Shown: positions 1-64,000 of the stretch, in pieces
Layout of the letters: every line of letters begins with the position of its first letter
How positions within the stretch are numbered: the first letter of the stretch is position 1
Origin: Microbacterium sp. LWO12-1.2
Lineage (GTDB): Bacteria > Actinomycetota > Actinomycetes > Actinomycetales > Microbacteriaceae
Length of the DNA: 64,000 nt
Assembly (NCBI RefSeq): GCF_040675875.1
Contig: NZ_JBEGII010000001.1
Location: 3,224,001 to 3,288,000 of the forward strand
Reading direction: 5' to 3'
Made by a program: the position numbers and the translations under genes
The notes under the pieces: generated by a model
Told to the model about the DNA's origin: nothing
The model's database searches: none
The model's input: only the letters and a program-made list of their open reading frames with translations

Positions 1-1
1 C

Positions 2-76
2 GAGTGGGGCGGCGCGCGTTTCGAGGCGAGCCTTCCCGTACCGGAATCCGACGAGTGGAGGTTCACCGATGAGTGA
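2..76 (+). CDS. 3' end of a sensor histidine kinase (partial)
   Basis: The frame beginning at base 2 stays open for 24 codons and ends at a TGA that overlaps the next gene's start in ATGAGTGA. The translated tail contains GGARFEASLP, which resembles the G3-box-plus-terminal-strand ending of GHKL histidine kinase ATPase domains. The overlap with a response regulator of CitB type supports a translationally coupled two-component pair. The rest of the protein lies outside the window, so sensor type and ligand cannot be seen; CitA/DcuS-like C4-dicarboxylate sensing is only an inference from the partner's receiver. Confidence 0.7.
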   Translation, partial: EWGGARFEASLPVPESDEWRFTDE

Positions 77-971
77 GCTCGGTGTCCTGATCGTGGACGA
101 CGAGCCGATGGCTACCCAGTTGCATCGGATGTTCGTCGAAGGGACTCCGGGATTCGTCGTGACGGGGCTCGCGTACTCGGGCGAGGAGGCGGTGGAGATG
201 ATGACGCGGAATCGTCCGGACGTCGTTCTGCTCGATCTCCAGCTCCCCGGGATCTCGGGGATCGACGTTCTGCGCCTGCTGCGCACGCACCTCGGCGACG
301 ATGTCGATGTGATCGCCGTGACAGCGGACAGACGCGCCCGCAGCATCGACCAGATGCGGATGCTGGGCGTAGCGCACTACCTCGCGAAACCGTTCTCGGT
401 GCGCGAGCTGCGCCTGAGGCTCCGGTCCGTGGCACGCGTGCGTTCTGCACTGGCTTCCCGCCAGAGCTTCGACGGACAGGCGGACATCGATGGGGTCATC
501 CACAGTGGCTTCGTCGAGATCTGCACACCCGCCGCACGACCGGACGACCCGACCGAGCAGGACATCCTCGCGGGGCATCCGCTGGACGCACTGCGAGAAC
601 TCGGCGACCTCCGGATCGCGGATCAGGGACACGACGCCGACTTCACCCTGCACACGCTGGCTGACGCGCTCCACGTGTCTGCCCGACAACTGCAACGCGC
701 CTATGCGCGCGACGGCCGCGCCGTGCAGGACGCCATCCGCGATCACAGGGTCGGTGTCTCCGCGATGCTGATGCTCGGGGCTGAGCGGCTCACGACAGCG
801 GAAGTGGCGCGCCGAAGCGGGTTCAGCAGCGTACGAACGATGCGGCGCGCTTTCCAAGAGGTTCACGGTGTCCCTCCGGCACGCTGGCGAGCGACGCACG
901 CGCGCGCAGCCACGAAGGAGCCGGAATCGCGACGAGAACCGGACAGAACGCGCCAAAGAAGCGAGGAATGA
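69..971 (+). CDS. Response regulator with AraC-type output domain
   Basis: 300-residue cytoplasmic DNA-binding protein. Residues 1-120 form a receiver: DD at 10-11, phosphoacceptor Asp56 in LLDLQLP, and Lys107 in YLAKPFS. The receiver looks like the CitB/DcuR class. Residues about 195-280 carry two helix-turn-helix motifs of the AraC/XylS kind (TLADALHVSARQLQRAY and TTAEVARRSGFSSVRTMRRAF). The last 25 residues are basic and probably disordered. GGAGG lies 7 bases before the ATG, and the start overlaps the stop of the preceding kinase gene, so the two are probably co-expressed. The pairing of a CitB-like receiver with an AraC output is uncommon. Its target is unknown. Confidence 0.85.
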   Translation: MSELGVLIVDDEPMATQLHRMFVEGTPGFVVTGLAYSGEEAVEMMTRNRPDVVLLDLQLPGISGIDVLRLLRTHLGDDVDVIAVTADRRARSIDQMRMLGVAHYLAKPFSVRELRLRLRSVARVRSALASRQSFDGQADIDGVIHSGFVEICTPAARPDDPTEQDILAGHPLDALRELGDLRIADQGHDADFTLHTLADALHVSARQLQRAYARDGRAVQDAIRDHRVGVSAMLMLGAERLTTAEVARRSGFSSVRTMRRAFQEVHGVPPARWRATHARAATKEPESRREPDRTRQRSEE

Positions 972-1140
972 CGCGGCGGCTCCGCGGACGGGCCACGCTG
1001 CCGGAGAGGATTTCGCGAGAAGGACGCGATCGCGCGATGGGTGGGGGATCGTCATCGCACAACGCGTCCCTGGCCGCCTCGGGAGCGGTCGAGGGTACGG
1101 CTCTTCGGAGCCTGCCCGAGGAGTCCATGGAGCCTCCTCG

Positions 1141-1179
1141 CCGTGAGGGGGCCTCGTCTGGGGCGCGGACCCCTCACGG
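1141..1179. repeat. Intergenic palindrome with GTGAGGGG arms
   Basis: Perfect 10-base arms CCGTGAGGGG (1141-1150) and CCCCTCACGG (1170-1179) enclose 19 bases. It lies between the convergent ends of the response regulator and cca, so it may end transcription from both sides. The GTGAGGGG/CCCCTCAC core recurs in the palindromes near 59957 and 61627. The rest of 972-1202 shows no gene I can support. Confidence 0.55.
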
Positions 1180-1202
1180 GGACCCCCGGTGATCGCGCTG
1201 AC

Positions 1203-2630
1203 TCAGCCGCGCGCGGCCCACCAGGCGCGCAGGCGCTCCTCAGCCACCTCGGGGCCGAGAACCCCCTCGTCGAGACGCAACTCCAAGAGGAACTTGTACG
1301 CCTCCCCCACCTCGCGACCCGGCGTGATGCCGAGCACCTGCTGGATGCGGTTGCCGTCGATCTCGGGACGGATCGAGTCGAGCTCCTCCTGCTCGCGCAG
1401 CGCCGCGATCCGCGACTCGATGTCGTCGTAGGCCCCGGCGAGGCGGGCGGCCTTGCGCTTGTTGCGCGTGGTCACGTCGGCGCGGGTGAGGATGTGCAGG
1501 CGTTCGAGCTGATCGCCGGCGTCGCGCACGTAGCGTCGCACGGCCGCATCGGTCCATGCGCCCTCCGCGTATCCGAAGAACCTCAGGTGCAGCTCGATGA
1601 GGGTGGCGACGGCATCCGTGGTGTCGTTGTCGAAGCGCAGCGCCTGCATCCGCTTGCGAGCCATCCGCGATCCCACCACATCGTGGTGGTGGAAGGTGAC
1701 GATGCCCCCGTCTTCGAGCTTGCGCGTACGAGGCTTGCCGATGTCGTGCAGCAGCGCGGCGATCCGCAACGCGACATCGGGCTCGGCGCCCGGGTTGCGG
1801 GACTGATCCAGCTCGATCGCCTGGCTGAGCACGGTGAGCGAGTGCTCGTAGACGTCCTTGTGGTGATGGTGCTCGTCGACTTCGAGCCGCAGGGCGCTGA
1901 CCTCGGGAAGGAACTCGTCGATCAACCCGCTGTCGACCAGCACCCGGATGCCCCGTACCGGGTCACCGCTCTGCATGAGGCGCACGAGCTCCGACTGGAT
2001 GCGCTCGGGGCTCACGATCTTCAGGGTCTCGCGCAGTTCGGTGATCGCGTCGGCCGTGGCATCCTCGACGCGGAAACCGAGCTGCGCACTGAAGCGGGCG
2101 GCCCGCAGCATGCGCAGCGGATCGTCTCCGAAAGAGATGCGCGGGTCGGCGGGAGTGCGCAGGATGCCGGCGACGAGGTCTTCCACCCCACCGGTCGGGT
2201 CGACCAGTTTCACCGAAGGCACCTGCAGCGCCATCGAGTTGACCGTGAAGTCGCGCCGCACGAGGTCGCCCTCGATCGAGTCGCCGAACTCGACGGTCGG
2301 CTTGCGCGTCACACCGTCATAGCTGTCGGCGCGGTACGTGGTGATCTCGACCTGCTCGCCCTGCACCCGGGCACCGATGGTGCCGAACGCGCGACCGATG
2401 TCCCAGTGCGCGGTGGAGATCGGCTTCACGATCGTGAGGATCTCGTCGGGCGAGGCATCGGTCGTGAAGTCGAGGTCGTGCGTCTCGCGCCCGAGCAGCG
2501 CGTCACGCACCGGACCGCCGACGACGGCGAGGTCGAACCCGGCGTCCGCGAAGGCCGTCGCGAGGGTGCGGACGACCGGATTCTCGGCGAGCGCGCCGAG
2601 ACGGGCGAGGCCGTCAGCCATGTTGAGCAT
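1203..2630 (-). CDS. cca: CCA tRNA nucleotidyltransferase
   Basis: 475-residue enzyme that adds or repairs the 3' CCA end of tRNAs in the cytoplasm. The nucleotidyltransferase head has GGPVRD at 38-43 and the metal-binding DLD at 52-54, followed by RRDFTVNSMA at 125-134 and DDPLRMLRAARF at 169-180, the usual class II polymerase-beta-superfamily motifs. An HD phosphohydrolase domain follows, with LLHDIGKP near 293-300. This architecture matches actinobacterial CCA-adding enzymes, where the gene often sits close to murJ and the origin. The ATG at 2630 was chosen because it follows GGAACCC and gives the family's normal N-terminus; a second ATG three codons later is possible. It is divergent from the HD-domain gene, with 48 bases between them. 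Confidence 0.95.
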   Translation of the reverse strand: MLNMADGLARLGALAENPVVRTLATAFADAGFDLAVVGGPVRDALLGRETHDLDFTTDASPDEILTIVKPISTAHWDIGRAFGTIGARVQGEQVEITTYRADSYDGVTRKPTVEFGDSIEGDLVRRDFTVNSMALQVPSVKLVDPTGGVEDLVAGILRTPADPRISFGDDPLRMLRAARFSAQLGFRVEDATADAITELRETLKIVSPERIQSELVRLMQSGDPVRGIRVLVDSGLIDEFLPEVSALRLEVDEHHHHKDVYEHSLTVLSQAIELDQSRNPGAEPDVALRIAALLHDIGKPRTRKLEDGGIVTFHHHDVVGSRMARKRMQALRFDNDTTDAVATLIELHLRFFGYAEGAWTDAAVRRYVRDAGDQLERLHILTRADVTTRNKRKAARLAGAYDDIESRIAALREQEELDSIRPEIDGNRIQQVLGITPGREVGEAYKFLLELRLDEGVLGPEVAEERLRAWWAARG

Positions 2631-2678
2631 GGGTTCCAGCGTACCGGGCGGGGTCGCGCCGGTATTCTGAGGGCCATC

Positions 2679-3284
2679 ATGCAGCTGAGCACATTCACGC
2701 CTCCCACCACGCCCGCGGCCCGCGCGGCCCTCGCCCTCGCGGAGCAGTACCACTCCGAGTCGATGCGGAACCATGTGGTGAGGTCGTGGCTGTGGGCCGA
2801 GGCCTTCGCCGCCGCCGAGGGCCGGAACGACATCGATCACGAGCTCCTGTACGTGTCGGCGATGCTGCACGACATCGGCATCGTGCCCGAGTTCGACAAC
2901 GTGAACCTGTCGTACGAGGAGGCGGGCGGGCATGTTGCCGTGGCTCTCGCAACCGGCGCAGGGTGGGACGCGGATCGCAGCCGGCGCGCACTCGACGTCA
3001 TCATCCGGCACAACTGGCCGTCGGTCGACCCCGCCATGGACGTCGAGGGCTACCTGCTCGAGATCGGCACCGCTCTCGACATCTCAGGGGCTCGGGCCGA
3101 TGTCCTTGCCGCGAGCTTCATGCGCGAGGTGCTGGCCGAGTATCCCCGTCTGCAGCTGGCGCGCGAGTTCGGCGACGGCGTCGTCGAACAGGCGGCGCGC
3201 AAGCCGCACACCGCCGCGCACCGACTCGTCACCGGCGGCGTCGTCGGCAAGCTGGAGAACCACCCGCTCGAGCGGCTGACCTGA
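2679..3284 (+). CDS. HD-domain protein, cyanamide-hydratase-like
   Basis: 201-residue soluble protein. Conserved metal ligands of an HD phosphohydrolase fold are visible: His32 in SMRNHVVRSW, the His-Asp pair in AMLHDIG at 64-65, a second histidine in the region of EAGGHVAV, and IIRHNW further on. The small size and the SMRNH/LHDIG spacing resemble the cyanamide hydratase/HDOD-like small HD proteins rather than (p)ppGpp hydrolases. Substrate is unknown. The ATG at 2679 has GAGGG upstream. It diverges from cca, and its stop is 13 bases from the stop of the next, opposite-strand gene. Confidence 0.75.
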   Translation: MQLSTFTPPTTPAARAALALAEQYHSESMRNHVVRSWLWAEAFAAAEGRNDIDHELLYVSAMLHDIGIVPEFDNVNLSYEEAGGHVAVALATGAGWDADRSRRALDVIIRHNWPSVDPAMDVEGYLLEIGTALDISGARADVLAASFMREVLAEYPRLQLAREFGDGVVEQAARKPHTAAHRLVTGGVVGKLENHPLERLT

Positions 3285-3297
3285 CCGGCGGCTCGGT

Positions 3298-3591
3298 TCA
3301 GAACAGCGGATTCTCGCCCCGGGCCTGAGCGATGGCCTGCGTGCGCGCCTGCATCTGACGCACCAGGAGTGCACTCATCAGGAAACCGCCGACCAGCGCG
3401 ACCGCGACGAGCAGCCAGATGCCGAGGTCGGGGTCGATCACCTCGAAGCCGTAGATCGCGACGGCGAGCACCAGCAGCACCGGCCCTTCGACGAGCGCGA
3501 ACCCGAGGAACAGCCGGGTCTGGCGGGCGCGGAAGTGCGTCTCGACGGCCTGGACACGGGCTTCGATCGAGGAGTCTCCGGCGTAGCTCAT
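3298..3591 (-). CDS. Small two-helix membrane protein, unknown function
   Basis: 97 residues. An amphipathic N-terminus (about 1-25) precedes two hydrophobic segments, roughly 28-48 and 56-76, then a basic tail. No catalytic motif was recognised. The protein resembles small conserved membrane proteins of Actinobacteria, but I cannot assign a family. It converges on the HD-domain gene with only 13 bases between stops. Confidence 0.6.
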   Translation of the reverse strand: MSYAGDSSIEARVQAVETHFRARQTRLFLGFALVEGPVLLVLAVAIYGFEVIDPDLGIWLLVAVALVGGFLMSALLVRQMQARTQAIAQARGENPLF

Positions 3592-3768
3592 GCCCCCAGG
3601 CTAGCGACGGGTGATCGGGGCCGCTCGGACAACGCGCGTTCCGCGGATGCCGAGGCATCCGTTCATCTCCCGGTTGCCGGTCGGTCAGCCCGCGGTCATC
3701 ACTCTTCGATGGGCTGAAGGGGCCCCGTGCGGCTGAGCACGGAAACCCCACCCCCACAAAGGACTCAC

Positions 3769-6312
3769 ATGACCTCCCCCACCCCTGCGGTGCGGTGGCG
3801 GCGTCGCGGACTCACGTCCGTCGCGCTCCTCGCCCTGCTCGGCGGCGCCGTCGTCGCCCCCGCGGCCCTCGCTGCACCCGATCCCGAGGTACCAACGGGT
3901 TCGCTGATCTCCGGTGACACGTCCTGGCACTACCTGGACGACGGATCCGACCCGTCGCCCGCGCCCGCGGCCCTGCGCGACTGGACACTGCCGGCCTACG
4001 ACGACAGCACCTGGAAGACGGCGCCCGGCTCGTTCGGTGCCAAGAAGGGCGCGCTCGGCGCGGTCGGTCCCCAGACCCCGAAGACGCTGCTCAACCACTA
4101 CCTCGACGGCACCAAGGCCCCCACCGTGCCGACGTACTTCTTCCGCACGACGTTCGAGCTCGAAGCGGGTGTGGCCGAGCAGGTCGCCGCCCTGCAGAGC
4201 ACCATCACGTACGACGACGCGATCATCGTCTGGATCAACGGCACCGAGGTCGCACGCTACGTGGACGGCCGCATCACCGACACCACGAACGTCGAATACG
4301 CCGGCGACTCGAACGGCGACCCGCTCACGAGCTCGTTCAGCGCCGAAGGTGAACTGCTGCACGACGGCACGAACACGATCGCCGTCTCGCTGTTCCAGGA
4401 CCGCGAGTCCAGCTCCGACATCTACTTCGACATGTCGTCGCTGACGCTGGTCGAAGCGGCCGACCCCGGCACCCCGGTCGTCGCCGCGCCGACCCGCGTC
4501 ATCCTGACCCCGACCGAGAACCCCGAGATCTCGCAGTCGTTCACCTGGCTCGCCGGTGACGCCTCGCACACGATCGGGCAGGTCGAGATCGCCCTGACGG
4601 CCGGCGGCGACACCCGCACGGTCGACGCCTACGACGCGGGCGTCGTGAACGGCAACCCGAACAAGCACTTCTCGGCGACGGTCACGGGCCTCACCCCTGC
4701 CACCGAGTACCGCTACCGCGTCGGCCTGCCCGGCAGCTGGAGCGACTGGTACCAGTTCCGCACAGCCGACCCGAAGGCCACGGACTTCCAGTTCATCTAC
4801 TACGGCGACGCGCAGATCGGTCTCGACACGACCTGGCCGAGCGTCGTGAAGCAGGCCGAGGCGAACGCTCCTCGGTCGATCGGATCCGTGCACGCGGGCG
4901 ACCTGATCAACTCCTCGAGCAACGAGAACGAGTGGCTGAACTGGTTCAAGGGCATGAAGGACTCCGCGGTCCGCACCAACGTGATGGCGGCGCCCGGCAA
5001 CCACGAGTACTCCGGCGACAAGCTGCTGACGGCGTGGAAGGCCGCGTTCGAGTACCCGCACAACAACCCGTCCAGCAGCTCGGTCGGCGAACTGGCCGAG
5101 CTCGCGAAGGGCGACTCCGAGGTGGCGCAGCAGTACCGCGCGTTCTTCGACCACTGGAGCTCGTTCGCCGCAGAGACCGCGTACTACACCGACTATCAGG
5201 ACGTGCGCTTCATCACGCTGAACGCGACCCGCGACAAGACGTTCCTCACCCCGGCCGGACTCCCGTCCTGCACCGGAACGGACTGCCCCGCGAACAAGAT
5301 CGATGTGCTGTGGACCCGCTTCCAGGGCGCCTGGCTCGACCTGCTGCTGCAGAACAGCCCGTCGAAGTGGAACGTCGTCACCTTCCACCAGCCGGTGTTC
5401 TCGGCATCCGAGGGTCGCGACGAGCCGGTGCTGCGCGCCGACTGGCTGCCGATCTTCCAGCGCAACGACATCGACCTGGTGCTCATGGGCCACGACCACA
5501 CCTACGCCCGCGGCTACGTGAACACCGACGCCACCGAGACCCACGGCCTCACCACCGGACCGGTCTACGTCGTGTCGAACTCGGGCGCGAAGCACTACGA
5601 CCTCGAGACCCCCGAGAAGAACGTCTGGACCAACAACGGCGCCACTCAGGTGCTGCGCGGCCAGGGCGTCACGACCTACCAGGTGATCGACGTGTCGAAG
5701 AACCAGCTGGTCTACCGCTCGTACCTCGCCGAGAAGACCGAGAACTCCACGACCGACCTTCCCGTCGGCGCCGTCTACGACACCTTCACGGTGACCAAGT
5801 CGGATGCCGGTGAGAAGTGGGTCACCGAGAAGGGCGTCACGCCGCCGGTCACCCCGGAGCCCGAGGTTCCAGCAGAGATCGAGCTGGGCGCGGCATCCGT
5901 CGCGGCCGGTGGCACGGTCACGGTGTCAGGGAGCGGCTTCGCGGCCGACGCCGAGCTCCGGTTCGAGCTCCGGTCCGACCCCGTCGACCTGGGCACGGTC
6001 ACGGCCGGTGCGGACGGCGCCTTCAGCCGCACGCTGACGATCCCCGCGAACACCCCGGCCGGCGTGCACACGCTCGCCGTGATCCGCGCCGACGGCACCG
6101 AGGTCACCGCCTCGCTCACCGTGACCGCGGCGTCCACCGGGGGCAACGAGACCCCGGGCGGGAACACCGGAGGCTCGACCGACGGGGACCTCGCCACGAC
6201 CGGGGCCGACAGCGCGCCGTACGTGATCGGCGCCGTGGTGCTCCTCGCGCTGGGCCTCGGCCTGTTCGCGATGCGCCGTCGCCGCCCGCACGCCGAGGTG
6301 GACGCCGAGTAG
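3769..6312 (+). CDS. Secreted, sortase-anchored calcineurin-like metallophosphoesterase
   Basis: 847 residues. A Sec signal peptide (basic RWRRRG, hydrophobic core, ALAAP near 33-37) is followed by a beta-rich N-terminal region and a fibronectin/purple-acid-phosphatase-like N domain (about 240-335). The phosphoesterase domain shows all the expected metal motifs: YYGD (D347), HAGD (D378), GNHE (N411-H412) and GHDH (H575-H577). An Ig-like domain comes next, then LATTG at 808-812, a hydrophobic helix and RRRR, the arrangement of a class E sortase substrate. It would act on extracellular phosphoesters at the cell wall. The ATG at 3769 was preferred to a GTG at 3727 because AAAGGA lies 6 bases before it and the signal peptide then begins normally. 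Confidence 0.9.
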   Translation: MTSPTPAVRWRRRGLTSVALLALLGGAVVAPAALAAPDPEVPTGSLISGDTSWHYLDDGSDPSPAPAALRDWTLPAYDDSTWKTAPGSFGAKKGALGAVGPQTPKTLLNHYLDGTKAPTVPTYFFRTTFELEAGVAEQVAALQSTITYDDAIIVWINGTEVARYVDGRITDTTNVEYAGDSNGDPLTSSFSAEGELLHDGTNTIAVSLFQDRESSSDIYFDMSSLTLVEAADPGTPVVAAPTRVILTPTENPEISQSFTWLAGDASHTIGQVEIALTAGGDTRTVDAYDAGVVNGNPNKHFSATVTGLTPATEYRYRVGLPGSWSDWYQFRTADPKATDFQFIYYGDAQIGLDTTWPSVVKQAEANAPRSIGSVHAGDLINSSSNENEWLNWFKGMKDSAVRTNVMAAPGNHEYSGDKLLTAWKAAFEYPHNNPSSSSVGELAELAKGDSEVAQQYRAFFDHWSSFAAETAYYTDYQDVRFITLNATRDKTFLTPAGLPSCTGTDCPANKIDVLWTRFQGAWLDLLLQNSPSKWNVVTFHQPVFSASEGRDEPVLRADWLPIFQRNDIDLVLMGHDHTYARGYVNTDATETHGLTTGPVYVVSNSGAKHYDLETPEKNVWTNNGATQVLRGQGVTTYQVIDVSKNQLVYRSYLAEKTENSTTDLPVGAVYDTFTVTKSDAGEKWVTEKGVTPPVTPEPEVPAEIELGAASVAAGGTVTVSGSGFAADAELRFELRSDPVDLGTVTAGADGAFSRTLTIPANTPAGVHTLAVIRADGTEVTASLTVTAASTGGNETPGGNTGGSTDGDLATTGADSAPYVIGAVVLLALGLGLFAMRRRRPHAEVDAE

Positions 6313-6330
6313 TCGTCGGCATCCGTCCAT

Positions 6331-6368
6331 GAGGGCGCCGCCGGGGCTTCGGCCGCGGCGGCGCCCTC
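6331..6368. terminator. Bidirectional terminator hairpin
   Basis: Perfect 12-base arms GAGGGCGCCGCC (6331-6342) and GGCGGCGCCCTC (6357-6368) enclose 14 bases. It lies between the convergent phosphoesterase and cupin genes. The T-run is short (TGTCGT), as is common in high-GC Actinobacteria. Confidence 0.65.
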
Positions 6369-6403
6369 TGTCGTGATCGTGTTCTCCGACGGATGGAGAG
6401 TCG

Positions 6404-6733
6404 TCAGTCGACGACGAACAGCCGAGCACCCGTCTCCGTGCTCGAGCGATGTGCCTCCATATCGGTGCCGACCTGGTAGCTCTCCCCCGCGTGCAGGGTG
6501 AAGGTCCGGCCGTCATCGAGCTCGGTCACGAGGGTGCCTTCCAGCACGAGCAGCACGTGACCACGGGAGCACCAGTGGTCGGCGAGATATCCGGGCGAGT
6601 ACTCGACCGTGCGGATGCGCGTATCCCCGATCTGTTGCGTTCGCCAGGCCGCCTGTCCCGTGACGCCCGGGTGGATGGTGGGCTCGATGTCCGCCCACGT
6701 CGTGGTGGTGAAGGCGTGGCCGAGGAGGTTCAT
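6404..6733 (-). CDS. DHCW-motif cupin protein
   Basis: 109-residue single-domain cupin. The motif DHWCSRGHVLLVLEG near 50-64 contains the DHCW-type signature, and the C-terminal half (LHAGESYQVG) forms the second cupin motif. Such proteins are small beta barrels; no enzyme activity is established from sequence. The start at 6733 (MNLLGHAF) matches the family's usual beginning; an in-frame ATG at 6751 would add six residues, and neither has a strong ribosome site. Confidence 0.75.
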   Translation of the reverse strand: MNLLGHAFTTTTWADIEPTIHPGVTGQAAWRTQQIGDTRIRTVEYSPGYLADHWCSRGHVLLVLEGTLVTELDDGRTFTLHAGESYQVGTDMEAHRSSTETGARLFVVD

Positions 6734-6806
6734 CCGCTCAGTATGGATCATCGGAGAAGCTCGTCTCGGCGATCGCACGCCGTGGATGACGACAGCTCCG
6801 ACCGGT

Positions 6807-6900
6807 CCCCGAGCACAACTTCGGATGTCGCGGACGACACACCGTGGTTTCGGCATCCTGCGCGGCGTGTCGTCCGGCATCTCCGAAGTTGTGCACCGGG
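6807..6900. repeat. Long imperfect palindrome between divergent genes
   Basis: Arms of 34 bases (6807-6840 and 6867-6900) are complementary apart from a short internal block and the last few bases; the conserved parts are GTGTCGTCCG and CCGAAGTTGTGC. The loop is 26 bases. It lies between the divergent cupin and Lrp genes, so it is not a simple shared terminator. It could be a REP/MITE-like element or part of the Lrp control region. Confidence 0.6.
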
Positions 6901-6957
6901 AGTCGACGCCGGACTGGGATAACCTTCCACCGAGTCCGTCCCGCCGAAGGAGAACCC

Positions 6958-7983
6958 GTGCCCGCGAACGATGTGATGGCCGACGAAACCGATCGGATCG
7001 TCGCTGCGGCCCTGCAGGTGAACGGCCGTGCCTCGTGGGGTGAGATCGGCCGCGTGGTCGATCTGCCCGAGCGCACCGTCGCCCGCCGGGGCCAGCGGCT
7101 GCTCGATCGCGGACTGGTACGCGTGTCCACCTACGTGGATCCCGCCCGCGTGCTGCACGCCCGCGCCGTGCTCTTCCGCATCACGACAGAGCCTCACGCC
7201 CTCTGGTACGTGGCCCGCACCCTCGCGCGCCGATCCGACGCCTCGTCGGTCTCCGTGCTGGAGGGCAGCAGCGACATCGCCGGGATGCTGCTGCCGCGCG
7301 ATGACGCCTCGATCCGCGAACTCCTGTTCACCGACTTCCCCGAGCTGGAGGGCATCGCGTCGATCAACGTGACGACGGTGCTGAAGTTCTTCCGCTCGGG
7401 TCATGACTGGCGTGCTGGAGTGCTCACAGACGAACAGGCACGCATGCTCGACGAGTCCTCGGGGTCGGAGGTCGACCCCGCCGATGCGCTCAGCGAAGAC
7501 GAGGAAGCGCTGATCAAGCTGCTGCTGAAGGACGGACGGATGCCGGTGGCCCAGCTCGCGCGTGCTCTCGGCCTGAACGTCACGACCACCCGCCGACGCA
7601 TGGAGTCGCTGAACCGGCGGGGTCTGATGCACCCGCGCACCGAAGTCGTGCCGAGCCTGTTCGGTCTCGGCCTGGAGGCCCTGGTGTGGCTGCGCGTGCC
7701 GATGGATCGGCTCGAGAAGGTGGGCACCGCGCTGGCGGCAGCCCCCGAGGTGAAGTTCATCGCAGCGACCACCGGAACCTCGCAGCTGCTCGCGAACGTG
7801 CTCGTGAAGGATGCCGACGAGTTCTACCGTTTCCTCACCGGTCCCGCTGTGGCGGGGCATGACGGCCTGGAGGTCGTCGAGTCGCTCGTGGTCATCACGC
7901 CGGTGCTGCGCGGATCGCTCATCGTCGACGAGGCGCCCGAGGCGCTGGCGATCGACATGCCGACGGGGGCGATCCGCCTGTAG
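6958..7983 (+). CDS. Duplicated Lrp/AsnC-family transcriptional regulator
   Basis: 341 residues with two tandem Lrp-like modules. The first winged helix is near 8-55 (ASWGEIGRVVDLPERTVARR), followed by a ligand-binding-like region to about 150; the second winged helix is near 187-240 (MPVAQLARALGLNVTTTRRR), followed by a second RAM-like region to the end. The GTG at 6958 was chosen because GAAGGAG lies 5 bases before it. It sits directly upstream of the amine-catabolic operon and 114 bases from it, with palindromes between, so it probably controls that operon. The effector may be the transported amine or its aldehyde or acid product; this is inference. Confidence 0.85.
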   Translation: MPANDVMADETDRIVAAALQVNGRASWGEIGRVVDLPERTVARRGQRLLDRGLVRVSTYVDPARVLHARAVLFRITTEPHALWYVARTLARRSDASSVSVLEGSSDIAGMLLPRDDASIRELLFTDFPELEGIASINVTTVLKFFRSGHDWRAGVLTDEQARMLDESSGSEVDPADALSEDEEALIKLLLKDGRMPVAQLARALGLNVTTTRRRMESLNRRGLMHPRTEVVPSLFGLGLEALVWLRVPMDRLEKVGTALAAAPEVKFIAATTGTSQLLANVLVKDADEFYRFLTGPAVAGHDGLEVVESLVVITPVLRGSLIVDEAPEALAIDMPTGAIRL

Positions 7984-8012
7984 GCCGATTCTGTTACGAG
8001 CGTGTAAAGAAA

Positions 8013-8030
8013 TGGCGAGATCGTTCGCCA
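8013..8030. promoter_or_regulatory. Operator-like inverted repeat TGGCGA-N6-TCGCCA
   Basis: TGGCGA (8013-8018) and TCGCCA (8025-8030) are perfect inverted copies, and a third TGGCGA lies at 8044-8049 inside the promoter spacer. The position just upstream of a -35 element suggests a regulator site, possibly for the adjacent Lrp protein. Confidence 0.5.
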
Positions 8031-8034
8031 AAGC

Positions 8035-8063
8035 TTGACCTCATGGCGAAATAGGGCGACTAT
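8035..8063 (+). promoter_or_regulatory. Probable sigma-70-type promoter of the amine operon
   Basis: TTGACC (8035-8040) and GACTAT (8058-8063) are separated by 17 bases. The expected start is near 8070, about 28 bases before the GTG of the aldehyde dehydrogenase. Confidence 0.5.
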
Positions 8064-8090
8064 CTCTCCAGGGCCTTCACCCCTGGAGAG
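8064..8090. promoter_or_regulatory. Perfect palindrome at the transcription start of the amine operon
   Basis: CTCTCCAGGG (8064-8073) and CCCTGGAGAG (8081-8090) are perfect 10-base arms around CCTTCAC. The right arm contains the ribosome site GGAGAG of the next gene. If transcription starts near 8070 the left arm is only partly transcribed, so a DNA operator is more likely than an RNA hairpin; a start further upstream would allow a hairpin that hides the ribosome site. Confidence 0.5.
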
Positions 8091-8097
8091 GACGACC

Positions 8098-9588
8098 GTG
8101 TTCACGGCAACTGGAGACGACTGGGCGGATCGCGCTGCGACCCTGCGCCTGCGCACCCGCATGTTCATCGACGGCGCGTGGGAGGCCGGGTCGGCGGAGC
8201 CCCTCACCCCGACGAGCCCCCGCGACGGACGGATCCTCCCCGAGATCTCCGCGGCATCGGTCGCCGACGTCGATCGGGCCGTGCGCTCCGCGCGACAGAC
8301 CTTCGACTCCGGCGTGTGGTCGCGCATCGCGCCCCGCGAGCGCGGCCAGCTGCTCATCGCCTTCGCACAGAAGATCCACGACAACGCCGAAGAGCTCGCC
8401 CTCACCATCTCGCTCGAGATGGGCAAGCCCGTACGCGAGGCGCTGCAGACCGAGCTCCGCGCGGTCGTGAACTGCTTCCGCTGGTACGGCGAGGCCGCCG
8501 ACAAGGTCCTCGACGAGTTGCCCGTCACCGCACCGAACAGCCTGGCGCTCGTCACCCGCGAGCCGGCCGGTGTCGTCGCGGCCGTCGTGCCCTGGAACTT
8601 CCCCCTGACGATGACCGCCTGGAAGCTCGCTCCCGCGCTCGCGGTCGGCAACAGCGTCGTGCTCAAGCCCGCCGAGCACACCACGTTCTCGGCACTCCGC
8701 CTCGCGGAGCTCGCCCACGAAGCCGGCATCCCCGCCGGTGTGCTCAACGTCACCCCCGGCGCCGGACACATCGCCGGCCGTGCGCTCGGCGAGCACCTCG
8801 ACGTCGACGTCGTGACCTTCACGGGTTCGCCCGAGGTCGGCCGACGCTTCCTCGGATACTCCGCGGCATCCAACGGCAAGCGCGTCTGGCCCGAGCTCGG
8901 CGGCAAGACCGCGAGCCTGGTGCTGCCGGACGCCGACCTGGAGAATGCCGTGCGCGCGACCGCCGACGGCTGCTTCTACAACCAGGGGCAGATGTGCACC
9001 GCATCCTCCCGCCTGCTCGTACCGCGTGCGCAGCATGAGCGCGCGCTGGAGATCGCCGCCGACGTGGCGAGGAACAGCCTTCCCGCCGACCCGTTCGATG
9101 TCACCACGTCGATGGGCGCGATCGTGAGCGAGAAGCAGCTCGCCGGGATCGCCGGATTCGTGGAGCGGGCCCAGGCCGAAGGCGGCGTGCTCGCCGCCGG
9201 CAGCGCGGACCGATTCTCCGCCGTCGACGGCGGCAGCTACTTCGCCCCTGTCGTGCTCGGCGTCACCCCTGCGCACGAGGTCGCCCAGCGCGAGGTCTTC
9301 GGCCCCGTGCTCTCCGTCATCGCCTACGACGACGTGGAAGACGCCCTCGCGATCGCCAACGGCACCGAGTTCGGGCTGGCCGCGGCGCTGTGGAGCAACG
9401 ACCTGAACGCCGTGCACACCCTGTCGCGTCGACTGCGCGCCGGAATCGTGTGGGTCAACTGCTTCGAAGAAGGCGACATGACGATCCCCTTCGGCGGCGT
9501 CAAGGGCTCCGGCTTCGGTCGCGACAAGAGCCTGCACGCCATGGAGAAGTTCACCGATCTGAAGACCACCTGGATCGCGCTCTCATGA
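8098..9588 (+). CDS. Aldehyde dehydrogenase, PuuC-like
   Basis: 496-residue NAD(P)-dependent aldehyde dehydrogenase of the size usual for the family. Catalytic residues are present: Asn167 in PWNFPL, Glu266 in ELGGK and Cys300 in GQMC; VTFTGS near 239-244 belongs to the cofactor-binding fold. The closest recalled subgroup is gamma-glutamyl-gamma-aminobutyraldehyde/betaine-aldehyde type. The GTG at 8098 follows GGAGAGGA. It is the first gene of a run with a PuuD-like hydrolase, DUF3830 and a PotABCD-like transporter, which points to oxidation of an aldehyde derived from putrescine or a related amine. Exact substrate is not certain. Confidence 0.9.
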   Translation: MFTATGDDWADRAATLRLRTRMFIDGAWEAGSAEPLTPTSPRDGRILPEISAASVADVDRAVRSARQTFDSGVWSRIAPRERGQLLIAFAQKIHDNAEELALTISLEMGKPVREALQTELRAVVNCFRWYGEAADKVLDELPVTAPNSLALVTREPAGVVAAVVPWNFPLTMTAWKLAPALAVGNSVVLKPAEHTTFSALRLAELAHEAGIPAGVLNVTPGAGHIAGRALGEHLDVDVVTFTGSPEVGRRFLGYSAASNGKRVWPELGGKTASLVLPDADLENAVRATADGCFYNQGQMCTASSRLLVPRAQHERALEIAADVARNSLPADPFDVTTSMGAIVSEKQLAGIAGFVERAQAEGGVLAAGSADRFSAVDGGSYFAPVVLGVTPAHEVAQREVFGPVLSVIAYDDVEDALAIANGTEFGLAAALWSNDLNAVHTLSRRLRAGIVWVNCFEEGDMTIPFGGVKGSGFGRDKSLHAMEKFTDLKTTWIALS

Positions 9589-10343
9589 TCCGTCCGTTCG
9601 TCGGCATCACCACGTGGCGCCGCTTCATCGACACCGACCTGGGCACGGGGCGTCCTGCCCACAGCCTGGGCACCGAGTACTCCGCGCCGATCGAGGCCGC
9701 GGGAGCAGCCGTCGTGCTGCTGCCTCCGACCGCAGGGGTCGACCGGGTGCTCGACCGCCTGGACGGACTCGTGCTCTCCGGCGGCGAAGACGTGCACCCC
9801 GCCCGCTACGGTGCCGAGCCGCAGGCGGAGAAGAACTACGACCCGGCCCGCGACGAGTTCGAGATCGCGCTCGCGCTCGGCGCCCGCGAGCGCGGCCTTC
9901 CCGTCCTGGCGATCTGCCGCGGGCTGCAGGTGAGCAACATCGCATTCGGCGGTTCGCTCATCGTCGACATCCCCTCGACCGACGACCACCACCCCGTGCG
10001 CGGCGCCGACCAGCAGCTCTCCGCCCGGCATTCCGTCTCGTTCGCGACGGACAGCCGACTCGCGGCCCTGTACGGCGTGCGCGAGCGCGTCGTGAACACC
10101 ATCCACCACCAGTCCGTCGACGTCCCCGCCCCCGGTCTGCGCCCCGTCGCATGGGCCCCGGACGGGATCGTCGAAGCCGTCGAAGCCGACGGCGACTGGC
10201 CCTTCTGGGCGGTGCAGTGGCACCCCGAGAAGATGATCGACCCCGTCGAGGCCGCAGAGGAGCTCCCGCTGTTCGCGGCGTTCGTCTCGGCCGCCCGTGA
10301 ACGAGCAGCGGAACACGCCGCTGTGGAGAAAGGAACACGATGA
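9585..10343 (+). CDS. Gamma-glutamyl-GABA hydrolase family protein (PuuD-like)
   Basis: 252-residue class I glutamine-amidotransferase-like hydrolase (peptidase C26). The nucleophile is Cys111 in AICRGLQ, and the dyad partners are His213 and Glu215 in QWHPE. In the Puu route, such enzymes release GABA from gamma-glutamyl-GABA in the cytoplasm. Its ATG overlaps the stop of the aldehyde dehydrogenase (ATGA), and its own stop overlaps the next start, so the genes are translationally coupled. PuuA- and PuuB-type genes are not in the window, so the full pathway is not shown. Confidence 0.88.
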   Translation: MIRPFVGITTWRRFIDTDLGTGRPAHSLGTEYSAPIEAAGAAVVLLPPTAGVDRVLDRLDGLVLSGGEDVHPARYGAEPQAEKNYDPARDEFEIALALGARERGLPVLAICRGLQVSNIAFGGSLIVDIPSTDDHHPVRGADQQLSARHSVSFATDSRLAALYGVRERVVNTIHHQSVDVPAPGLRPVAWAPDGIVEAVEADGDWPFWAVQWHPEKMIDPVEAAEELPLFAAFVSAARERAAEHAAVEKGTR

Positions 10344-10810
10344 CCAAGCAGGTCTTCCTCGAGTACGAGAACGGCGTCCGCGCCGTCGCCACCCTGTTCG
10401 AGGACCTCGCCCCTCGCACGTGCGAGGCCATGTGGGGTGCGCTGGAGAAGCCGGTCACCATGCAGGCGATGCACGCGATGTACGCCGGACCCGAGGTCAT
10501 GGTCGGCCTCCCCGAAGAGGCACAGAACTTCGACCCCGAGAAGGTGCCGTTCGAGAACCAGCAGGTCGTGCCCGCACCGGGAGATCTGCAGTGGTACTGG
10601 CAGCGTCCGATGCAGATGGGCGGCCTGCCGTTCGAGTGGTACGAGATCGGAGTCTTCTACGATCGTGGTGCACGTACTCTCGGCCCGCTCGGATGGACAC
10701 CCGTCAACATCTGGGGCGGCATCACCGAAGGATTGGCGGAGTTCGCCAAGGAGAGCGCGGCGATCCGCATCGACGGAGCGAAGCAGCTCACCATCGGACG
10801 CCTGGTCTAG
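10340..10810 (+). CDS. DUF3830 family protein
   Basis: 156 residues, starting MTKQVFLEYENGVRAVATLFEDLAPRTC and ending with a compact beta-rich region. I recognise the DUF3830 pattern, proteins predicted to have a cyclophilin-like barrel and with no established reaction. No signal peptide or membrane segment. The ATGA overlap with the hydrolase and the substrate-binding protein 40 bases downstream place it inside an amine uptake and breakdown operon, which is consistent with a role in substrate processing or binding. That role is inference. Confidence 0.75.
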   Translation: MTKQVFLEYENGVRAVATLFEDLAPRTCEAMWGALEKPVTMQAMHAMYAGPEVMVGLPEEAQNFDPEKVPFENQQVVPAPGDLQWYWQRPMQMGGLPFEWYEIGVFYDRGARTLGPLGWTPVNIWGGITEGLAEFAKESAAIRIDGAKQLTIGRLV

Positions 10811-10850
10811 GCGTCCACTCAGTGCTGGACCCATCCCGAAGGAGCAGTGC

Positions 10851-11930
10851 ATGAATACCCGAAGAATTCTCACGACCGGAGCGCTCGTCGCCGCCGGTGC
10901 CCTCGTCCTCGCCAGCTGTGCAGCCGGTGACGACACCGCAGCAAGCGGCGACAAGGAGTTCGCCGGCGAGACCATCGTCGTCACCTCGTTCGGTGGCGAC
11001 TGGGAGAAGGCCTTCATCGAGGCCGTCGTCGATCCCTTCGAGGAGGAGACCGGTGCCAAGGTCGAGCTGATCACGCTGTACAGCGCCGACGCTCTCGCGC
11101 AGGTCACCGCCCAGAAGGCGAGCCCGCAGATCGACGTCGTGCACTTCTCCGGCGGCCAGGAGTTCACCGCGGCCCAGGACGGGCTCATCGCCCCGATCGC
11201 GGCCGACGAGCTCTCGGAGTCCGGTGACCTCATCGACCTCGCGACCGCCGGTCTCGAGCGCGGCGAAGGACCCGTCATCCAGCTCGCCCCGATCGGGCTG
11301 GTCTACAACACCGAGGCCGATGCCCCCGCGCCGACCTCGTGGCTGGACCTGTTCGACGAGGCCTACGCAGGACACGTCGCGCTCACGGACTTCTCGAACA
11401 CGTACGGCGTGCTCTCGATGCTCCGCGTCGCCGACGCGCTCGGCGGCGGCATCGAAGACCCGTCCCAGGCGATCGCCGATCTCGGTGCCCTGGCATCGTC
11501 CGGTGACGCGATCGTCGTCCCCACCTCGCCAGACCTGCAGACCGCGTTCGCCCAGCGCGCGACGTGGATCGCCCCCTACGCGATGGACTACGCCGGCACG
11601 CTGCAGGATGCAGGGCTCCCGGTCGAGTTCATCGTCCCGGAGGAAGGTGCCACGGCATCCCTCATCACCGCGAACGTGGTCGAGGGCCGGGACAACCCGG
11701 AGCTCGCCAAGCTCTTCATCGACTTCGAGCTGCGCCCCGAAGCGCAGACCGTCTTCGCGGAGAACATGCGGTACTCGCCGGTGAACACCAAGGTCGAGCT
11801 CTCGGGCGAGGCGGCGGATGCGGTGCTGACCGGTGACGAGCTGGACAACGTGGTGGTCTACGCGCCCGGCGACATCGCCGCCGACCGGCAGTCGTGGACC
11901 GACGAGTGGAATGCGCTGATCACCAAATGA
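10851..11930 (+). CDS. ABC transporter substrate-binding lipoprotein, PotD-like
   Basis: 359 residues. The signal peptide ends in the lipobox LASC with the lipidated Cys23. The mature part begins with TIVVTSFGGDWEKAF, typical of spermidine/putrescine-type (family 1) solute-binding proteins. It should sit on the outer face of the membrane and deliver substrate to the two permeases encoded next. GAAGGAG precedes the ATG by 7 bases. The ATG of the following permease overlaps its stop. Confidence 0.88.
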   Translation: MNTRRILTTGALVAAGALVLASCAAGDDTAASGDKEFAGETIVVTSFGGDWEKAFIEAVVDPFEEETGAKVELITLYSADALAQVTAQKASPQIDVVHFSGGQEFTAAQDGLIAPIAADELSESGDLIDLATAGLERGEGPVIQLAPIGLVYNTEADAPAPTSWLDLFDEAYAGHVALTDFSNTYGVLSMLRVADALGGGIEDPSQAIADLGALASSGDAIVVPTSPDLQTAFAQRATWIAPYAMDYAGTLQDAGLPVEFIVPEEGATASLITANVVEGRDNPELAKLFIDFELRPEAQTVFAENMRYSPVNTKVELSGEAADAVLTGDELDNVVVYAPGDIAADRQSWTDEWNALITK

Positions 11931-12754
11931 GCGTCCGAACCCGTAGGGAGCCCTGGCTCCTGCTCCTGCCGGCGATCGTGCTGCTCACGCTCGCCTTCAT
12001 CACCCCGGTGGCTGGCATGCTCCTCATGAGCGTGCAATCGTCGGCAGGCGGGTTCACCCTCGACAACTTCACCCGGTTGTTCACGAGTGAATATCACCTC
12101 CAGGCGGCGCTGCGTTCGCTCCGCCTGGGGGTGATCCAGACGGTGATCACCCTCGCCCTGGCCATCCCGCTGTCCTACGTGATGGCACGCGCCGGATCGA
12201 AGGTGCGCTCCTTCCTCCTCATCGTCGTGATCCTGCCACTGATGACCAGCGTCGTCGTCCGCACGTTCGGGTGGGTGGTGCTCATGGGGCCGTCGGGTCT
12301 GCTGATGAAGATCCCCGGCGCCGAGTTCCTCGTCAGCGGCACCCAGGGCTTCCTCGGCACCGAGACCGGTGTCGTCATCGCGATGGTGCAGGTGCTCCTC
12401 CCGTTCGCGGTGCTGAGCATCCTCGGCGTCATCTCCGGCATCACCCCCCAGCTGGAGGAGGCGTCCCGCACGCTCGGCGCCGGTTTCTGGCGCACGCTCC
12501 GGCACGTCGTCCTCCCCCTCGCAGTCCCCGGCATCGTCGCCGGCGCCTCGCTCGTCTTCGTGCTCTCGGTGAGCTCGTTCATCACCCCCCGCTTCATCGG
12601 CGGGGCGCAGATCCCCGTGTTCGCCCAGACCATCTACGTCGACGCGACCACCAACCTGGACTGGTCGTTCGCAGCCGCGCAGGCCGTGCTGCTGTTCGCC
12701 GGCGTCATGCTCGTGCTCGCAGCGACGTCCCGACTCGGGAAGCAGAAGGTGTGA
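11927..12754 (+). CDS. ABC transporter permease, PotB-like
   Basis: 275-residue inner-membrane protein with about six hydrophobic helices. The EAA loop EEASRTLGAGFWRTLRHVVLPLAVPG, near 180-205, is the contact site for the ATPase. Overlaps the substrate-binding gene by ATGA and almost touches the second permease gene. Expected partner of the PotC-like permease in a heterodimeric channel. Confidence 0.87.
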   Translation: MSVRTRREPWLLLLPAIVLLTLAFITPVAGMLLMSVQSSAGGFTLDNFTRLFTSEYHLQAALRSLRLGVIQTVITLALAIPLSYVMARAGSKVRSFLLIVVILPLMTSVVVRTFGWVVLMGPSGLLMKIPGAEFLVSGTQGFLGTETGVVIAMVQVLLPFAVLSILGVISGITPQLEEASRTLGAGFWRTLRHVVLPLAVPGIVAGASLVFVLSVSSFITPRFIGGAQIPVFAQTIYVDATTNLDWSFAAAQAVLLFAGVMLVLAATSRLGKQKV

Positions 12755-12756
12755 CC

Positions 12757-13557
12757 ATGGTCCGTTCCGTTCCTATCCTCGGCAGGGTCCTCGCCATCGT
12801 CCTCGGCGTCGTCGTGACGCTGTACATGCTCGTGCCGCTCATGGTCGTCGCCGGCGCATCGGTGGGTGAGAACCGCTTCCTCACGTTCCCCGGCCAGGGC
12901 TTCACGCTCGACTGGTACGTCGAGGCGCTCACCTCCGACACCTACCTCGAGCCGTTCCGACTGAGCCTGCTGGTCGGCATCACGGTCGCGATCGTCGCCG
13001 CATCCATCGGCACCGCCGCCGCCCTCGCCCTCACCCGGTTCAAGGTTCCGGGTGGCGCGGCGATCCAGGGGCTGCTGATGTCGCCGCTGACGATCCCCAC
13101 GATCATCCTCGCGATCGGCGCCCTGTCGATCTCCTCCCTCACGATCGGCGCCCCGAACGTCGGCGTGCTGATCGCCATCCACGTGGTCATCGCGATCCCC
13201 TACGTCATGCGCACCGTCACCGGCGTCATGACCAGGGCCGACCACTTCACCGAGGAGGCAGCCCGCACGCTGGGCGCCAGCGCCTGGAACCGCTACCGCC
13301 TGGTCGTGCTCCCCATCGCCCGCCCCGGCATCGCCGCCGGAGCGTTCTTCGCCTTCAACATCTCCTTCGACGATGCGGTCATCGCCCTCTTCCTGCGCAC
13401 CCCGCAGCTCGAGACGCTGCCCATCGCCATCTACGGCCAGCTGGAGTTCAGCACGTCGCCCACCGTGGCGGCCGTCTCGACCCTCATGGTCCTGCTCACC
13501 GTCGTCCTCATGATCGTGCTCGAACGCATCATCGGCCTGGGAAGGTTGTTCGTCTGA
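12757..13557 (+). CDS. ABC transporter permease, PotC-like
   Basis: 266-residue membrane protein with about six helices. The EAA loop EEAARTLGASAWNRYRLVVLPIARPG lies near 167-192. ATG at 12757 follows AGAAGG; an in-frame GTG two codons earlier, overlapping the previous stop, is also possible. The stop overlaps the start of the ATPase gene. Confidence 0.87.
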   Translation: MVRSVPILGRVLAIVLGVVVTLYMLVPLMVVAGASVGENRFLTFPGQGFTLDWYVEALTSDTYLEPFRLSLLVGITVAIVAASIGTAAALALTRFKVPGGAAIQGLLMSPLTIPTIILAIGALSISSLTIGAPNVGVLIAIHVVIAIPYVMRTVTGVMTRADHFTEEAARTLGASAWNRYRLVVLPIARPGIAAGAFFAFNISFDDAVIALFLRTPQLETLPIAIYGQLEFSTSPTVAAVSTLMVLLTVVLMIVLERIIGLGRLFV

Positions 13558-14600
13558 TGACAACACTCACCATCACCTCACTCACCAAGGATTTCAAAGG
13601 AACGTCGGTGCTCAAGGGCATCGACCTCTCGATGCAGTCGGGGGAGTTCGTCTCCCTGCTCGGCCCCTCCGGGTGCGGGAAGACGACACTCCTCCGCTGC
13701 ATCGCGGGGTTGGAGTCGCCCAGCGGCGGCACCATCGAGATCGCGGGACAGGATGTCACCAAGCTCCCGCCCGAGAAGCGCCACCTGGGCATGATGTTCC
13801 AGAGCTACGCACTCTTCCCGCACATGAGCGTGGTCGAGAACGTGCGCTTCGGACTGCGCATGTCGGGCGAGAAGTCCAAGACGGAGCAGAGGGAACTCGC
13901 CGTTCGGGCGCTCGAGCGGGTGCAGATGGGCCACCTCGCCGATCGGATGCCGGCGCAGCTCTCCGGCGGTCAGCAGCAACGCGTCGCGCTCGCCCGAGCC
14001 ATCGCCTTCGAGCCCCGTGTGCTGCTGCTCGACGAGCCGCTGTCGAACCTCGATGCCCGTCTGCGTGAAGACATGCAGGTCGAGCTGAAGGAGCTGCACC
14101 GCACGCTCGGCCTGACCACGGTGTTCGTCACGCATGACCAGGAGGAGGCGATGAGCCTGTCCGACCGGATCGTGCTCATGAACGCCGGCGTGATCGAGCA
14201 GGAGGGCGCACCCTCCGAACTCTACGGCGCACCGCGCACACCCTTCGCGGCCGACTTCATCGGTGCGGCGAACCTGCTTCCCGCAACGCGCTCCGGTGCC
14301 GTGGCGACACTCGACGGCACCTCGATCCAGGTGCCGATGACCGGCGCGGGCCCTGACGGCGCAGGTGAGGTCGTGCTGCGCCAGGAGGATCTGCGGCTGT
14401 CGCCCGCTGTGGGCGCGGATGCTCCCGTGGGCGTCGAGGTCGTCACCCACGTCTACCGCGGCGCCGACATCGTCTACATCGTCGAGCTCGCCGGTCGCCG
14501 GCTGCGCGTGGTGCGTCCTCGTCATGAGACTCCGATTCCCGAGGGCACCGCCGGTCTCGGCTGGCGTGAGGGTGCCGTGCTCTGGATCGCGGCCGCCTGA
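13557..14600 (+). CDS. ABC transporter ATP-binding protein, PotA-like
   Basis: 347 residues. Walker A GPSGCGKT at 36-43, signature LSGGQ at 135-139, Walker B LLLDEP at 156-161, and a C-terminal TOBE-like domain from about 265. It energises uptake through the two permeases. The TOBE tail is typical of polyamine and carbohydrate importers. Last gene of the seven-gene run starting at 8098; no strong terminator follows in the 77 bases before the next gene. Confidence 0.92.
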   Translation: MTTLTITSLTKDFKGTSVLKGIDLSMQSGEFVSLLGPSGCGKTTLLRCIAGLESPSGGTIEIAGQDVTKLPPEKRHLGMMFQSYALFPHMSVVENVRFGLRMSGEKSKTEQRELAVRALERVQMGHLADRMPAQLSGGQQQRVALARAIAFEPRVLLLDEPLSNLDARLREDMQVELKELHRTLGLTTVFVTHDQEEAMSLSDRIVLMNAGVIEQEGAPSELYGAPRTPFAADFIGAANLLPATRSGAVATLDGTSIQVPMTGAGPDGAGEVVLRQEDLRLSPAVGADAPVGVEVVTHVYRGADIVYIVELAGRRLRVVRPRHETPIPEGTAGLGWREGAVLWIAAA

Positions 14601-14677
14601 CCCCCTCCCCCGTGCATCCGAAGCCGCGCACGGCCGAGAACCCTGCGAAGCGCGAGCTGCGGTCATAGGATCAGCTC

Positions 14678-16435
14678 GTGGCCGCTGACGACACCGAACC
14701 CTCCCCCGTACCCGACACCTCCCGCCGAGGCTTCCTCAAGATGGGCGGTGCGGCTCTGGCGGGCGCCGTGGTCGGTGGCGCGGGCGGTGCAGCCATCGGC
14801 GCGTCGATCGCCGGCGCCCGCGATGGCTTCGCCGACGGCCCCGACCCTTTCGCCGCCCTGACCCCGCGGAGCGAACCAGGGTTCGACCACATCGTCGTGG
14901 TGATGGGCGAGAACCGCTCCTTCGACAACCTGCTCGGCTACCTGTACTCGAGCGACAACCTCCCCGATGGCGAGAAGTTCGAGGGTCTGGCCTTCGGGAA
15001 GCACAGCAACACGGCATCCGACGGCACAGAAGTCGAGGCGCACGTCTACGTGGGCGATACCGATCGCATCATGAGCCACCCGGACCCGGACCCGGGTGAG
15101 GAATACCCGCACGTCAACACGCAGATCTTCGGCACGGTGAATCCGAAGACCAATGCCGACCTGTTCGTCGACCAGATGACAGCCCCCTTCAACGCTCCCA
15201 CCGGGGGCGAGAAGGCGACGATGTCGGGGTTCCTCGAGGACTACATCATCAACTTCCGCCGTCTTCGCAAGGGCACGGAGCCCACCGTCGAGGAGGCCAA
15301 GCACATCATGGGCTCGTTCTCGCCTGAGATGCTGCCGGTGCTGTCGACACTCGCTGCCGAGTTCGCGGTGTTCGACCACTGGTACGCGGCCGTGCCATCG
15401 CAGACGTTCTGCAATCGGTCGTTCTTCCATGCCTCGACGTCGCACGGCTTCGTCACGAACAAGGCGGGTGGAGGCTACGACAAGTGGCTCGATGCCCCGG
15501 CCGCCCCGACGGTGTTCAACCGGCTCGAAGAGAAGAAGCTGAGCTGGAAGATCTACATCGACAAGCTCCAGCTCGTCTCCTTCACGGGGATGCTTCACGC
15601 CCCCGTGCTCGAGAAGTACTGGCGCACCGAGCACTTCGGCACGATGGAGGATTTCTACGCCGACACGAAGAACGGCACGCTCCCCGCCTACGCCTTCATC
15701 GAGCCGCGGATGGTCTACGACCACAACGACTTCCACCCGCCGTTCGGTTCACCCAGGGAGAGCGTCGTCGAGGGCGAGGAGGTGTTCGACAGTGCGATCT
15801 CGGATGTGCGCGCGGGAGACCTGCTCATCCATGAGATCTACGAGGCTGTGCGCACGAGCGCCTCGCCGAAGGGGTCCAACGCCGTCAACACCCTGCTGCT
15901 GATCACTTTCGACGAGCACGGCGGATGCTACGACCACGTGCCGCCGCCCGCCGCGACCAAGCCCACCCCGGATACGAAGGCCGGTGAGATGGGCTTCTCG
16001 TTCGACCGGCTCGGCTGTCGTGTCCCGGCGATCGCCGTCTCCGCCTACACGAAGCGCGGCACGATCGTGCACGACGAGATGCACCACGGATCGGTCACCG
16101 CGACCCTCTCCCGCCTTCACGGCCTGGAACCGCTCAACGCCCGCGATGCCTCCGCCAACACGCTGTTCAACGTCGTGAACCTGGATCGACCACGGCATCC
16201 TGCGGACTGGCCGATCACTAGACCCGCGTACACCCCGCCGAATCCCGAGCAGGTGGTGCCGCAGCCCGATGTGAAGGAGCACCTCAAGCCGCTCACGCCC
16301 CCGGCGCGTGGCCTGCTCGGCCTCCTCATGGGGCGCTACGGCAAGCCAGGGGAGCCCGAGCCGGAGACCTACGCCGACGCATACCGCCTGCTGCACGAGC
16401 ACGGCGATGAGCTGTTCGGTCCTCCCAAAGGCTGA
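14678..16435 (+). CDS. TAT-exported phosphoesterase/phospholipase C family protein
   Basis: 585 residues. A twin-arginine signal SRRGFLK at 15-21 precedes a long Ala/Gly hydrophobic stretch. The mature start FDHIVVVMGENRSFDNLLG (69-87) is the N-terminal signature of the acid phosphatase AcpA/bacterial phospholipase C superfamily, and LLLITFDEHGGCYDHVPPP carries further metal ligands. It probably folds with metal before export and hydrolyses phosphomonoesters or phosphodiesters outside the membrane; the actual substrate is not predictable. The GTG at 14678 has AGGA upstream and gives the complete TAT signal. Confidence 0.87.
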   Translation: MAADDTEPSPVPDTSRRGFLKMGGAALAGAVVGGAGGAAIGASIAGARDGFADGPDPFAALTPRSEPGFDHIVVVMGENRSFDNLLGYLYSSDNLPDGEKFEGLAFGKHSNTASDGTEVEAHVYVGDTDRIMSHPDPDPGEEYPHVNTQIFGTVNPKTNADLFVDQMTAPFNAPTGGEKATMSGFLEDYIINFRRLRKGTEPTVEEAKHIMGSFSPEMLPVLSTLAAEFAVFDHWYAAVPSQTFCNRSFFHASTSHGFVTNKAGGGYDKWLDAPAAPTVFNRLEEKKLSWKIYIDKLQLVSFTGMLHAPVLEKYWRTEHFGTMEDFYADTKNGTLPAYAFIEPRMVYDHNDFHPPFGSPRESVVEGEEVFDSAISDVRAGDLLIHEIYEAVRTSASPKGSNAVNTLLLITFDEHGGCYDHVPPPAATKPTPDTKAGEMGFSFDRLGCRVPAIAVSAYTKRGTIVHDEMHHGSVTATLSRLHGLEPLNARDASANTLFNVVNLDRPRHPADWPITRPAYTPPNPEQVVPQPDVKEHLKPLTPPARGLLGLLMGRYGKPGEPEPETYADAYRLLHEHGDELFGPPKG

Positions 16436-16480
16436 ACCTCCTCTCGCAGGGCGACCCGTCTTCCGCGACTCGACGGAGAG

Positions 16481-18037
16481 TCAGCGGAACGCGAGCACCC
16501 TGTCTCCCCAGCCCTCGCGCAGGTCATGATCGAGGTCGGGCACCGCGCGATCCTGCTCGTCGATCACCAGCGTCGATCGCTCGGTGAGGTTGTAGGTCGG
16601 CCACGCATCAGCGCCGTCGACGTCGGGCGCAGCACCGCGGGCGAACGCGGTCCAACGGGCGAGCATCCGCCGTGACACGGCCCGCCCGCGTCGGCGTCCT
16701 CCGAGCAGGAACGTGGGGTCCTTCGGAGTCGTGTCGAGGTTGCCCCAGACATAGGGAAGCTCGGTCGCATGGGTGGCGCCGATGCCCAGCAGCCGCAGCA
16801 TGGTGGTGGTGAAATCGAACCGGTAGAGCCACACCGGCGCGACCGCGCTGTGTCCCTCGGCCAGCCAAAGTGTGGGCATTCGGAATCCGATGTCGCGCGC
16901 GATGCCGAGCCCGATCGTGCGGTGTCTGGCATCCTCGTAGACCGCCATCACCTGCTCCCTACTCGGCAGCTCATCGCCCTGGTACTCGGATGCCATCGCG
17001 TCGAACATCGCGTCGAGCGTCGGGGCGGTGATCGGCATGAGCGGGGACTTCATGTACTTGAACAGCGTCGCTTCGTCCCGGTTCGTGCCGATCATGAGAG
17101 GCACCGGCAGGCCACGTCCGTTCTGCAGGGTGGAGAGCGGATGCTCCGGGATGAGCACCCCGTCGACGACGGGTGCGAACGGGAGGACACCGGGCGTCTC
17201 ACGAGGAACCTCGGCGTAGACGGCCATGCTCGCCTCGACGATCTGCTCGGCGCTGCACACTCGCGCTTCATCGATGCTCGTCACCCCGAGCTCACGGAAG
17301 AGCCGCTGCGCGACGATGCGGGCGCGATCGGTTCCGTAGACCGAACTCGCCGGTGAGCTCTGCACGATCGCGCGTGCGAACAGTCCCCGCGCGGAGGGGA
17401 CGGCGAGCAGCGTCGAGACGATGCCTCCACCGGCCGATTCGCCGAAGACGGTCACGCGTGCGGGATCGCCGCCGAATCCGGCGATGTTCGCCTGCACCCA
17501 CTCGAGCGCGAGGAGCACATCGCGGATCGCGAGATTGCTGTCCGCGACCTCCCCCTGCTCAGCGAGGCCGGTCAGATCGACGAAGCCCAGTCCCCCGAGG
17601 CGGTAGTTCACGGTGACGACGACCACCTCACCGTCCTCGACGATTCGTCGACCGTCGAAGAGCGGTTGGCTCGACGAACCGAACGTGTAGGCACCACCGT
17701 GCACCCACACCATGACCGGACGCGCGGCGTCGAGCGCACCGTCCGCGGTCCAGACATTCAGGGACAGGCAGTCCTCGTCCATCACGGCATCGGGACCGAG
17801 CGGCACGGCGGGGTTGGGTCGCTGCGGGCACACGGCACCGAACGAGGTCGCATCGGCGACCCCGGCGTGCGCCTCCACGGGGACGGGTGCACGCCACCGC
17901 CGCTCGCCGACCGGGGGCTGGGCATACCGGATGCCGCGCCACGAGACGACGCCCTGGTCGCTGCGGCCTGCGTAGGCACCGAGTGCGGACTGTGCGATGC
18001 GGGCTTCCTGATCGTCCACGGGGGCTTCTCCTGTCAT
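16481..18037 (-). CDS. Type B carboxylesterase (para-nitrobenzyl-esterase-like)
   Basis: 518-residue alpha/beta hydrolase. The oxyanion motif HGGAY is at 113-117 and the nucleophile elbow GESAGG places Ser201; EDCLSLNVW near 88-96 is another type B esterase signature. No signal peptide is visible, so it is probably cytoplasmic. The ATG at 18037 overlaps the stop of the GAP-family gene (ATGA), so the two are coupled. It converges on the TAT phosphoesterase with 45 bases between stops. Confidence 0.9.
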   Translation of the reverse strand: MTGEAPVDDQEARIAQSALGAYAGRSDQGVVSWRGIRYAQPPVGERRWRAPVPVEAHAGVADATSFGAVCPQRPNPAVPLGPDAVMDEDCLSLNVWTADGALDAARPVMVWVHGGAYTFGSSSQPLFDGRRIVEDGEVVVVTVNYRLGGLGFVDLTGLAEQGEVADSNLAIRDVLLALEWVQANIAGFGGDPARVTVFGESAGGGIVSTLLAVPSARGLFARAIVQSSPASSVYGTDRARIVAQRLFRELGVTSIDEARVCSAEQIVEASMAVYAEVPRETPGVLPFAPVVDGVLIPEHPLSTLQNGRGLPVPLMIGTNRDEATLFKYMKSPLMPITAPTLDAMFDAMASEYQGDELPSREQVMAVYEDARHRTIGLGIARDIGFRMPTLWLAEGHSAVAPVWLYRFDFTTTMLRLLGIGATHATELPYVWGNLDTTPKDPTFLLGGRRRGRAVSRRMLARWTAFARGAAPDVDGADAWPTYNLTERSTLVIDEQDRAVPDLDHDLREGWGDRVLAFR

Positions 18038-18711
18038 GCGAGCTGATGGATGAGGTGGGCGCCCTCGACGCCGGCGAGGATCGCGAACAGTACGGCCATG
18101 ATGACCGCGTTGTGCCGAACCATCTCGGTCTTCAGGCGGGTGAGTCCGCGCGCGATGGTCTGCGAGCCGCTGGCAGCGAGTGCCGTGGGAAGCAGCACGC
18201 CGAGCGCGGCGATGACGGCGAACAGCACGCTCAGGAGGATGACCGTCAGCAGCGGAAGGTCGTGGGCGCCGATCAGCGAGCCGGCCTTCAGCTCGATCGG
18301 GATGTTCTTGGAGTTCGTCGCCGCCATCAGGGCGCCCAGCCCCGCGGCCTTCATCGGGGTGAGGGAATCGACGGCGGCGAGCCAGGAGGGGGTCTTCGGT
18401 TCTGCACCGTCGCGCGGCCTGCTGCGCCAGCTGACCCAGGCGAGCACCAGGAAACCGATCAGGAGCGCTGCGGTCAGCACCAGAACGACCGTGTCGTCTC
18501 CGTCGGAGTGCCCGGCGCCGGCGCCGGCCGTCGTCACCGCCGCGATCATCGTGAACACCGCACCGACGGCGGTGGTCGCGCCGGCGAATGCGAGCCCGTT
18601 GGCCCGACCTCGGGGGGACAGCAGGATCGCCACGATCGCGACGATCGGCAGCGGACTGATGATGCTGCCCACCGCCAGCGGCAGGAGTTGGCCAAGGTCG
18701 CCCACGTGCAT
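18034..18711 (-). CDS. GAP-family (Sap-like) membrane protein
   Basis: 225-residue protein with about six hydrophobic helices, starting LPLAVGSIISPLPIVAIVAILLSP; TNSKNIP near the middle is typical of the GAP/Sap family related to LysE-type exporters. Members are linked to lipid addressing in mycobacteria, but general function is uncertain. The ATG at 18711 was chosen because GGAAGAGGG lies just before it; an upstream in-frame ATG at 18765 lacks such a site. Translationally coupled to the carboxylesterase. Confidence 0.75.
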   Translation of the reverse strand: MHVGDLGQLLPLAVGSIISPLPIVAIVAILLSPRGRANGLAFAGATTAVGAVFTMIAAVTTAGAGAGHSDGDDTVVLVLTAALLIGFLVLAWVSWRSRPRDGAEPKTPSWLAAVDSLTPMKAAGLGALMAATNSKNIPIELKAGSLIGAHDLPLLTVILLSVLFAVIAALGVLLPTALAASGSQTIARGLTRLKTEMVRHNAVIMAVLFAILAGVEGAHLIHQLA

Positions 18712-18784
18712 GATCCCTCTTCCTCGATGCCGTCGCTGGAACGGTATCTCCCGCCATCCGGGCACGTGGCGGGGGGTTCGGGAA

Positions 18785-20500
18785 TTACGACCCGTGGGGC
18801 TGGCTGCGGAATGAGACCGTCAGACGCACGGCCCCCTCGTGCTGCGTCAGGTGCGCGGACTCGGCGCGTGCGCGCAGCGCGCGCAGGCCGATGCCGTCGC
18901 TGGAGACGGAGCGGATTCCCCCCGGCGAATCGACGGTGAGCCGCAGACGCCCATCGGATGCCGACAACTCCACCGTGGCAGCCCGCTCGGTGCCGTGTCG
19001 CAGGATGTTGGTGAGCGCCTCGGACGTCGCATCGACCACCTGCTGCAGGATCTCCGGATGGCGGTCCGCGATCTCCCACGCGGCTTCATCGGCGCGATAG
19101 CGGATGTCGATGACGCGGCTCCAGCCCGCAACGACCGCGCTGAGCGTGGCTGCAGACGTCGTTGCCGGCCGGGGAACGGTGTGGCGAAGTTCTGCGATGA
19201 CCCGTCGAGTATCGACGAGCGCGGTCTCCCAGATGCTGCTGTGATCCGCTCCGCCGAGCTGCATGGCCGCCACCAGGCAGGTCGATTGCACACGCCCGTG
19301 CAGGGCCTGGGCCGCATCGAACAAGCGCTGCTCGGCACGACGGTGTGCATCGTGCTCATCGGCTCTGTAGGCGCGGATCTGCTCGGACAGGATCAACTCC
19401 TGCGCACGGAGCTCCGTGTCGAGACCGGTGACGGCGGCGCACATGATGGCGACGACGGCGTACACCACGGGCGCCGTCAGAATCACCCCGCCGCCGACGA
19501 ACGATGCCGTCGCCATCAGGATCAGCGCCGCGATCACCGCGCTCCCGCCGATGACGACCAGCGCCGACGTGCGCCGCCCGATCACTCTCACGGCCACCCA
19601 CCGCAGGAGCATCTCAGCGGCACAGCCGATCACCCCGGCGATGACAGCGGCCAGGAGGACGGTCGTGAGTGGGAGCCGGGCGAGTGCGAACGGGGCGAGC
19701 AGCACGAGATACAGGGTGATGGGCGTTCCGGTCGCCGCAGGCGCCAGGCGCATCCCGCGAGGGCGCGCCGGCGGCGACGGCGGTCGTTCCTTCTCGAGAG
19801 ATGCCGCGAGAGCATCCCCCTCCCGGAGTTCGTAGAGGCGACGACTGGCGGAGCGTACGGCGGTCCCGCTGAACGCACGCAGCAGCTCCGCCTGCGCGGA
19901 TGCCGACAGGGTTCCACCCTGGTGCTCGAGCTCGTCCAGTCGCACCAGCAGCGCCCGCTCCACGTCGGCGAGAACACGATCGACTGCTGCGAACAGTCGA
20001 CGCCCGTAGGTCCTCTCCGCATTCAGCCATCCCGCGACGATTCCGAGCTCGGCGACCGTCTCCTTTCGACGACGCAGGGAGCCGACGAGAATCGCGATCA
20101 GGGTGGTGGCGACGACGACGGCGAAGAGGTTGGTCGTGATCCGGATCGAGATCGGCACGGGAAAGGCGGGCAGTCCGGCCTGCTGGGTGAACCATCCGAT
20201 GAGGACCGGACGCATCACCCCGATCATCAGGAGCGTCGTGACGACGATGCCGGCACGTGCCCCTCGTGACGAGGTCGCACGCTCGCCCCCTGCTGCGAGG
20301 ATGCCGGGCAGACCGCACAGCACATGGACGGCGGCGGCGATCGCCACCCCCGCGAGAGGATCCCGACCGGTGGACGCTGCGTCGTGTCCACCCAGGATGG
20401 TCAGCGCAAACGGGGCCGTCAGCACCCAGCTCCATGGTGTGAAGAAGGTCCCGCTCGTGAAGACGTCACGCGCTGCGCGCACGCGGCCGAGCCGTGTCAT
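18785..20500 (-). CDS. Membrane sensor histidine kinase with two membrane modules
   Basis: 571 residues. Hydrophobic segments cluster at about 20-145, then a helical cytoplasmic insert (about 150-245), then a second cluster at about 255-355. The dimerisation helix has AQALHGRVQS with candidate phosphoacceptor His401, as in NarL-type kinases, and a GHKL ATPase follows (EALTNILRH, DGIGLRALRARAE). Its start overlaps the stop of the response regulator gene upstream, so the pair is coupled. Signal unknown; the lack of an extracellular domain suggests sensing in or near the membrane. Confidence 0.82.
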   Translation of the reverse strand: MTRLGRVRAARDVFTSGTFFTPWSWVLTAPFALTILGGHDAASTGRDPLAGVAIAAAVHVLCGLPGILAAGGERATSSRGARAGIVVTTLLMIGVMRPVLIGWFTQQAGLPAFPVPISIRITTNLFAVVVATTLIAILVGSLRRRKETVAELGIVAGWLNAERTYGRRLFAAVDRVLADVERALLVRLDELEHQGGTLSASAQAELLRAFSGTAVRSASRRLYELREGDALAASLEKERPPSPPARPRGMRLAPAATGTPITLYLVLLAPFALARLPLTTVLLAAVIAGVIGCAAEMLLRWVAVRVIGRRTSALVVIGGSAVIAALILMATASFVGGGVILTAPVVYAVVAIMCAAVTGLDTELRAQELILSEQIRAYRADEHDAHRRAEQRLFDAAQALHGRVQSTCLVAAMQLGGADHSSIWETALVDTRRVIAELRHTVPRPATTSAATLSAVVAGWSRVIDIRYRADEAAWEIADRHPEILQQVVDATSEALTNILRHGTERAATVELSASDGRLRLTVDSPGGIRSVSSDGIGLRALRARAESAHLTQHEGAVRLTVSFRSQPHGS

Positions 20501-21150
20501 TGCTCCGAGGGACGGCCGAAGAGTCGGCTGTACCGATTCGCCGCGGCGACCCGGGGGTTGATGGCGCTCACATGCGAGACACCGAGCGTGTCGAACACAC
20601 GGCTGACGCTTCGTTCCACAGCGCGGAGGCTCGCGCCGCTCCGCTCCGCGATCTCCCGGTTCGAGAGCCCGGCAGCGATCAGTGAGAGGACGCGTCGCTG
20701 ATGCGGCGTCAGCCGGTCGATCAGCTCCTCATCCGCCTCCACGCCGGGCGCGGGCGTGGCGTCCACACGCACGGATGCTTCGATCGCGGCCACCAGTTCG
20801 CTCGGGTCGCTGAAGGTGAGCTTGTCCACGGTCACCGCGCCGGTGATCGTGCGGCCGAATCCTGTCGTGGCCGCACGAGTGAAGCTCGTGAGGAATACGA
20901 CCCCGAGATGCGGGGCGAGCGACCGGGCGATCATGGCGAGCTCGACGCCGTCCGGACGAGAGCCCAGCTCGATGTCGGTCACGAGCACGTCAGGGTCGAA
21001 ATCCTCGAGAAGGTCCAGAGCATCCCCCGCGCTCGTGACGGACTTCACCACGAAACCGGCACCGACGAGAAGCTCGCCGACCAGCACGCTGACGATCTGC
21101 TGATCCTCCACGAACAGCACTCGTCGAGTCCACTTCTCCGGCACGTTCAC
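20497..21150 (-). CDS. Response regulator, LuxR/NarL-like
   Basis: 217 residues. Receiver with phosphoacceptor Asp59 in VLVTDIE and a lysine in TVDKLTF; C-terminal helix-turn-helix LTPHQRRVLSLIAAGLSNREIAERSGASLRAVERSV, near 147-182. It precedes the sensor kinase and overlaps it by ATGA. The GTG at 21150 is the longest start; a GTG two codons later is equally possible, as neither has a clear ribosome site. Confidence 0.85.
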   Translation of the reverse strand: MNVPEKWTRRVLFVEDQQIVSVLVGELLVGAGFVVKSVTSAGDALDLLEDFDPDVLVTDIELGSRPDGVELAMIARSLAPHLGVVFLTSFTRAATTGFGRTITGAVTVDKLTFSDPSELVAAIEASVRVDATPAPGVEADEELIDRLTPHQRRVLSLIAAGLSNREIAERSGASLRAVERSVSRVFDTLGVSHVSAINPRVAAANRYSRLFGRPSEQ

Positions 21151-21207
21151 AGCGTAGGGGACGTGGCGACCGCACCCGCCGGGGATGCTGCAGGTTTGCC
21201 GCGCGCG

Positions 21208-23148
21208 TCAGTCGCGCTTCGAGCGGCGACGGGACACGATCAGCAACGTCGCGCCGAGGATCAGCACGACAGCGCCACCGGCGGCCCAGGCGAACGTCTC
21301 CGGGCCGAGGCCCGTACCGGCGAGCGGGTCCTGCCCGCCCCCGGCGCCCGGCCTCGGTGTGACGGTCGGAGTCGGGGTCGGGGTGACCACGACCGCCGAG
21401 AGTGTGAAGTCCTGATCCGCGATCGCCTCACCCACAGCAGTGATCACCACTGTGCGTGTCGCCGCGCCGACGACCGTGGTCCCCGCGGGCGCGACCACGG
21501 TGAGCGTGTAGGTGCCGGGGGGCAGGGCTCCGAGTCCGTAGGAGCCGTCGGCGTCCGTCGTCAGCTGCTGGGTGCCGCCGGGACCGGAGACCTCCACCAC
21601 GACACCGCTGACCGGTCCTCCTCCGGCGTCGCGCACCACGCCGTCGAAGGACCCGAGACGGGCGAGCGCGAAGTCCACGTCTTCCACGTCATCCGCTCCG
21701 ACCTGCTCGGCTCGCGTCACGGGTCCGGCGGCGACGTATCCGCCGGGGGTCGTGATCGTGATCTCGTAGTCGCCGGACACCAGGCGCGGGAACGTGTAGT
21801 CGCCGTTCGCGTTCGTCACGGTGCTCAGGGTGCCCCCGGGGCCGCTCGCCGTGACGGTGACACCGGCGACACCGGAGCCGTTCGACGAGACGGTGCCGCT
21901 CAGCGTCGGGTTCTCGGTCACCTCGAAGTCGATGTCCGGAATCGGTTCCTCACTGCCCTCCGGCACCGTGAACGGGAGCGGCGAGCCCGTGATCGTGTAC
22001 CCGGGCGGCGCGGTGATCTCCGCCGTGTGCTCTCCCACGGGAATCGAGTCGAACAGGTAACGCCCGTCGGCGTCTGTGGTGGTGGTCTGCCCGTCGATCG
22101 TCACGGTGACTCCGGGGACGGGGTTTCCACCGTCATCCGTCACCTGACCCGACACCGCGACCGGAACGATGTCGCGCACGGTGAAGTCGGCGACGGCATC
22201 CGCATCGGTCAGGTCAGCAGGCTGGGTCGTGGCTCCGGTCGAGATCTTGCCCGCGGGCGGCGTCACCCGCACGGTGTAGCCATCGGTGGCCACGAATCCG
22301 GGGAACGAGTAGGTGCCGTCGGCCGCCGTCGTGGTCGTGCCGACGACGGTGCCGTTCGCGTCGGTGAGGCTCAGCGCGACCCCGGTCAGAGGCCCCTCGA
22401 CGATGTCGGTGACGGTGCCGGTGATGTCGCGGGCGAGAGACGCGAACCACGTCTGGTACACCGGGAATCCGGCGCGGCGGGTGAAGATGAGGCTCAGTGA
22501 GGTGATCGGGACATTCGGCTCGAACCACGCGGCGGAACCACTGGTGTCGGCCGCGGCCGCGTTTCCGGTGAGCGTGAGCGTCACGGGGTTCCACGTGGGG
22601 ATGTCATCGGCGGAGCCGGTGCAGGATGGTTTGCCCGCGACGCCCGGCGCGCAGTAGTTGAAACCGCCCTGGAAGCCCAGCTGGGCCGCCGTCAGCGCCT
22701 GCCCGTCTGCCCCGACCGCGCTGATGCGCACAGCGTCGGCATCGATGTCGCCCAGCACGAACGCCCAGCCCGACGCGGGAGTCGGGGCGGCGAACGAGTA
22801 CGTGGTCGTCGACGGGCTCGTCGCGTTGTCGGCCTTCGGGCGGAGGTTCAGGTACGGCTGGTCGAGGCTCGAGCCGTACTTCGCGCCGACCGGTGTGCCT
22901 TGCGACAGCCAGACGGATGCCCCCGAGATGATGCCGACCTGCCCGGCGCGCGAGTCGCTCGTGACGGCGGCCGTGACGGCGGGTTTCGCGGCGATGGCGA
23001 CCGAGGTCGTGAACGCACCGCCCCCTCCGGTCAACGGTTGCCAGGTGGCCCAGGTCGACGTGGTGGCCGCCGATGCGGGCACGGCGAGGACGACGGCCGT
23101 GAGCAGCGCCACGACTCCGATGACAAGGCCTCTCCCCCGCGCGCGCAT
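21208..23148 (-). CDS. LAxTG surface protein with four CnaB-like repeats
   Basis: 646 residues. Signal peptide (hydrophobic core to about 27), a unique N-terminal domain of about 200 residues, then four carboxypeptidase-regulatory/SdrD-B-like beta repeats, recognisable by GxVTDxxGxPVxGVTVT and DGxYxF cores. A Pro/Thr linker leads to LAGTG at 609-613, a hydrophobic helix and RRRSKRD, the arrangement of a class E sortase substrate. Likely a wall-attached stalk or adhesin-like protein. No sortase gene is in the window. Confidence 0.85.
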   Translation of the reverse strand: MRARGRGLVIGVVALLTAVVLAVPASAATTSTWATWQPLTGGGGAFTTSVAIAAKPAVTAAVTSDSRAGQVGIISGASVWLSQGTPVGAKYGSSLDQPYLNLRPKADNATSPSTTTYSFAAPTPASGWAFVLGDIDADAVRISAVGADGQALTAAQLGFQGGFNYCAPGVAGKPSCTGSADDIPTWNPVTLTLTGNAAAADTSGSAAWFEPNVPITSLSLIFTRRAGFPVYQTWFASLARDITGTVTDIVEGPLTGVALSLTDANGTVVGTTTTAADGTYSFPGFVATDGYTVRVTPPAGKISTGATTQPADLTDADAVADFTVRDIVPVAVSGQVTDDGGNPVPGVTVTIDGQTTTTDADGRYLFDSIPVGEHTAEITAPPGYTITGSPLPFTVPEGSEEPIPDIDFEVTENPTLSGTVSSNGSGVAGVTVTASGPGGTLSTVTNANGDYTFPRLVSGDYEITITTPGGYVAAGPVTRAEQVGADDVEDVDFALARLGSFDGVVRDAGGGPVSGVVVEVSGPGGTQQLTTDADGSYGLGALPPGTYTLTVVAPAGTTVVGAATRTVVITAVGEAIADQDFTLSAVVVTPTPTPTVTPRPGAGGGQDPLAGTGLGPETFAWAAGGAVVLILGATLLIVSRRRSKRD

Positions 23149-23162
23149 GCGGACAGGCTACC

Positions 23163-23174
23163 CCGATATATCGG
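23163..23174. promoter_or_regulatory. Perfect palindrome CCGATATATCGG before the surface-protein gene
   Basis: A 12-base perfect palindrome ends 15 bases upstream of the surface-protein start on the minus strand. Its TATATC core could also serve as a -10-like element. AT-rich sequence is rare here, so a control role is plausible. Confidence 0.35.
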
Positions 23175-23195
23175 AATGACACAGGATCGATTCCA

Positions 23196-23217
23196 GGCGG
23201 ATGCGTCGGCATCCGCC
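23196..23217. terminator. Hairpin after the LLM oxidoreductase gene
   Basis: GGCGGATG (23196-23203) and CATCCGCC (23210-23217) form an 8-base stem with a 6-base loop, 21 bases past the stop of the minus-strand oxidoreductase. Fits a terminator without a long T-run. Confidence 0.45.
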
Positions 23218-23237
23218 CGGAGACGCGTTCCCCGCGG

Positions 23238-24293
23238 TCAGACCGGATCGCCCTGGACCGGACCTTCCGTGTTGGGCTTCCACCCGAGCGCCGGCGCCAC
23301 GTGCTCGGCGAAAGCCTGCAGCACGTGCAGGTTGTAGTCGACACCGAGCTGGTTCGGGATCGTGAGCATCAGGGTGTCCGCGGCCATCACGGCCTCGTCG
23401 TTCTTCAACTGCTCGATCAGCACGTCGGGCTCTGCCGCATAGGTCTTGCCGAACGTGGAACGGAAGCCGTCGATGACACCGATCTGGTCTCCGTTCTCCT
23501 CGCTGCGCAGACCGAAGTACGCCCGGTCCATGTCGGAGATCAGCGGGAAGACGCTCCGGCTGACCGAGACGCGCGGGGTGCCGGTGTGACCGGCTTCCTT
23601 GTACGCGGAGCGGAAGAGCTCGATCTGCTCGCGCTGCAGTTCGTGGAACGGCTGCCCCGTCGCCTCGGTGACCAGCGTGGAGCTCATCATGTTGAGTCCC
23701 TTGCGGCCGGTCTCCTCGGCCGTGGCGCGGGACCCGGAACCCCACCAGATGTGGTCGCGGAGGGTCGGCGACTGCGGCTCGATCGCGAGATAGTGCCCGG
23801 CCCCGACCATCCGGGGGTCGCCCTGGGCGAGGCGTTCACCATCGATCGCGCGTAGGAAGATGTCGAACTTCTCACGTGCGAGCACGCTGCCGCGCTCAGG
23901 GTCCTCCTCATCGCGGAAGCCGAAGGCCTCGTAGCCGCGCAGAGCGGTCTCGGGTGACCCACGGCTCACGCCGAGAGCGATGCGCCCATCGGCGATCAGG
24001 TCGAGCGCTGCGGCCTCTTCCGCGAACTGCAGCGGGTTCTCGTAGCGCATGTCGATCACGCCGGTGCCGACCTCGATGCGCTTCGTGCGCGCGGCCATCG
24101 CCGCGAGCAACGGCATCGGAGACGCCGCCTGGCGCGCCCAGTGGTGCACCCGCACCGCTGCGCCGTTGACGCCGATCTCGTCAGCGCCCTCGGCGATCGC
24201 GATCGTCTGCTTCAGCATGTCGCCCGCGGTGCGGGTCGCCGAGCCTGGTACGTCGGCGTAGTGCCCGAAAGAGAGGAATCCGAAAGCCTTCAT
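23238..24293 (-). CDS. LLM-class flavin-dependent oxidoreductase
   Basis: 351 residues with the luciferase-like TIM-barrel pattern: MKAFGFLSFGHYAD at the start, the strand RIEVGTGVIDMRYENPLQFAEEAAALDLIADGRIALGVSRG in the middle, and a typical C-terminus. Uses reduced FMN or F420 supplied by partner proteins; the substrate is not evident. Closely follows the methyltransferase gene on the same strand (29 bases). Confidence 0.87.
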   Translation of the reverse strand: MKAFGFLSFGHYADVPGSATRTAGDMLKQTIAIAEGADEIGVNGAAVRVHHWARQAASPMPLLAAMAARTKRIEVGTGVIDMRYENPLQFAEEAAALDLIADGRIALGVSRGSPETALRGYEAFGFRDEEDPERGSVLAREKFDIFLRAIDGERLAQGDPRMVGAGHYLAIEPQSPTLRDHIWWGSGSRATAEETGRKGLNMMSSTLVTEATGQPFHELQREQIELFRSAYKEAGHTGTPRVSVSRSVFPLISDMDRAYFGLRSEENGDQIGVIDGFRSTFGKTYAAEPDVLIEQLKNDEAVMAADTLMLTIPNQLGVDYNLHVLQAFAEHVAPALGWKPNTEGPVQGDPV

Positions 24294-24322
24294 GATCTAT
24301 TCGAACGCATGGATGCCGCGGG

Positions 24323-25831
24323 CTATTCCGCGGGCACCAGGAACCCGTCCAACACGAGCGAGCGGATGCGCGGCTCCAGCTCCGTCCACAGCTCAGGAAG
24401 CGCCACGTCGAACAGGTCCGCCAGCGCCTGGGCGATCTGGCCGACGGTGAGGTCGCCGTCACACGCGCCGACGAATGCGGCGAGCGCGGGGTCGACGTTC
24501 ACGGTGCGTGCGAAGCCCCCGCCCTGGCGCAGCTCGATCACGCTGGGGTCGTCGTTACCGGGAAGCAGATGGCGGGCCTCGGTGACATCCGCGGCCGTGA
24601 GGAGCGTGGCCGGCACCCCCTCGGCGAGGAGGTCGTGCCCGTGCAGCCCGGCGCCGAGTGCCTGGCCCACGCCGGAGACGTGCTGCACGATCCGTTCCGT
24701 CCGGCGCAGAGGCACACCGCCGCCGCGCCGCAGCAACACGTACCCGAATCCGATCGACGTCACCCCGCGCGCCGCGAAGTCGTCGAGCCAGGCGGTCAAC
24801 AGGGGCGTGAACGCAGGGTCACGGGGCGTGGTGCCGCCGTCGCGGATCCACAGTTCCGCATAGCCGAGGGGCGAGAGCTGCTCTCGCTCGATCACCCAGA
24901 GGTCGAGCTCGAATGGGACCCACGCCTCGAGCCGCGCCAGCCCCGTCACGCCTTCGCGCGATTCCCAGTTGCCCAGCAGCTGCGCGATGCCTCCCGCGGT
25001 GAGGTACGAGGGCGCGGTGCGCACGAACAGCTCCACCAACGCGTCGCCGACCAGTCCCCCGTCTCGGTACTCGTACTCGGGCACGTCGTCGCCGCGGGGC
25101 GTGATCACGAACGGGGGATTCGAGACGATCAGATCGAACGCCTCGCCGACGACCGGCTCGAACATGCTGCCCAGACGGAACTCGATGTTGGTCACACCGT
25201 TGAGCAGCGCATTGATCTCGGCGTAGGCGAGTGCGCGGGCCGAGATGTCGGTGGCGACCACCGCGCCGGCACGGCGGGCGACCAGCAACGCCTGTATCCC
25301 ACACCCGGTGCCGAGATCGAGAGCACGCTGCACCTCGACCGGCACCACGATCTCCGCCAGGGTGCGCGAGGCCCCACCGACGCCCAGCACGTGGTCGGGC
25401 GGCAAGGCTCCGTCGAGGGCCACCTCGTCGAGGTCGCTCGCGATCCACCACTCACCAACACCCTCCGTGTCGACGAAGGACTGCGGGCGCAGCAGCGCGA
25501 TCGGGGTCACGGTGTCGGCATCCGCTGTCGCCAGGCCCAGGCCGACGAGTCCGTCGACGCCCAGTCGCGGCAGCGCGGTCTCCACCGCGGGCCGGGGCTG
25601 CGGCATCCCGAGCACCAGAAGACGTCCCAGGGTCGCGAGAACGCCGTCGTCGCCGCGGATGGCCCGGAGGATCGGCTCGCGCATGCCGCGGGCGAGCGCG
25701 TCATCCGCCTCTTCCCCCCACAGGCTTCGCAGAGGCTCCGAACGCAGGTCGGCGGCGTCGAGATCGGCGGCGAGCGCCGCACACAACAGGGGCTCGGGAA
25801 CGGGTGCAGGGGTGTCGGACACGGCCGTCAC
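24323..25831 (-). CDS. SAM-dependent methyltransferase of the DUF7059/PrmC-like group
   Basis: 502 residues. An N-terminal helical domain (about 1-150) precedes a Rossmann methyltransferase: ALDLGTGCGIQALLVARR is the SAM motif, and SNPPF with Asn238 is the NPPF motif of enzymes that methylate planar nitrogens in glutamine or nucleic-acid bases. A C-terminal domain of about 130 residues follows. Substrate is not known for this group. The start is a GTG at 25831; the gene is divergent from the DUF6049 gene. Confidence 0.8.
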   Translation of the reverse strand: MTAVSDTPAPVPEPLLCAALAADLDAADLRSEPLRSLWGEEADDALARGMREPILRAIRGDDGVLATLGRLLVLGMPQPRPAVETALPRLGVDGLVGLGLATADADTVTPIALLRPQSFVDTEGVGEWWIASDLDEVALDGALPPDHVLGVGGASRTLAEIVVPVEVQRALDLGTGCGIQALLVARRAGAVVATDISARALAYAEINALLNGVTNIEFRLGSMFEPVVGEAFDLIVSNPPFVITPRGDDVPEYEYRDGGLVGDALVELFVRTAPSYLTAGGIAQLLGNWESREGVTGLARLEAWVPFELDLWVIEREQLSPLGYAELWIRDGGTTPRDPAFTPLLTAWLDDFAARGVTSIGFGYVLLRRGGGVPLRRTERIVQHVSGVGQALGAGLHGHDLLAEGVPATLLTAADVTEARHLLPGNDDPSVIELRQGGGFARTVNVDPALAAFVGACDGDLTVGQIAQALADLFDVALPELWTELEPRIRSLVLDGFLVPAE

Positions 25832-25868
25832 TCTACGCGTCTTCAGGGTTCTCCTTCCTCCGGCCTCC

Positions 25869-25874
25869 TAGAAT
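25869..25874 (+). promoter_or_regulatory. Possible -10 element before the DUF6049-murJ genes
   Basis: TAGAAT lies 55 bases before the ATG at 25930, in the 98-base gap between the divergent methyltransferase and DUF6049 genes. No clear -35 element was seen, so this is a weak call. Confidence 0.3.
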
Positions 25875-25929
25875 CACAAGGTCAGTACTCACGATCAGCC
25901 CCTGTCCCGGGCGTTCGAGGAAGACCTTC

Positions 25930-28125
25930 ATGACCGTGACCACCCCCGAAACCGGCCTCCGTGCGCGCGTTCTGCGACTCACGCGCAGGACCGCGGTCTT
26001 CGCGATCGCACTCGGGGTCTGTGGATTCGTGGCTCCGAGTGCAGCGGTCGGCGCGACCGACGACTCCCCGGGGAAGGATGACCAGACGGTCGAACTCTAC
26101 GTATCGGCGGGTGCGCGCGGTGCGGTCGCCCCCGGCGGCTCGACCTCTGCCGTCGTCACGGTGCAGAACGAGACGGATTCGCAGCTGAGCGGCGGACGGG
26201 TTCTCGTGGAGATCAACCGCACTCCGCTCACCGACGACGACGCGATCACGACCTGGCTCGACGACGGCGATGCGTCCGGCGACTTCACGACCCTCGGCAG
26301 TGAGACGACGACGACCGTGGATGCCGGTGACGAGGAGACGACGACCGTCTTCGTTCCGGATGACGTGCTCGGCGACATCGCTCCCGGCGTCTACCCGCTG
26401 CGTGCGGCCCTGACGGGCGCGAGCACGGGGACACCCGGATCCGACGACGAGGTCGACCGTGAGGTGGCCGCGACGAGCGTCCTTGTCATCACGGCCGGCC
26501 AGACCGCGCAGATCGGCGTACTCGTGCCGATCACGGCGACGCCGGCAGGGGGCGCGCTGCTCACGGCGGAGGAGCTCAGCACACTCACCGCCGAAGACGG
26601 GGCGCTCACCGCTCAGCTCGACGGCGTCGTGGGCACCGCAGCGGTTCTCGCCATCGACCCGGCGATCATGGCGTCGATCCGCGTCCTCGGTACGGCGGCG
26701 CCCGCCTCGGCGACCGAGTGGCTCGCCCGCCTCGACGATCTTCCGAATGAGAGGTTCGCTCTCCAGTTCGGTGACGCGGATGCCACCGCGCAGGCGCATG
26801 CTCAGCTCCCGTCGCTCCTGCAGCCGACCACGCTCGCACCGTTCCTCGATGAACGGAACTTCCCGAAGACGCCGGCCGCCCCGATCACCGATGCACCCGA
26901 TACGACGGCCACACCCTCCCCCGCAGCGACGGACTCCCCTGCATTCCCGGACGATGCCGCGCTCTCGGAGGTCGACGGCGCCGCACCCGGCATCCTCTGG
27001 CCGCGCGGGGATGTCACGCAGGACGATCTGGCCACCTTCGAGGAGTACCTCGGCCGAGCGCCGCTCACGGTCCTCCCGTCGAGCAGTGTCGACGGAGCAG
27101 TGTCGGCCCATGCCACAGCCGGCTCGTCGGGGCTCCTGGTCACCGTCGACGCGGCATCGGCGGTGCTGTCGCAGGCTGCTGCAGAGAACGATCCCGCAGC
27201 CCGCCAGCGCGCCCTGGCCGCTGCCACCGCGCATCTGGCCGTCGCCGCGCAGAGCTCCCCGACGTCTCCCCTGCTGGTCGGACTCGAGCGCGACGAGACG
27301 CGCAGTGCCGATGCGCTGCGCGATGCGATCTCGACGGCGGACACCGCCGGTTTCAGTCTCACAGATCTGCGTGCCACGCCCGCCGCGGCCGCGTCACTGA
27401 CGGCGGAACCCGACGCAGCCCGTGCCGCCGCGGTGAACGAGCTGCTCGCCGACGAGAGCACCCTCACGGGCTTCTCGACGATCCTCGCGGATCCCGCGCT
27501 GCTGCTCAGCCCGGAGCGCATCCGGATCCTGCGCACTCTCGCCGTCGGCATCCCGACCGCCTCCTTCGACGCCGAGGTCCTCGAGCACCGCGACGCGACC
27601 CGCGAGACCCTGGGCGCCGTCAGCATCCCCCCTTCGAGCACGATCCAGCTGTTGACCGCGGCAGCCGACCTTCCCTTCCGGGTGCGCAACGACCTGCCCT
27701 GGCCGGTGACCGTTCGGCTGACCGTCATCCCGACCGACCTGCGCCTCGATGTGGAGCAGGTCACCACCGCCGAGGTGCCGGCGAACTCCAGCACGCGCGT
27801 CAAGGTCCCGGTGTCGGCCCGCGTCGGCAGTGGTGAGCTCACGCTCCGGTTGAGCCTGTCGAGCCCGACCGGCGTGGCGATCGGCGGAACCGAGAGCGTA
27901 CGAGTCGCCGTGCGAGCCGAGTGGGAGACCATCGGACTCGCTGTCCTCGGCGGCTTGATCGTGGTGCTGATCGGTCTGGGCGTGTGGCGCACCGTACGAC
28001 GCCGTCGAAACGAGGCGAACGAAAGCGCGGCGGATGCAGATGCAGCCGCCGATCCTGATGCCGTGCAAGAGGACGTCGTGAACACCGCCCCGGATGCTGG
28101 CTCGACCGAGAAGCCGAATGAGTAG
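25930..28125 (+). CDS. DUF6049 family secreted membrane-anchored protein
   Basis: 731 residues. A signal peptide (about 17-45), a large extracytoplasmic region rich in Ala/Thr/Asp, and one C-terminal membrane helix (WETIGLAVLGGLIVVLIGLGVW) followed by an acidic cytoplasmic tail. Proteins of this kind commonly precede murJ in Actinobacteria. The stop overlaps the murJ start (ATGAGTAG), so they are coupled; a role as accessory to MurJ in peptidoglycan synthesis is inference. A long stretch around 330-360 is Pro/Ala/Asp-rich and probably disordered. Confidence 0.82.
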   Translation: MTVTTPETGLRARVLRLTRRTAVFAIALGVCGFVAPSAAVGATDDSPGKDDQTVELYVSAGARGAVAPGGSTSAVVTVQNETDSQLSGGRVLVEINRTPLTDDDAITTWLDDGDASGDFTTLGSETTTTVDAGDEETTTVFVPDDVLGDIAPGVYPLRAALTGASTGTPGSDDEVDREVAATSVLVITAGQTAQIGVLVPITATPAGGALLTAEELSTLTAEDGALTAQLDGVVGTAAVLAIDPAIMASIRVLGTAAPASATEWLARLDDLPNERFALQFGDADATAQAHAQLPSLLQPTTLAPFLDERNFPKTPAAPITDAPDTTATPSPAATDSPAFPDDAALSEVDGAAPGILWPRGDVTQDDLATFEEYLGRAPLTVLPSSSVDGAVSAHATAGSSGLLVTVDAASAVLSQAAAENDPAARQRALAAATAHLAVAAQSSPTSPLLVGLERDETRSADALRDAISTADTAGFSLTDLRATPAAAASLTAEPDAARAAAVNELLADESTLTGFSTILADPALLLSPERIRILRTLAVGIPTASFDAEVLEHRDATRETLGAVSIPPSSTIQLLTAAADLPFRVRNDLPWPVTVRLTVIPTDLRLDVEQVTTAEVPANSSTRVKVPVSARVGSGELTLRLSLSSPTGVAIGGTESVRVAVRAEWETIGLAVLGGLIVVLIGLGVWRTVRRRRNEANESAADADAAADPDAVQEDVVNTAPDAGSTEKPNE

Positions 28126-29749
28126 CCTCGGTCGCGCGAGCGCCGTCATCGGCGCCGGCACCATGGTGTCCCGCCTCACGGGACTGCTGCGCAGCATCGT
28201 GCTGGTCGGAGTGATCGGCTCGTTCTCAGGACCCGCCAACGCCTTCACCTACGCCAACCAGCTCCCGAACAGCGTGTTCTCGCTGATCTCCGTGGGCATT
28301 CTCACGGCCGTCATCGTCCCCCAGATCGTGAAGGCGGCTGCGGATGCCGACGGCGGCAACGCCTTCATCTCGAAGCTCTTCACGCTGGGTACCGTGGTCC
28401 TGGTCGTGGTCACCGGGATCGCGACGGCCGCGGCACCGTGGCTGGTCCATCTGGCCGCAGGCAAGGCGACGCCCGAGATCCTGGCTCTCGCCACGGCGCT
28501 CGCGTACTGGTGTCTGCCACAGATCCTCTTCTACGGCCTCTACGCACTCCTCGGCGAGGCCCTGAACGCCCGTCGCATCTTCGGTCCGTTCACGTGGGCT
28601 CCGGTCATCAACAACGTCGTCTCGATCATCGGGTTCCTCATCCTGGGCGCCGTGTTCGCTCCGGTCTCCACGAACGCAGCGGAGTGGACGCCCGCCATGA
28701 TCAACACACTCGGCGGCACGGCGACCCTCGGCATCGCCCTGCAGGCCGTCGTGCTCCTCGTGTTCTGGCGTCGCACCGGTCTCGCCCTGAAGCCCGACTT
28801 CCGGTGGCGCGGCGTGGGGCTCGGCGCTGTCGGACGCCTCGCCGGGTGGACCTTCCTGATGGCATTCGCGAGTCTTGCCGCCGGGATGCTGCAGGGGTTC
28901 ATCATCAGCGAGGCGGCCGGCGCCGGAGCTTCGGCGACGGTTACTGCGAACGCCTGGTTGATCTTCATGCTCCCGTACTCGGTCATCGTGCTGTCGATCG
29001 GGACGCCGTACTTCACGCAGATCAGCGAGCACGCGGCGGCCGGCCGCGACGGCGAGGTGCGCTCTGACATCGCTCGCAGCATCCGGACGCTGCTGTTCTT
29101 CATCGTTGCCGCTGTCGCCGCTGTCGCCGCGGCGGCCATCCCTGCCTCACGCGTCTTCTCGAAGGCCACGGAAGAGGTCAGCGCCGCGAGCGCGTCCGAA
29201 GCCGCCGCCCTCGTGCTGCTCTGCTACCTCGTGAGCCTGATCCCGCTCACGATCCTCTTCATCGTGCAGCGCACGTTCTACGCCTACGACGACACCCGCA
29301 CGCCGTTCTGGTTCACGATCTTCCAGTGCGTGCTCATCGTGGCGACCGCGCTCGGCGCCTGGGGACTGCTCGAGGCCGACGTCATCCCGATCACCTCTCT
29401 CGCCGCGGCGGTGGCCCTCGGTCAGTCGATCGCGAGCATCCTCCAGACCGTGGTGGCCACCTGGTTGCTGCACCGCAAGATCGGCGGCCTGCAGGTCGGG
29501 AGCTGGATGCTCACGATCGGCCGCTTCGCCGTGGCCGGCATCCCCGCCGGGCTCGCGGGCTGGGGCGTGTACCTGCTCGCCGGCGGCGCGGACGGCTGGA
29601 TGGTCGGGGGGCAGTTCCTCGGGGCCATCGGCACCGCGGTCATCGGCCTCGTGGTGGTCGTGGTCTACATCGGCATCCTCGCCCTGATGCGTGCCCCGGA
29701 GCTCAAGGTCGCCGGTTCTCTGGTGCGACGGTTCCTGCCCTCACGCTGA
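28118..29749 (+). CDS. murJ: Lipid II flippase MurJ
   Basis: 543-residue polytopic protein with about 14 hydrophobic helices, of the MATE/MOP flippase type. RASAVIGAGTMVSRLTGLLRSIVL at the N-terminus and FTYANQLPNSVFSLISVG are the recognisable MurJ/MviN segments. It moves lipid II from the inner to the outer face of the membrane for peptidoglycan assembly. The ATG at 28118 overlaps the DUF6049 stop by eight bases. Mycobacterial MurJ has a C-terminal pseudokinase extension; none is present here. Confidence 0.93.
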   Translation: MSSLGRASAVIGAGTMVSRLTGLLRSIVLVGVIGSFSGPANAFTYANQLPNSVFSLISVGILTAVIVPQIVKAAADADGGNAFISKLFTLGTVVLVVVTGIATAAAPWLVHLAAGKATPEILALATALAYWCLPQILFYGLYALLGEALNARRIFGPFTWAPVINNVVSIIGFLILGAVFAPVSTNAAEWTPAMINTLGGTATLGIALQAVVLLVFWRRTGLALKPDFRWRGVGLGAVGRLAGWTFLMAFASLAAGMLQGFIISEAAGAGASATVTANAWLIFMLPYSVIVLSIGTPYFTQISEHAAAGRDGEVRSDIARSIRTLLFFIVAAVAAVAAAAIPASRVFSKATEEVSAASASEAAALVLLCYLVSLIPLTILFIVQRTFYAYDDTRTPFWFTIFQCVLIVATALGAWGLLEADVIPITSLAAAVALGQSIASILQTVVATWLLHRKIGGLQVGSWMLTIGRFAVAGIPAGLAGWGVYLLAGGADGWMVGGQFLGAIGTAVIGLVVVVVYIGILALMRAPELKVAGSLVRRFLPSR

Positions 29750-29868
29750 CGCGTCCGTTGAGCCGTCTCACAGCCCGGCGCGCGACCCTGGTCAGGGAAT
29801 GCCGCGCGGCTACCATGGGTTGAAGCACTCGAAGGTCATTCGACTGCAGTTTCTAAGACGGAGAGCAC

Positions 29869-30843
29869 ATGCGTCAGGTCATCATCATCGGCTCCGGCCC
29901 CGCCGGATTCACGGCTGCCATCTACGCGGCCCGAGCGAACCTCAAGCCTCTGCTCATCGCGAGCTCGGTCGAGGTCGGCGGCGAGCTGATGAACACCACC
30001 GAGGTGGAGAACTACCCGGGCTTCCCCGAGGGCATCCAGGGACCGGAGCTCATGGCCAAGTTCCAGGAGCAGGCGGAGAAGTTCGGTACCGAGGTCGTCT
30101 ACGACGACGTCACCGAGTTGCAGCTCGACGGCCCCGTCAAGAAGGTCATCCTCGGAAGCGGCGCGGAGCACGAGACCCAGTCGCTGATCTACGCGACCGG
30201 TTCGGCCTACCGCAAGCTCGGCATCGAGGGCGAAGAGCGCCTGTCGGGCTACGGCGTCTCGTGGTGCGCCACGTGCGACGGCTTCTTCTTCCGCGAGAAG
30301 ACGATCGCGGTCGTCGGCGGCGGTGACTCCGCGATGGAGGAGGCGACCTTCCTCACGCGCTTCGCGGAGAAGGTCTACGTCATCCACCGCAAGGACTCCC
30401 TGCGCGCCTCGAAGATCATGCAGGAGCGCGCGTTCGCGAACGAGAAGATCGAGTTCGTGTGGAACAGCGAGGTCGCAGAGGTTCTCGGTGGAGACTCCGT
30501 CACCGGCGTCCAGCTGCGTTCCACTGTCGACGGCACCCTGAGCGACCTGCCGCTGGACGGCGTCTTCATCGCGATCGGCAATGACCCGCGTACGCACCTC
30601 GTGCACGACAAGCTGAAGCTCACGGCTGAGGGCACCATCTGGGTCGACGGCCGCTCGTCTGTGACCTCCGTGCCCGGCGTCTTCGCCGCGGGTGACGTGA
30701 TCGACCCCACCTACCGTCAGGCCATCACGGCTGCCGGCTCCGGGACGGTCGCGGCCCTCGACGCGGAGCACTTCCTGGCGGATTTTGACGACGCCTCCGT
30801 CGAGTTCCCGGCTGCGGAGGCCGCCGAGATCCTCACTGCGTGA
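29869..30843 (+). CDS. trxB: Thioredoxin reductase
   Basis: 324-residue flavoprotein. FAD-binding GSGPAG at 8-13, redox-active CATC with Cys133 and Cys136, NADPH-binding VVGGGDSAMEEA near 148-159, and the second FAD motif VFAAGDVID. Reduces thioredoxin with NADPH in the cytoplasm. trxA follows after 67 bases, the usual actinobacterial trxB-trxA pair close to the origin. GGAGAG precedes the ATG. Confidence 0.96.
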   Translation: MRQVIIIGSGPAGFTAAIYAARANLKPLLIASSVEVGGELMNTTEVENYPGFPEGIQGPELMAKFQEQAEKFGTEVVYDDVTELQLDGPVKKVILGSGAEHETQSLIYATGSAYRKLGIEGEERLSGYGVSWCATCDGFFFREKTIAVVGGGDSAMEEATFLTRFAEKVYVIHRKDSLRASKIMQERAFANEKIEFVWNSEVAEVLGGDSVTGVQLRSTVDGTLSDLPLDGVFIAIGNDPRTHLVHDKLKLTAEGTIWVDGRSSVTSVPGVFAAGDVIDPTYRQAITAAGSGTVAALDAEHFLADFDDASVEFPAAEAAEILTA

Positions 30844-30910
30844 CCCGGCGGGAACAGTTTCACCTCGTCGGCTGTTGTAGCAGACGAACCTCGAATCAAG
30901 GAGAACTCTG

Positions 30911-31234
30911 ATGAGTGCAAAGGCTACGAGCCAGGCGACCTGGGAGCAGGACGTTCTGCAGGCCGACGGTCCCGTGCTGGTGGACTTCTGGGCGGAATGG
31001 TGCGGCCCGTGTCGCATGGTCGCCCCGGTGCTGGACGAGATCCAGGCCGATAACCCCGACAAGATCACCATCCTCAAGCTCAACGTGGATGAGAATCCTG
31101 AGCTGGCGATGAAGTACCAGATCACGTCGATCCCGGCGATGAAGGTGTTCAGCGGTGGTGAGGTCAAGACGACCATCATCGGCGCGAAGCCGAAGTTCGC
31201 TCTCGAGAAGGACCTCGCCGCTTTCATCGGCTGA
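30911..31234 (+). CDS. trxA: Thioredoxin
   Basis: 107 residues. Active site WCGPC with Cys31 and Cys34, the cis-proline segment SIPAM near 75, and the normal length for thioredoxin 1. Serves as general thiol reductant, reduced by the TrxB encoded just upstream. AAGGAGAA precedes the ATG. Confidence 0.96.
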   Translation: MSAKATSQATWEQDVLQADGPVLVDFWAEWCGPCRMVAPVLDEIQADNPDKITILKLNVDENPELAMKYQITSIPAMKVFSGGEVKTTIIGAKPKFALEKDLAAFIG

Positions 31235-31249
31235 GTCCCGCTACGTCTC

Positions 31250-31281
31250 AGGCCGTCGTCTCCTCCGGGAGGCGGCGGCCT
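31250..31281 (+). terminator. Terminator after trxA
   Basis: A 14-base stem (31250-31263 with 31268-31281), complementary apart from two G-U pairs, and a TCCG loop start 15 bases past the trxA stop and are followed by TTCGTC. Confidence 0.65.
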
Positions 31282-31305
31282 TTCGTCATCCCACCCGCCC
31301 CGCAA

Positions 31306-31365
31306 GGTGACGAATCGCGGACCCTGTGACGAATCGCGGACCTGTCACCGCGATTCGTCACAGGG
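31306..31365. repeat. Palindrome with an added direct repeat between trxA and the GrpB gene
   Basis: A perfect 18-base stem (31322-31339 with 31348-31365) has an 8-base loop. The left arm core TGACGAATCGCGGACC also occurs as a direct copy at 31308-31323. The element lies between convergent genes and covers the GrpB stop codon. Confidence 0.65.
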
Positions 31366-31927
31366 AATTGTCCTGTCCTCCGGGAAGTGTCGGCGTCCAT
31401 TCCTTGTCCGACACCGGCACGGATGGCAATCCCCTCGCCTCCCGTGCACGATCGACCAGTTCCTGGATGACCGGCGTCTTCGCAGCGTTGTACGACGAGC
31501 GCCCCTGCGCCGCAGCCGCCACGGCATCGCACTTGGCGTGCGTGTAGCGATCGGCGTCGTCCGGATGCGCGAGCAGCCAGTCCCGCAGGATGCGCTGGTT
31601 CACGTCGTCCCACTCCGCAGCCGTGAAGAAGTGGGCGATGCGGGTACGGATGCCGTCGCGTTCGAACACCATGACCGTGTGGGTGCGCACGCCGCTGCCG
31701 AGTCGCCATCCGAGGCGCTCAAGCGCATCCCGATGCCGGGCGAGATCCTCGGCATCGTCCACCCGCACGGCGAGGTCGATGATGGGTTTCGCCCGCATCC
31801 CCGGCACCGCCGTCGATCCGATGTGCTCGACGATCCACGCCGGGTTGCCGTGCGCACGCATCTCAGCGGCGATCTGCTCGAACTGAGCGGGCCAGGACGG
31901 GTCGTACGAGACGAGCTGCCGCGGCAT
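31358..31927 (-). CDS. GrpB/UPF0157 family protein
   Basis: 189 residues. VEHIGSTAVPGMRAKPIIDLAV is the family signature (nucleotidyltransferase-like fold with a GST motif). Function is not established; related domains are found fused to coenzyme A kinase. Its stop codon lies inside the palindrome at 31348-31365. The start overlaps by one base the stop of the preceding small gene (TGATG). Confidence 0.85.
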   Translation of the reverse strand: MPRQLVSYDPSWPAQFEQIAAEMRAHGNPAWIVEHIGSTAVPGMRAKPIIDLAVRVDDAEDLARHRDALERLGWRLGSGVRTHTVMVFERDGIRTRIAHFFTAAEWDDVNQRILRDWLLAHPDDADRYTHAKCDAVAAAAQGRSSYNAAKTPVIQELVDRAREARGLPSVPVSDKEWTPTLPGGQDNSL

Positions 31928-32262
31928 CAGGAGGCGTCGGCGACCGAGGGGTCCCAGCGCCGGTGGCGCTGCTTCTCGTCCAGGAGCCCCCAGACGGCCG
32001 GAGTGAGCTCCGGATACTCCAGGGCGATCTGACGCAGCACACGGTAGTGCCGAGCGGCATTGGGGCGCACGCCGTCGTTCGCGGTGATGTTGTCGGCGCG
32101 GAGCAGATACACCACGAGCTCGTCGACGCTCGGCAGCTCCTCCATGAACTCCCAGGGGTCCTCACCGCCGAGGAGGCGCTCCTGGATCAGCACGGCGAGT
32201 TCGTCGGCTGCCTCTGCACGCAGCACTTCCAGGCTGGCGCGACGGGGGACGGACTCGGTCAT
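31927..32262 (-). CDS. Conserved hypothetical protein
   Basis: 111 residues, mostly helical and acidic, no membrane segment or cysteine. Contains ELPSVDELVVYLLRADNITANDGVRP and ALEYPELTPAVWGLLDEKQRHRRWD. I cannot name a family. One-base overlap with the GrpB gene suggests joint expression. Confidence 0.6.
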   Translation of the reverse strand: MTESVPRRASLEVLRAEAADELAVLIQERLLGGEDPWEFMEELPSVDELVVYLLRADNITANDGVRPNAARHYRVLRQIALEYPELTPAVWGLLDEKQRHRRWDPSVADAS

Positions 32263-32271
32263 ATCTCCAGC

Positions 32272-33720
32272 CTACGCGCGAGGGCGGCGAGGTCGGCGCT
32301 CGACCTTCACGTCTTCGCTCATCTCCTCGAGTTCTTTGCCCTTGGTCTCCGCCACCTGGAAGTAGACGAAGAAGAACGACAGCAGTGCGAAGAACGCGTA
32401 GAACCCGTAGGCGAACGGAAGCCCGATCTGCGCGAACGCCGGGAAGGTCGTCGAGATGAAGAAGTTCGCCGCCCACTGCGCTGCCGCGGCGACCGCCAGA
32501 GCACCGGCACGGATCGAGTTCGGGAACATCTCGCCCAGGAGCACCCACACGAGCGGGCCCCAGGTCGCACCGAAGAACACCACGAACGCGTTGGCGCAGA
32601 TCAGCGCCACCGTGGACCACGGGTCGGGAAGCGTCACCGCGCCGGCGGAATCCAGAGTGCCGAACGAGAAGGCGAGAGCCATCAAGCCGAGCGATATCGT
32701 CATGCCCACAGAGCCCACGAGCAGCATGATGCGCCGGCCCACCCTGTCGACCAGCAGGATGGCCACGATCGTCACGACGATGTTGGTGACGGAGGTGATC
32801 ACCGTGATCGTGAGGGCCTGCGCTTCGCCGAAGCCGACGGACTGCCACAGCGTGGTCGAGTAGTAGAAGATGACGTTGATGCCGACGAACTGCTGGAAGA
32901 CGGAGAGCAGGATGCCGACCCAGACGATCGGCTTCAGACCGAAGCGGTTTCCACGCAGATCACGCAGCGACTCGGAGCGCTCAGTGTTGATCGTTCCGGT
33001 GATCTCCTTGATCTTCGCGTCGACGTCGACGGTCCCGGTGACGGCTGTCAGGACCTCTGAGGCCTTCTTCAGCTCGCCCTTGGCGACCAGGTAGCGCGGA
33101 GACTCCGGCAGACGCAGTGCCATGATTCCGTAGACGATGGCGGGGATCGCCTCGGCGATGAACATCCATCGCCAGGCGTAGAGGCCCCAGAGCGGCTCTG
33201 CAGCTCCCCCGGCGACGTCGGCGAGCATCGCGTCGGACAGCAGCGCGACGAAGATACCTGTGACGATGGCGAGCTGTTGGAGAGATCCCAGACGACCGCG
33301 CATGTGCGCCGGCGAGACCTCGGCGATGTAGGCCGGGGCGATGACGGATGCCGCTCCCACGCCGAGTCCGCCGACGACGCGCCAGATGATGAGGTCGACG
33401 ACGCTGAACGCGAGGCCGGATCCGATCGAGGAGAGGAGGAACAGGATCGCTGCCGCCACCATGATGGGGATGCGCCCGTAGCGGTTGGCGAGCGGACCGG
33501 CGAACCAGGCGCCCACCGCACAGCCGATCAGCGCGGAGGAGACGGCGAAGCCCTTGAGCCCGACTCCGAGGTCGAAGCCCGAGCCTGCGCCCGCGAGAGC
33601 ATCCACCGCGCCGTTGATCACCGCGGTGTCGAAACCGAACAGGAATCCGCCCAATGCCGCCGCGATGCTGATCGCGATCACGCGACCCCTCAGAGCTGAA
33701 CCCGATGGTGTCGCTGACAT
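32272..33720 (-). CDS. MFS sugar porter
   Basis: 482 residues with 12 predicted helices. Sugar-porter motifs are visible: RYGRIPIM and VGRRIM after helices 2 and 8, PESPRYLV at the start of the central loop, and EVSPAHMRGRLGS. It is likely a proton-coupled importer of a hexose, pentose or polyol. GGGGAGGA lies before the ATG. No sugar-use gene is next to it, so the substrate cannot be narrowed. Confidence 0.9.
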   Translation of the reverse strand: MSATPSGSALRGRVIAISIAAALGGFLFGFDTAVINGAVDALAGAGSGFDLGVGLKGFAVSSALIGCAVGAWFAGPLANRYGRIPIMVAAAILFLLSSIGSGLAFSVVDLIIWRVVGGLGVGAASVIAPAYIAEVSPAHMRGRLGSLQQLAIVTGIFVALLSDAMLADVAGGAAEPLWGLYAWRWMFIAEAIPAIVYGIMALRLPESPRYLVAKGELKKASEVLTAVTGTVDVDAKIKEITGTINTERSESLRDLRGNRFGLKPIVWVGILLSVFQQFVGINVIFYYSTTLWQSVGFGEAQALTITVITSVTNIVVTIVAILLVDRVGRRIMLLVGSVGMTISLGLMALAFSFGTLDSAGAVTLPDPWSTVALICANAFVVFFGATWGPLVWVLLGEMFPNSIRAGALAVAAAAQWAANFFISTTFPAFAQIGLPFAYGFYAFFALLSFFFVYFQVAETKGKELEEMSEDVKVERRPRRPRA

Positions 33721-33783
33721 GATGTCCTCCCCGACGTCTGTTGAAGGGGAGTCTAGGCCTGTCGAGGTCCGCGCGGGGCGGCG

Positions 33784-34749
33784 TCAGCTCTTGCCGTAAC
33801 CCTCTTCGCCGAGCTCTTCGAGAATCCGGTTCAGATCCTGGATGGAAGCGAAATCGATTGTGACCTGGCCTTTACGCGCGCCCAGCGCGATCTTGACTCG
33901 GGTGTTCAGGCGATCGCCGAGCTTTCCGGCCACTTCGTCGAGGTAGGCGCGTCGCGCGCCCGGCGTCGGCTTGGGGGTCGAGCCGGCCACCGCCGGCTGG
34001 TGCTTGGCGACTTCTTCCGTCGCACGGACGGAGAGATCTTCGTTCACGACCTTGTCTGCGAGGCGCTGCATGGCCTCGGCGTTGTCGAGGCTCAGGATCG
34101 CCCGTGCGTGTCCGGCGGTCAGCACACCGGCGGCCACGCGCTGCTGCACGGGCACGGGGAGCTTGAGAAGACGGATCGTGTTGCTGATCTGCGGACGAGA
34201 GCGTCCGATCCGCGTCGCGAGCTCCTCCTGCGTGATGCCGAAGTCCTCCAGAAGCTGCTGGTAGGCCGATGCCTCTTCCAGAGGGTTCAGTTCGGAACGG
34301 TGCAGGTTCTCGAGCAGCGCATCGCGCAGCAGATCCTCGTCGGCGGTCTCCCGCACGATCGCGGGGATGGTCTCCAGGCCGGCCTCACGTGCCGCGCGGG
34401 TACGCCGCTCCCCCATGATGAGCTCGTAGTCGCCGTCGGAGTTCTTGCGCACCACCACGGGCTGCAGCACACCGAACTCGCGCACACTGTGCACCAGCTC
34501 GGCGAGGTCCTCGACGTTGAAGTGCGTGCGCGGCTGCCGCGGGTTCGGCACGATCTTCTGCGGGTCGACCTGCACGAGATGGATGCCGGGAACCGCCTCC
34601 AACTCCGCTTCGACCACCGGCGCCGTGCTCTCCGGCGCCGCACGCAGGCTGGCCCCCGGGAAGAACACGTCCACGGGACGCTCGGACTGATCGGCGGTGG
34701 GGATGAGAGCGCCGATACCGCGGCCCAATCCAGTGCGCTTCGCCATCAT
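33784..34749 (-). CDS. parB: Chromosome partitioning protein ParB
   Basis: 321 residues. The CTP-binding motif GERRTRAA is at 113-120, and the helix-turn-helix for parS follows (ITQEELATRIGRSRPQISNTIRLL, near 189-212). A C-terminal dimerisation domain completes the protein. ParB loads at parS and slides as a clamp. The first ATG overlaps the parA stop (ATGATGGCG). Nine parS cores lie nearby. Confidence 0.96.
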   Translation of the reverse strand: MMAKRTGLGRGIGALIPTADQSERPVDVFFPGASLRAAPESTAPVVEAELEAVPGIHLVQVDPQKIVPNPRQPRTHFNVEDLAELVHSVREFGVLQPVVVRKNSDGDYELIMGERRTRAAREAGLETIPAIVRETADEDLLRDALLENLHRSELNPLEEASAYQQLLEDFGITQEELATRIGRSRPQISNTIRLLKLPVPVQQRVAAGVLTAGHARAILSLDNAEAMQRLADKVVNEDLSVRATEEVAKHQPAVAGSTPKPTPGARRAYLDEVAGKLGDRLNTRVKIALGARKGQVTIDFASIQDLNRILEELGEEGYGKS

Positions 34750-35672
34750 TTCTCCTTGCTCTGCGACGCTGTGCGCGACGCGATCTCGACAGCGGCCTCG
34801 CGATACGCGATCGCGCCGGCGGATTGCCCATCGTAGGCGATCACGGTCTGACCGAAACTCGGGGCTTCCGACACCCGCACCGAGCGGGGAATGACGGTTT
34901 CCAGCACCTGAGTCGGGAAGTGGGTACGAACCTCATCGGCGACCTGCTGCGCCAGGCGGGTACGCCCGTCGAACATTGTCAGCAGGATCGTAGAGAGGTG
35001 AAGCGCCGGATTGAGGTGCTTCTGGATCATCTGGATGCTGCCGAGCAGCTGGCTGAGCCCCTCCAGGGCGTAGTACTCGCACTGGATGGGGATGAATACC
35101 TCAGACGCCGCAGTGAACGCGTTGATCGTCAGCAGGCCCAACGAGGGTGGGCAGTCGATGATCACGAAGTCCATGGGACTGTTCGTGAGGTACTCCTCCA
35201 GAGCCCGGCGCAGGCGGTGCTCACGGGCGACCTGGGCGACCAGCTCGATCTCGGCGCCCGCGAGGTGGATCGTGCTCGGTGCGCAGAAGAGGTTCGGGTT
35301 CTCCGGGCTCTGCTGAATGATGTCGGCGAGCGGGAACTCCTCGATCAGCACGTCATAGACACTCGGGATGTCCGCACTGTGTGGAACCCCCAGCGCAGTG
35401 GAGGCGTTGCCCTGAGGGTCGAGGTCGATCACCAGGACCTTGGCACCGAGTCCGGCAAGTGCCGAAGCGACATTCACGGCTGTGGTCGTCTTGCCGACGC
35501 CACCCTTCTGATTGGAAACCGTCAGCACACGTGTATCCCCCGAGAACTCCACCTTTGCGGATTCAAGGGCACGCCGCCGAGCGGAGAGGTCTGCAAGTTC
35601 CCGCGCGAGCGGTGTATCCGTACCGAACGAATCGTTCGAGGATGCCTTTTCGGACTGTTTCACGTGAAACAT
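34746..35672 (-). CDS. parA: Chromosome partitioning ATPase ParA
   Basis: 308 residues. The deviant Walker A motif KGGVGKTTT is at 56-64, with DLDPQGNAS and DCPPSLG following. The first codons (MFHVKQ) are themselves a parS site at 35656-35671, so ParB binding could affect parA expression. About 50 residues precede the ATPase domain, a normal length for chromosomal ParA. The start at 35672 is the only one that gives an uninterrupted N-terminus, but an internal GTG within the parS cannot be excluded. Confidence 0.96.
   Translation of the reverse strand: MFHVKQSEKASSNDSFGTDTPLARELADLSARRRALESAKVEFSGDTRVLTVSNQKGGVGKTTTAVNVASALAGLGAKVLVIDLDPQGNASTALGVPHSADIPSVYDVLIEEFPLADIIQQSPENPNLFCAPSTIHLAGAEIELVAQVAREHRLRRALEEYLTNSPMDFVIIDCPPSLGLLTINAFTAASEVFIPIQCEYYALEGLSQLLGSIQMIQKHLNPALHLSTILLTMFDGRTRLAQQVADEVRTHFPTQVLETVIPRSVRVSEAPSFGQTVIAYDGQSAGAIAYREAAVEIASRTASQSKEK
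35656..35671. promoter_or_regulatory. parS site overlapping the parA start
   Basis: TGTTTCACGTGAAACA, a perfect 16-base parS palindrome. It spells codons 1-5 of parA on the minus strand. Confidence 0.93.
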
Positions 35673-36410
35673 CCACTCCTTTCGGGGCCGCGTTCCACTC
35701 TAATAGCTGGGGAGGACGTTGATTGTCGGATGATCAGGACTTCTGGCGGGTTCTTCGGCCGGCTTCCGCGGTCCACGGCTGCGCGCACACCGATGACGAT
35801 CCGCTTTGTGGCCCTGTGAGACCTCGCGGGGTGGCGGGCGCGTCCCCTCTCCTGCTATTCGTCCACCCCTCCCTCGCGGCGCTGGTCCTGCCTTGATCGC
35901 CAGTTCGGCGGCACGCCCTCGCCCGCAACCACCATGCGCGAGCTACGCAGCAGATCCGAGGTCCTGGCTGCTGAGGGTGCTGCACTCACCCACCGAGACG
36001 GACTCGCGCGGAGGAACCGCGGCTGGGTGGCGTCAGACCCGGCGCGGGGCGCCGGCTCAGTGTGCGGCTGGGTCACCGACACTGCCGTGTGCGGATCGCC
36101 TGCGGCAAGAACACGTGCTGGTCCTCCCGCAATGCGGTGCCGCGCTGGCGGGTAAGGGCCGGGCGACCGGACACCGGCCCTCCCCCGCTCCACCGGGTCG
36201 CTCCGGCGTAAGGCCATCCCTACGGTGTCCCGTGTGCCAGCACGGCCAGCGGGTTCCCCACTGGAGTAGTTCGGGATCGTCGATACCGCGTGAGTTCTGG
36301 CTCGGTCGATAGGGCGCGTAGCTGCGACGCGAGCTGGCTAGGCACGCGCTCAGGTAGCGACTCCGCGGCTGCACAAACGGACGTGCGCCCACACACGGCG
36401 GATATAGGCG

Positions 36411-36426
36411 TGTTTCACGTGAAACG
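36411..36426. promoter_or_regulatory. parS site
   Basis: TGTTTCACGTGAAACG: exact 14-base core, last base differs from the palindrome. Confidence 0.9.
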
Positions 36427-36519
36427 CTCCTACGTTTGCTCTGGTCCAGCGGCCGAGAATGGCCAACTCGCGGGTGGAACCCTCGCTCCTGACGACGGTC
36501 GCCCTCGGGCACAGGTCGA

Positions 36520-36535
36520 TGTTTCACGTGAAACA
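36520..36535. promoter_or_regulatory. parS site
   Basis: Perfect 16-base parS palindrome. Confidence 0.93.
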
Positions 36536-36635
36536 TGCCCATGTGTGCCTGGATTCGAGCATCCCTCCGACCAGCGTCGGCGCCCACGTCGACGATGAGG
36601 CCGCCTCACCCCGTTCACCATTTCACGGAGGCCGA

Positions 36636-36651
36636 TGTTTCACGTGAAACA
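36636..36651. promoter_or_regulatory. parS site
   Basis: Perfect 16-base parS palindrome; a TTTCACGGAGG half-site-like sequence lies just before it at 36621. Confidence 0.93.
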
Positions 36652-36894
36652 ACCGACCGCCGTCAATGGGTGCACGTCTTGCGCAGCGACGTCGTCAGCA
36701 CCACAGCGTCATGGGACTCGGGCCACGGGATCAGAGTGACGCCCTACTCCTGGCGACGGACATAGCCCCTGCCTGCCCGAACCCACCATCGGCCAGATCG
36801 GGATCAGCGCACACGGTGCGCGCTCGTCCACCGGGCTACCAAGTCGACCGGCTCGCATGCAGAAGTGTCCTCACGCGCCACACGGCAGGCACCC

Positions 36895-36948
36895 CACGAC
36901 CACGACCACGACCACGACCACGAACACGAACACGAACACGAACACGAC
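36895..36948. repeat. Hexanucleotide tandem repeat (CACGAC/CACGAA)
   Basis: Nine contiguous six-base units: four CACGAC, four CACGAA, one CACGAC. It lies inside the parS-rich spacer and belongs to no gene. Confidence 0.9.
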
Positions 36949-37025
36949 CCATCTTCAGTGTCGAGCACCGCACAGTAGTGCCGAGGACAGTGGGCGCACC
37001 CGCGTCGCGCGCGACTCACCCCTGA

Positions 37026-37041
37026 TGTTTCACGTGAAACG
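37026..37041. promoter_or_regulatory. parS site
   Basis: Exact 14-base parS core with G at the last position. Confidence 0.9.
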
Positions 37042-37160
37042 CGATCTCCCCCGAGCTACGGATCCATCGCTGAACAGAGGACCCAGCCCTGTGGATGGAT
37101 CTGTGGAGCAGACGCCGGCTCGTTCCCGAAACATCGGCCGCCAGCCGTCAGATGTCGCCG

Positions 37161-37176
37161 TGTTTCGTGTGAACCA
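37161..37176. promoter_or_regulatory. Degenerate parS-like site
   Basis: TGTTTCGTGTGAACCA keeps the outer bases but differs from the parS palindrome at three positions. Perhaps a decayed copy. Confidence 0.4.
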
Positions 37177-37222
37177 CAGGGCTAGCGGGCCCTCGTCTCG
37201 TTCCGGGCCACAGCGGCGAGCC

Positions 37223-37231
37223 TGTGGATAA
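37223..37231 (-). promoter_or_regulatory. DnaA box inside the parS array
   Basis: TGTGGATAA, the exact reverse complement of the consensus TTATCCACA, about 5.5 kb from oriC. Confidence 0.6.
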
Positions 37232-37292
37232 CCTACTCAAGCAACTCATAGCCAGCGCACCAGATGCACAGCGCAACCGCAACAGATGCCAC

Positions 37293-37308
37293 CGTTTCAC
37301 GTGAAACA
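37293..37308. promoter_or_regulatory. parS site
   Basis: Exact 14-base parS core with C at the first position. Confidence 0.9.
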
Positions 37309-37519
37309 TCCCTCGCACCGAGCCGCTGCACCCCCGTGCGCAAGAGCAGCCTCACCTGAGACTATTGCTCACACCCAGCGCACAATCGGCACCCCAGGGC
37401 GCGCCCAACATCCCCCACCTGACGCAGATCACGCCCCGCGAAACCACCGCATCAGTCGCCACTCACCATGATCTCCGCACAGGACTCGATGGCGATCCAA
37501 CCACTCGATCAACGGCTGA

Positions 37520-37535
37520 TGTTTCACGTGAAACG
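37520..37535. promoter_or_regulatory. parS site
   Basis: Exact 14-base parS core with G at the last position. Confidence 0.9.
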
Positions 37536-37764
37536 CTCTCCTCCCCCGACGAAGCGGCTTCTTGCGGCGACACCCCGCTACCAACTAGAAGCCAACAAGC
37601 ACCGAAGTCTCGGCCGAAACGAAACGCTGTGACTGAAGGGGATGCTCCCGGAGTGAGGATCGGGAGGGGACCCGCTTGCAGGGAGGGTGCGCGTTCCGCG
37701 AACGAAGGGAGTATCGCCTTCAGTCGCCCACAAGCAACCCAGGCATCCTCAGACGCGATCAGTA

Positions 37765-37780
37765 TGTTTCACGTGAAACA
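37765..37780. promoter_or_regulatory. parS site just beyond rsmG
   Basis: Perfect 16-base parS palindrome, 13 bases past the rsmG stop. Confidence 0.93.
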
Positions 37781-37793
37781 TCCCGCCGACAAA

Positions 37794-38417
37794 CTAGCGA
37801 ACAACCGCCCGCAGAACACGAGTCGTCTCGCCCAGCACTCCTTCGCCGAGAACCTCGACGCGTACGTTCGACAGTCGGAACTTCTTGATGGCCTTCTGTC
37901 CAGCCTCGATCTCGTTGTCGACGTTCATGCCCTTGAGCAACGCCAGCTCTCCGCCGTCTTTGACCAGCGGGGCAGTGAGAGGAATGAGGGTGCGAAGCGC
38001 GCTGACGGCTCTCGCCGTGACGACGTCGAAACCCTCAGGGCGACGCACGTCCTCGGCGCGGGCACGGTGAACCTCTACGTTCTCCAGCCCCAGCTCCGTC
38101 ACCTGCTCATTGAGCCAGTTGACGCGACGCTCCATGGGCTCGATCAGGGTCCACTCCACATCCGGTCGAGCAATGGCAAGCACGAGCCCGGGAAGGCCTG
38201 CGCCGGAACCGATGTCCGCCACAGATCCATGGAAGAGCGGGGCTGCGATCACGCTGTTCAGGATGTGTCGTGTCCACAGGCGAGGAAGCTCCAGCGGCCC
38301 GATCAGGCCACGTTCCTCCCCTTCGCGCGCGAGGGAATCCGTGAAGGCGCGCGCAATATCGATCCGATCACCGAAGAGCTCCGCAGCGATGGCGGGCTCC
38401 TGCTCGAGGCCGGTCAT
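37794..38417 (-). CDS. rsmG: 16S rRNA (guanine527-N7)-methyltransferase
   Basis: 207 residues. The SAM-binding motif DIGSGAGLPG is at 68-77, preceded by RLWTRHILNS, both hallmarks of RsmG/GidB. It methylates G527 of 16S rRNA; its loss is known to give low-level streptomycin resistance in other bacteria. The ATG at 38417 follows GGGAG. A parS site lies 18 bases upstream of the start, between it and jag. Confidence 0.95.
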   Translation of the reverse strand: MTGLEQEPAIAAELFGDRIDIARAFTDSLAREGEERGLIGPLELPRLWTRHILNSVIAAPLFHGSVADIGSGAGLPGLVLAIARPDVEWTLIEPMERRVNWLNEQVTELGLENVEVHRARAEDVRRPEGFDVVTARAVSALRTLIPLTAPLVKDGGELALLKGMNVDNEIEAGQKAIKKFRLSNVRVEVLGEGVLGETTRVLRAVVR

Positions 38418-38435
38418 GGCCGGACTCCCGAGCGA

Positions 38436-38451
38436 TGTTTCACGTGAAACA
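38436..38451. promoter_or_regulatory. parS site between jag and rsmG
   Basis: Perfect 16-base parS palindrome that directly abuts the jag stop codon. Confidence 0.93.
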
Positions 38452-38943
38452 TCAACGACGACGGAGGACCGTGTGCCGGTCGGCGCCCTCGCCGTAGGAC
38501 TCTGACACCAGACCGCGGTCCGAAGCGATGTCATGAACCAGCTTGCGCTCGTAGCTCGACATGGCAGGCAGGGATGCCTGCGACGAGCCCTCGTCGAGCT
38601 TTGCGGCAGCAGCATCGACCAGCGTCTCGAGCTGTCGACGACGGATGTCGCGCGATCCGCCGATGTCGAGGATCAGTCGCGAGAATCCACCGGTCTTGTT
38701 CTGCACGGCGAGACGCGTCAGCTCCTGGAGAGCCTGCACGGTATCCGGCGCGGAAAGCAGGGCGAGTCCGTCATCCTCCGCCTCCACTGACACGTACGCG
38801 CGGCCCTGACGAACGTCGAGGTTCAGATCACCATCGATGTCGGCGATATCGAGGAGCTCCTCGAGGTAGTCCGCAGCGACATCGCCTTCATTCTCGAGCT
38901 GAGCCACCGTGGGCTCGACGCTCTCCGTCACGCTCTCGGTCAT
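38452..38943 (-). CDS. jag: RNA-binding protein Jag/KhpB
   Basis: 163 residues. An acidic N-terminus, a KH-like domain (about 25-95) and a C-terminal R3H domain with SSYERKLVHDI near 129-139. In other bacteria KhpB binds RNA and affects envelope growth. The long N-terminal Jag domain of Firmicutes is absent, as is usual in Actinobacteria. The start overlaps the yidC stop (ATGA). Confidence 0.92.
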   Translation of the reverse strand: MTESVTESVEPTVAQLENEGDVAADYLEELLDIADIDGDLNLDVRQGRAYVSVEAEDDGLALLSAPDTVQALQELTRLAVQNKTGGFSRLILDIGGSRDIRRRQLETLVDAAAAKLDEGSSQASLPAMSSYERKLVHDIASDRGLVSESYGEGADRHTVLRRR

Positions 38944-40010
38944 GAGGCGCTCCCCTTCTTCTTCGCACGCTTCTTGCCGACAGGCTGCTGACGCTTGGGA
39001 GCCTCGGCCTTGGCCTTCTCGACTTCCTCGAGCTTGCGCTGCTGCTCGGCCTCGTACACCGACATCGGAACGACCTTGCCCGTCGCATCGATCGCCTTGC
39101 CCTTGCGGGCCAGCCGCTCCTCACGCGCCTTCGCAGCTTCGGAACCGGGGGTCGGCATCTCACGGATCACGAGGAACTGCTGTCCCATGGTCCAGAGGTT
39201 CGAGATGAACCAGTACACGACGACGCCGAGCGGGAAGAAGATGCCCGAGAAGATGAAGCCGAGCGGCAGCACGTAGAGCATGATCTTCTGCATCTGGTAC
39301 GCCTGGCCGGTCTTGGCCTCGGGCGACAGGTTCTTCGAGATGATCTGCAGCTGGGTGAAGAACTGCGACGCGATCATGAGCACGACGAGCGTGACGAGGA
39401 TGATGATCGCGGTGGTGTTGCCGGTGTCGACGGCATTCCCCAGCGTCTCGTGCAGCGAGGCGACACCGAAGAGCTTGGCGTCGTAGAACTGCTGGGTGAG
39501 TTCCGGGTTGAGGAGACCCACGCCTCCGATGCTGTCCTTGGCGTGCTTGCTGACATCGCTCAGCACGCTGAAGAGTGAGAAGAAGATCGGCATCTGCACC
39601 AGCAGAGGCAGGCAGCTCGACATCGGCGTCGTGCCGTGCTTCTTATACAGCGCCATGGTCTCGCGGCTCATGGCCTCGCGAGAGAGCTGATCCTTCTTGC
39701 CTCGGTACTTCTCCTGAACTTTTCGCAGTTCAGGAGCGATTTCCATCATCTTCCGCTGGCTCTTGATCTGCTTCACGAAGAGCGGGATCAGAGCGGCACG
39801 GACCACGATGACGAGACCGACGATCGACAGCACCCATGTGAGCCCGGAAGCAGCAGGGAGACCCACCGCGGTGAGAAGCCAATGCCAGGCGACGAGAATC
39901 ATCTCGACGACCCACTTCAGCGGCCACAGAATGGTGCCGAGCAGGTCGAAGCCACCGCTCGCAGGTGCGTCGCTGGGGGTGGTGCTGGCTAGCAGGAGAT
40001 CAAGACCCAC
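38940..40010 (-). CDS. yidC: Membrane protein insertase YidC
   Basis: 356 residues, Oxa1-type. Hydrophobic segments lie near 28-75, 130-150, 195-220 and 235-270. The cytoplasmic loop with QIKSQRKMMEIAPELRKVQEKYRGKKDQ and the helix MSSCLPLLVQMPIFFSLFSVL are typical. The C-terminus is Lys-rich, suited to ribosome contact. The GTG at 40010 follows AAAGGAC. Works with the YidD factor encoded 3 bases upstream. Confidence 0.95.
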   Translation of the reverse strand: MGLDLLLASTTPSDAPASGGFDLLGTILWPLKWVVEMILVAWHWLLTAVGLPAASGLTWVLSIVGLVIVVRAALIPLFVKQIKSQRKMMEIAPELRKVQEKYRGKKDQLSREAMSRETMALYKKHGTTPMSSCLPLLVQMPIFFSLFSVLSDVSKHAKDSIGGVGLLNPELTQQFYDAKLFGVASLHETLGNAVDTGNTTAIIILVTLVVLMIASQFFTQLQIISKNLSPEAKTGQAYQMQKIMLYVLPLGFIFSGIFFPLGVVVYWFISNLWTMGQQFLVIREMPTPGSEAAKAREERLARKGKAIDATGKVVPMSVYEAEQQRKLEEVEKAKAEAPKRQQPVGKKRAKKKGSAS

Positions 40011-40013
40011 TGA

Positions 40014-40364
40014 TCAGTCCTTTCGGGCAGGGACGACGAAACCGCGAGCAGTCAGGTCGTAGCGGAAGTGCTTGTGCGGTTGTACGTCGTCGACGCCACC
40101 GCGAGACCAAGGGTTGCAACGGAGGATGCGCCAGGCAGAGACCAGGGATCCCCGCACAGCGCCGTGCTGTTGCACTGCACCTACAGCGTAGGCGGAACAG
40201 GAGGGGTAGTACGCACAGACATCTCCATACAGAGGAGACACCACGGTGCGGTAACCCGAGAGGAAGCCCAACACCAGGTTGCGAGGAATCAGCGGGATGC
40301 TCCGCAGCAGATCGCGACCCTGCAGATGCGCCTCGCCGATGGAGGAGGCCGGGAGCGCCGTCAT
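40014..40364 (-). CDS. yidD: Membrane protein insertion efficiency factor YidD
   Basis: 116 residues. The core YRTVVSPLYGDVCAYYPSCSAYAVGAVQQHG contains the conserved cysteines, followed by RILRCNPWSRGGVDDV. A small amphipathic membrane-associated protein that helps YidC-dependent insertion. The ATG at 40364 overlaps the rnpA stop (ATGA). Confidence 0.93.
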   Translation of the reverse strand: MTALPASSIGEAHLQGRDLLRSIPLIPRNLVLGFLSGYRTVVSPLYGDVCAYYPSCSAYAVGAVQQHGAVRGSLVSAWRILRCNPWSRGGVDDVQPHKHFRYDLTARGFVVPARKD

Positions 40365-40717
40365 ATCCGTACCTCGGCAGGCGCGGCACTCAGTCGACCG
40401 AGGCAGCGGTTCACATCCGCGCTCAGTTCGGCATAGGTCGCGGTGGCAGACGCAGGAAGGGCACGGATGACGACATCCGTGCCCTCGGGGACGCGCGGCA
40501 GCGCCTCCGCACAGACGGCTTTGAGTCGTCGACGTACGGAGTTGCGCACCACGGCGTTCCCCACCTGCTTGCTGATGATGAAACCGAACCGTGCAGCAGT
40601 GCTCTCGCCCGTCGACAACATCGAGGTCACGACGCGCGCCCCGCCACAACGGGATCCACGTCGAACGACCAGTCGATAGTCGCTCCCGCGGGTCAGCCGA
40701 TACGGGCGGGCGAGCAC
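40361..40717 (-). CDS. rnpA: Ribonuclease P protein component
   Basis: 118 residues, basic. FGFIISKQVGNAVVRNSVRRRLKAV carries the RNR signature of the RNase P protein, which binds the catalytic RNA for 5' tRNA maturation. GTG start at 40717, six bases past the rpmH stop, the usual rpmH-rnpA pair. Confidence 0.95.
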   Translation of the reverse strand: MLARPYRLTRGSDYRLVVRRGSRCGGARVVTSMLSTGESTAARFGFIISKQVGNAVVRNSVRRRLKAVCAEALPRVPEGTDVVIRALPASATATYAELSADVNRCLGRLSAAPAEVRI

Positions 40718-40723
40718 AGCGGA

Positions 40724-40861
40724 CTACGCGGAGAGCTCGGTGCGGCCCTTCGCGCGACGAGCGGCGAGGATGCCGCGGCCGGCGCGGGTGCGCATGCGAG
40801 CACGGAAGCCGTGCTTCTTGGCACGACGACGGTTGTTGGGCTGGAAGGTGCGCTTAGTCAT
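40724..40861 (-). CDS. rpmH: Ribosomal protein L34
   Basis: 45 residues, [20 protein letters not shown] at the start, ending in GRTELSA. This is the complete and highly conserved L34. CGGAG lies about 10 bases before the ATG. First gene of the run toward parB. Confidence 0.97.
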
Positions 40862-40910
40862 GGAATCACTCCGGGAATGCTGCCACCGGGTTCACTGCGA
40901 CCGGAGACAT

Positions 40911-40939
40911 GGGGTACTGCCAAAAATGGCATAAGTCAA
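40911..40939 (-). promoter_or_regulatory. Probable rpmH promoter
   Basis: On the minus strand TTGACT (40939-40934) and TACCCC (40916-40911) are 17 bases apart, about 50 bases before the rpmH ATG. The -10 match is poor. Confidence 0.4.
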
Positions 40940-41021
40940 CCAAGTAAGGGTACGTCTTGGCGGCGCGCAGAGCAAATCTGCGCGCTGAGGCATACGGCGT
41001 CCAGAGTGAACCGCACAGCCA

Positions 41022-41030
41022 TTATCCACA
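41022..41030 (+). promoter_or_regulatory. DnaA box upstream of dnaA
   Basis: Exact consensus TTATCCACA, 150 bases before the dnaA ATG. Confidence 0.8.
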
Positions 41031-41081
41031 ACCCACGCTCTCTCCACGGGTACAACACGCTCGCGTGTTTCCAAGGGCAGG

Positions 41082-41110
41082 TTGCCGTTCACAGCCGGGA
41101 TGACTACCGT
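41082..41110 (+). promoter_or_regulatory. Possible dnaA promoter
   Basis: TTGCCG (41082-41087) and TACCGT (41105-41110) with a 17-base spacer; a DnaA box lies just downstream. Weak match. Confidence 0.3.
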
Positions 41111-41121
41111 GGCAGAGCAAG

Positions 41122-41130
41122 TTATCCACA
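41122..41130 (+). promoter_or_regulatory. DnaA box in the dnaA leader
   Basis: Exact consensus TTATCCACA, 51 bases before the dnaA ATG; placed to repress dnaA. Confidence 0.8.
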
Positions 41131-41180
41131 GGGGACCGCGGCATCGGGGAACCCTCATCGAAACCCCCGCGCGGAGCGTC

Positions 41181-42593
41181 ATGTCCACACCAGCCCAGCC
41201 CGACGTTCCGATCTGGACCACGGTGCAGGAGCTGCTGGAGTCCGACGATCGCGTCACTCCTCAGTTGCAGGGATTCCTCAGCCTCGCCGTCCCCGCCGGC
41301 GTCATGGCCGCGACGCTGTACCTCGAAGTGCCCAACGACCTCACCGCGGCGCAGATCAACAAGAGACTCCGTCTTCCGATCATGGAGGCACTGACGCACC
41401 TCGGCGACGAAGTCACCGCCTTCCGCGTCGTCGTGAACCATGAGCTCGCCGAGCAGCCGACCGCGCCGATCGCCGTGTCCGAGTTCGGACGACAGGACGG
41501 CGACTTCGCGCGGCAGGACCATGTGCGGGTCGAGTCCCCCATGGAACAGCCGACACCGATGCGGCACGAGTCCCGGCTCAACCCGAAGTACACCTTCGAC
41601 AACTTCGTGATCGGTCAGTCCAACCGATTCGCCCACGCCGCAGCGGTCGCGGTCGCCGAGGCACCGGCCAAGGCGTACAACCCCCTCTTCATCTATGGAG
41701 ACTCCGGACTCGGCAAGACGCACCTCCTTCACGCGATCGGCGACTACGCACAGTCGCTCTATCCGGGCGTCAAGGTGCGATACGTCTCAAGCGAGGAGTT
41801 CACGAACGACTTCATCAACTCGATCGCGAACAACCGGGGCGCGGCTTTCCAGGCGCGCTACCGCGAGGTCGACATCCTCCTGATCGATGACATCCAGTTC
41901 CTGCAGGGACGAGCGGAGACGCAGGAAGCGTTCTTCCATACCTTCAACACGCTGCACGATCACAACAAGCAGGTGGTCATCACCAGCGATGTCGCACCGA
42001 AGCACCTCACCGGCTTCGAGGATCGGATGCGCAGCCGGTTCGAGTGGGGTCTGATCACCGACGTGCAGGCCCCCGACCTCGAGACGCGTATCGCGATCCT
42101 CCGCAAGAAGGCCCAGAGCGAGGCGCTCCACATCCCCGACGAGGTGCTGGAGTACATCGCAACCGTGGTCTCGTCGAACATCCGAGAGCTCGAGGGTGCC
42201 TTGATCCGAGTCTCCGCGTTCGCGAGCCTCAACCGGTCGGCGCTCGACATCTCTCTCGCTCAGACCGTGCTGCGCGACATCATCGATACGGCCGAGGACA
42301 ACATCATCTCGCCGACCGACATCATCACGGCGACAGCGCAGTACTTCAAGCTCACGGTCGACGACCTCTACGGATCGAGCAGATCACAGCAGATCGCGAC
42401 CTCGCGCCAGATCGCGATGTATCTGTGCCGTGAGCGCACGAGTCTCTCTCTTCCGAAGATCGGACAGCTCTTCGGAAACCGCGACCACACGACCGTGATG
42501 TACGCCTATAAGAAGATCAGCGAGCTCATGAAGGAACGGCGCTCGATCTACAACCAGGTCACCGAGATCACCACGCAACTCGGTCGCCGCTGA
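41181..42593 (+). CDS. dnaA: Chromosomal replication initiator DnaA
   Basis: 470 residues. Domain I (1-90), a short linker, the AAA+ domain with FDNFVIG, Walker A GDSGLGKT at 173-180 and Walker B LLIDDIQF at 233-240, and the C-terminal DNA-binding domain with the signature GNRDHTTVMYAYKKI. Opens oriC when bound to ATP. The ATG at 41181 is preceded by GGAG and gives the usual N-terminus; an upstream in-frame GTG at 41082 has no ribosome site. Confidence 0.98.
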   Translation: MSTPAQPDVPIWTTVQELLESDDRVTPQLQGFLSLAVPAGVMAATLYLEVPNDLTAAQINKRLRLPIMEALTHLGDEVTAFRVVVNHELAEQPTAPIAVSEFGRQDGDFARQDHVRVESPMEQPTPMRHESRLNPKYTFDNFVIGQSNRFAHAAAVAVAEAPAKAYNPLFIYGDSGLGKTHLLHAIGDYAQSLYPGVKVRYVSSEEFTNDFINSIANNRGAAFQARYREVDILLIDDIQFLQGRAETQEAFFHTFNTLHDHNKQVVITSDVAPKHLTGFEDRMRSRFEWGLITDVQAPDLETRIAILRKKAQSEALHIPDEVLEYIATVVSSNIRELEGALIRVSAFASLNRSALDISLAQTVLRDIIDTAEDNIISPTDIITATAQYFKLTVDDLYGSSRSQQIATSRQIAMYLCRERTSLSLPKIGQLFGNRDHTTVMYAYKKISELMKERRSIYNQVTEITTQLGRR

Positions 42594-43087
42594 CCACGTA
42601 ACGCCTGTGTGAAGGGGGACACCGCATCCGTTCTGGTGCCGTGTCCCCCTTTTCTGTTGATCTGACACGCCGTCCGCGCTACGGATAGATGCCTCTATGC
42701 ACATGTGGATAACTTGTGGATGACTGTTGAACTGCGACGCATGAATGTGGGTCGATCAGTCAAACCTGTGGATAACTCCGGGGAAGCTCAGAACGACTCC
42801 CTGGCCCCACGCCCCCGGTTTCCTCAGGGATTCCACAAGTGACAACTGTGTAGTTCCTTACTCCCGACAGCTATCCACCGAGTTATCCACAGAATCCACA
42901 GCTGTTAACACTGTTAAGGAGTTAAACCAGTTAAGGCGCGATCCGATCACCAGAGAGTGTGAAAACCGGGATCCGAATGACAAATCCCTCGGGCGTAGGG
43001 ATACGTGTGACTCTGGGGCTAGCATGGGAAGCCCTGCACAGGGAAAGACGACGACACGCGTCGCAGAACGACGACAAGGGAGCACCA
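42594..43087. other. Replication origin oriC
   Basis: The 494-base dnaA-dnaN gap. DnaA boxes: exact at 42704-42712 and 42767-42775 (minus strand) and 42883-42891 (plus); one-mismatch at 42715-42723; two-mismatch at 42871-42879 and 42892-42900. Next to the last boxes, GTTAA recurs four times at 8-9 base spacing (42904-42934), a relatively AT-rich block and the best duplex-unwinding candidate. Its position between dnaA and dnaN is that of most Actinobacteria. Confidence 0.88.
42612..42655 (+). terminator. dnaA terminator
   Basis: AAGGGGGACAC (42612-42622) pairs with GTGTCCCCCTT (42641-42651), followed by TTTCTG. Intrinsic terminator 18 bases past the dnaA stop. Confidence 0.8.
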
Positions 43088-44230
43088 GTGAGGTTTCAGG
43101 TCAACCGCGATGTCTTCAGCGAGGCAGTCTCGTTCGTCGTCAAACTTCTGCCGCAGCGCAATCCGCAGCCGATCCTCGCCGGAGTTCTGATCGAGGCGGA
43201 TGGCTCCGGGCTCACGCTCTCGGCCTTCGACTACGAAGCATCCGCGCGCACGACGATCGAAGCAACGGTCGACACTCCTGGCACGATCCTCGTGCACGGT
43301 CGCCTGCTGTCGGACATCGCGAGCCGCCTTCCGAACGCGCCGATCGAGATCGCCGTCGAGGAGGACGGGGGAATCACCGTCACCTGCGGTTCCGCACGAT
43401 TCACCCTCGCTGCCATGCCTGTCGAGGAATATCCCTCGATCCCTGAGGTCTCCGGCTCGTCCGGCGTCGTTCCCGCCGATGACTTCGCCACCGCGATCTC
43501 CCAGGTCGGTTTCGCTGCATCCCGCGATGACGTGACCCCGGTCCTCACCGGTGTGCAGCTCGAGGTGTCGGGTCACAACCTCAGCCTCGTCGCCACCGAC
43601 CGTTACCGGGTCTCCCTGCGCGATGTGCCCTGGGACGGAGAGTCCGTCGAGACGACGGCACTCGTTCCGGCTCGCACCCTGCTCGAGGTCGGGAAGACCT
43701 TCGGCCACGCCGGCACGATCCAGATCGCCTTCTCGGGTGCCGGCGACCGCGAGATCATCGCGTTCACCTCGGGCAACAAGACAGTGACTTCTCTCCTGAT
43801 CAAGGGCAATTTCCCGCCCGTGCGCCGACTGTTCCCCGAGCAGACGGAACACTACGCGGTCGTCAACACGGCGGATCTGGTCGAGGCCGTTCGTCGTGTC
43901 GCACTGGTGCTCGACCGCGCCGCTCCGTTGCGCTTCACGTTCTCGAGCGACAGCGTGACGATGGACGCATCCGGTAGCGAGCACGCACGAGCATCGGAGT
44001 CGGTCGATGCGATCCTCAACGGTGGTGACGAGGTGACCCTCGGACTGAACCCGCAGTACCTGATCGAAGCGCTCGGTGCTGTGAAGAGCGAGTTCGTCCG
44101 GGTGACGTTCACGTCGAGCGACAACGCCAACAAGCTGAGCCCGGTTCTCATCACGAGCCAGACCTCGGTCGACCAGGCCGGCCTGGATTCCTTCAAGTAC
44201 CTGCTGCAGCCGAACCTGCTCCTGCGCTGA
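43088..44230 (+). CDS. dnaN: DNA polymerase III beta subunit (sliding clamp)
   Basis: 380 residues with the three repeated clamp domains. MRFQVNRDVFSEAVSFVVKLLPQRNPQPILAG and the C-terminus KYLLQPNLLLR are typical; AMPVEEYPSIPE closes the first domain. Holds the replicase on DNA. The GTG at 43088 follows AAGGGAG; longer in-frame starts fall inside the origin and were rejected. Confidence 0.97.
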   Translation: MRFQVNRDVFSEAVSFVVKLLPQRNPQPILAGVLIEADGSGLTLSAFDYEASARTTIEATVDTPGTILVHGRLLSDIASRLPNAPIEIAVEEDGGITVTCGSARFTLAAMPVEEYPSIPEVSGSSGVVPADDFATAISQVGFAASRDDVTPVLTGVQLEVSGHNLSLVATDRYRVSLRDVPWDGESVETTALVPARTLLEVGKTFGHAGTIQIAFSGAGDREIIAFTSGNKTVTSLLIKGNFPPVRRLFPEQTEHYAVVNTADLVEAVRRVALVLDRAAPLRFTFSSDSVTMDASGSEHARASESVDAILNGGDEVTLGLNPQYLIEALGAVKSEFVRVTFTSSDNANKLSPVLITSQTSVDQAGLDSFKYLLQPNLLLR

Positions 44231-44302
44231 TCCGGGTTCCCGTTCGGGGCGTCCTCGTCTCGTCGTGTGTCCAGTGTCAGACGCCGAAGGTAGTGTGAAG
44301 CC

Positions 44303-45526
44303 GTGATTGTGGAGCACCTGAGTCTGGTCGATTTCCGCAATTATGCGACCGCTGATCTCGCGCTGCATCCGGGGCCGAACGTCCTCGTCGGCCTCAACGG
44401 GCAGGGGAAGACGAATCTGGCAGAAGCGGTCGTGTTCCTTGCGACGCTCGGTTCCCACCGAGTGTCCTCCGACGCGCCGATGGTGCGTGACGGCCAGGAT
44501 TTCGCGATCATCCGCGCTCGTCTCTCGCATGGTGAGCGCCGGGTGCTGGTCGAGGTGCAGCTGAACCGCCAGGGATCGAACAAGGCGCGCATCAACGGAT
44601 CCCCGTCGAAGACGAACGAGCTCCCCCGGTACGCGCACGTGGTGCTGTTCGCGCCGGAGGATCTGCAGATCGTGCGGGGAGATCCGTCGTCGCGACGCCG
44701 CTTCGTCGATCAACTGCTCGTGCAGCGGACACCCCGTCTTTCCGCGGTTCTCGCCGACTACGACCGCGTACTCAAGCAACGCAACGCCCTGCTCAAGTCC
44801 GCGCGTGCCCGCGGGATCAAGGGGGAGGCGCTGAGCACCCTTGATGTCTGGGACGACAAGCTGGTGTCGCTCGGGTCCGAGATCATCGTCGCTCGACAGC
44901 GGCTGGCCGCGGATCTGCAGAAGCCGGTGGCCGATGCCTATGCCGCGATCGCCGGTGCTGATCATCAGCCACAACTCGAATGGGCGTTGTCGGTGCGGGG
45001 CGCCGATCCGGAAGAGGATGCCGGTCGGGCGGAGGCCGCGGGAGCTGCGGCGGTCGAGACCATGGCAGACATCGCCGAGCTGTTCCGCGCCTCGCTCCTC
45101 GCCAAGCGGTCGAGCGAGCTCGACCGCGGTCTGACGCTCACCGGGCCGCATCGCGACGATCTGATCCTGCGGGTGCGTTCCCTTCCGGTGAAGGGATATG
45201 CGTCGCACGGAGAATCGTGGTCGGTCGCCCTCGCGCTGCGCCTGGCCTCGGCTGAACTGCTGCGCAGCGAGTCGCCCGCTGGCGATCCGGTGCTGATCCT
45301 CGACGATGTGTTCGCCGAACTCGATGCCAACCGTCGCCAACGTCTGGCCGATCTCACCGCGGGGTACGAGCAGGTGGTGGTCACGGCGGCCGTGGAGGAG
45401 GATATTCCTGAGGTGCTGCACGCCCACGTGGTGCGGATCACTGCGGGAACCATCAGCGATGATCGTGAGGCTTCGGCCGGCGCGGCGACCGGGAACGACA
45501 CGGATCAGGAGGCGACACATGACTGA
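44303..45526 (+). CDS. recF: DNA replication and repair protein RecF
   Basis: 407 residues, SMC-like ATPase. Walker A GLNGQGKTN at 30-38, signature ATLGSHRVSSDAPMVRDG, and Walker B LILDDVFAELD near the C-terminus. Helps load RecA at gaps. Starts with GTG at 44303. The stop overlaps the next gene's start by eight bases. The usual gene order dnaN-recF is kept without gnd between. Confidence 0.96.
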   Translation: MIVEHLSLVDFRNYATADLALHPGPNVLVGLNGQGKTNLAEAVVFLATLGSHRVSSDAPMVRDGQDFAIIRARLSHGERRVLVEVQLNRQGSNKARINGSPSKTNELPRYAHVVLFAPEDLQIVRGDPSSRRRFVDQLLVQRTPRLSAVLADYDRVLKQRNALLKSARARGIKGEALSTLDVWDDKLVSLGSEIIVARQRLAADLQKPVADAYAAIAGADHQPQLEWALSVRGADPEEDAGRAEAAGAAAVETMADIAELFRASLLAKRSSELDRGLTLTGPHRDDLILRVRSLPVKGYASHGESWSVALALRLASAELLRSESPAGDPVLILDDVFAELDANRRQRLADLTAGYEQVVVTAAVEEDIPEVLHAHVVRITAGTISDDREASAGAATGNDTDQEATHD

Positions 45527-46031
45527 CATCTCCATGAACCTCGCCGCGGCGGCATCCGATGCTCCGGAGACGGTCTCGACCTACCTGCGCCTCCGCGGTC
45601 TCAAGCCGAGCCCGAACTCGTGGAAGCGGAAGCGTCGCATCCGCGACGACGACGACAATGCTCCGTTCACACCCGGTCGTGACCCGGGAACCTTGGGGGA
45701 TGTGCTCGACAAGCTCAGTCGCGATTCCGGCTGGCAGACCACGCTCGCCCGTGAAGACCTGGTGCGTCAGTGGGCGGATCTCGCGGGCGCCGACACCGCG
45801 AAGCACTCCGAGCCGGTCTCGCTCGAGCGCGGTCTGCTCACCGTGAAGTGCGATTCGACAGCCTGGGCGAAGAACCTCCAGTACATGCGAGCGACCATCG
45901 TCACGGAGATCGGGCGACGCTATCCGGATGCCGGCGTGGAGAACCTCCGCTTCATCGGACCGGACGTTCCCTCCTGGAAATGGGGTCCCAGAGCCGTCCC
46001 AGGGCGGGGCCCACGCGATACCTACGGGTAG
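45519..46031 (+). CDS. DUF721 (DciA-like) protein
   Basis: 170 residues. Basic N-terminus, then LGDVLDKLSRDSGWQTTLAREDLVRQWADLAGADTAKHSEPVSLERGLLTVKCDSTAWAKNL, the DUF721 core. Related DciA proteins load the replicative helicase in bacteria lacking DnaC; here that role is inferred from family and from position between recF and gyrB. The ATG overlaps the recF stop (ATGACTGA). Confidence 0.85.
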   Translation: MTDISMNLAAAASDAPETVSTYLRLRGLKPSPNSWKRKRRIRDDDDNAPFTPGRDPGTLGDVLDKLSRDSGWQTTLAREDLVRQWADLAGADTAKHSEPVSLERGLLTVKCDSTAWAKNLQYMRATIVTEIGRRYPDAGVENLRFIGPDVPSWKWGPRAVPGRGPRDTYG

Positions 46032-46107
46032 GACACCATCGGCAGGGTCCAGACGGCTCAGAGGGCCACACGCGGCCGTTGAGCGGGATTTCACGACAAA
46101 ACCCGGC

Positions 46108-46113
46108 TAGAAT
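46108..46113 (+). promoter_or_regulatory. -10 element of gyrB
   Basis: TAGAAT, 37 bases before the ATG at 46150. No well-spaced -35; TTGAGC lies 23 bases upstream. Confidence 0.4.
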
Positions 46114-46149
46114 GGGAGTTCGTGATATCGATGTGGAGAATGCCCTCTG

Positions 46150-48264
46150 ATGACGCCTGAATCCCCTGCTGACGAGACGGAATCCAACACCGAAGGAACC
46201 TCGAACCCGTCTACGGGCTCAGAGACCCACACCCCGACGGACGAGGGGACCCGGTCCACATCGATCTCCCCCAAGGTGAAGCAGCCGGGTGAGTACGGTG
46301 CGGACTCGATCCAGATCCTGGAAGGCCTCGAGGCCGTTCGCAAACGTCCTGGCATGTACATCGGATCGACCGGTCCCCGAGGTCTTCACCACCTGGTCTA
46401 CGAGATCGTCGACAACTCGGTCGATGAGGCGCTGGCCGGGTACGCCGACACCATCCTCGTCACGATGCTCGCCGACGGTGGCGTGCGTGTCGTCGACAAC
46501 GGCCGCGGCATCCCGGTTGACCCGCACTCTTCGGATCCGACGAAGTCGACGGTCGAGGTCGTCCTCACGATCCTGCACGCGGGTGGGAAGTTCGGCGGCG
46601 GCGCCTATGCCGTCTCCGGTGGTCTGCACGGTGTGGGTTCGTCCGTCGTGAACGCGCTCTCGACGCGCTTCGACGTCGAGGTCAAGCAGAAGGGCTTCGT
46701 CTGGCGGCACAGCTTCGCCAACGGCGGCACCCCGCAGCAGCAGCTCGAGAAGGGCGAAGCCACCGACGAGACCGGAACGACCATCACGTTCTGGCCTGAT
46801 GCCGAGATCTTCACCGAGACGATCGAGTTCGACTACGACACGCTGCGCACGCGTTTCCAGCAGATGGCGTTCCTGAACAAGGGACTGCGCATCGATCTGC
46901 GCGACGAGCGTCCGCAGTCCGCCTATGAGATCGAGGTCGACGGGCAGACTGTCACGAAGCAGCCGGGCGATGTCTTCTTCTACGAGCGCGGTCTGGTCGA
47001 CTACGTCGAGTACCTGAACAAGGTGCGTCACGCAGAGGTCGTGAACGAGGAGATCATCGCGTTCGAGTCCGAGGATGTCGCGCGCAAGATCTCGCTCGAG
47101 GTCGCGATGCAGTGGACGACCTCGTACACCGAGAACGTCTTCACGTACGCGAACACCATCAACACTCACGAGGGGGGAACGCACGAGGAAGGCTTCCGCG
47201 CGGCGCTCACCACGCTCGTGAACAAGTACGCCCGTGCGAACAACATCCTCAAGGAGAAGGACGACAATCTCTCCGGCGACGATGTGCGCGAGGGACTCAC
47301 CGCGGTGATCTCGATCAAGCTGGGCGAGCCGCAGTTCGAGGGTCAGACCAAGACCAAGCTCGGCAACACCGAGGCGAAGGCGTTCGTGCAGAAGGTCGTG
47401 GGCGATCAGCTCGGCGACTGGTTCGACCGCAACCCGACCCAGGCGAAGAACATCATCCGCAAGGCACTCGACGCCGCGACCGCGCGCCTCGCGGCTCGCA
47501 AAGCGCGCGAGACCGCCCGTCGCAAGAGCGTGTTCGAGTCGGCGGCGATGCCCGACAAGTTGAAGGACTGCACGAGCAAGGACCCCTCGATCAGCGAGAT
47601 CTTCCTCGTCGAGGGTGACTCCGCAGGTGGGTCGGCGGTGCAGGGGCGCGACCCGCACACCCAGGCGATCCTGGCGCTGCGAGGCAAGATCCTCAACGTC
47701 GAGCGTGCGCGCCTCGACAAGGCGCTGGGCAACAAGGAAGTCCAGGCGATGATCCAGGCCTTCGGCACGGGCATCGGTGAAGAGTTCGACATCGAGAAGG
47801 CGCGATACCACAAGATCGTGCTGATGGCCGATGCCGACGTCGACGGTCAGCACATCACGACGCTGCTGCTCACGCTGCTGTTCCGTTACATGCGGGGACT
47901 CATCGAGGCGGGCTTCGTCTACCTCGCGATGCCGCCGTTGTACCGCCTGAAGTGGTCGAACTCCGCACACGAGTACGTGTTCAGCGACGCCGAGCGCGAC
48001 GCCCTGCTCAAGCACGGTCTCGACAACGGCAAGCGCATTCCGAAGGATGCCGGCATCCAGCGCTACAAGGGTCTCGGTGAGATGAACCCGAAGGAGCTGT
48101 GGGAGACCACGATGGATCACTCCACTCGTACCCTCCAGCAGATCACGATCGAGGATGCCGCGGCCGCGGACGAGATCTTCAGCGTGCTGATGGGTGAGGA
48201 CGTCGAGTCCCGACGCAGTTTCATCCAGCGCAACGCCAAGGACGTCCGCTTCCTCGATATCTAG
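46150..48264 (+). CDS. gyrB: DNA gyrase subunit B
   Basis: 704 residues. About 45 Ser/Thr/Glu-rich residues precede the standard start [23 protein letters not shown]. The GHKL ATPase follows, then the TOPRIM domain with EGDSAGG (Glu488) and DADVDG (Asp561, 563, 565). Supplies ATP-driven strand passage for negative supercoiling with GyrA. The ATG at 46150 fits the promoter position; GGAG lies about 12 bases upstream. The N-terminal extension is longer than in E. coli. Confidence 0.97.
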
Positions 48265-48273
48265 TGGAGACAT

Positions 48274-48326
48274 GGGTCCCTGAGCTCGTCGAGGGGACCC
48301 GGATGCTTCGACAAGCTCAGCAACCC
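48274..48326. repeat. REP-like palindrome between gyrB and gyrA
   Basis: 19-base arms (48274-48292 and 48308-48326), complementary at 16 positions, with cores CTGAGCTCGTCGA and TCGACAAGCTCAG. This resembles the TTCGACAAGCTCAG repeat common in many high-GC genomes. The right arm ends directly at the gyrA ribosome site (AGGAA). Confidence 0.7.
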
Positions 48327-48338
48327 AGGAAATGACAA

Positions 48339-50900
48339 ATGACTGACGAAGAACGCACCGAGCCGGCGCACGACCACGGCAAGATCGATCAGGTCGACCT
48401 GCAGTCGGAGATGCAGCGCAGCTATCTCGACTACGCGATGGCCGTCATCGTCGGCCGCGCGCTGCCTGATGTCCGTGACGGACTCAAGCCGGTGCACCGC
48501 CGCGTGATCTACGGCATGTACGACGGTGGCTTCCGCCCCGACAAGTCGTTCTCGAAGTGCGCGCGTGTGGTCGGCGAGGTCATGGGCCAGTACCACCCGC
48601 ACGGTGACTCGGCGATCTACGACGCCCTGGTCCGTCTGGTGCAACCATGGTCGCTCCGGTACCCGCTCGCTCAGGGACAGGGAAACTTCGGCTCCCCCGG
48701 AAACATGGGTGCTGCGGCCCCGCGTTACACCGAGACGAAGATGGCTCAGCTCGCGCTCGAGATGGTGCGCGACATCGAAGAGGAGACCGTCGACTTCACC
48801 GACAACTACGACGGTCAGACCCAGGAGCCGACTGTTCTGCCGGCGCGTTTCCCGAACCTGCTGGTCAATGGTTCGGTCGGCATCGCGGTCGGTATGGCGA
48901 CCAACATCCCGCCGCACAACCTGCGTGAGGTTGCGGATGCCGCCCTGTGGGCACTCGACAACCCCGGCATCTCTCGTGAAGAGCTGCTCGACGGACTGAT
49001 CCAGCGCGTACCAGGCCCGGACTTCCCGACCGGTGCACAGATCCTCGGCACCAAGGGCATCCACGAGGCGTATCGCACGGGTCGTGGTTCGATCACGATG
49101 CGCGCGGTCGTCAACGTCGAGGAGATCCAGGGACGCACGTGCCTCGTGATCACCGAGCTGCCGTACCAGGTGAACCCCGACAACGTGGCAGTGAAGATCG
49201 GTGATCTGGCCCGCGACGGCAAGATCACCGGCATCGCCGACATCCGCGACGAGTCCTCCGACCGTACGGGTCAGCGTCTGGTCGTCGTGCTCAAGCGCGA
49301 TGCCGTCGCCAAGGTGGTGCTCAACAACCTGTACAAGCACACGCAGCTGCAGGAGAACTTCGGCGCGAACATGCTGGCGATCGTCGACGGCGTTCCGCGC
49401 ACGCTCGCTATCGACGGCTTCATCACGCACTGGATCACCCACCAGATCGAAGTGATCGTGCGGCGCACGGGCTTCCGGCTGCGCAAGGCCGAGGCCCGCA
49501 TGCACATCCTGCGCGCCTACCTGAAGGCGCTCGACGCGCTCGACGAGGTCATCGCGCTCATCCGCCGTTCTCCTACGGTCGACGATGCCCGCTCGGGTCT
49601 GAAGGCCCTGCTCGACATCGACGACGACCAGGCCGATGCGATTCTCGGAATGCAGCTGCGTCGTCTCGCCGCTCTCGAACGTCAGAAGATCCTCGACGAG
49701 GCGAGCGAGCTCGAGGGACAGATCGCCGACTTCAAGGCGATCCTCGCCGATGAGTCCCGTCAGCGCACCATCATCCGCGAAGAGCTCACGGCCATCGTGG
49801 AGCGCTTCGGCGACGATCGTCGCACGCACATCCTGCACGGCTTCGACGGCGACGTCTCGATGGAAGACCTCATCGCCGAAGAGGAGATGGTCGTCACCGT
49901 CACTCGTGAGGGCTACATCAAGCGCACGCGCAGTGACAACTACCGCTCGCAGCACCGCGGTGGCAAGGGCGTCAAGGGCGCACAGCTGCGTGCGGATGAC
50001 ATCGTCGAGCACTTCTTCGTGACGACGACCCACCACTGGCTGCTGTTCTTCACCGACAAGGGACGCGTCTACCGGGCGAAGACCTACGAGGTGCCCGAGG
50101 CTGGCCGCGACGCGAAGGGCACGCACGTCGCGAACCTGCTGGCGTTGCAGCCTGATGAGAGCATCGCGCAGGTGCTCGACATCCGCGACTACCAGGTCGC
50201 CGAGTACCTCGTGCTCGCAACGCGAGAGGGTCTGGTCAAGAAGACCCGCCTCGAGGCGTACGACACCAACCGCCAGGGCGGCGTCATCGCCATCCGTCTG
50301 AACGACGAGGATGAGCTGGTCAGCGCACTCATGGTGAACAAGGAGGACGACATCCTCCTGATCAGCCGTCGAGGCATGTCGGTCCGGTTCGAGGCGACCG
50401 ATGAGGCGCTGCGTCCGATGGGTCGCGCGACCGCCGGTGTGCGGGGTATGAAGTTCAAGCTCGACGGCGACTGCCTGCTGTCGGCGTCGGTCGCCGCACT
50501 CGGGAAGTTCGTGTTCGTCGTCACCGACGGAGGGTTCGCGAAGCGCACCGCGGTCGAGGAATACCGCGTGCAGGGACGAGGCGGAACGGGCATCAAGGTC
50601 GCCAAACTCAACGATGATCGGGGCACTCTCGCGGGTGGTCTGATCGTCGCCGAGGACGACGAGGTCTTGGTGGTTCTGTCCAGCGGCAAGGTGGTACGCT
50701 CTGCCGTGGCCGAGGTGCCCGCCAAGGGCCGAGACACCATGGGAGTGGTGTTCGCACGGACGACGGAAGCCGACCGTATCCTCGCCATCGCCCGCAACAG
50801 TGAGCGGGGCCTCGCAAGCGACGAGGACGCCACAGAGGCGGAGGGGGAATCCGAAGCCCCTGAGACGACACAGAACCCTGAGGAAAGTACGGACGCATGA
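48339..50900 (+). CDS. gyrA: DNA gyrase subunit A
   Basis: 853 residues. The active-site tyrosine is Tyr130 in APRYTE. The quinolone region [10 protein letters not shown] has Ser91 and Asp95, the residues found in sensitive strains of many bacteria. The C-terminal beta-pinwheel (from about 510) contains QRGGKGVKG, the GyrA box. It cuts and rejoins DNA with GyrB. AGGAA precedes the ATG. Confidence 0.98.
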
Positions 50901-51301
50901 GCACAGTAGCCGACAAGCTGGCGAAGAAGTCCACACGAAAAACCAGTGGCAAGCAGGTTCGCCTGCGTCTCGTCTACGTCGACTTCTGGTCGGCAGTGAA
51001 GCTCTCGTTCCTCGGAGCGGTGGCCCTCGCGGTCGTCACGATGGTGTCGTTCTTCCTGATCTTCCTGGTACTTCAGGCAACCGGCATCATGGCGACCGCC
51101 GATGAGTTCATCAACAAGTTCTCGGATGGTGCGATCGCGCTGTCCACGCTCGTGGGACTGCCGCAGGTCATGGCCTTCGCCGCCGTCGTAGCGATCCTGA
51201 ACCTGATCGTGTTCACGGTGCTCGGTGCCGTGATCGCGGGAATCTACAACCTCGCCGTGAAGGTGACGGGCGGACTGCTCGTCGGCTTCATGTCGAACTG
51301 A
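50897..51301 (+). CDS. DUF3566 membrane protein
   Basis: 134 residues. A basic N-terminus (20-25 residues), a conserved [24 protein letters not shown] segment leading into the first helix, and a second helix near 92-118. DUF3566 proteins follow gyrA in most Actinobacteria; one family member has been linked to cell growth and division in mycobacteria. Overlaps the gyrA stop (ATGA). Confidence 0.88.
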
Positions 51302-51329
51302 CGTCGCCGAGGCCCACAGGCCTGACGAT

Positions 51330-51361
51330 CGAAGGGCGGATGCTGCGGCATCCGCCCTTCG
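51330..51361. terminator. Bidirectional terminator after gyrA-DUF3566
   Basis: Perfect 13-base arms (51330-51342, 51349-51361) around CTGCGG, between the convergent DUF3566 and VIT1 genes. Confidence 0.75.
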
Positions 51362-51367
51362 TCGTTC

Positions 51368-52078
51368 CTAGACGACACCCGTCGTTCCGAGGAGAGTACC
51401 GATCAGCCAGGTCGCGAGCAGCGCAAGCGCACCGCCTGCCACCAATCGCAGAGAGGCCCGGCCAGGAGACGACCCTCCGATCCGCGCCGCGACAGCACCG
51501 GTGAGTGCGAGGGCGAGAAGCACGGCGACGAAGGTCACCGGCACTCGCCATCCGGGTGGGGGGAGCAGTATCGCGAGGAGAGGGAGCAGTGCGCCCAGAG
51601 TGAAGGCCATCGCCGACGACAGAGCGGCATGCCAGGGGTTCACGAGGTCGTCCTGATCGATCCCCAACTCGACCTCGAGATGGGCCGAGAGAGCATCGTG
51701 CGCGGTGAGTTCCTCGGCGACACGACGCGCGGTCTCCACTGTGAGTCCGCGCTCGCGGTACAGCGCCGTGAGTTCGTCGAGCTCTTCCTGCGGCATGGTG
51801 CGCAGCTCCTCGCTCTCCTTGGCGATGAGGGCTCGTTCGCTGTCTCGCTGGCTGCTCACCGAGACGTACTCCCCCAACGCCATCGAGATCGCACCGCCGA
51901 CCAGTCCGGCGATGCCGGCGGTGAGCAGGGCGGCGTTGTCGGTGGTGGCGCCTGCCACACCGACCAGCAGCGAGGCGACCGACACGATGCCGTCGTTGGC
52001 TCCGAGCACACCGGCTCGGAGCCAGTTCAGCCTCTGACCGAGGTTCGGCGTGTGCTGCTCTCCTTCATGCACTGTCAT
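51368..52078 (-). CDS. VIT1/CCC1-type iron or manganese transporter
   Basis: 236 residues with about five membrane helices. LRAGVLGANDGIVSVASLLVGVAGA is the family signature; a cytoplasmic metal-binding helical insert (QRDSERALIAKESEEL) lies between helices 2 and 3. Predicted to move Fe2+ or Mn2+ out of the cytoplasm. No close functional partner nearby. Confidence 0.87.
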   Translation of the reverse strand: MTVHEGEQHTPNLGQRLNWLRAGVLGANDGIVSVASLLVGVAGATTDNAALLTAGIAGLVGGAISMALGEYVSVSSQRDSERALIAKESEELRTMPQEELDELTALYRERGLTVETARRVAEELTAHDALSAHLEVELGIDQDDLVNPWHAALSSAMAFTLGALLPLLAILLPPPGWRVPVTFVAVLLALALTGAVAARIGGSSPGRASLRLVAGGALALLATWLIGTLLGTTGVV

Positions 52079-52196
52079 GGGCTCAGTGAATCAGATCGGC
52101 TCGACGGCGGACAGAGCCGCAGAGTAGGGAAAACCCGAACGCAGGAGTCCGGATGACTCGGTGTCGGCGCGAACGGGGCGCCCGTACCTTGGAAGC

Positions 52197-53465
52197 ATGA
52201 CCACTCAGACTGCGACTCCGCCGCCGGCGACGGCCGCGAAACCGCCGCTGCGCATCTTCACGACGATCCTGCATCTGGCAGGTGTGGGCGTGATCGGCGG
52301 CATCATGTTCTCCACTCTCGGCGGGCTGCTCGGCACCGGCCTCGGGTTGCTCTTCGTCGCCGGCATCGGTGCCGTTCTCCTCGTGGGGCTGGTCTACGCG
52401 CTGTTCGGGGTGGGCTGGTTCGAGGTCGCCCGTGTCGGTGCGCTCTACCGCACCCCGATCGCGCCGCTGGGTCTGCGGCGCCGTGACCGTCCCGGATTCG
52501 GCGGATGGCTCCGCTCGCTCGGCCGACAGGCCATCGACGGACGCATGTGGCGTGCGATCGCCAACTTCGCCATCGCGGCGATCCTCGGCTTCATCGTGCT
52601 CCGGCTCGCGTGGACGCTGGTGTGGTCGATCATCATCTCCTTCGCTCCGTTGACCTCGGCGGATTCTGTGATGGGCCCGTTCGGCGGCGGTGGCATTCCC
52701 GTGGCCTGGGCGCCGCTGGTCGGCATCCTGGGGATCGCCGCGTCCATCGTCGGCATGATCGGGCTCGCACTGCTGCACCGCACCTTGTCGCTCGCGATCG
52801 TGATCCGCAGCCGAGAGACCGAACTGACCGAGAAGGTGCGCACGTCGACGGCGCAGCGCGAGGGTGCCGTCCGTGCCGCCGACCTCGAGCGCACCCGCAT
52901 CGAGCGGGATCTGCATGACGGCGTCCAGCCGCGACTGGTGTCGGTCGGCATGACGCTCGGTCTGGCACAGCAGAAGATCGACAACGACCCCGACACGGCG
53001 AAGGAGCTGATCGCCGAGGCGCACACCTCCACCAAGGCCGCGATCACCGAGCTGCGGCAGCTCGCCCGAGGCATCCATGCGTCGGTTCTCGACGATCGTG
53101 GTCTGGATGCGGCGCTGTCGGCGCTGGCCGGACGCTCGCACATCCCCGTGCATCTGGATGTGCGGATGGATGGGCGGTGCAGTCGGGATGCCGAGGCCGC
53201 CGTGTACTTCTCCATCGCCGAATCACTCACCAACGCCGCGAAGCACTCGCGGGCGAGTGAGGCACGCGTCACCGTGCGGATCCGCGAGGGCAACACGCTC
53301 TGGGCACGCGTCGAGGACAACGGCATGGGTGGCGCGCAGGTGCAGCCCGGTGGCGGACTCGACGGCATCGCCAACCGTGTGCTCGCCGCCGGCGGGACTT
53401 TCCGACTCGACAGCCCGCAGGGCGGCCCGACCAGCCTGGAGGTGAACGTGCCATGCGCATCCTGA
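52197..53465 (+). CDS. Sensor histidine kinase, NarL/DesK-like
   Basis: 422 residues. Four membrane helices (about 22-72 and 120-195), a coiled-coil linker (RETELTEKVRTSTAQREG), then ERDLHDGVQPRLVSVG with phosphoacceptor His240, and a GHKL ATPase (ESLTNAAKHS, GGGLDGIANRVLAAGG). Its stop overlaps the start of the response regulator. The ATG at 52197 follows GGAAG; a longer frame from 52161 lacks a ribosome site. Confidence 0.9.
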   Translation: MTTQTATPPPATAAKPPLRIFTTILHLAGVGVIGGIMFSTLGGLLGTGLGLLFVAGIGAVLLVGLVYALFGVGWFEVARVGALYRTPIAPLGLRRRDRPGFGGWLRSLGRQAIDGRMWRAIANFAIAAILGFIVLRLAWTLVWSIIISFAPLTSADSVMGPFGGGGIPVAWAPLVGILGIAASIVGMIGLALLHRTLSLAIVIRSRETELTEKVRTSTAQREGAVRAADLERTRIERDLHDGVQPRLVSVGMTLGLAQQKIDNDPDTAKELIAEAHTSTKAAITELRQLARGIHASVLDDRGLDAALSALAGRSHIPVHLDVRMDGRCSRDAEAAVYFSIAESLTNAAKHSRASEARVTVRIREGNTLWARVEDNGMGGAQVQPGGGLDGIANRVLAAGGTFRLDSPQGGPTSLEVNVPCAS

Positions 53466-54142
53466 TCTGTGAGGACTCCGTCCTGCTGCGCGAAGGTCTC
53501 GTCCGTCTCCTCGAGGATGCCGGTCATGAGGTCGTCGCCGCTCTCCCCGACACCAGTGGTCTCGTCGAGACGGTCACCGGCACCGACCCGGAGCTCTGCA
53601 TCCTGGATGTGCGGCTTCCCCCGACCTTCACCGACGAGGGCATCCGGGCGGCTCTGGGACTGCGGTCCACGCACCCTCAGCTGGCGATCCTGGTGCTCTC
53701 GCAGTACGTCGAAGAGCGGTACGCGTCGGATCTGATCGCGGCGCAGGGTGGGCCACTCGGCTACCTGCTCAAGGACAGGGTCGCTGACGTGTCGGAGTTC
53801 CTCGCCTCGGTGCAGCGCATCGCTGAAGGAGCGACCGTGCTCGACCCCGAGGTCGTCGCCCAGTTGCTCACCCGCCGCAATCGCGATGACCGGATGCTGC
53901 GCCTCACCGAGCGCGAGCGCACCGTGCTGGCGCTCATCGCCGAGGGCAAGTCCAACCAGGCGATCGCCGCACTGCTCTTCCTCTCGGAGGCGAGTGTCGA
54001 GAAGAACATCACCGCCATCTTCCAGAAGCTGGGCTTCGAGCAGGACGAGTCGGGAAACCGCCGCGTGCTCGCCGCCCTCGCTCACATCGAGAACACCGGA
54101 GGCCCGACGCCTCCGACCGGCCAGACAGGAGTGGCACGATGA
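53453..54142 (+). CDS. Response regulator, LuxR/NarL-like
   Basis: 229 residues. Receiver with phosphoacceptor Asp52 in LDVRLPP and Lys in YLLKDRV near 104; helix-turn-helix LTERERTVLALIAEGKSNQAIAALLFLSEASVEKNI. Coupled to the kinase before it and to the DUF4097-like gene after it, both through overlaps, so that gene is a likely output or sensor part. Confidence 0.9.
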   Translation: MRILICEDSVLLREGLVRLLEDAGHEVVAALPDTSGLVETVTGTDPELCILDVRLPPTFTDEGIRAALGLRSTHPQLAILVLSQYVEERYASDLIAAQGGPLGYLLKDRVADVSEFLASVQRIAEGATVLDPEVVAQLLTRRNRDDRMLRLTERERTVLALIAEGKSNQAIAALLFLSEASVEKNITAIFQKLGFEQDESGNRRVLAALAHIENTGGPTPPTGQTGVAR

Positions 54143-55071
54143 CCACTGAGCAGAACGACTTCCAGGGTGGTCACACGCCGCTCACTCCCCCGCCGGTATC
54201 CGGTCCGGCGCAGCCCGTTCCACCGGCACCCGTGCCGCAGACGCAGCCAGCACCTCCGGCAGGAGGGCGCTCCTCCGGTGCCACCGCGGTCATGGTCGTG
54301 ACGGCTGTGGTCGGGGGCATCGCGCTGCTGGGCTCCGGTGGCGCCGCAGCGGCCGCTGCTGCCGGGAGCATCATGTCGTCGAGCGCTCCTGACTCCGTGC
54401 AGACCGTGTCGACCGACGGCATCACCGGTATCGACATCAGTGCGGATGCCAGCAGCATGCGCGTGGAGTATGGCAAGGTCGACGAGGCCGAGCTGGCGAT
54501 CACGAACGGCCGCGGCGCGGCATGGACCTTCGAGCGCGATGGCGACGAGCTCGTCGTGCGCAGCCCTCAGGGTGTGTGGGGCTGGTGGTTCGGAAGCTGG
54601 TTCGGAGACGAGGAAGTGGCCGTTCTGACGCTGCCTGAGAGCCTGCAGGGCACGGAACTCGATGGAGACCTCACCCTCAACGCCGGAAGCCTCGACGTGA
54701 TCGGTGACTTCGGAGCTCTCGACATCGACGTGAACGCCGGGGCGCTCGACGTGCAGGGTGCGGCGACCACCTTCGAGGTGAACATGAGCGCCGGGCGCGC
54801 CGACATCCTGCTCGATGGCGTGGACGAGGCCGACCTCGGCGTCTCGGCCGGAGATCTCACCGTCGAGTTGACGGGCACGGCACCCAGCCGGACCTCGGTC
54901 GAGGTGAGCGCAGGGTCCTTGGATCTGACGGTCCCCGATGTCGAGTACAACATCACGCAGGATGTGAGTGCCGGCTCGCTCGACGCGAAGGTCGAGCAGT
55001 CATCCAACGCCCGCCGCGCGATCGATGTCTCGCTCGAAGCGGGCAGGGTGACCATCCGTCCGGGCCGCTGA
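54139..55071 (+). CDS. DUF4097-like membrane-anchored beta-helix protein
   Basis: 310 residues. A Pro/Gln-rich cytoplasmic N-terminus (about 1-48), one helix (about 50-75), and a repetitive beta-strand region where LNAGSLDVIGDFGALDIDVNAGALDVQG-like turns recur, as in DUF4097/adhesin-type repeats. Expected to lie outside the membrane. Coupled to the two-component system upstream, which suggests it senses or responds to envelope conditions. Confidence 0.75.
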   Translation: MTTEQNDFQGGHTPLTPPPVSGPAQPVPPAPVPQTQPAPPAGGRSSGATAVMVVTAVVGGIALLGSGGAAAAAAAGSIMSSSAPDSVQTVSTDGITGIDISADASSMRVEYGKVDEAELAITNGRGAAWTFERDGDELVVRSPQGVWGWWFGSWFGDEEVAVLTLPESLQGTELDGDLTLNAGSLDVIGDFGALDIDVNAGALDVQGAATTFEVNMSAGRADILLDGVDEADLGVSAGDLTVELTGTAPSRTSVEVSAGSLDLTVPDVEYNITQDVSAGSLDAKVEQSSNARRAIDVSLEAGRVTIRPGR

Positions 55072-55076
55072 TCTCC

Positions 55077-55115
55077 ATCGAGGGCGAGGTCTCCGCAGGG
55101 GTCCTCGCCCTCGAT
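55077..55115 (+). terminator. Terminator of the two-component operon
   Basis: Perfect 13-base arms (55077-55089, 55103-55115) with a 13-base loop, followed by TCGGATTTTCC. Confidence 0.7.
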
Positions 55116-55157
55116 TCGGATTTTCCGTGAAACTCGGGTAAAGTTTCGGAGGTTGAC

Positions 55158-55231
55158 GGGGCTATAGCTCAGGTGGTTAGAGCGCTTCACTGATAATGAA
55201 GAGGTCCCAGGTTCAAGTCCTGGTAGCCCCA
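55158..55231 (+). tRNA. tRNA-Ile(GAU)
   Basis: 74-base cloverleaf: acceptor GGGGCTA/TAGCCCC, anticodon loop CTGATAA with GAT at 55192-55194, T-arm GGTTCAAGTCC. CCA is not encoded. Confidence 0.97.
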
Positions 55232-55256
55232 CACTTTCAATTCAATATTCCCTCAC

Positions 55257-55329
55257 GGGGCCTTAGCTCAGTTGGTAGAGCGCCTGCTTTGCAAGCAGGA
55301 TGTCAGGAGTTCGAATCTCCTAGGCTCCA
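55257..55329 (+). tRNA. tRNA-Ala(UGC)
   Basis: 73-base cloverleaf: acceptor GGGGCCT/AGGCTCC with one G-U pair, anticodon loop TTTGCAA with TGC at 55290-55292, T-arm AGTTCGAATCTCC. CCA is not encoded. 25 bases after tRNA-Ile. Confidence 0.97.
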
Positions 55330-55354
55330 CACTGTGTTGAGACAGTTTGATCAA

Positions 55355-55384
55355 GGCTCCGAGCATCGCTCGGGGCCTTTTTCT
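55355..55384 (+). terminator. Terminator of the tRNA pair
   Basis: GGCTCCGAGC (55355-55364) pairs with GCTCGGGGCC (55368-55377), loop ATC, followed by a T-rich run. Confidence 0.85.
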
Positions 55385-55412
55385 TCTGTCCAGTGCGCTT
55401 CAGGCTGTGGCG

Positions 55413-55447
55413 TCATCCACAGGTGTTAACAACTCTGTTAACAACTC
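55413..55447. other. DnaA-box-like site with a GTTAAC tandem repeat
   Basis: TCATCCACA (55413-55421), one mismatch to the DnaA consensus, is followed by a perfect tandem 12-mer TGTTAACAACTC (55424-55435, 55436-55447). The arrangement resembles the right end of oriC. Confidence 0.5.
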
Positions 55448-55494
55448 CGAGGTCGGTGGAGAGGGCGAGAATCCTCACTCTCCGAGTCCGAGGA

Positions 55495-55791
55495 TTAGCG
55501 CGCCGGCCGGCGGACTCTCGCGTTATGGAGCACGATCGCGACGATCGCGACAACCGGGCCCGCCAGCACGACGATGAGCGCCCACCAGCCGGCGCTCTGC
55601 GCGATGAGTGCGGCACCGAAGATCGTCAGACCCGCCCCGAGCGCGCGCATGGGCAGCGAGTGGCGACCCTCGCTCGCGGGACGCGTCCAGTACGGAATCG
55701 GCGCGTCGTGGTTCGCACGGATGGTGGCGAGCAGAGCTGCCAGGAACAGGATCACTCCGGCGAGAGCGATCGCGATGCCGAACATGTTCAT
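55495..55791 (-). CDS. Small membrane protein, unknown function
   Basis: 98 residues with three hydrophobic segments (about 4-25, 50-68, 70-90) and a basic end. A conserved-looking linker HDAPIPYWTRPASEGRHS joins the first two. No family recognised. Start at 55791 (MNMFG) is the most sensible; ribosome site weak. Confidence 0.6.
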   Translation of the reverse strand: MNMFGIAIALAGVILFLAALLATIRANHDAPIPYWTRPASEGRHSLPMRALGAGLTIFGAALIAQSAGWWALIVVLAGPVVAIVAIVLHNARVRRPAR

Positions 55792-55853
55792 GCGTTCGAC
55801 CGTATCAACCCGCACTCTTGCGTGCCGCGAAGCGGGCGTGATCTGCTGGAGGA

Positions 55854-56459
55854 ATGACGTTCTTCCCGCCGGACCCCGAGATCGCCGAACCCGAGGAGAG
55901 CGAGATCCCGCAACCGCGGTGGTGGAGCAGCCCTCAGGGCGAGCTGCCCGCGCTGCTGCCGATCTCGGAGATTCTGGCGGTGACCGACCATCTCGCGATC
56001 GCACTGGTCGCCGTGGCGGTGTACAGCGACGGCGTGGAGTTCCGGGTGGATCGCCGCCTTCGCCGTAACGGACTGCCGATGACGGAATGGAACGAGCTGT
56101 GCTCGACGTTCATGGAATACATGCCGTTCGGCGGCCCCTCGGGGCAGACCGGCCGACTCCGGTACGGCATGGTGCTCGGCAACGGCGAGAAGGTGTTGGC
56201 CGACTCGCCGTACTCCGGTGCGGGTGACCCGATGTCAGAGCCGCACGGGCACGTGCTGAGCAACCAGGGGCAGGGTGGCGGCGGCGGAGGCAGCACCTAC
56301 TCCGGCGGGGACCAGCTCTGGCTCTGGCCCGCGCCCCCGGCGGGTCCGATCGAACTCGTGGTGCAGTGGCCGGCACTCGGCGTCGAGGAGACCCGTGTGG
56401 TGCTCGACGGTACGGCGATGCGCGAGCTCACCGACCGAGCGAAGCCCTACTGGCCGTGA
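55854..56459 (+). CDS. Hypothetical protein with Gly-rich linker
   Basis: 201 residues, soluble, no signal. N-terminal acidic Pro-rich region, a central strand-rich region (AIALVAVAVYSDGVEFRVDRRL), a GQGGGGGGS linker near 139-147, and a short C-terminal strand region. No catalytic motif identified. Ends 13 bases inside the next, opposite-strand gene. GGAGGA precedes the ATG. Confidence 0.65.
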   Translation: MTFFPPDPEIAEPEESEIPQPRWWSSPQGELPALLPISEILAVTDHLAIALVAVAVYSDGVEFRVDRRLRRNGLPMTEWNELCSTFMEYMPFGGPSGQTGRLRYGMVLGNGEKVLADSPYSGAGDPMSEPHGHVLSNQGQGGGGGGSTYSGGDQLWLWPAPPAGPIELVVQWPALGVEETRVVLDGTAMRELTDRAKPYWP

Positions 56460-57085
56460 GTGCGGCGGGGAGGCAGCGATGAAGGCTGCGCCGTAGCGTC
56501 GAGCTCCTTCGCATCGAAGTACCGGTCTCCGTCCACGCGGAACGGTTCGGCATCGATCCAGACCGCATCGCCGTCGACGCGGAGCACGCCGACGTACATG
56601 ATCCGGTCCTCTTCCGATGCCCAGATCGTGAGGAGACGCTCATCAGCTCTGGCCTTCTGCATCGCCGAGAGGCCGGCGACGATCGTGTCGCCCTCACTCC
56701 GACCCGCGCGGATCGCATCCAGCACCGGCTCGAGCGGGAAGGCTGCGCTGACGCCGTGGATGACCGGATTCGTGAGCACCCCGCCGCCTTTGATCCGCCA
56801 GCGGCGGGCACCGACGAAGATCATCACGATGCTCACCACGAACACGACGGGCGGGAGAGCGAAAGCACCGCCGATCGCCAGGCCGCTCCTGACCCGGCCA
56901 CCGAGGAGGTCGACGGTCGCTTCGGGGTTCAGATAGATCAGCAGCGCGAGCACCGCCATGAGCCCGGCGATGATTCCCCACGTGGTCGTCTTCTTGGGGG
57001 ATCGCTCCGACTCGAAGAGGTCGCGACGCGTCGCGAACCACGGGTACAGACTGCGGGACTTGGATCGCAACGGTGTGAACGCCAT
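56447..57085 (-). CDS. Membrane protein, unknown function
   Basis: 212 residues. Two hydrophobic segments (about 35-55 and 75-97) near the N-terminus and a soluble C-terminal half. No recognised family. The ATG at 57085 has AAGGA seven bases upstream; a GTG six codons earlier is an alternative. Its 3' end overlaps the convergent gene by 13 bases. Confidence 0.65.
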   Translation of the reverse strand: MAFTPLRSKSRSLYPWFATRRDLFESERSPKKTTTWGIIAGLMAVLALLIYLNPEATVDLLGGRVRSGLAIGGAFALPPVVFVVSIVMIFVGARRWRIKGGGVLTNPVIHGVSAAFPLEPVLDAIRAGRSEGDTIVAGLSAMQKARADERLLTIWASEEDRIMYVGVLRVDGDAVWIDAEPFRVDGDRYFDAKELDATAQPSSLPPRRTHGQ

Positions 57086-57108
57086 CCGCTCATCCTTCCT
57101 CACCGCGC

Positions 57109-57126
57109 TGACACTCTCGAGTGTCA
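57109..57126. promoter_or_regulatory. Inverted repeat between the regulator and membrane-protein genes
   Basis: Perfect 8-base arms TGACACTC and GAGTGTCA separated by TC, at the 3' end of the regulator gene and 24 bases before the membrane-protein start. The sequence AGTGTCAGCG (57120-57129) recurs in the regulator's own promoter. Operator or terminator. Confidence 0.45.
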
Positions 57127-57951
57127 GCGCACGCGTCTCCCGAACCGCTCGCGCGTCGCCTCGTCGGGCGTGTACACGACGAGCTGGATCTCGGTCTGAT
57201 CCGAGGGGCGCAGTTGGTGGTGCTCGAAGACCAGTCGGCCGAGCTCCGGATGCTGGAATACGCGCTCACGGGACTGGAACCCACGGATGTCGTGGCTCTC
57301 CCAGCGTTCGCGGAACTCCGGGCTCGCCTCCACCAGGCGCGAGACGAGGTCGCGGTAGCGGGGGTCGCCCAGGCGCGGGCCTGCTTCGGCGCGGAACTCG
57401 GCCAGGAACCGGCGGCTGGTGACATCCCAGTCGTCGAGCAGCGAGCGCACATACGGGTCGGTGAAGATCAGCCACAGCAGGTTGCGCTGTTCCGGTGGCG
57501 TCTGTGCCACGTTCGGGTACAGGGCCTCGTAGGCCGCATTCCACCCGGCGACGCCCCAGTCGGGTGCCAGCGCATACGCCGGATGCTCCTCAAGCGCATC
57601 GAGGAACCGCTGTACATGGGCGGGGGCGGTCTCGACCGCGGCGCCGCCGCTCGGTCGCGCCGGAGCGAAGCCGGCGAGTGTCAGCACGTAGTCGTGCTCG
57701 GTCACCGTGAGGTGCAGCGTGGTGGCGATCGCATCCAGCACCTGGCGGGACGGGTTGATGTCGCGCCCCTGTTCGAGCCAGGTGTACCACGTGACACTCA
57801 CGCCGGAGAGGTACGAGATCTCCTCACGACGGAGGCCGACCGTCCGGCCGCGTCCGGCCGGCGGGAGTCCGAAGGCGGCTCGGTCGAGGTGCTCGCGGCG
57901 GGCGCGTAGGAAAGCGCCGAGTTCTCTCCGCTGCTGCTCGTCGCTGGCCAT
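57124..57951 (-). CDS. XRE-family regulator with MmyB-like ligand-binding domain
   Basis: 275 residues. The helix-turn-helix is near 38-90 (REEISYLSGVSVTWYTWLEQGRDI), and the rest is a PAS-like MmyB domain (VAGWNAAYEALYP, NLLWLIFTDPYVRSLLDDWD). Such regulators may bind fatty acids or similar ligands. Divergent from ilvD; AT-rich inverted repeats lie between. Confidence 0.85.
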   Translation of the reverse strand: MASDEQQRRELGAFLRARREHLDRAAFGLPPAGRGRTVGLRREEISYLSGVSVTWYTWLEQGRDINPSRQVLDAIATTLHLTVTEHDYVLTLAGFAPARPSGGAAVETAPAHVQRFLDALEEHPAYALAPDWGVAGWNAAYEALYPNVAQTPPEQRNLLWLIFTDPYVRSLLDDWDVTSRRFLAEFRAEAGPRLGDPRYRDLVSRLVEASPEFRERWESHDIRGFQSRERVFQHPELGRLVFEHHQLRPSDQTEIQLVVYTPDEATRERFGRRVR

Positions 57952-57962
57952 GGGTACAAACC

Positions 57963-57988
57963 TAGTGCTCTCACTACTAGTGTCAGCG
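57963..57988. promoter_or_regulatory. Operator-like repeats before the MmyB-type regulator
   Basis: TAGTG-N4-CACTA (57963-57976) is followed by ACTAGT and the AGTGTCAGCG decamer (57979-57988) that also occurs at 57120. Likely autoregulation site. Confidence 0.45.
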
Positions 57989-58028
57989 CCGTCTTCCTGC
58001 CGGTGTCGGCAGACGCCAGGGTGGAAGA

Positions 58029-59933
58029 ATGCCCACCCCCCTTCGTTCCCGTACCGTCACGCACGGCCGCAACGCCGCAGGAGCCCGTGCTCTGTTCCGC
58101 GCCGCCGGCGTCAACCCCGCCGACTTCGGCAAGCCGATGATCGCCGTCGCGAACAGCTTCACCGAGTTCGTCCCCGGTCACACCCACCTGCAGCCCGTCG
58201 GGCGTATCGTCTCCGACGCGATCTCCGCCGCCGGCGGCATTCCTCGCGAGTTCAACACGATCGCGGTCGACGACGGTATCGCGATGGGCCACGGCGGGAT
58301 GTTGTACTCCCTCCCCTCGCGCGACCTGATCGCGGACTCCGTCGAGTACATGGTCAATGCGCACCAGGCCGACGCCCTGGTCTGCATCTCGAACTGCGAC
58401 AAGATCACCCCCGGCATGCTCATGGCCGCGCTGCGCCTGAACATCCCGACCGTCTTCGTCTCGGGCGGCCCGATGGAGGCCGGACGGGCCACCCTCGTCG
58501 ACGGCTCCGTGCGCACGCTCGACCTGGTCGATGCGATCTCCGAGGCCGCGAACGACACGGTGTCGGATGCCGACATGAAGCGCATCGAGGAGAACGCCTG
58601 CCCGACCTGCGGCTCGTGCTCCGGAATGTTCACCGCGAACTCGATGAACTGCCTCGTCGAGGCGCTCGGCCTCGCGCTGCCCGGCAATGGCTCAGTGCTC
58701 GCCACCCACACCGCCCGCCGTGCGCTGTACGAGAAGGCCGGTGAGGTCGCGGTCGAGATCACCCGCCGCTTCTACGAAGAGGATGACACCTCGGTGCTGC
58801 CGCGTGAGGTCGCGAGCTTCGCGGCCTTCGAGAACGCCATGGCGCTCGACATCGCGATGGGCGGCTCGACCAACACGATCCTGCACCTGCTCGCCGCCGC
58901 GCACGAGGCGGGCATCAGCTTCGGCCTCGACGAGATCGACGCGGTCTCGCGCCGAGTGCCGTGCCTCGCGAAGATCGCGCCGAACCCGGCATACGGCCGC
59001 ATGTACTACATGGAGGACGTGCACCGCGCCGGCGGCATCCCCGCGGTGCTCGGCGAGTTGCGCCGCGGCAACCTGCTCGACGAGAACGTCAGCACCATCC
59101 ACTCCACGTCGTTCGCTGCCTGGCTGGATGACTGGGACATCCGCGGCGGCAAGGCGACGGATGCCGCGAAGGACCTCTGGTACGCGGCCCCCGGCGGGGT
59201 GCGCTCGTCGAGTGCGTTCTCGCAGTCGGAGCGGTGGGCGGCCCTGGACGAGGATGCCGCGACCGGATGCATCCGCGATGTGGAGCACGCCTACTCGGTC
59301 GATGGCGGTCTCGCCGTGCTCCGCGGCAACCTGGCAGTCGACGGCGCCGTGGTGAAGACCGCCGGCGTGGACCCCTCGATCCTGGTGTTCTCCGGCCCGG
59401 CCGTGGTGTGCGAGTCGCAGGAGGAGGCGGTCGCGAAGATCCTCGGCAAGAAGGTCCAACCGGGCGACGTGGTCGTCATCCGTTACGAGGGCCCCAAGGG
59501 CGGCCCAGGGATGCAGGAGATGCTGCACCCGACGTCGTTCCTCAAGGGCCGCGGCCTCGGCAAGGTATGTGCGCTCATCACGGACGGCCGCTTCTCGGGC
59601 GGCACGTCGGGGCTGTCGATCGGCCATGTCTCCCCCGAAGCGGCCGCCGGTGGCGTGATCGCCCTGGTGCAGGACGGCGACATCATCGACATCGACATCC
59701 CTTCACGCTCCATGTCGCTGCAGGTGAGCGAGGCCGAGCTCGAGGAGCGGCGTGCACGGCTGCTTGAGGGCCCGGGCTACCAGCCGGTCGATCGTGCCCG
59801 GCCGGTGTCGCTGGCGCTGCGCGCGTATGCGGCGATGGCGACCTCCGCCGACCGCGGTGCCGTGCGCGACGTCGAGAAGGTCGAGCGTGCCCTGCGGGCA
59901 CAGGAGCTGCAGGCCGCCGCCGCCCTCGTCTGA
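58029..59933 (+). CDS. ilvD: Dihydroxy-acid dehydratase
   Basis: 634 residues, cytoplasmic. Converts dihydroxy-isovalerate and -methylvalerate to 2-oxo acids in valine, isoleucine and leucine synthesis. Iron-sulfur ligand candidates are Cys123 in NCDKITPGM and Cys197 in [12 protein letters not shown]. The length and N-terminus match the long E. coli-type enzyme. No other ilv gene is adjacent. Confidence 0.95.
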
Positions 59934-59956
59934 CGGGCGAGCGGCTTCACTCACCG

Positions 59957-60016
59957 GTGAGGGGTCAGAACACGCCGCGAGTGCGCGCGGGCGCACGGCG
60001 TGTCTTGACCCCTCAC
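59957..60016. repeat. Palindromic repeat, GTGAGGGGTCA family (copy 1)
   Basis: Arms of 21 bases (59957-59977 and 59996-60016) match except for two bases. Lies between the convergent ilvD and XRE-cupin genes; the right arm includes the XRE-cupin stop codon. Shares its arm with the element at 61625. Confidence 0.8.
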
Positions 60017-60600
60017 GCGGGTGGGGTCGGGAGCGCGCGGGTGATCGGCCGCTCGCCGTCGGGGACGAAGAGGTGCAGGATCTCGACCGCCAGCTGATCG
60101 GCCGGACCGAACCAGTGCGGGGTCGAGGAGTCGAACTCCACCTGCTCCCCTGGTTCGAGCTGGTGCTCCTGACTTCCGAGGATCAGCCGCAGGCGTCCGG
60201 CGAGCACGTGGATCCATGCGTGACCGCGGTGGCTCACCAGCACCGGCTCGCGCGGCCCGAGCACGTGCTTGAACGCCTGCACGCGCCCGGGGTACTGCGT
60301 GAGCGGCACGGCCACTCCCCCCGTGCTGAGTCGTTGCGGCTCGAGGTTCACCCGCGGATCCCCGGTCTCGGGTGCGGCGATGAGCCGGTCCAGCGAGACG
60401 CCGTACGCGCGGGCGAGCGGGATCAGCGCGTCGAGCGTCGGCTGCCGGTGCCCGGTCTCGATGCGCGACAGCGCGCTCACGGACAGGCCGGAGAGAGCGG
60501 CGACCTCGGAAAGCGTCAGGGTGCGTGACGCGCGCAGACGTCGCAGTCGCGGGCCGATGGCCTCCAGCACGGCGGCGGTGTCGGCATCCATGCGTGCCAT
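60013..60600 (-). CDS. XRE-cupin transcriptional regulator
   Basis: 195 residues. Helix-turn-helix LTLSEVAALSGLSVSALSRIETGHRQPTLD, near 28-57, followed by a cupin domain (HRGHAWIHVLAGRLRLILG). Typical of small regulators of amine or acid use. ATG at 60600; a GTG at 60621 would place the protein start across the palindrome at 60602. Divergent from the saccharopine-dehydrogenase-like gene, which it may control. Confidence 0.87.
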   Translation of the reverse strand: MARMDADTAAVLEAIGPRLRRLRASRTLTLSEVAALSGLSVSALSRIETGHRQPTLDALIPLARAYGVSLDRLIAAPETGDPRVNLEPQRLSTGGVAVPLTQYPGRVQAFKHVLGPREPVLVSHRGHAWIHVLAGRLRLILGSQEHQLEPGEQVEFDSSTPHWFGPADQLAVEILHLFVPDGERPITRALPTPPA

Positions 60601-60601
60601 C

Positions 60602-60618
60602 TTTGCAGAATCTGCAAA
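60602..60618. promoter_or_regulatory. Operator candidate TTTGCAGA-N-TCTGCAAA
   Basis: 17-base palindrome with 8-base arms just upstream of the XRE-cupin ATG, in the divergent gap. Fits autoregulation. Confidence 0.55.
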
Positions 60619-60696
60619 CACAATGGATGCCGGTGGCCTCGCGGTCCGACGATGGAGTCCGCTCGAGACTCACGCCGGGCGAGAAGGAGCAGCACC

Positions 60697-60732
60697 ATGA
60701 CCGAACGACCTCCCTCCGTGAACATCCGATGA
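60697..60732 (+). CDS. Short leader ORF (11 codons)
   Basis: MTERPPSVNIR with a strong ribosome site (GAGAAGGAG) six bases before its ATG; its stop overlaps the next gene's ATG (ATGA). The downstream gene has no ribosome site of its own, so translation may depend on coupling. Could be a leader peptide or the site of an N-terminal sequencing frameshift. Confidence 0.45.
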   Translation: MTERPPSVNIR

Positions 60733-61628
60733 GGGCGCTGCTGCTGGGTGCCCGCGGCGCCGTCGGCACCGTGATCCGCCGCGAACTCGAACGACTCGAT
60801 CACACCGTGACCGCGGCCAGTCGGGCCGAGGCGGGTGGGGTCCGCATCGACCTGCGTGGAGACCTCGCGTCCCTGGCCGTCCTCGCCGCGGACCACGACG
60901 TCGTGATCAACGCCTCCGGCATCGAGCGCCCTGAGCTCGCAACCGCGGCGGCGGACACGCCGCTGGTCGACATCTCGGCCACGGGGAGCTACCTCGCCGC
61001 GCTCCGGGATGCCGCACGTGGACCCGTCGTGCTCGGCGCCGGGCTCGCCCCGGGCCTGACGACGGTGCTCGCCGCCGCACTCGACACGCGTCCGCACGAC
61101 CAGATCGACGTGCTGGTGATGCTCGGCAGCGGAGAGAAGCACGGACCGGCCGCAGTCGCCTGGACGGCAGGACTCGTCGGCACCGATGTGCACCTGCCGC
61201 CCGAGGCCGGGAGGGTGCGCAACTTCCGCACGAGCCTGCGTGTCGAGGGGCCGGACGGTCGCACCCGCCGCTACCTCCGTGCGGACTTCCCCGACCACAT
61301 CCTGTTGGCGCCGACCGGGGCACCCGCCATCCGCTCGTACCTCACGCTCGGCTCGGCGGCGATGACGGCATCCCTCGATCTGGTGGGACGCCTGCCCGCA
61401 CTGCGCGGGGTGCTCTCGATCGCCCCGCACGTGGGCAGCGACGACTGGCATGTCGTCGCCCGCAACCGGCGCACGGGCGAGCGTCGGCAGGCCGCCGGCT
61501 CCGGTCAGTCCGAGGCGACCGGCAGGCTCACCGCCCTCGCCGCGGCCCGAATCGCCGGCTCGACCCACGGTGCCGTGACGATGGCCGACCTGGTCACGGT
61601 CGACGAGGTCAGTGTCCTCCTGGCGTGA
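60729..61628 (+). CDS. Saccharopine-dehydrogenase-like NAD(P)-binding protein
   Basis: 299 residues. Rossmann motif LLLGARGAVGTVIRRE at the N-terminus and the DVVINASG strand. The region GLAPGLTTVLAA fits saccharopine-dehydrogenase-like proteins, though the substrate is not shown. ATG at 60729 overlaps the stop of the leader ORF. Divergent from the XRE-cupin regulator. The stop codon is part of the palindrome starting near 61625. Confidence 0.8.
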   Translation: MRALLLGARGAVGTVIRRELERLDHTVTAASRAEAGGVRIDLRGDLASLAVLAADHDVVINASGIERPELATAAADTPLVDISATGSYLAALRDAARGPVVLGAGLAPGLTTVLAAALDTRPHDQIDVLVMLGSGEKHGPAAVAWTAGLVGTDVHLPPEAGRVRNFRTSLRVEGPDGRTRRYLRADFPDHILLAPTGAPAIRSYLTLGSAAMTASLDLVGRLPALRGVLSIAPHVGSDDWHVVARNRRTGERRQAAGSGQSEATGRLTALAAARIAGSTHGAVTMADLVTVDEVSVLLA

Positions 61629-61682
61629 GGGGTCAAGACACGCCGCGCCCCGGCATCCGTCCACGGCGTGTCTTGACCCCTC
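61625..61682. repeat. Palindromic repeat, GTGAGGGGTCA family (copy 2)
   Basis: Perfect 19-base stem (61627-61645 with 61664-61682). The left arm contains the stop codon of the saccharopine-dehydrogenase-like gene. Same arm sequence as the element at 59957. Lies between convergent genes. Confidence 0.8.
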
Positions 61683-61715
61683 GGGGGCTGGCTCGGGCGA
61701 GCGCGGCCGGAAGGC

Positions 61716-62756
61716 TCAGTCGGTCGAGCCCAGGGACGCGACCGTCGATCGCCGTGCGATGAGCTGCATCGGGATCACGACGCTCTCGTAGGCGCGGGTG
61801 CGGTCGCTCAGGCGCGCGACGGCGAGGCGTGCGGCCTGACGCCCCAGTGCCTCGACGTCGCCGGTGACGACGCTGATGCCGAGCACCTGCGCCCACTCCG
61901 GTTCGTCGAAGCCGATCACCGCGGGAGACGCCTGCGGGTGATCGGCGATCTCCTCCATCACACCGAGGAGGATGCGGTTGTTCCCCGCGACCACCGCGGT
62001 CGGCGGGTTCTCGAGGGCGAGCAGCCCGCGCATGCACTCGCGCGAGGAGGCGACGTCGTGGGCGTCGGTGCGCAGCAGTTCGCGCCAGTCCGCGCCTTCG
62101 CCGCGAGGGAGATCGTCGAGCACGTCGCCCATGCCGGCGAGGCGCTGGCGATACGTGGGCAGCCAGGCGTAGTCGCCGATGAAGGCGATGCGGTGGTGGC
62201 CGGCGTCGATCAGGTGCCGGGCGGCCAGCCGCCCGCCCTCGCGGTTGTCGAAGACGATCGAGTCCGCGTCGAGGTTCTCGGCGGGGCGGTCCACGAAGAC
62301 GACGGGGATGCCGCGGGCCTGGAGCTGGGCGTACTCGGAGTGGTCGGTCATGGCGGAGACCGTGATCACGGCCTTGGTCTGTCGGTCGGCGAGGTCGTGG
62401 GCCACGCGCTGCTCCTGCTCGGCAGACTCGCGGGAGTTCGCGACCGAGAGGTGCATGCCGCGGGGGCGGATCTCATCTTCGATGGCCTGCGCGAGCGCGG
62501 AATAGAAGGGGTTGGTGAAGTCGCCCGTGATGAGTCCGATCGACTCGGCCAGCCGTCCGCTGGCGAGCAGGCTCGCGGCGGCGTTGCGTTGATAGTCGAG
62601 CTCGGCGGCTGCGGCCAGCACGCTCGCCAGCGTCTTCGCACTCACATAGGACTCGCCGCCGAGAGCTCGGGACGCCGTCTTCAGACTGACGCCCGCACGG
62701 GCGGCGACCTGCGCGAGGGTCGGTCGCGGCGTCGCCTCATCGTCTGTTCGTGTCAT
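61716..62756 (-). CDS. LacI-family transcriptional regulator
   Basis: 346 residues. N-terminal helix-turn-helix TLAQVAARAGVSLKTASRAL near 14-33, then a periplasmic-binding-like sensor domain (SIGLITGDFTNPFYSALAQAIE, GHHRIAFIGD, NRILLGVMEEI). Regulators of this type respond to sugars. GAGGGGGAC lies before the ATG. A LacI-type operator lies 100 bases away, ahead of the divergent secreted glycosidase-like gene. Confidence 0.92.
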   Translation of the reverse strand: MTRTDDEATPRPTLAQVAARAGVSLKTASRALGGESYVSAKTLASVLAAAAELDYQRNAAASLLASGRLAESIGLITGDFTNPFYSALAQAIEDEIRPRGMHLSVANSRESAEQEQRVAHDLADRQTKAVITVSAMTDHSEYAQLQARGIPVVFVDRPAENLDADSIVFDNREGGRLAARHLIDAGHHRIAFIGDYAWLPTYRQRLAGMGDVLDDLPRGEGADWRELLRTDAHDVASSRECMRGLLALENPPTAVVAGNNRILLGVMEEIADHPQASPAVIGFDEPEWAQVLGISVVTGDVEALGRQAARLAVARLSDRTRAYESVVIPMQLIARRSTVASLGSTD

Positions 62757-62857
62757 GCGTCCCCCTCGTCCGCCGGGGGCGGATAGCTCATTATCGCGGT
62801 CGGTCGCTGCGAGATGCACCTTCCCTGCACGGCGAACGCTGTGGTAGCGTCCTCATC

Positions 62858-62877
62858 ATATGACAGCGATGTCATAT
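62858..62877. promoter_or_regulatory. LacI-type operator
   Basis: ATATGACAGCGATGTCATAT: 8-base arms around a GCGA centre, with CG near the dyad as in LacI-family sites. It sits 71 bases before the secreted-protein ATG. Confidence 0.7.
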
Positions 62878-62947
62878 CGTCACGCGGTCTCATCGGAAGG
62901 CCCGCGGCAGACGGACGACACACAGCAGTGGAGTTTGAGGAGCAACC

Positions 62948-64000
62948 ATGAGGGTCCCCAGCCCGAGGAATGCACGACCCGCCCGCCGATCATGGGCGGC
63001 GGCCGGCGTCGCGGTGACGGTGAGCCTGGCCATGCTGACGCCGGTTCAGGCGTCCGCTGCGGCCGGTTCGACGTTCGCGTCATCGTTCGAGTCGACTGAT
63101 GCCGCGCCCGCGCTGACCGGCACCGGCAACGCGATCAACGTCACCGGCAGCCAGTTCGCCCCCGGCAGCGTGCTCGGCGGCGTCACTGCCGTGACGGCAT
63201 CCGCCCAGAACACTCCGAACGAAGGTGCAGCCTTCCTCGCCGACGGCAACGCCTCCTCGAAGTGGCTCGCCTTCACGAACAAGGCGTGGGTGCAGTATCA
63301 GCTCGCGCAGCCGCAGCCCATGGTGCGCTACACCCTCACCTCCGGCAACGACGAGCCCGACCGCGACCCGAAGGACTTCCGGGTGCAGGGCTCGAACAAC
63401 GGCACCGACTGGGTCACCGTCGACGAGCGCAGCGGCGAGCTGTTCAGCGGCCGCGGCGAGACACGCACCTTCACTCTCGCGGCACCGAGCGCCGAGTACA
63501 CGTACTACCGGCTCGACGTGCTCGCCACCAAGACCCCCAGCAAGAACATCGTGCAGTTGGCCGGATGGGAGCCCATCGCCGTCGACGGCGCATCGCCAGA
63601 GCCCGCCGACCTCAAGCTGCAGATCGGCAACGGCCCCACCAGCTCCGATACGGCGAAGACCGGTGTCGGGTTCACCGGCACGAAGGCGCTGCAGTACACC
63701 GGACGCCACCTCGCCGCCGGCCCCGCCTCGTCGACGAGCGTCCTGTACGACGACGTCGACCTCGCGGTCGCGGATGACAGCGAGCTGTCGTACCTCGTCT
63801 TCCCCGTGCTCGACGGCGAGCAGACCTACGCCGCCACGTTCGTCGCGGTCGACCTGACCTTCGATGACGGCACCTCGCTCTCCACCAGTGGCGCCGTGGA
63901 CTCCTACGGCTACGGTGCGAACGCGCGGCAGCAGGGGCAGTCCAACGTGCTGTGGCCCAACCAGTGGAACAAGGTGACGGTCGACCTCGGCCAGTTCGCC
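62948..64000 (+). CDS. Secreted GH92-like protein, N-terminal part
   Basis: 351 residues without a stop before the window ends. Signal peptide (basic start, hydrophobic core, ASAAAG near 36-41), then a domain with ADGNASSKWLAF and VQYQLAQPQPMVRYTLTSGNDEPDRDPKDFRVQGSNNG that matches F5/8 type C (discoidin) carbohydrate-binding folds. The following region (VGFTGTKALQYTGRHL, FDDGTSLSTSGAVDSYGYG) resembles the pre-catalytic part of GH92 alpha-mannosidases. Catalytic residues are beyond the window. GAGGAG precedes the ATG. Under likely LacI control. Confidence 0.75.
   Translation, partial: MRVPSPRNARPARRSWAAAGVAVTVSLAMLTPVQASAAAGSTFASSFESTDAAPALTGTGNAINVTGSQFAPGSVLGGVTAVTASAQNTPNEGAAFLADGNASSKWLAFTNKAWVQYQLAQPQPMVRYTLTSGNDEPDRDPKDFRVQGSNNGTDWVTVDERSGELFSGRGETRTFTLAAPSAEYTYYRLDVLATKTPSKNIVQLAGWEPIAVDGASPEPADLKLQIGNGPTSSDTAKTGVGFTGTKALQYTGRHLAAGPASSTSVLYDDVDLAVADDSELSYLVFPVLDGEQTYAATFVAVDLTFDDGTSLSTSGAVDSYGYGANARQQGQSNVLWPNQWNKVTVDLGQFA

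Follow-up and report, generated by a model that had tools for sequence, protein, structure and literature searches.

The window examined here is a stretch of 64,000 nucleotides of Microbacterium sp. LWO12-1.2, and all coordinates count from its first letter. In silico analysis revealed that parA and parB, both with canonical domains (Pfam), adjoin a cluster of parS sites located between and around parA and rsmG. The DnaA boxes around dnaA and dnaN lie about 2.6-7.2 kb from these sites. The features are the following:

33784..34749, minus strand: parB (Pfam ParB_N, HTH_ParB and ParB_C)
34746..35672, minus strand: parA, deviant Walker ATPase (Pfam AAA_31; KGGVGKTT in the sequence)
35657..35670: parS core 1, overlapping the parA start, within MFHVKQ
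35673..37793: gene-free rsmG-parA spacer, 2121 bp from the rsmG stop to the parA start
35673..35721, minus strand: stretch before parA with the words ATTAGAGTGG and AAAGGAGTGG, probable promoter/RBS
36412..36425: parS core 2
36521..36534: parS core 3
36637..36650: parS core 4
36894..36949: hexamer tandem repeat, 9.3 copies of CCACGA
37027..37040: parS core 5
37162..37175: decayed parS-like site, three mismatches
37294..37307: parS core 6
37521..37534: parS core 7
37623..37732, plus strand: element X, a hairpin element with covariation, lying 61 bp beyond the stop of rsmG and antisense to that gene
37766..37779: parS core 8
37794..38417, minus strand: rsmG (GidB; Pfam; start set from homologues)
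38437..38450: parS core 9, in the jag-rsmG gap
41022..42891: oriC region, five TTATCCACA boxes from just before dnaA to the dnaA-dnaN gap

The exact core GTTTCACGTGAAAC is palindromic and occurs nine times in the window; together with one copy carrying three mismatches, these sites span 35657-38450, with neighbours 109-755 bp apart. Seven cores are placed in the rsmG-parA spacer, one over the parA start and one in the jag-rsmG gap, which measures 34 bp. Allowing up to three mismatches, 14 matches were counted in the window, compared with a mean of 1.36 and a maximum of 6 in 100 shuffles, and the chance expectation for sites with two or three mismatches in 2.1 kb is about 0.05 (scaled from the counts in genus spacers). 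No exact core was found elsewhere in the 4.1-Mb genome (four contigs), all nine thus lying at one locus, while a single match with two mismatches is located 2.1 Mb away. Both scans confirm the count of nine exact cores and one decayed copy within 2.8 kb that had been made in an earlier note on this DNA.

The same note held that the seven spacer cores lie in 2.1 kb without a credible gene, and on this point codon, Pfam and protein searches agree. In the codon model, 6% of 120-nt spacer windows exceeded the 99% null, the best spacer score was 0.17, where known genes had a median of 0.48, and none of the spacer ORFs of at least 60 aa had a positive score. Six spacer ORFs, one of them cut at the rsmG end, had no Pfam match; of the two used in protein searches, one was without a homologue and the other hit one singleton, with 27% of the query covered. 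A promoter and terminator scan of 34600-38500 yielded no promoter and one terminator-like site, fewer than the shuffle mean. The hexamer repeat gave many blastn matches elsewhere, which were dismissed as low complexity. A DnaA box in the spacer (37223) was considered as a link to initiation and set aside as idiosyncratic, since TTATCCACA was found in 1/60 genus spacers and 1/72 of the named set, in both cases this window. As for the probable promoter/RBS next to parA, ATTAGAGTGG is exact in 16/60 genus spacers and AAAGGAGTGG in 12/60.

Counts of parS and rsmG-parA distances were determined in 89 Microbacterium genomes and in 114 genomes from 83 other Microbacteriaceae genera. In the latter the two genes are usually close and carry few sites, as the earlier note had assumed (median distance 99 bp, median parS count 3). 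In Microbacterium the median distance is 2048 bp (range 82-11391) and the number of exact parS per whole genome varies from 3 to 14, nine belonging to the upper tail. The description of the segment as enlarged is therefore correct relative to the family; among Microbacterium genomes, with a length close to the median, it does not apply. Long, variable spacers recur across the genus, and the long parS spacer is a genus trait and not an event in this genome. It is also not essential, given that 9/89 Microbacterium genomes have a spacer of just 82-166 bp. The number of cores increases with spacer length (Spearman 0.60), and well-supported branches require the long-spacer label to have changed 10 times or more. 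No gene filling the spacers of relatives was common to them; among the 60 longest genus spacers no more than 13 hold likely extra genes, with ordinary Pfam domains in 6/10 of those scanned. A k-mer scan of the 60 spacers found, beyond the words at the parA end, no word common to many, and REP-like words in some.

These 60 spacers, which are the longest of the genus sample and total 203 kb, also provided the statistics of the cores. They contain 368 exact sites and 69, 16 and 11 sites with one, two and three mismatches, against chance expectations of 0, 0, 0.5 and 4.3, respectively. In a parS-masked alignment, 7 of 8.5 gap-free sites were intact in the partner, where 26.9% of other positions differed and 1.3% of sites would be expected to be intact at that divergence; an unmasked collinear alignment gave 10/12. 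The 1.5 non-intact sites of the masked test were nearly wholly different, and parS columns as a whole differed by 14.7% (17.5/119) versus 26.9% outside. Since most spacers are unalignable, the test comprises only 8.5-12 sites, all from relatives. The repeat-rich pair L142/L147 was left out of both counts, which replace an earlier one that its segments had entered many times over. With spacer sequence outside the cores differing by about 23-27% between aligned relatives, parS cores appear to be held by selection while the spacer itself changes rapidly in sequence and length.

The spacing of parS was also found to be more even than random (CV 0.51 versus 0.76, 56 spacers, p 3e-9). The smallest of 308 gaps was 58 bp, or 45 bp with one-mismatch sites added, and the data do not reject a 150-bp hard core. 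This even spacing suggests that neighbouring parS may interfere below roughly 100-150 bp. No helical phasing was detected (mean vector 0.05 on 167 gaps, compared with about 0.08 by chance). Removal of the 11 spacers with duplicated flanks left the spacing even (CV 0.48 versus 0.76).

Those 11 of the 60 longest genus spacers, in which parS was duplicated together with its flanks, bear on how such arrays grow. Taken with the likely extra genes, they indicate that both growth routes, duplication and insertion, exist in relatives. The earlier suggestion that the present array grew in this manner was not borne out: in 15 pairwise comparisons among six of the seven spacer cores, flank similarity reached at most 0.5, no more than chance would give, and growth by duplication in this genome, judged from such flanks, is unproven.

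Element X, of about 110 nt and with strong covariation, is an apparently undescribed hairpin element. Rfam at E<=1 returned five sub-threshold matches, none over element X, whether in the window or in its copies at loci L040 and L049, and one copy searched against phage and plasmid sequences gave no match. Within the family, convincing matches were confined to Microbacterium and concentrated near the origin. At E<=1e-3, 40/99 genus genomes carry 1-8 copies each, many at recurring origin-proximal slots (the dnaN-recF gap, beside gyrB, both ends of the parS spacer, near trxA) and in largely fixed orientation; among the window and the 59 longest-spacer loci, 4/60 carry one (five matches). These counts bear on a possible kinship with REP/MITE-type mobile repeats, for which many near-identical dispersed copies flanked by target-site duplications would be expected. 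Inverted copies towards both spacer ends occur in 12/71 named loci. Element X was considered as a bracket of the whole array, and this was rejected: in those 12 loci 36/50 spacer cores lie between the copies, and all of them in one locus only, so that element X encloses most cores but not all. The window has a single copy, and core 37766 falls beyond it, towards rsmG. Evidence for concerted evolution of paired copies was mixed, the own partner being the best match in 6/12 loci, with one tie and, in five loci, a copy from another locus being closer. It is conceivable, though improbable in our view, that the Microbacterium origin region combines two fast-evolving non-coding features, an evenly spaced parS array and an element X that marks or bounds the ParB/SMC domain. 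Suggested forms of such a role are a protein-bound hairpin or cruciform acting as a roadblock to sliding ParB clamps, or a structured origin-domain RNA.

We consider it very probable that the locus is the chromosomal centromere of Microbacterium, with a complete parA-parB-parS system at a distance of 4-7 kb from oriC; judging from sequence, it most likely serves an ordinary chromosomal ParABS system as the centromere on which ParB is loaded. The dedicated gene-free centromere segment proposed earlier is supported in that such segments recur in the genus, the cores appear to be under selection, no gene is common to the spacers and oriC is close by. Each palindromic core would load ParB-CTP sliding clamps, and sites in gene-free DNA could load them in parallel onto a little-transcribed track, which may be advantageous. 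The ParB complex would then be moved by ParA and would recruit SMC. Selection would keep exact, mutually separated cores and, next to parA, the short promoter-like stretch, leaving the remaining spacer largely free to change. The benefit of nine sites is unproven.

Other explanations have been weighed. The spacer could be a dumping ground for inserted DNA that is decaying, with parS surviving by accident and array size drifting neutrally, as might be suspected from the frequent changes in spacer length, the likely extra genes with ordinary domains and the presence of hairpin and REP-like repeats. However, the cores are exact in sequence that otherwise diverges, their spacing is non-random, and 6/15 sister pairs have equal core numbers even though the alignable part of the shorter spacer is just 7-46%. 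We thus regard this explanation as quite unlikely: the spacer may drift, but the sites do not seem to. Still less probable is that the cores are mainly ParB operators autoregulating parA/parB and rsmG, with the spacer as a long regulatory region. One core does overlap the parA start, another lies just before rsmG, and the promoter-like stretch common to many spacers abuts parA. On the other hand, seven cores are in the spacer, where the one nearest to parA is placed some 740 bp upstream of the parA start, beyond a usual promoter; core number tracks spacer length, and the k-mers shared by many spacers are limited to the parA end. The least probable reading is that the spacer is mainly an undetected gene or RNA, with parS secondary. 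The covarying hairpin of element X could be an RNA, but it covers just 110 of 2121 bp and has the restricted distribution given above (40/99 genomes, 4/60 loci), and coding signal and Pfam match are absent.

The ParB-loading centromere that we favor resembles known systems in part. In Corynebacterium glutamicum, also an actinobacterium with a ParABS system and clustered parS, ParB binding and SMC-dependent folding have been demonstrated, and in vivo the protein occupies the ten parS but not degenerate sites with three or more mismatches (PMC7083940). Those ten 16-bp sites, 9/10 of them intergenic, are described as extending over 35 kb at 73 kb from oriC (PMC7083940), whereas the nine of Microbacterium lie within 2.8 kb, seven in one gene-free rsmG-parA spacer close to oriC. 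A cluster near the origin is likewise reported for Caulobacter crescentus, with the five strongest sites in 5 kb, about 8 kb away; there the sites are said to sit in essential or high-cost genes (PMC5815017), in contrast to Microbacterium, where most are in a dedicated non-coding spacer, the length of which varies widely in the genus. In Pseudomonas aeruginosa the origin-closest cluster, parS1-4, has four sites compared with nine here, and one site is reported as necessary and sufficient for segregation (PMC4368675, PMC7022226).

The question of how a centromere region expands over time has been called interesting (PMC5815017). Microbacterium, in which spacers run from 82 bp to 11.4 kb and genomes carry 3 to 14 exact parS, constitutes a natural experiment on centromere growth, and its close relatives allow comparison of site number, spacing and expansion. 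The suggested interference distance of about 100-150 bp provides a figure for testing clamp-loading models, and element X is a concrete new object for tests of origin biology.

Nine exact parS cores (GTTTCACGTGAAAC, the ParB docking site) and one decayed copy had been described in the earlier note, and all were recovered where it had placed them, the decayed copy being a three-mismatch site at 37162. Seven cores lie inside the 2121-bp spacer between rsmG and parA; an eighth spans the start of parA, and the ninth falls between jag and rsmG. A genome-wide scan (4.1 Mb, 4 contigs) found zero exact cores outside the array and one two-mismatch match elsewhere, 2.1 Mb distant. The locus is arranged as follows.

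Minus strand, in gene order: yidC (presumably, judging by its sequence), jag (R3H), rsmG, the spacer (35673-37793), parA, parB
Plus strand: dnaA, dnaN
41022-42891: five DnaA boxes (TTATCCACA) near dnaA/dnaN
37623-37732, plus strand: element X, a covarying hairpin element of about 110 nt, also in loci L032, L033, L037, L040, L049, L053, L056, L062 and others from relatives

The spacer also carries a perfect DnaA box (37223-37231), absent from the other spacers compared (59 and 71), and a hexamer repeat (CCACGA/ACACGA, nine copies, 36894-36949).

The coding content of the spacer was assessed with a codon model trained on 32 window ORFs (stop-to-stop length of 200 codons or more, GC3 >0.82), with base-shuffled spacers as null and its 99% level as threshold. 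In the control, 96% of scoring windows from seven known genes exceeded this level, while in the spacer 6% did, with a top score of 0.17 versus a gene median of 0.48. None of the spacer ORFs of at least 60 aa had a positive mean codon score, six ORFs scanned against Pfam gave zero matches at E<=0.01, one ORF had no homologue in a search, and the sole homologue of a second was one singleton spanning 27% of it. The codon model, ORF scores and Pfam scan are all in line with the original view of a spacer without a credible gene.

The parS core was present in 96 of 99 sampled genomes of the genus, genus assignment being inferred via 80 named loci, nearly all Microbacterium. In this sample rsmG was found in 95 genomes, parA in 96 and both in 95; 89 carried them on one contig and strand and six were dropped. 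The median rsmG-parA distance was 2048 bp (10th-90th percentile 228-4828, extremes 82 and 11391), and distance correlated with parS number (Spearman 0.60). Among the 88 others, 47 had a shorter and 41 a longer distance than the window, and 75 had fewer, 3 equal and 10 more parS sites in total; in nine of the 89 the spacer measured merely 82-166 bp. In other Microbacteriaceae (both genes in 116 of 118 genomes; 114 usable, 83 genera) the median distance was 99 bp, with 21 exceeding 1000 bp, and the median parS number was 3, which, for the rest of the family, bears out the expectation that these genes are close and carry few sites. The two groups differed in distance (Mann-Whitney p ~4e-20) and in parS number (~1e-20), both values being uncorrected for relatedness. 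Given these medians, enlargement of the spacer is characteristic of Microbacterium, with long spacers also occurring in some other genera. Giant spacers of 7.6-11.4 kb were observed at L111 (G043), L112 (G049), L113 (G052, with 14 parS) and L114 (G065), with 63-90% of scoring windows below the coding threshold.

The window's spacer and its 59 longest counterparts (60 of 89, at least 1345 bp) were compared further. In blastn the window's spacer gave 97 matches at E<=1e-3, and little of its sequence was common to the others beyond about 49 bp before parA, rsmG-side parts in the closest relatives, and short matches. The 60 spacers held 368 exact cores and 69, 16, 11 and 41 sites with 1, 2, 3 and 4 mismatches, against simulated expectations of 0, 0, 0.5, 4.3 and 36.5. 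The GTTCCAC/GTGGAAC variant makes up 29 of the 69 one-mismatch sites, and ParB binding to this half-site has been reported (PMC7022226). When parS was masked before alignment (32 sequence-disjoint spacer pairs), 7 of 8.5 gap-free sites were intact and 26.9% of the remaining positions differed; parS columns overall differed by 14.7%, because the 1.5 non-intact sites were almost wholly different. Unmasked (20 pairs), 10 of 12 sites were intact, with 23.2% difference outside. Sister pairs hand-picked from the tree had equal core numbers in 6 of 15 cases, though just 7-46% of the shorter spacer aligns, and a 71-row tree (quick method) requires the long-spacer label to change 14 times, at least 10 of them on starred branches. 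A k-mer scan also showed REP-like words, CTCGATAC, CTCGCTCA and CTCAATGACC among them, piling up in some Microbacterium spacers.

Growth by duplication or insertion, as proposed earlier, is not borne out in the window's own spacer; both routes are seen in relatives. Core flanks at least 75% similar were found in 4.3% of 1034 within-spacer pairs, from 11 of 60 spacers, versus 0 of 5000 between-spacer pairs; in the window's spacer 0 of 15 pairs passed (maximum 0.5; six of seven spacer cores usable). Flank duplication thus has a signal in the genus but none in the window. Likely extra genes numbered 22 ORFs across 13 of 60 spacers, those in L112 and L113 resembling an upstream extension of parA. 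Six of the ten scanned against Pfam had a domain (methyltransferase, GNAT, RibD_C, Clp_N with Polyketide_cyc2, and GIY-YIG twice) and four had none. The possibility of relatives' spacers being filled by the same gene was also checked, and no gene common to the 60 spacers as a class was found.

Gaps between exact cores in the 60 spacers (n=308) had a median of 363 bp and a minimum of 58, with 10.7% below 150 bp. Their coefficient of variation was 0.51 versus 0.76 under uniform placement (p 3e-9, from the 56 spacers holding four or more cores), and 0.48 versus 0.76 after dropping the 11 duplicated-flank spacers. With one-mismatch sites added, the minimum gap fell to 45 bp and the evenness persisted (0.52 versus 0.79). 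Tandem duplication is no explanation for this even spacing, and interference between near neighbours is its simplest reading; a hard-core null of 100 bp was rejected, while one of 150 bp was not. We know of no earlier report of even parS spacing.

Element X was revealed by blastn of the spacer against 366 genus genomes, in which 37639-37736 recurred. Iterated nhmmer over the loci gave 57 matches, some being the same genome counted twice, and 36 of the 37 distinct full-length copies scoring 44 bits or more were aligned; the omitted copy (L053, parA end) differs from the others in its 5' arm, and its exclusion makes the alignment lean towards pairing. The fold is a hairpin in which 17 of the 27 pairs show two-sided changes; it has an almost invariant core (GAGCATCGGGAGGGG, CCCGC-GAA-GCGGG, CCCGCTCTGC) and an outer stem that varies yet keeps pairing. 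The observed covariation was unreached by 500 shuffles on all five measures, and two-sided-change cells numbered 132 versus 38.5 shuffled and 13-30 with a slid partner; related sequences may exceed shuffles without structure, an effect to which slid controls are less subject. Template-switch repair of quasi-palindromes may also maintain pairing, so that covariation by itself is no proof of an RNA. No Rfam match was found for the element, and its core string and one word search returned nothing in the open-access literature.

The element was searched for across Microbacteriaceae and, beyond the family, in phages and plasmids, where a single copy used as query found no match. At E<=1e-3, 40 of 99 genus genomes matched (1-8 copies each), 24 of the genus genomes at 63 bits or more, as compared with 2 of 118 other Microbacteriaceae at only 32 bits; within the family, convincing matches are limited to Microbacterium. 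Of 66 matches of at least 63 bits, 44 were on the parA contig, and all but 7 of those 44 (37) were no more than 50 kb from the gene. In 12 genomes with a parA contig known to reach at least 1 Mb (G034 treated as circular), 18 of 26 lay within 50 kb and 8 farther, although distant variants may be under-counted because the model was built on origin-proximal copies. One of the eight belongs to the window's genome (L193, G000:C1:1797438-1797545), a second copy that is distant from the origin and sits in non-coding DNA flanked by predicted genes. Copies were intergenic in 35 of 36 cases checked. By the coding model, slots include the gap between genes of ~380 and ~400 aa (by position, dnaN/recF), the two ends of the spacer (following rsmG and preceding parA), and sites adjoining a ~700-aa gene or close to a 107-aa gene (by size, gyrB and trxA). 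Orientation relative to parA is mostly set by slot: it is the same in 7 of 7 copies 24-40 kb before parA, and likewise in those just before it, and opposite in 14 of 16 copies 7-17 kb before parA, and likewise in those after rsmG. Among the 71 named loci that carry both genes, 12 have inverted copies towards both spacer ends, enclosing 36 of their 50 spacer cores.

A title search of the open-access literature for parS in Microbacterium or Microbacteriaceae found no study of this centromere. In the parts of the literature consulted, parS clustering within 5-40 kb is stated for most bacteria and multiple sites are said to add robustness (PMC8357415), while C. glutamicum is described as having ten parS, one being sufficient (PMC7083940). 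Going by what is established about ParB clamps, every core of the Microbacterium array would load ParB-CTP, which would then spread and recruit SMC and ParA.
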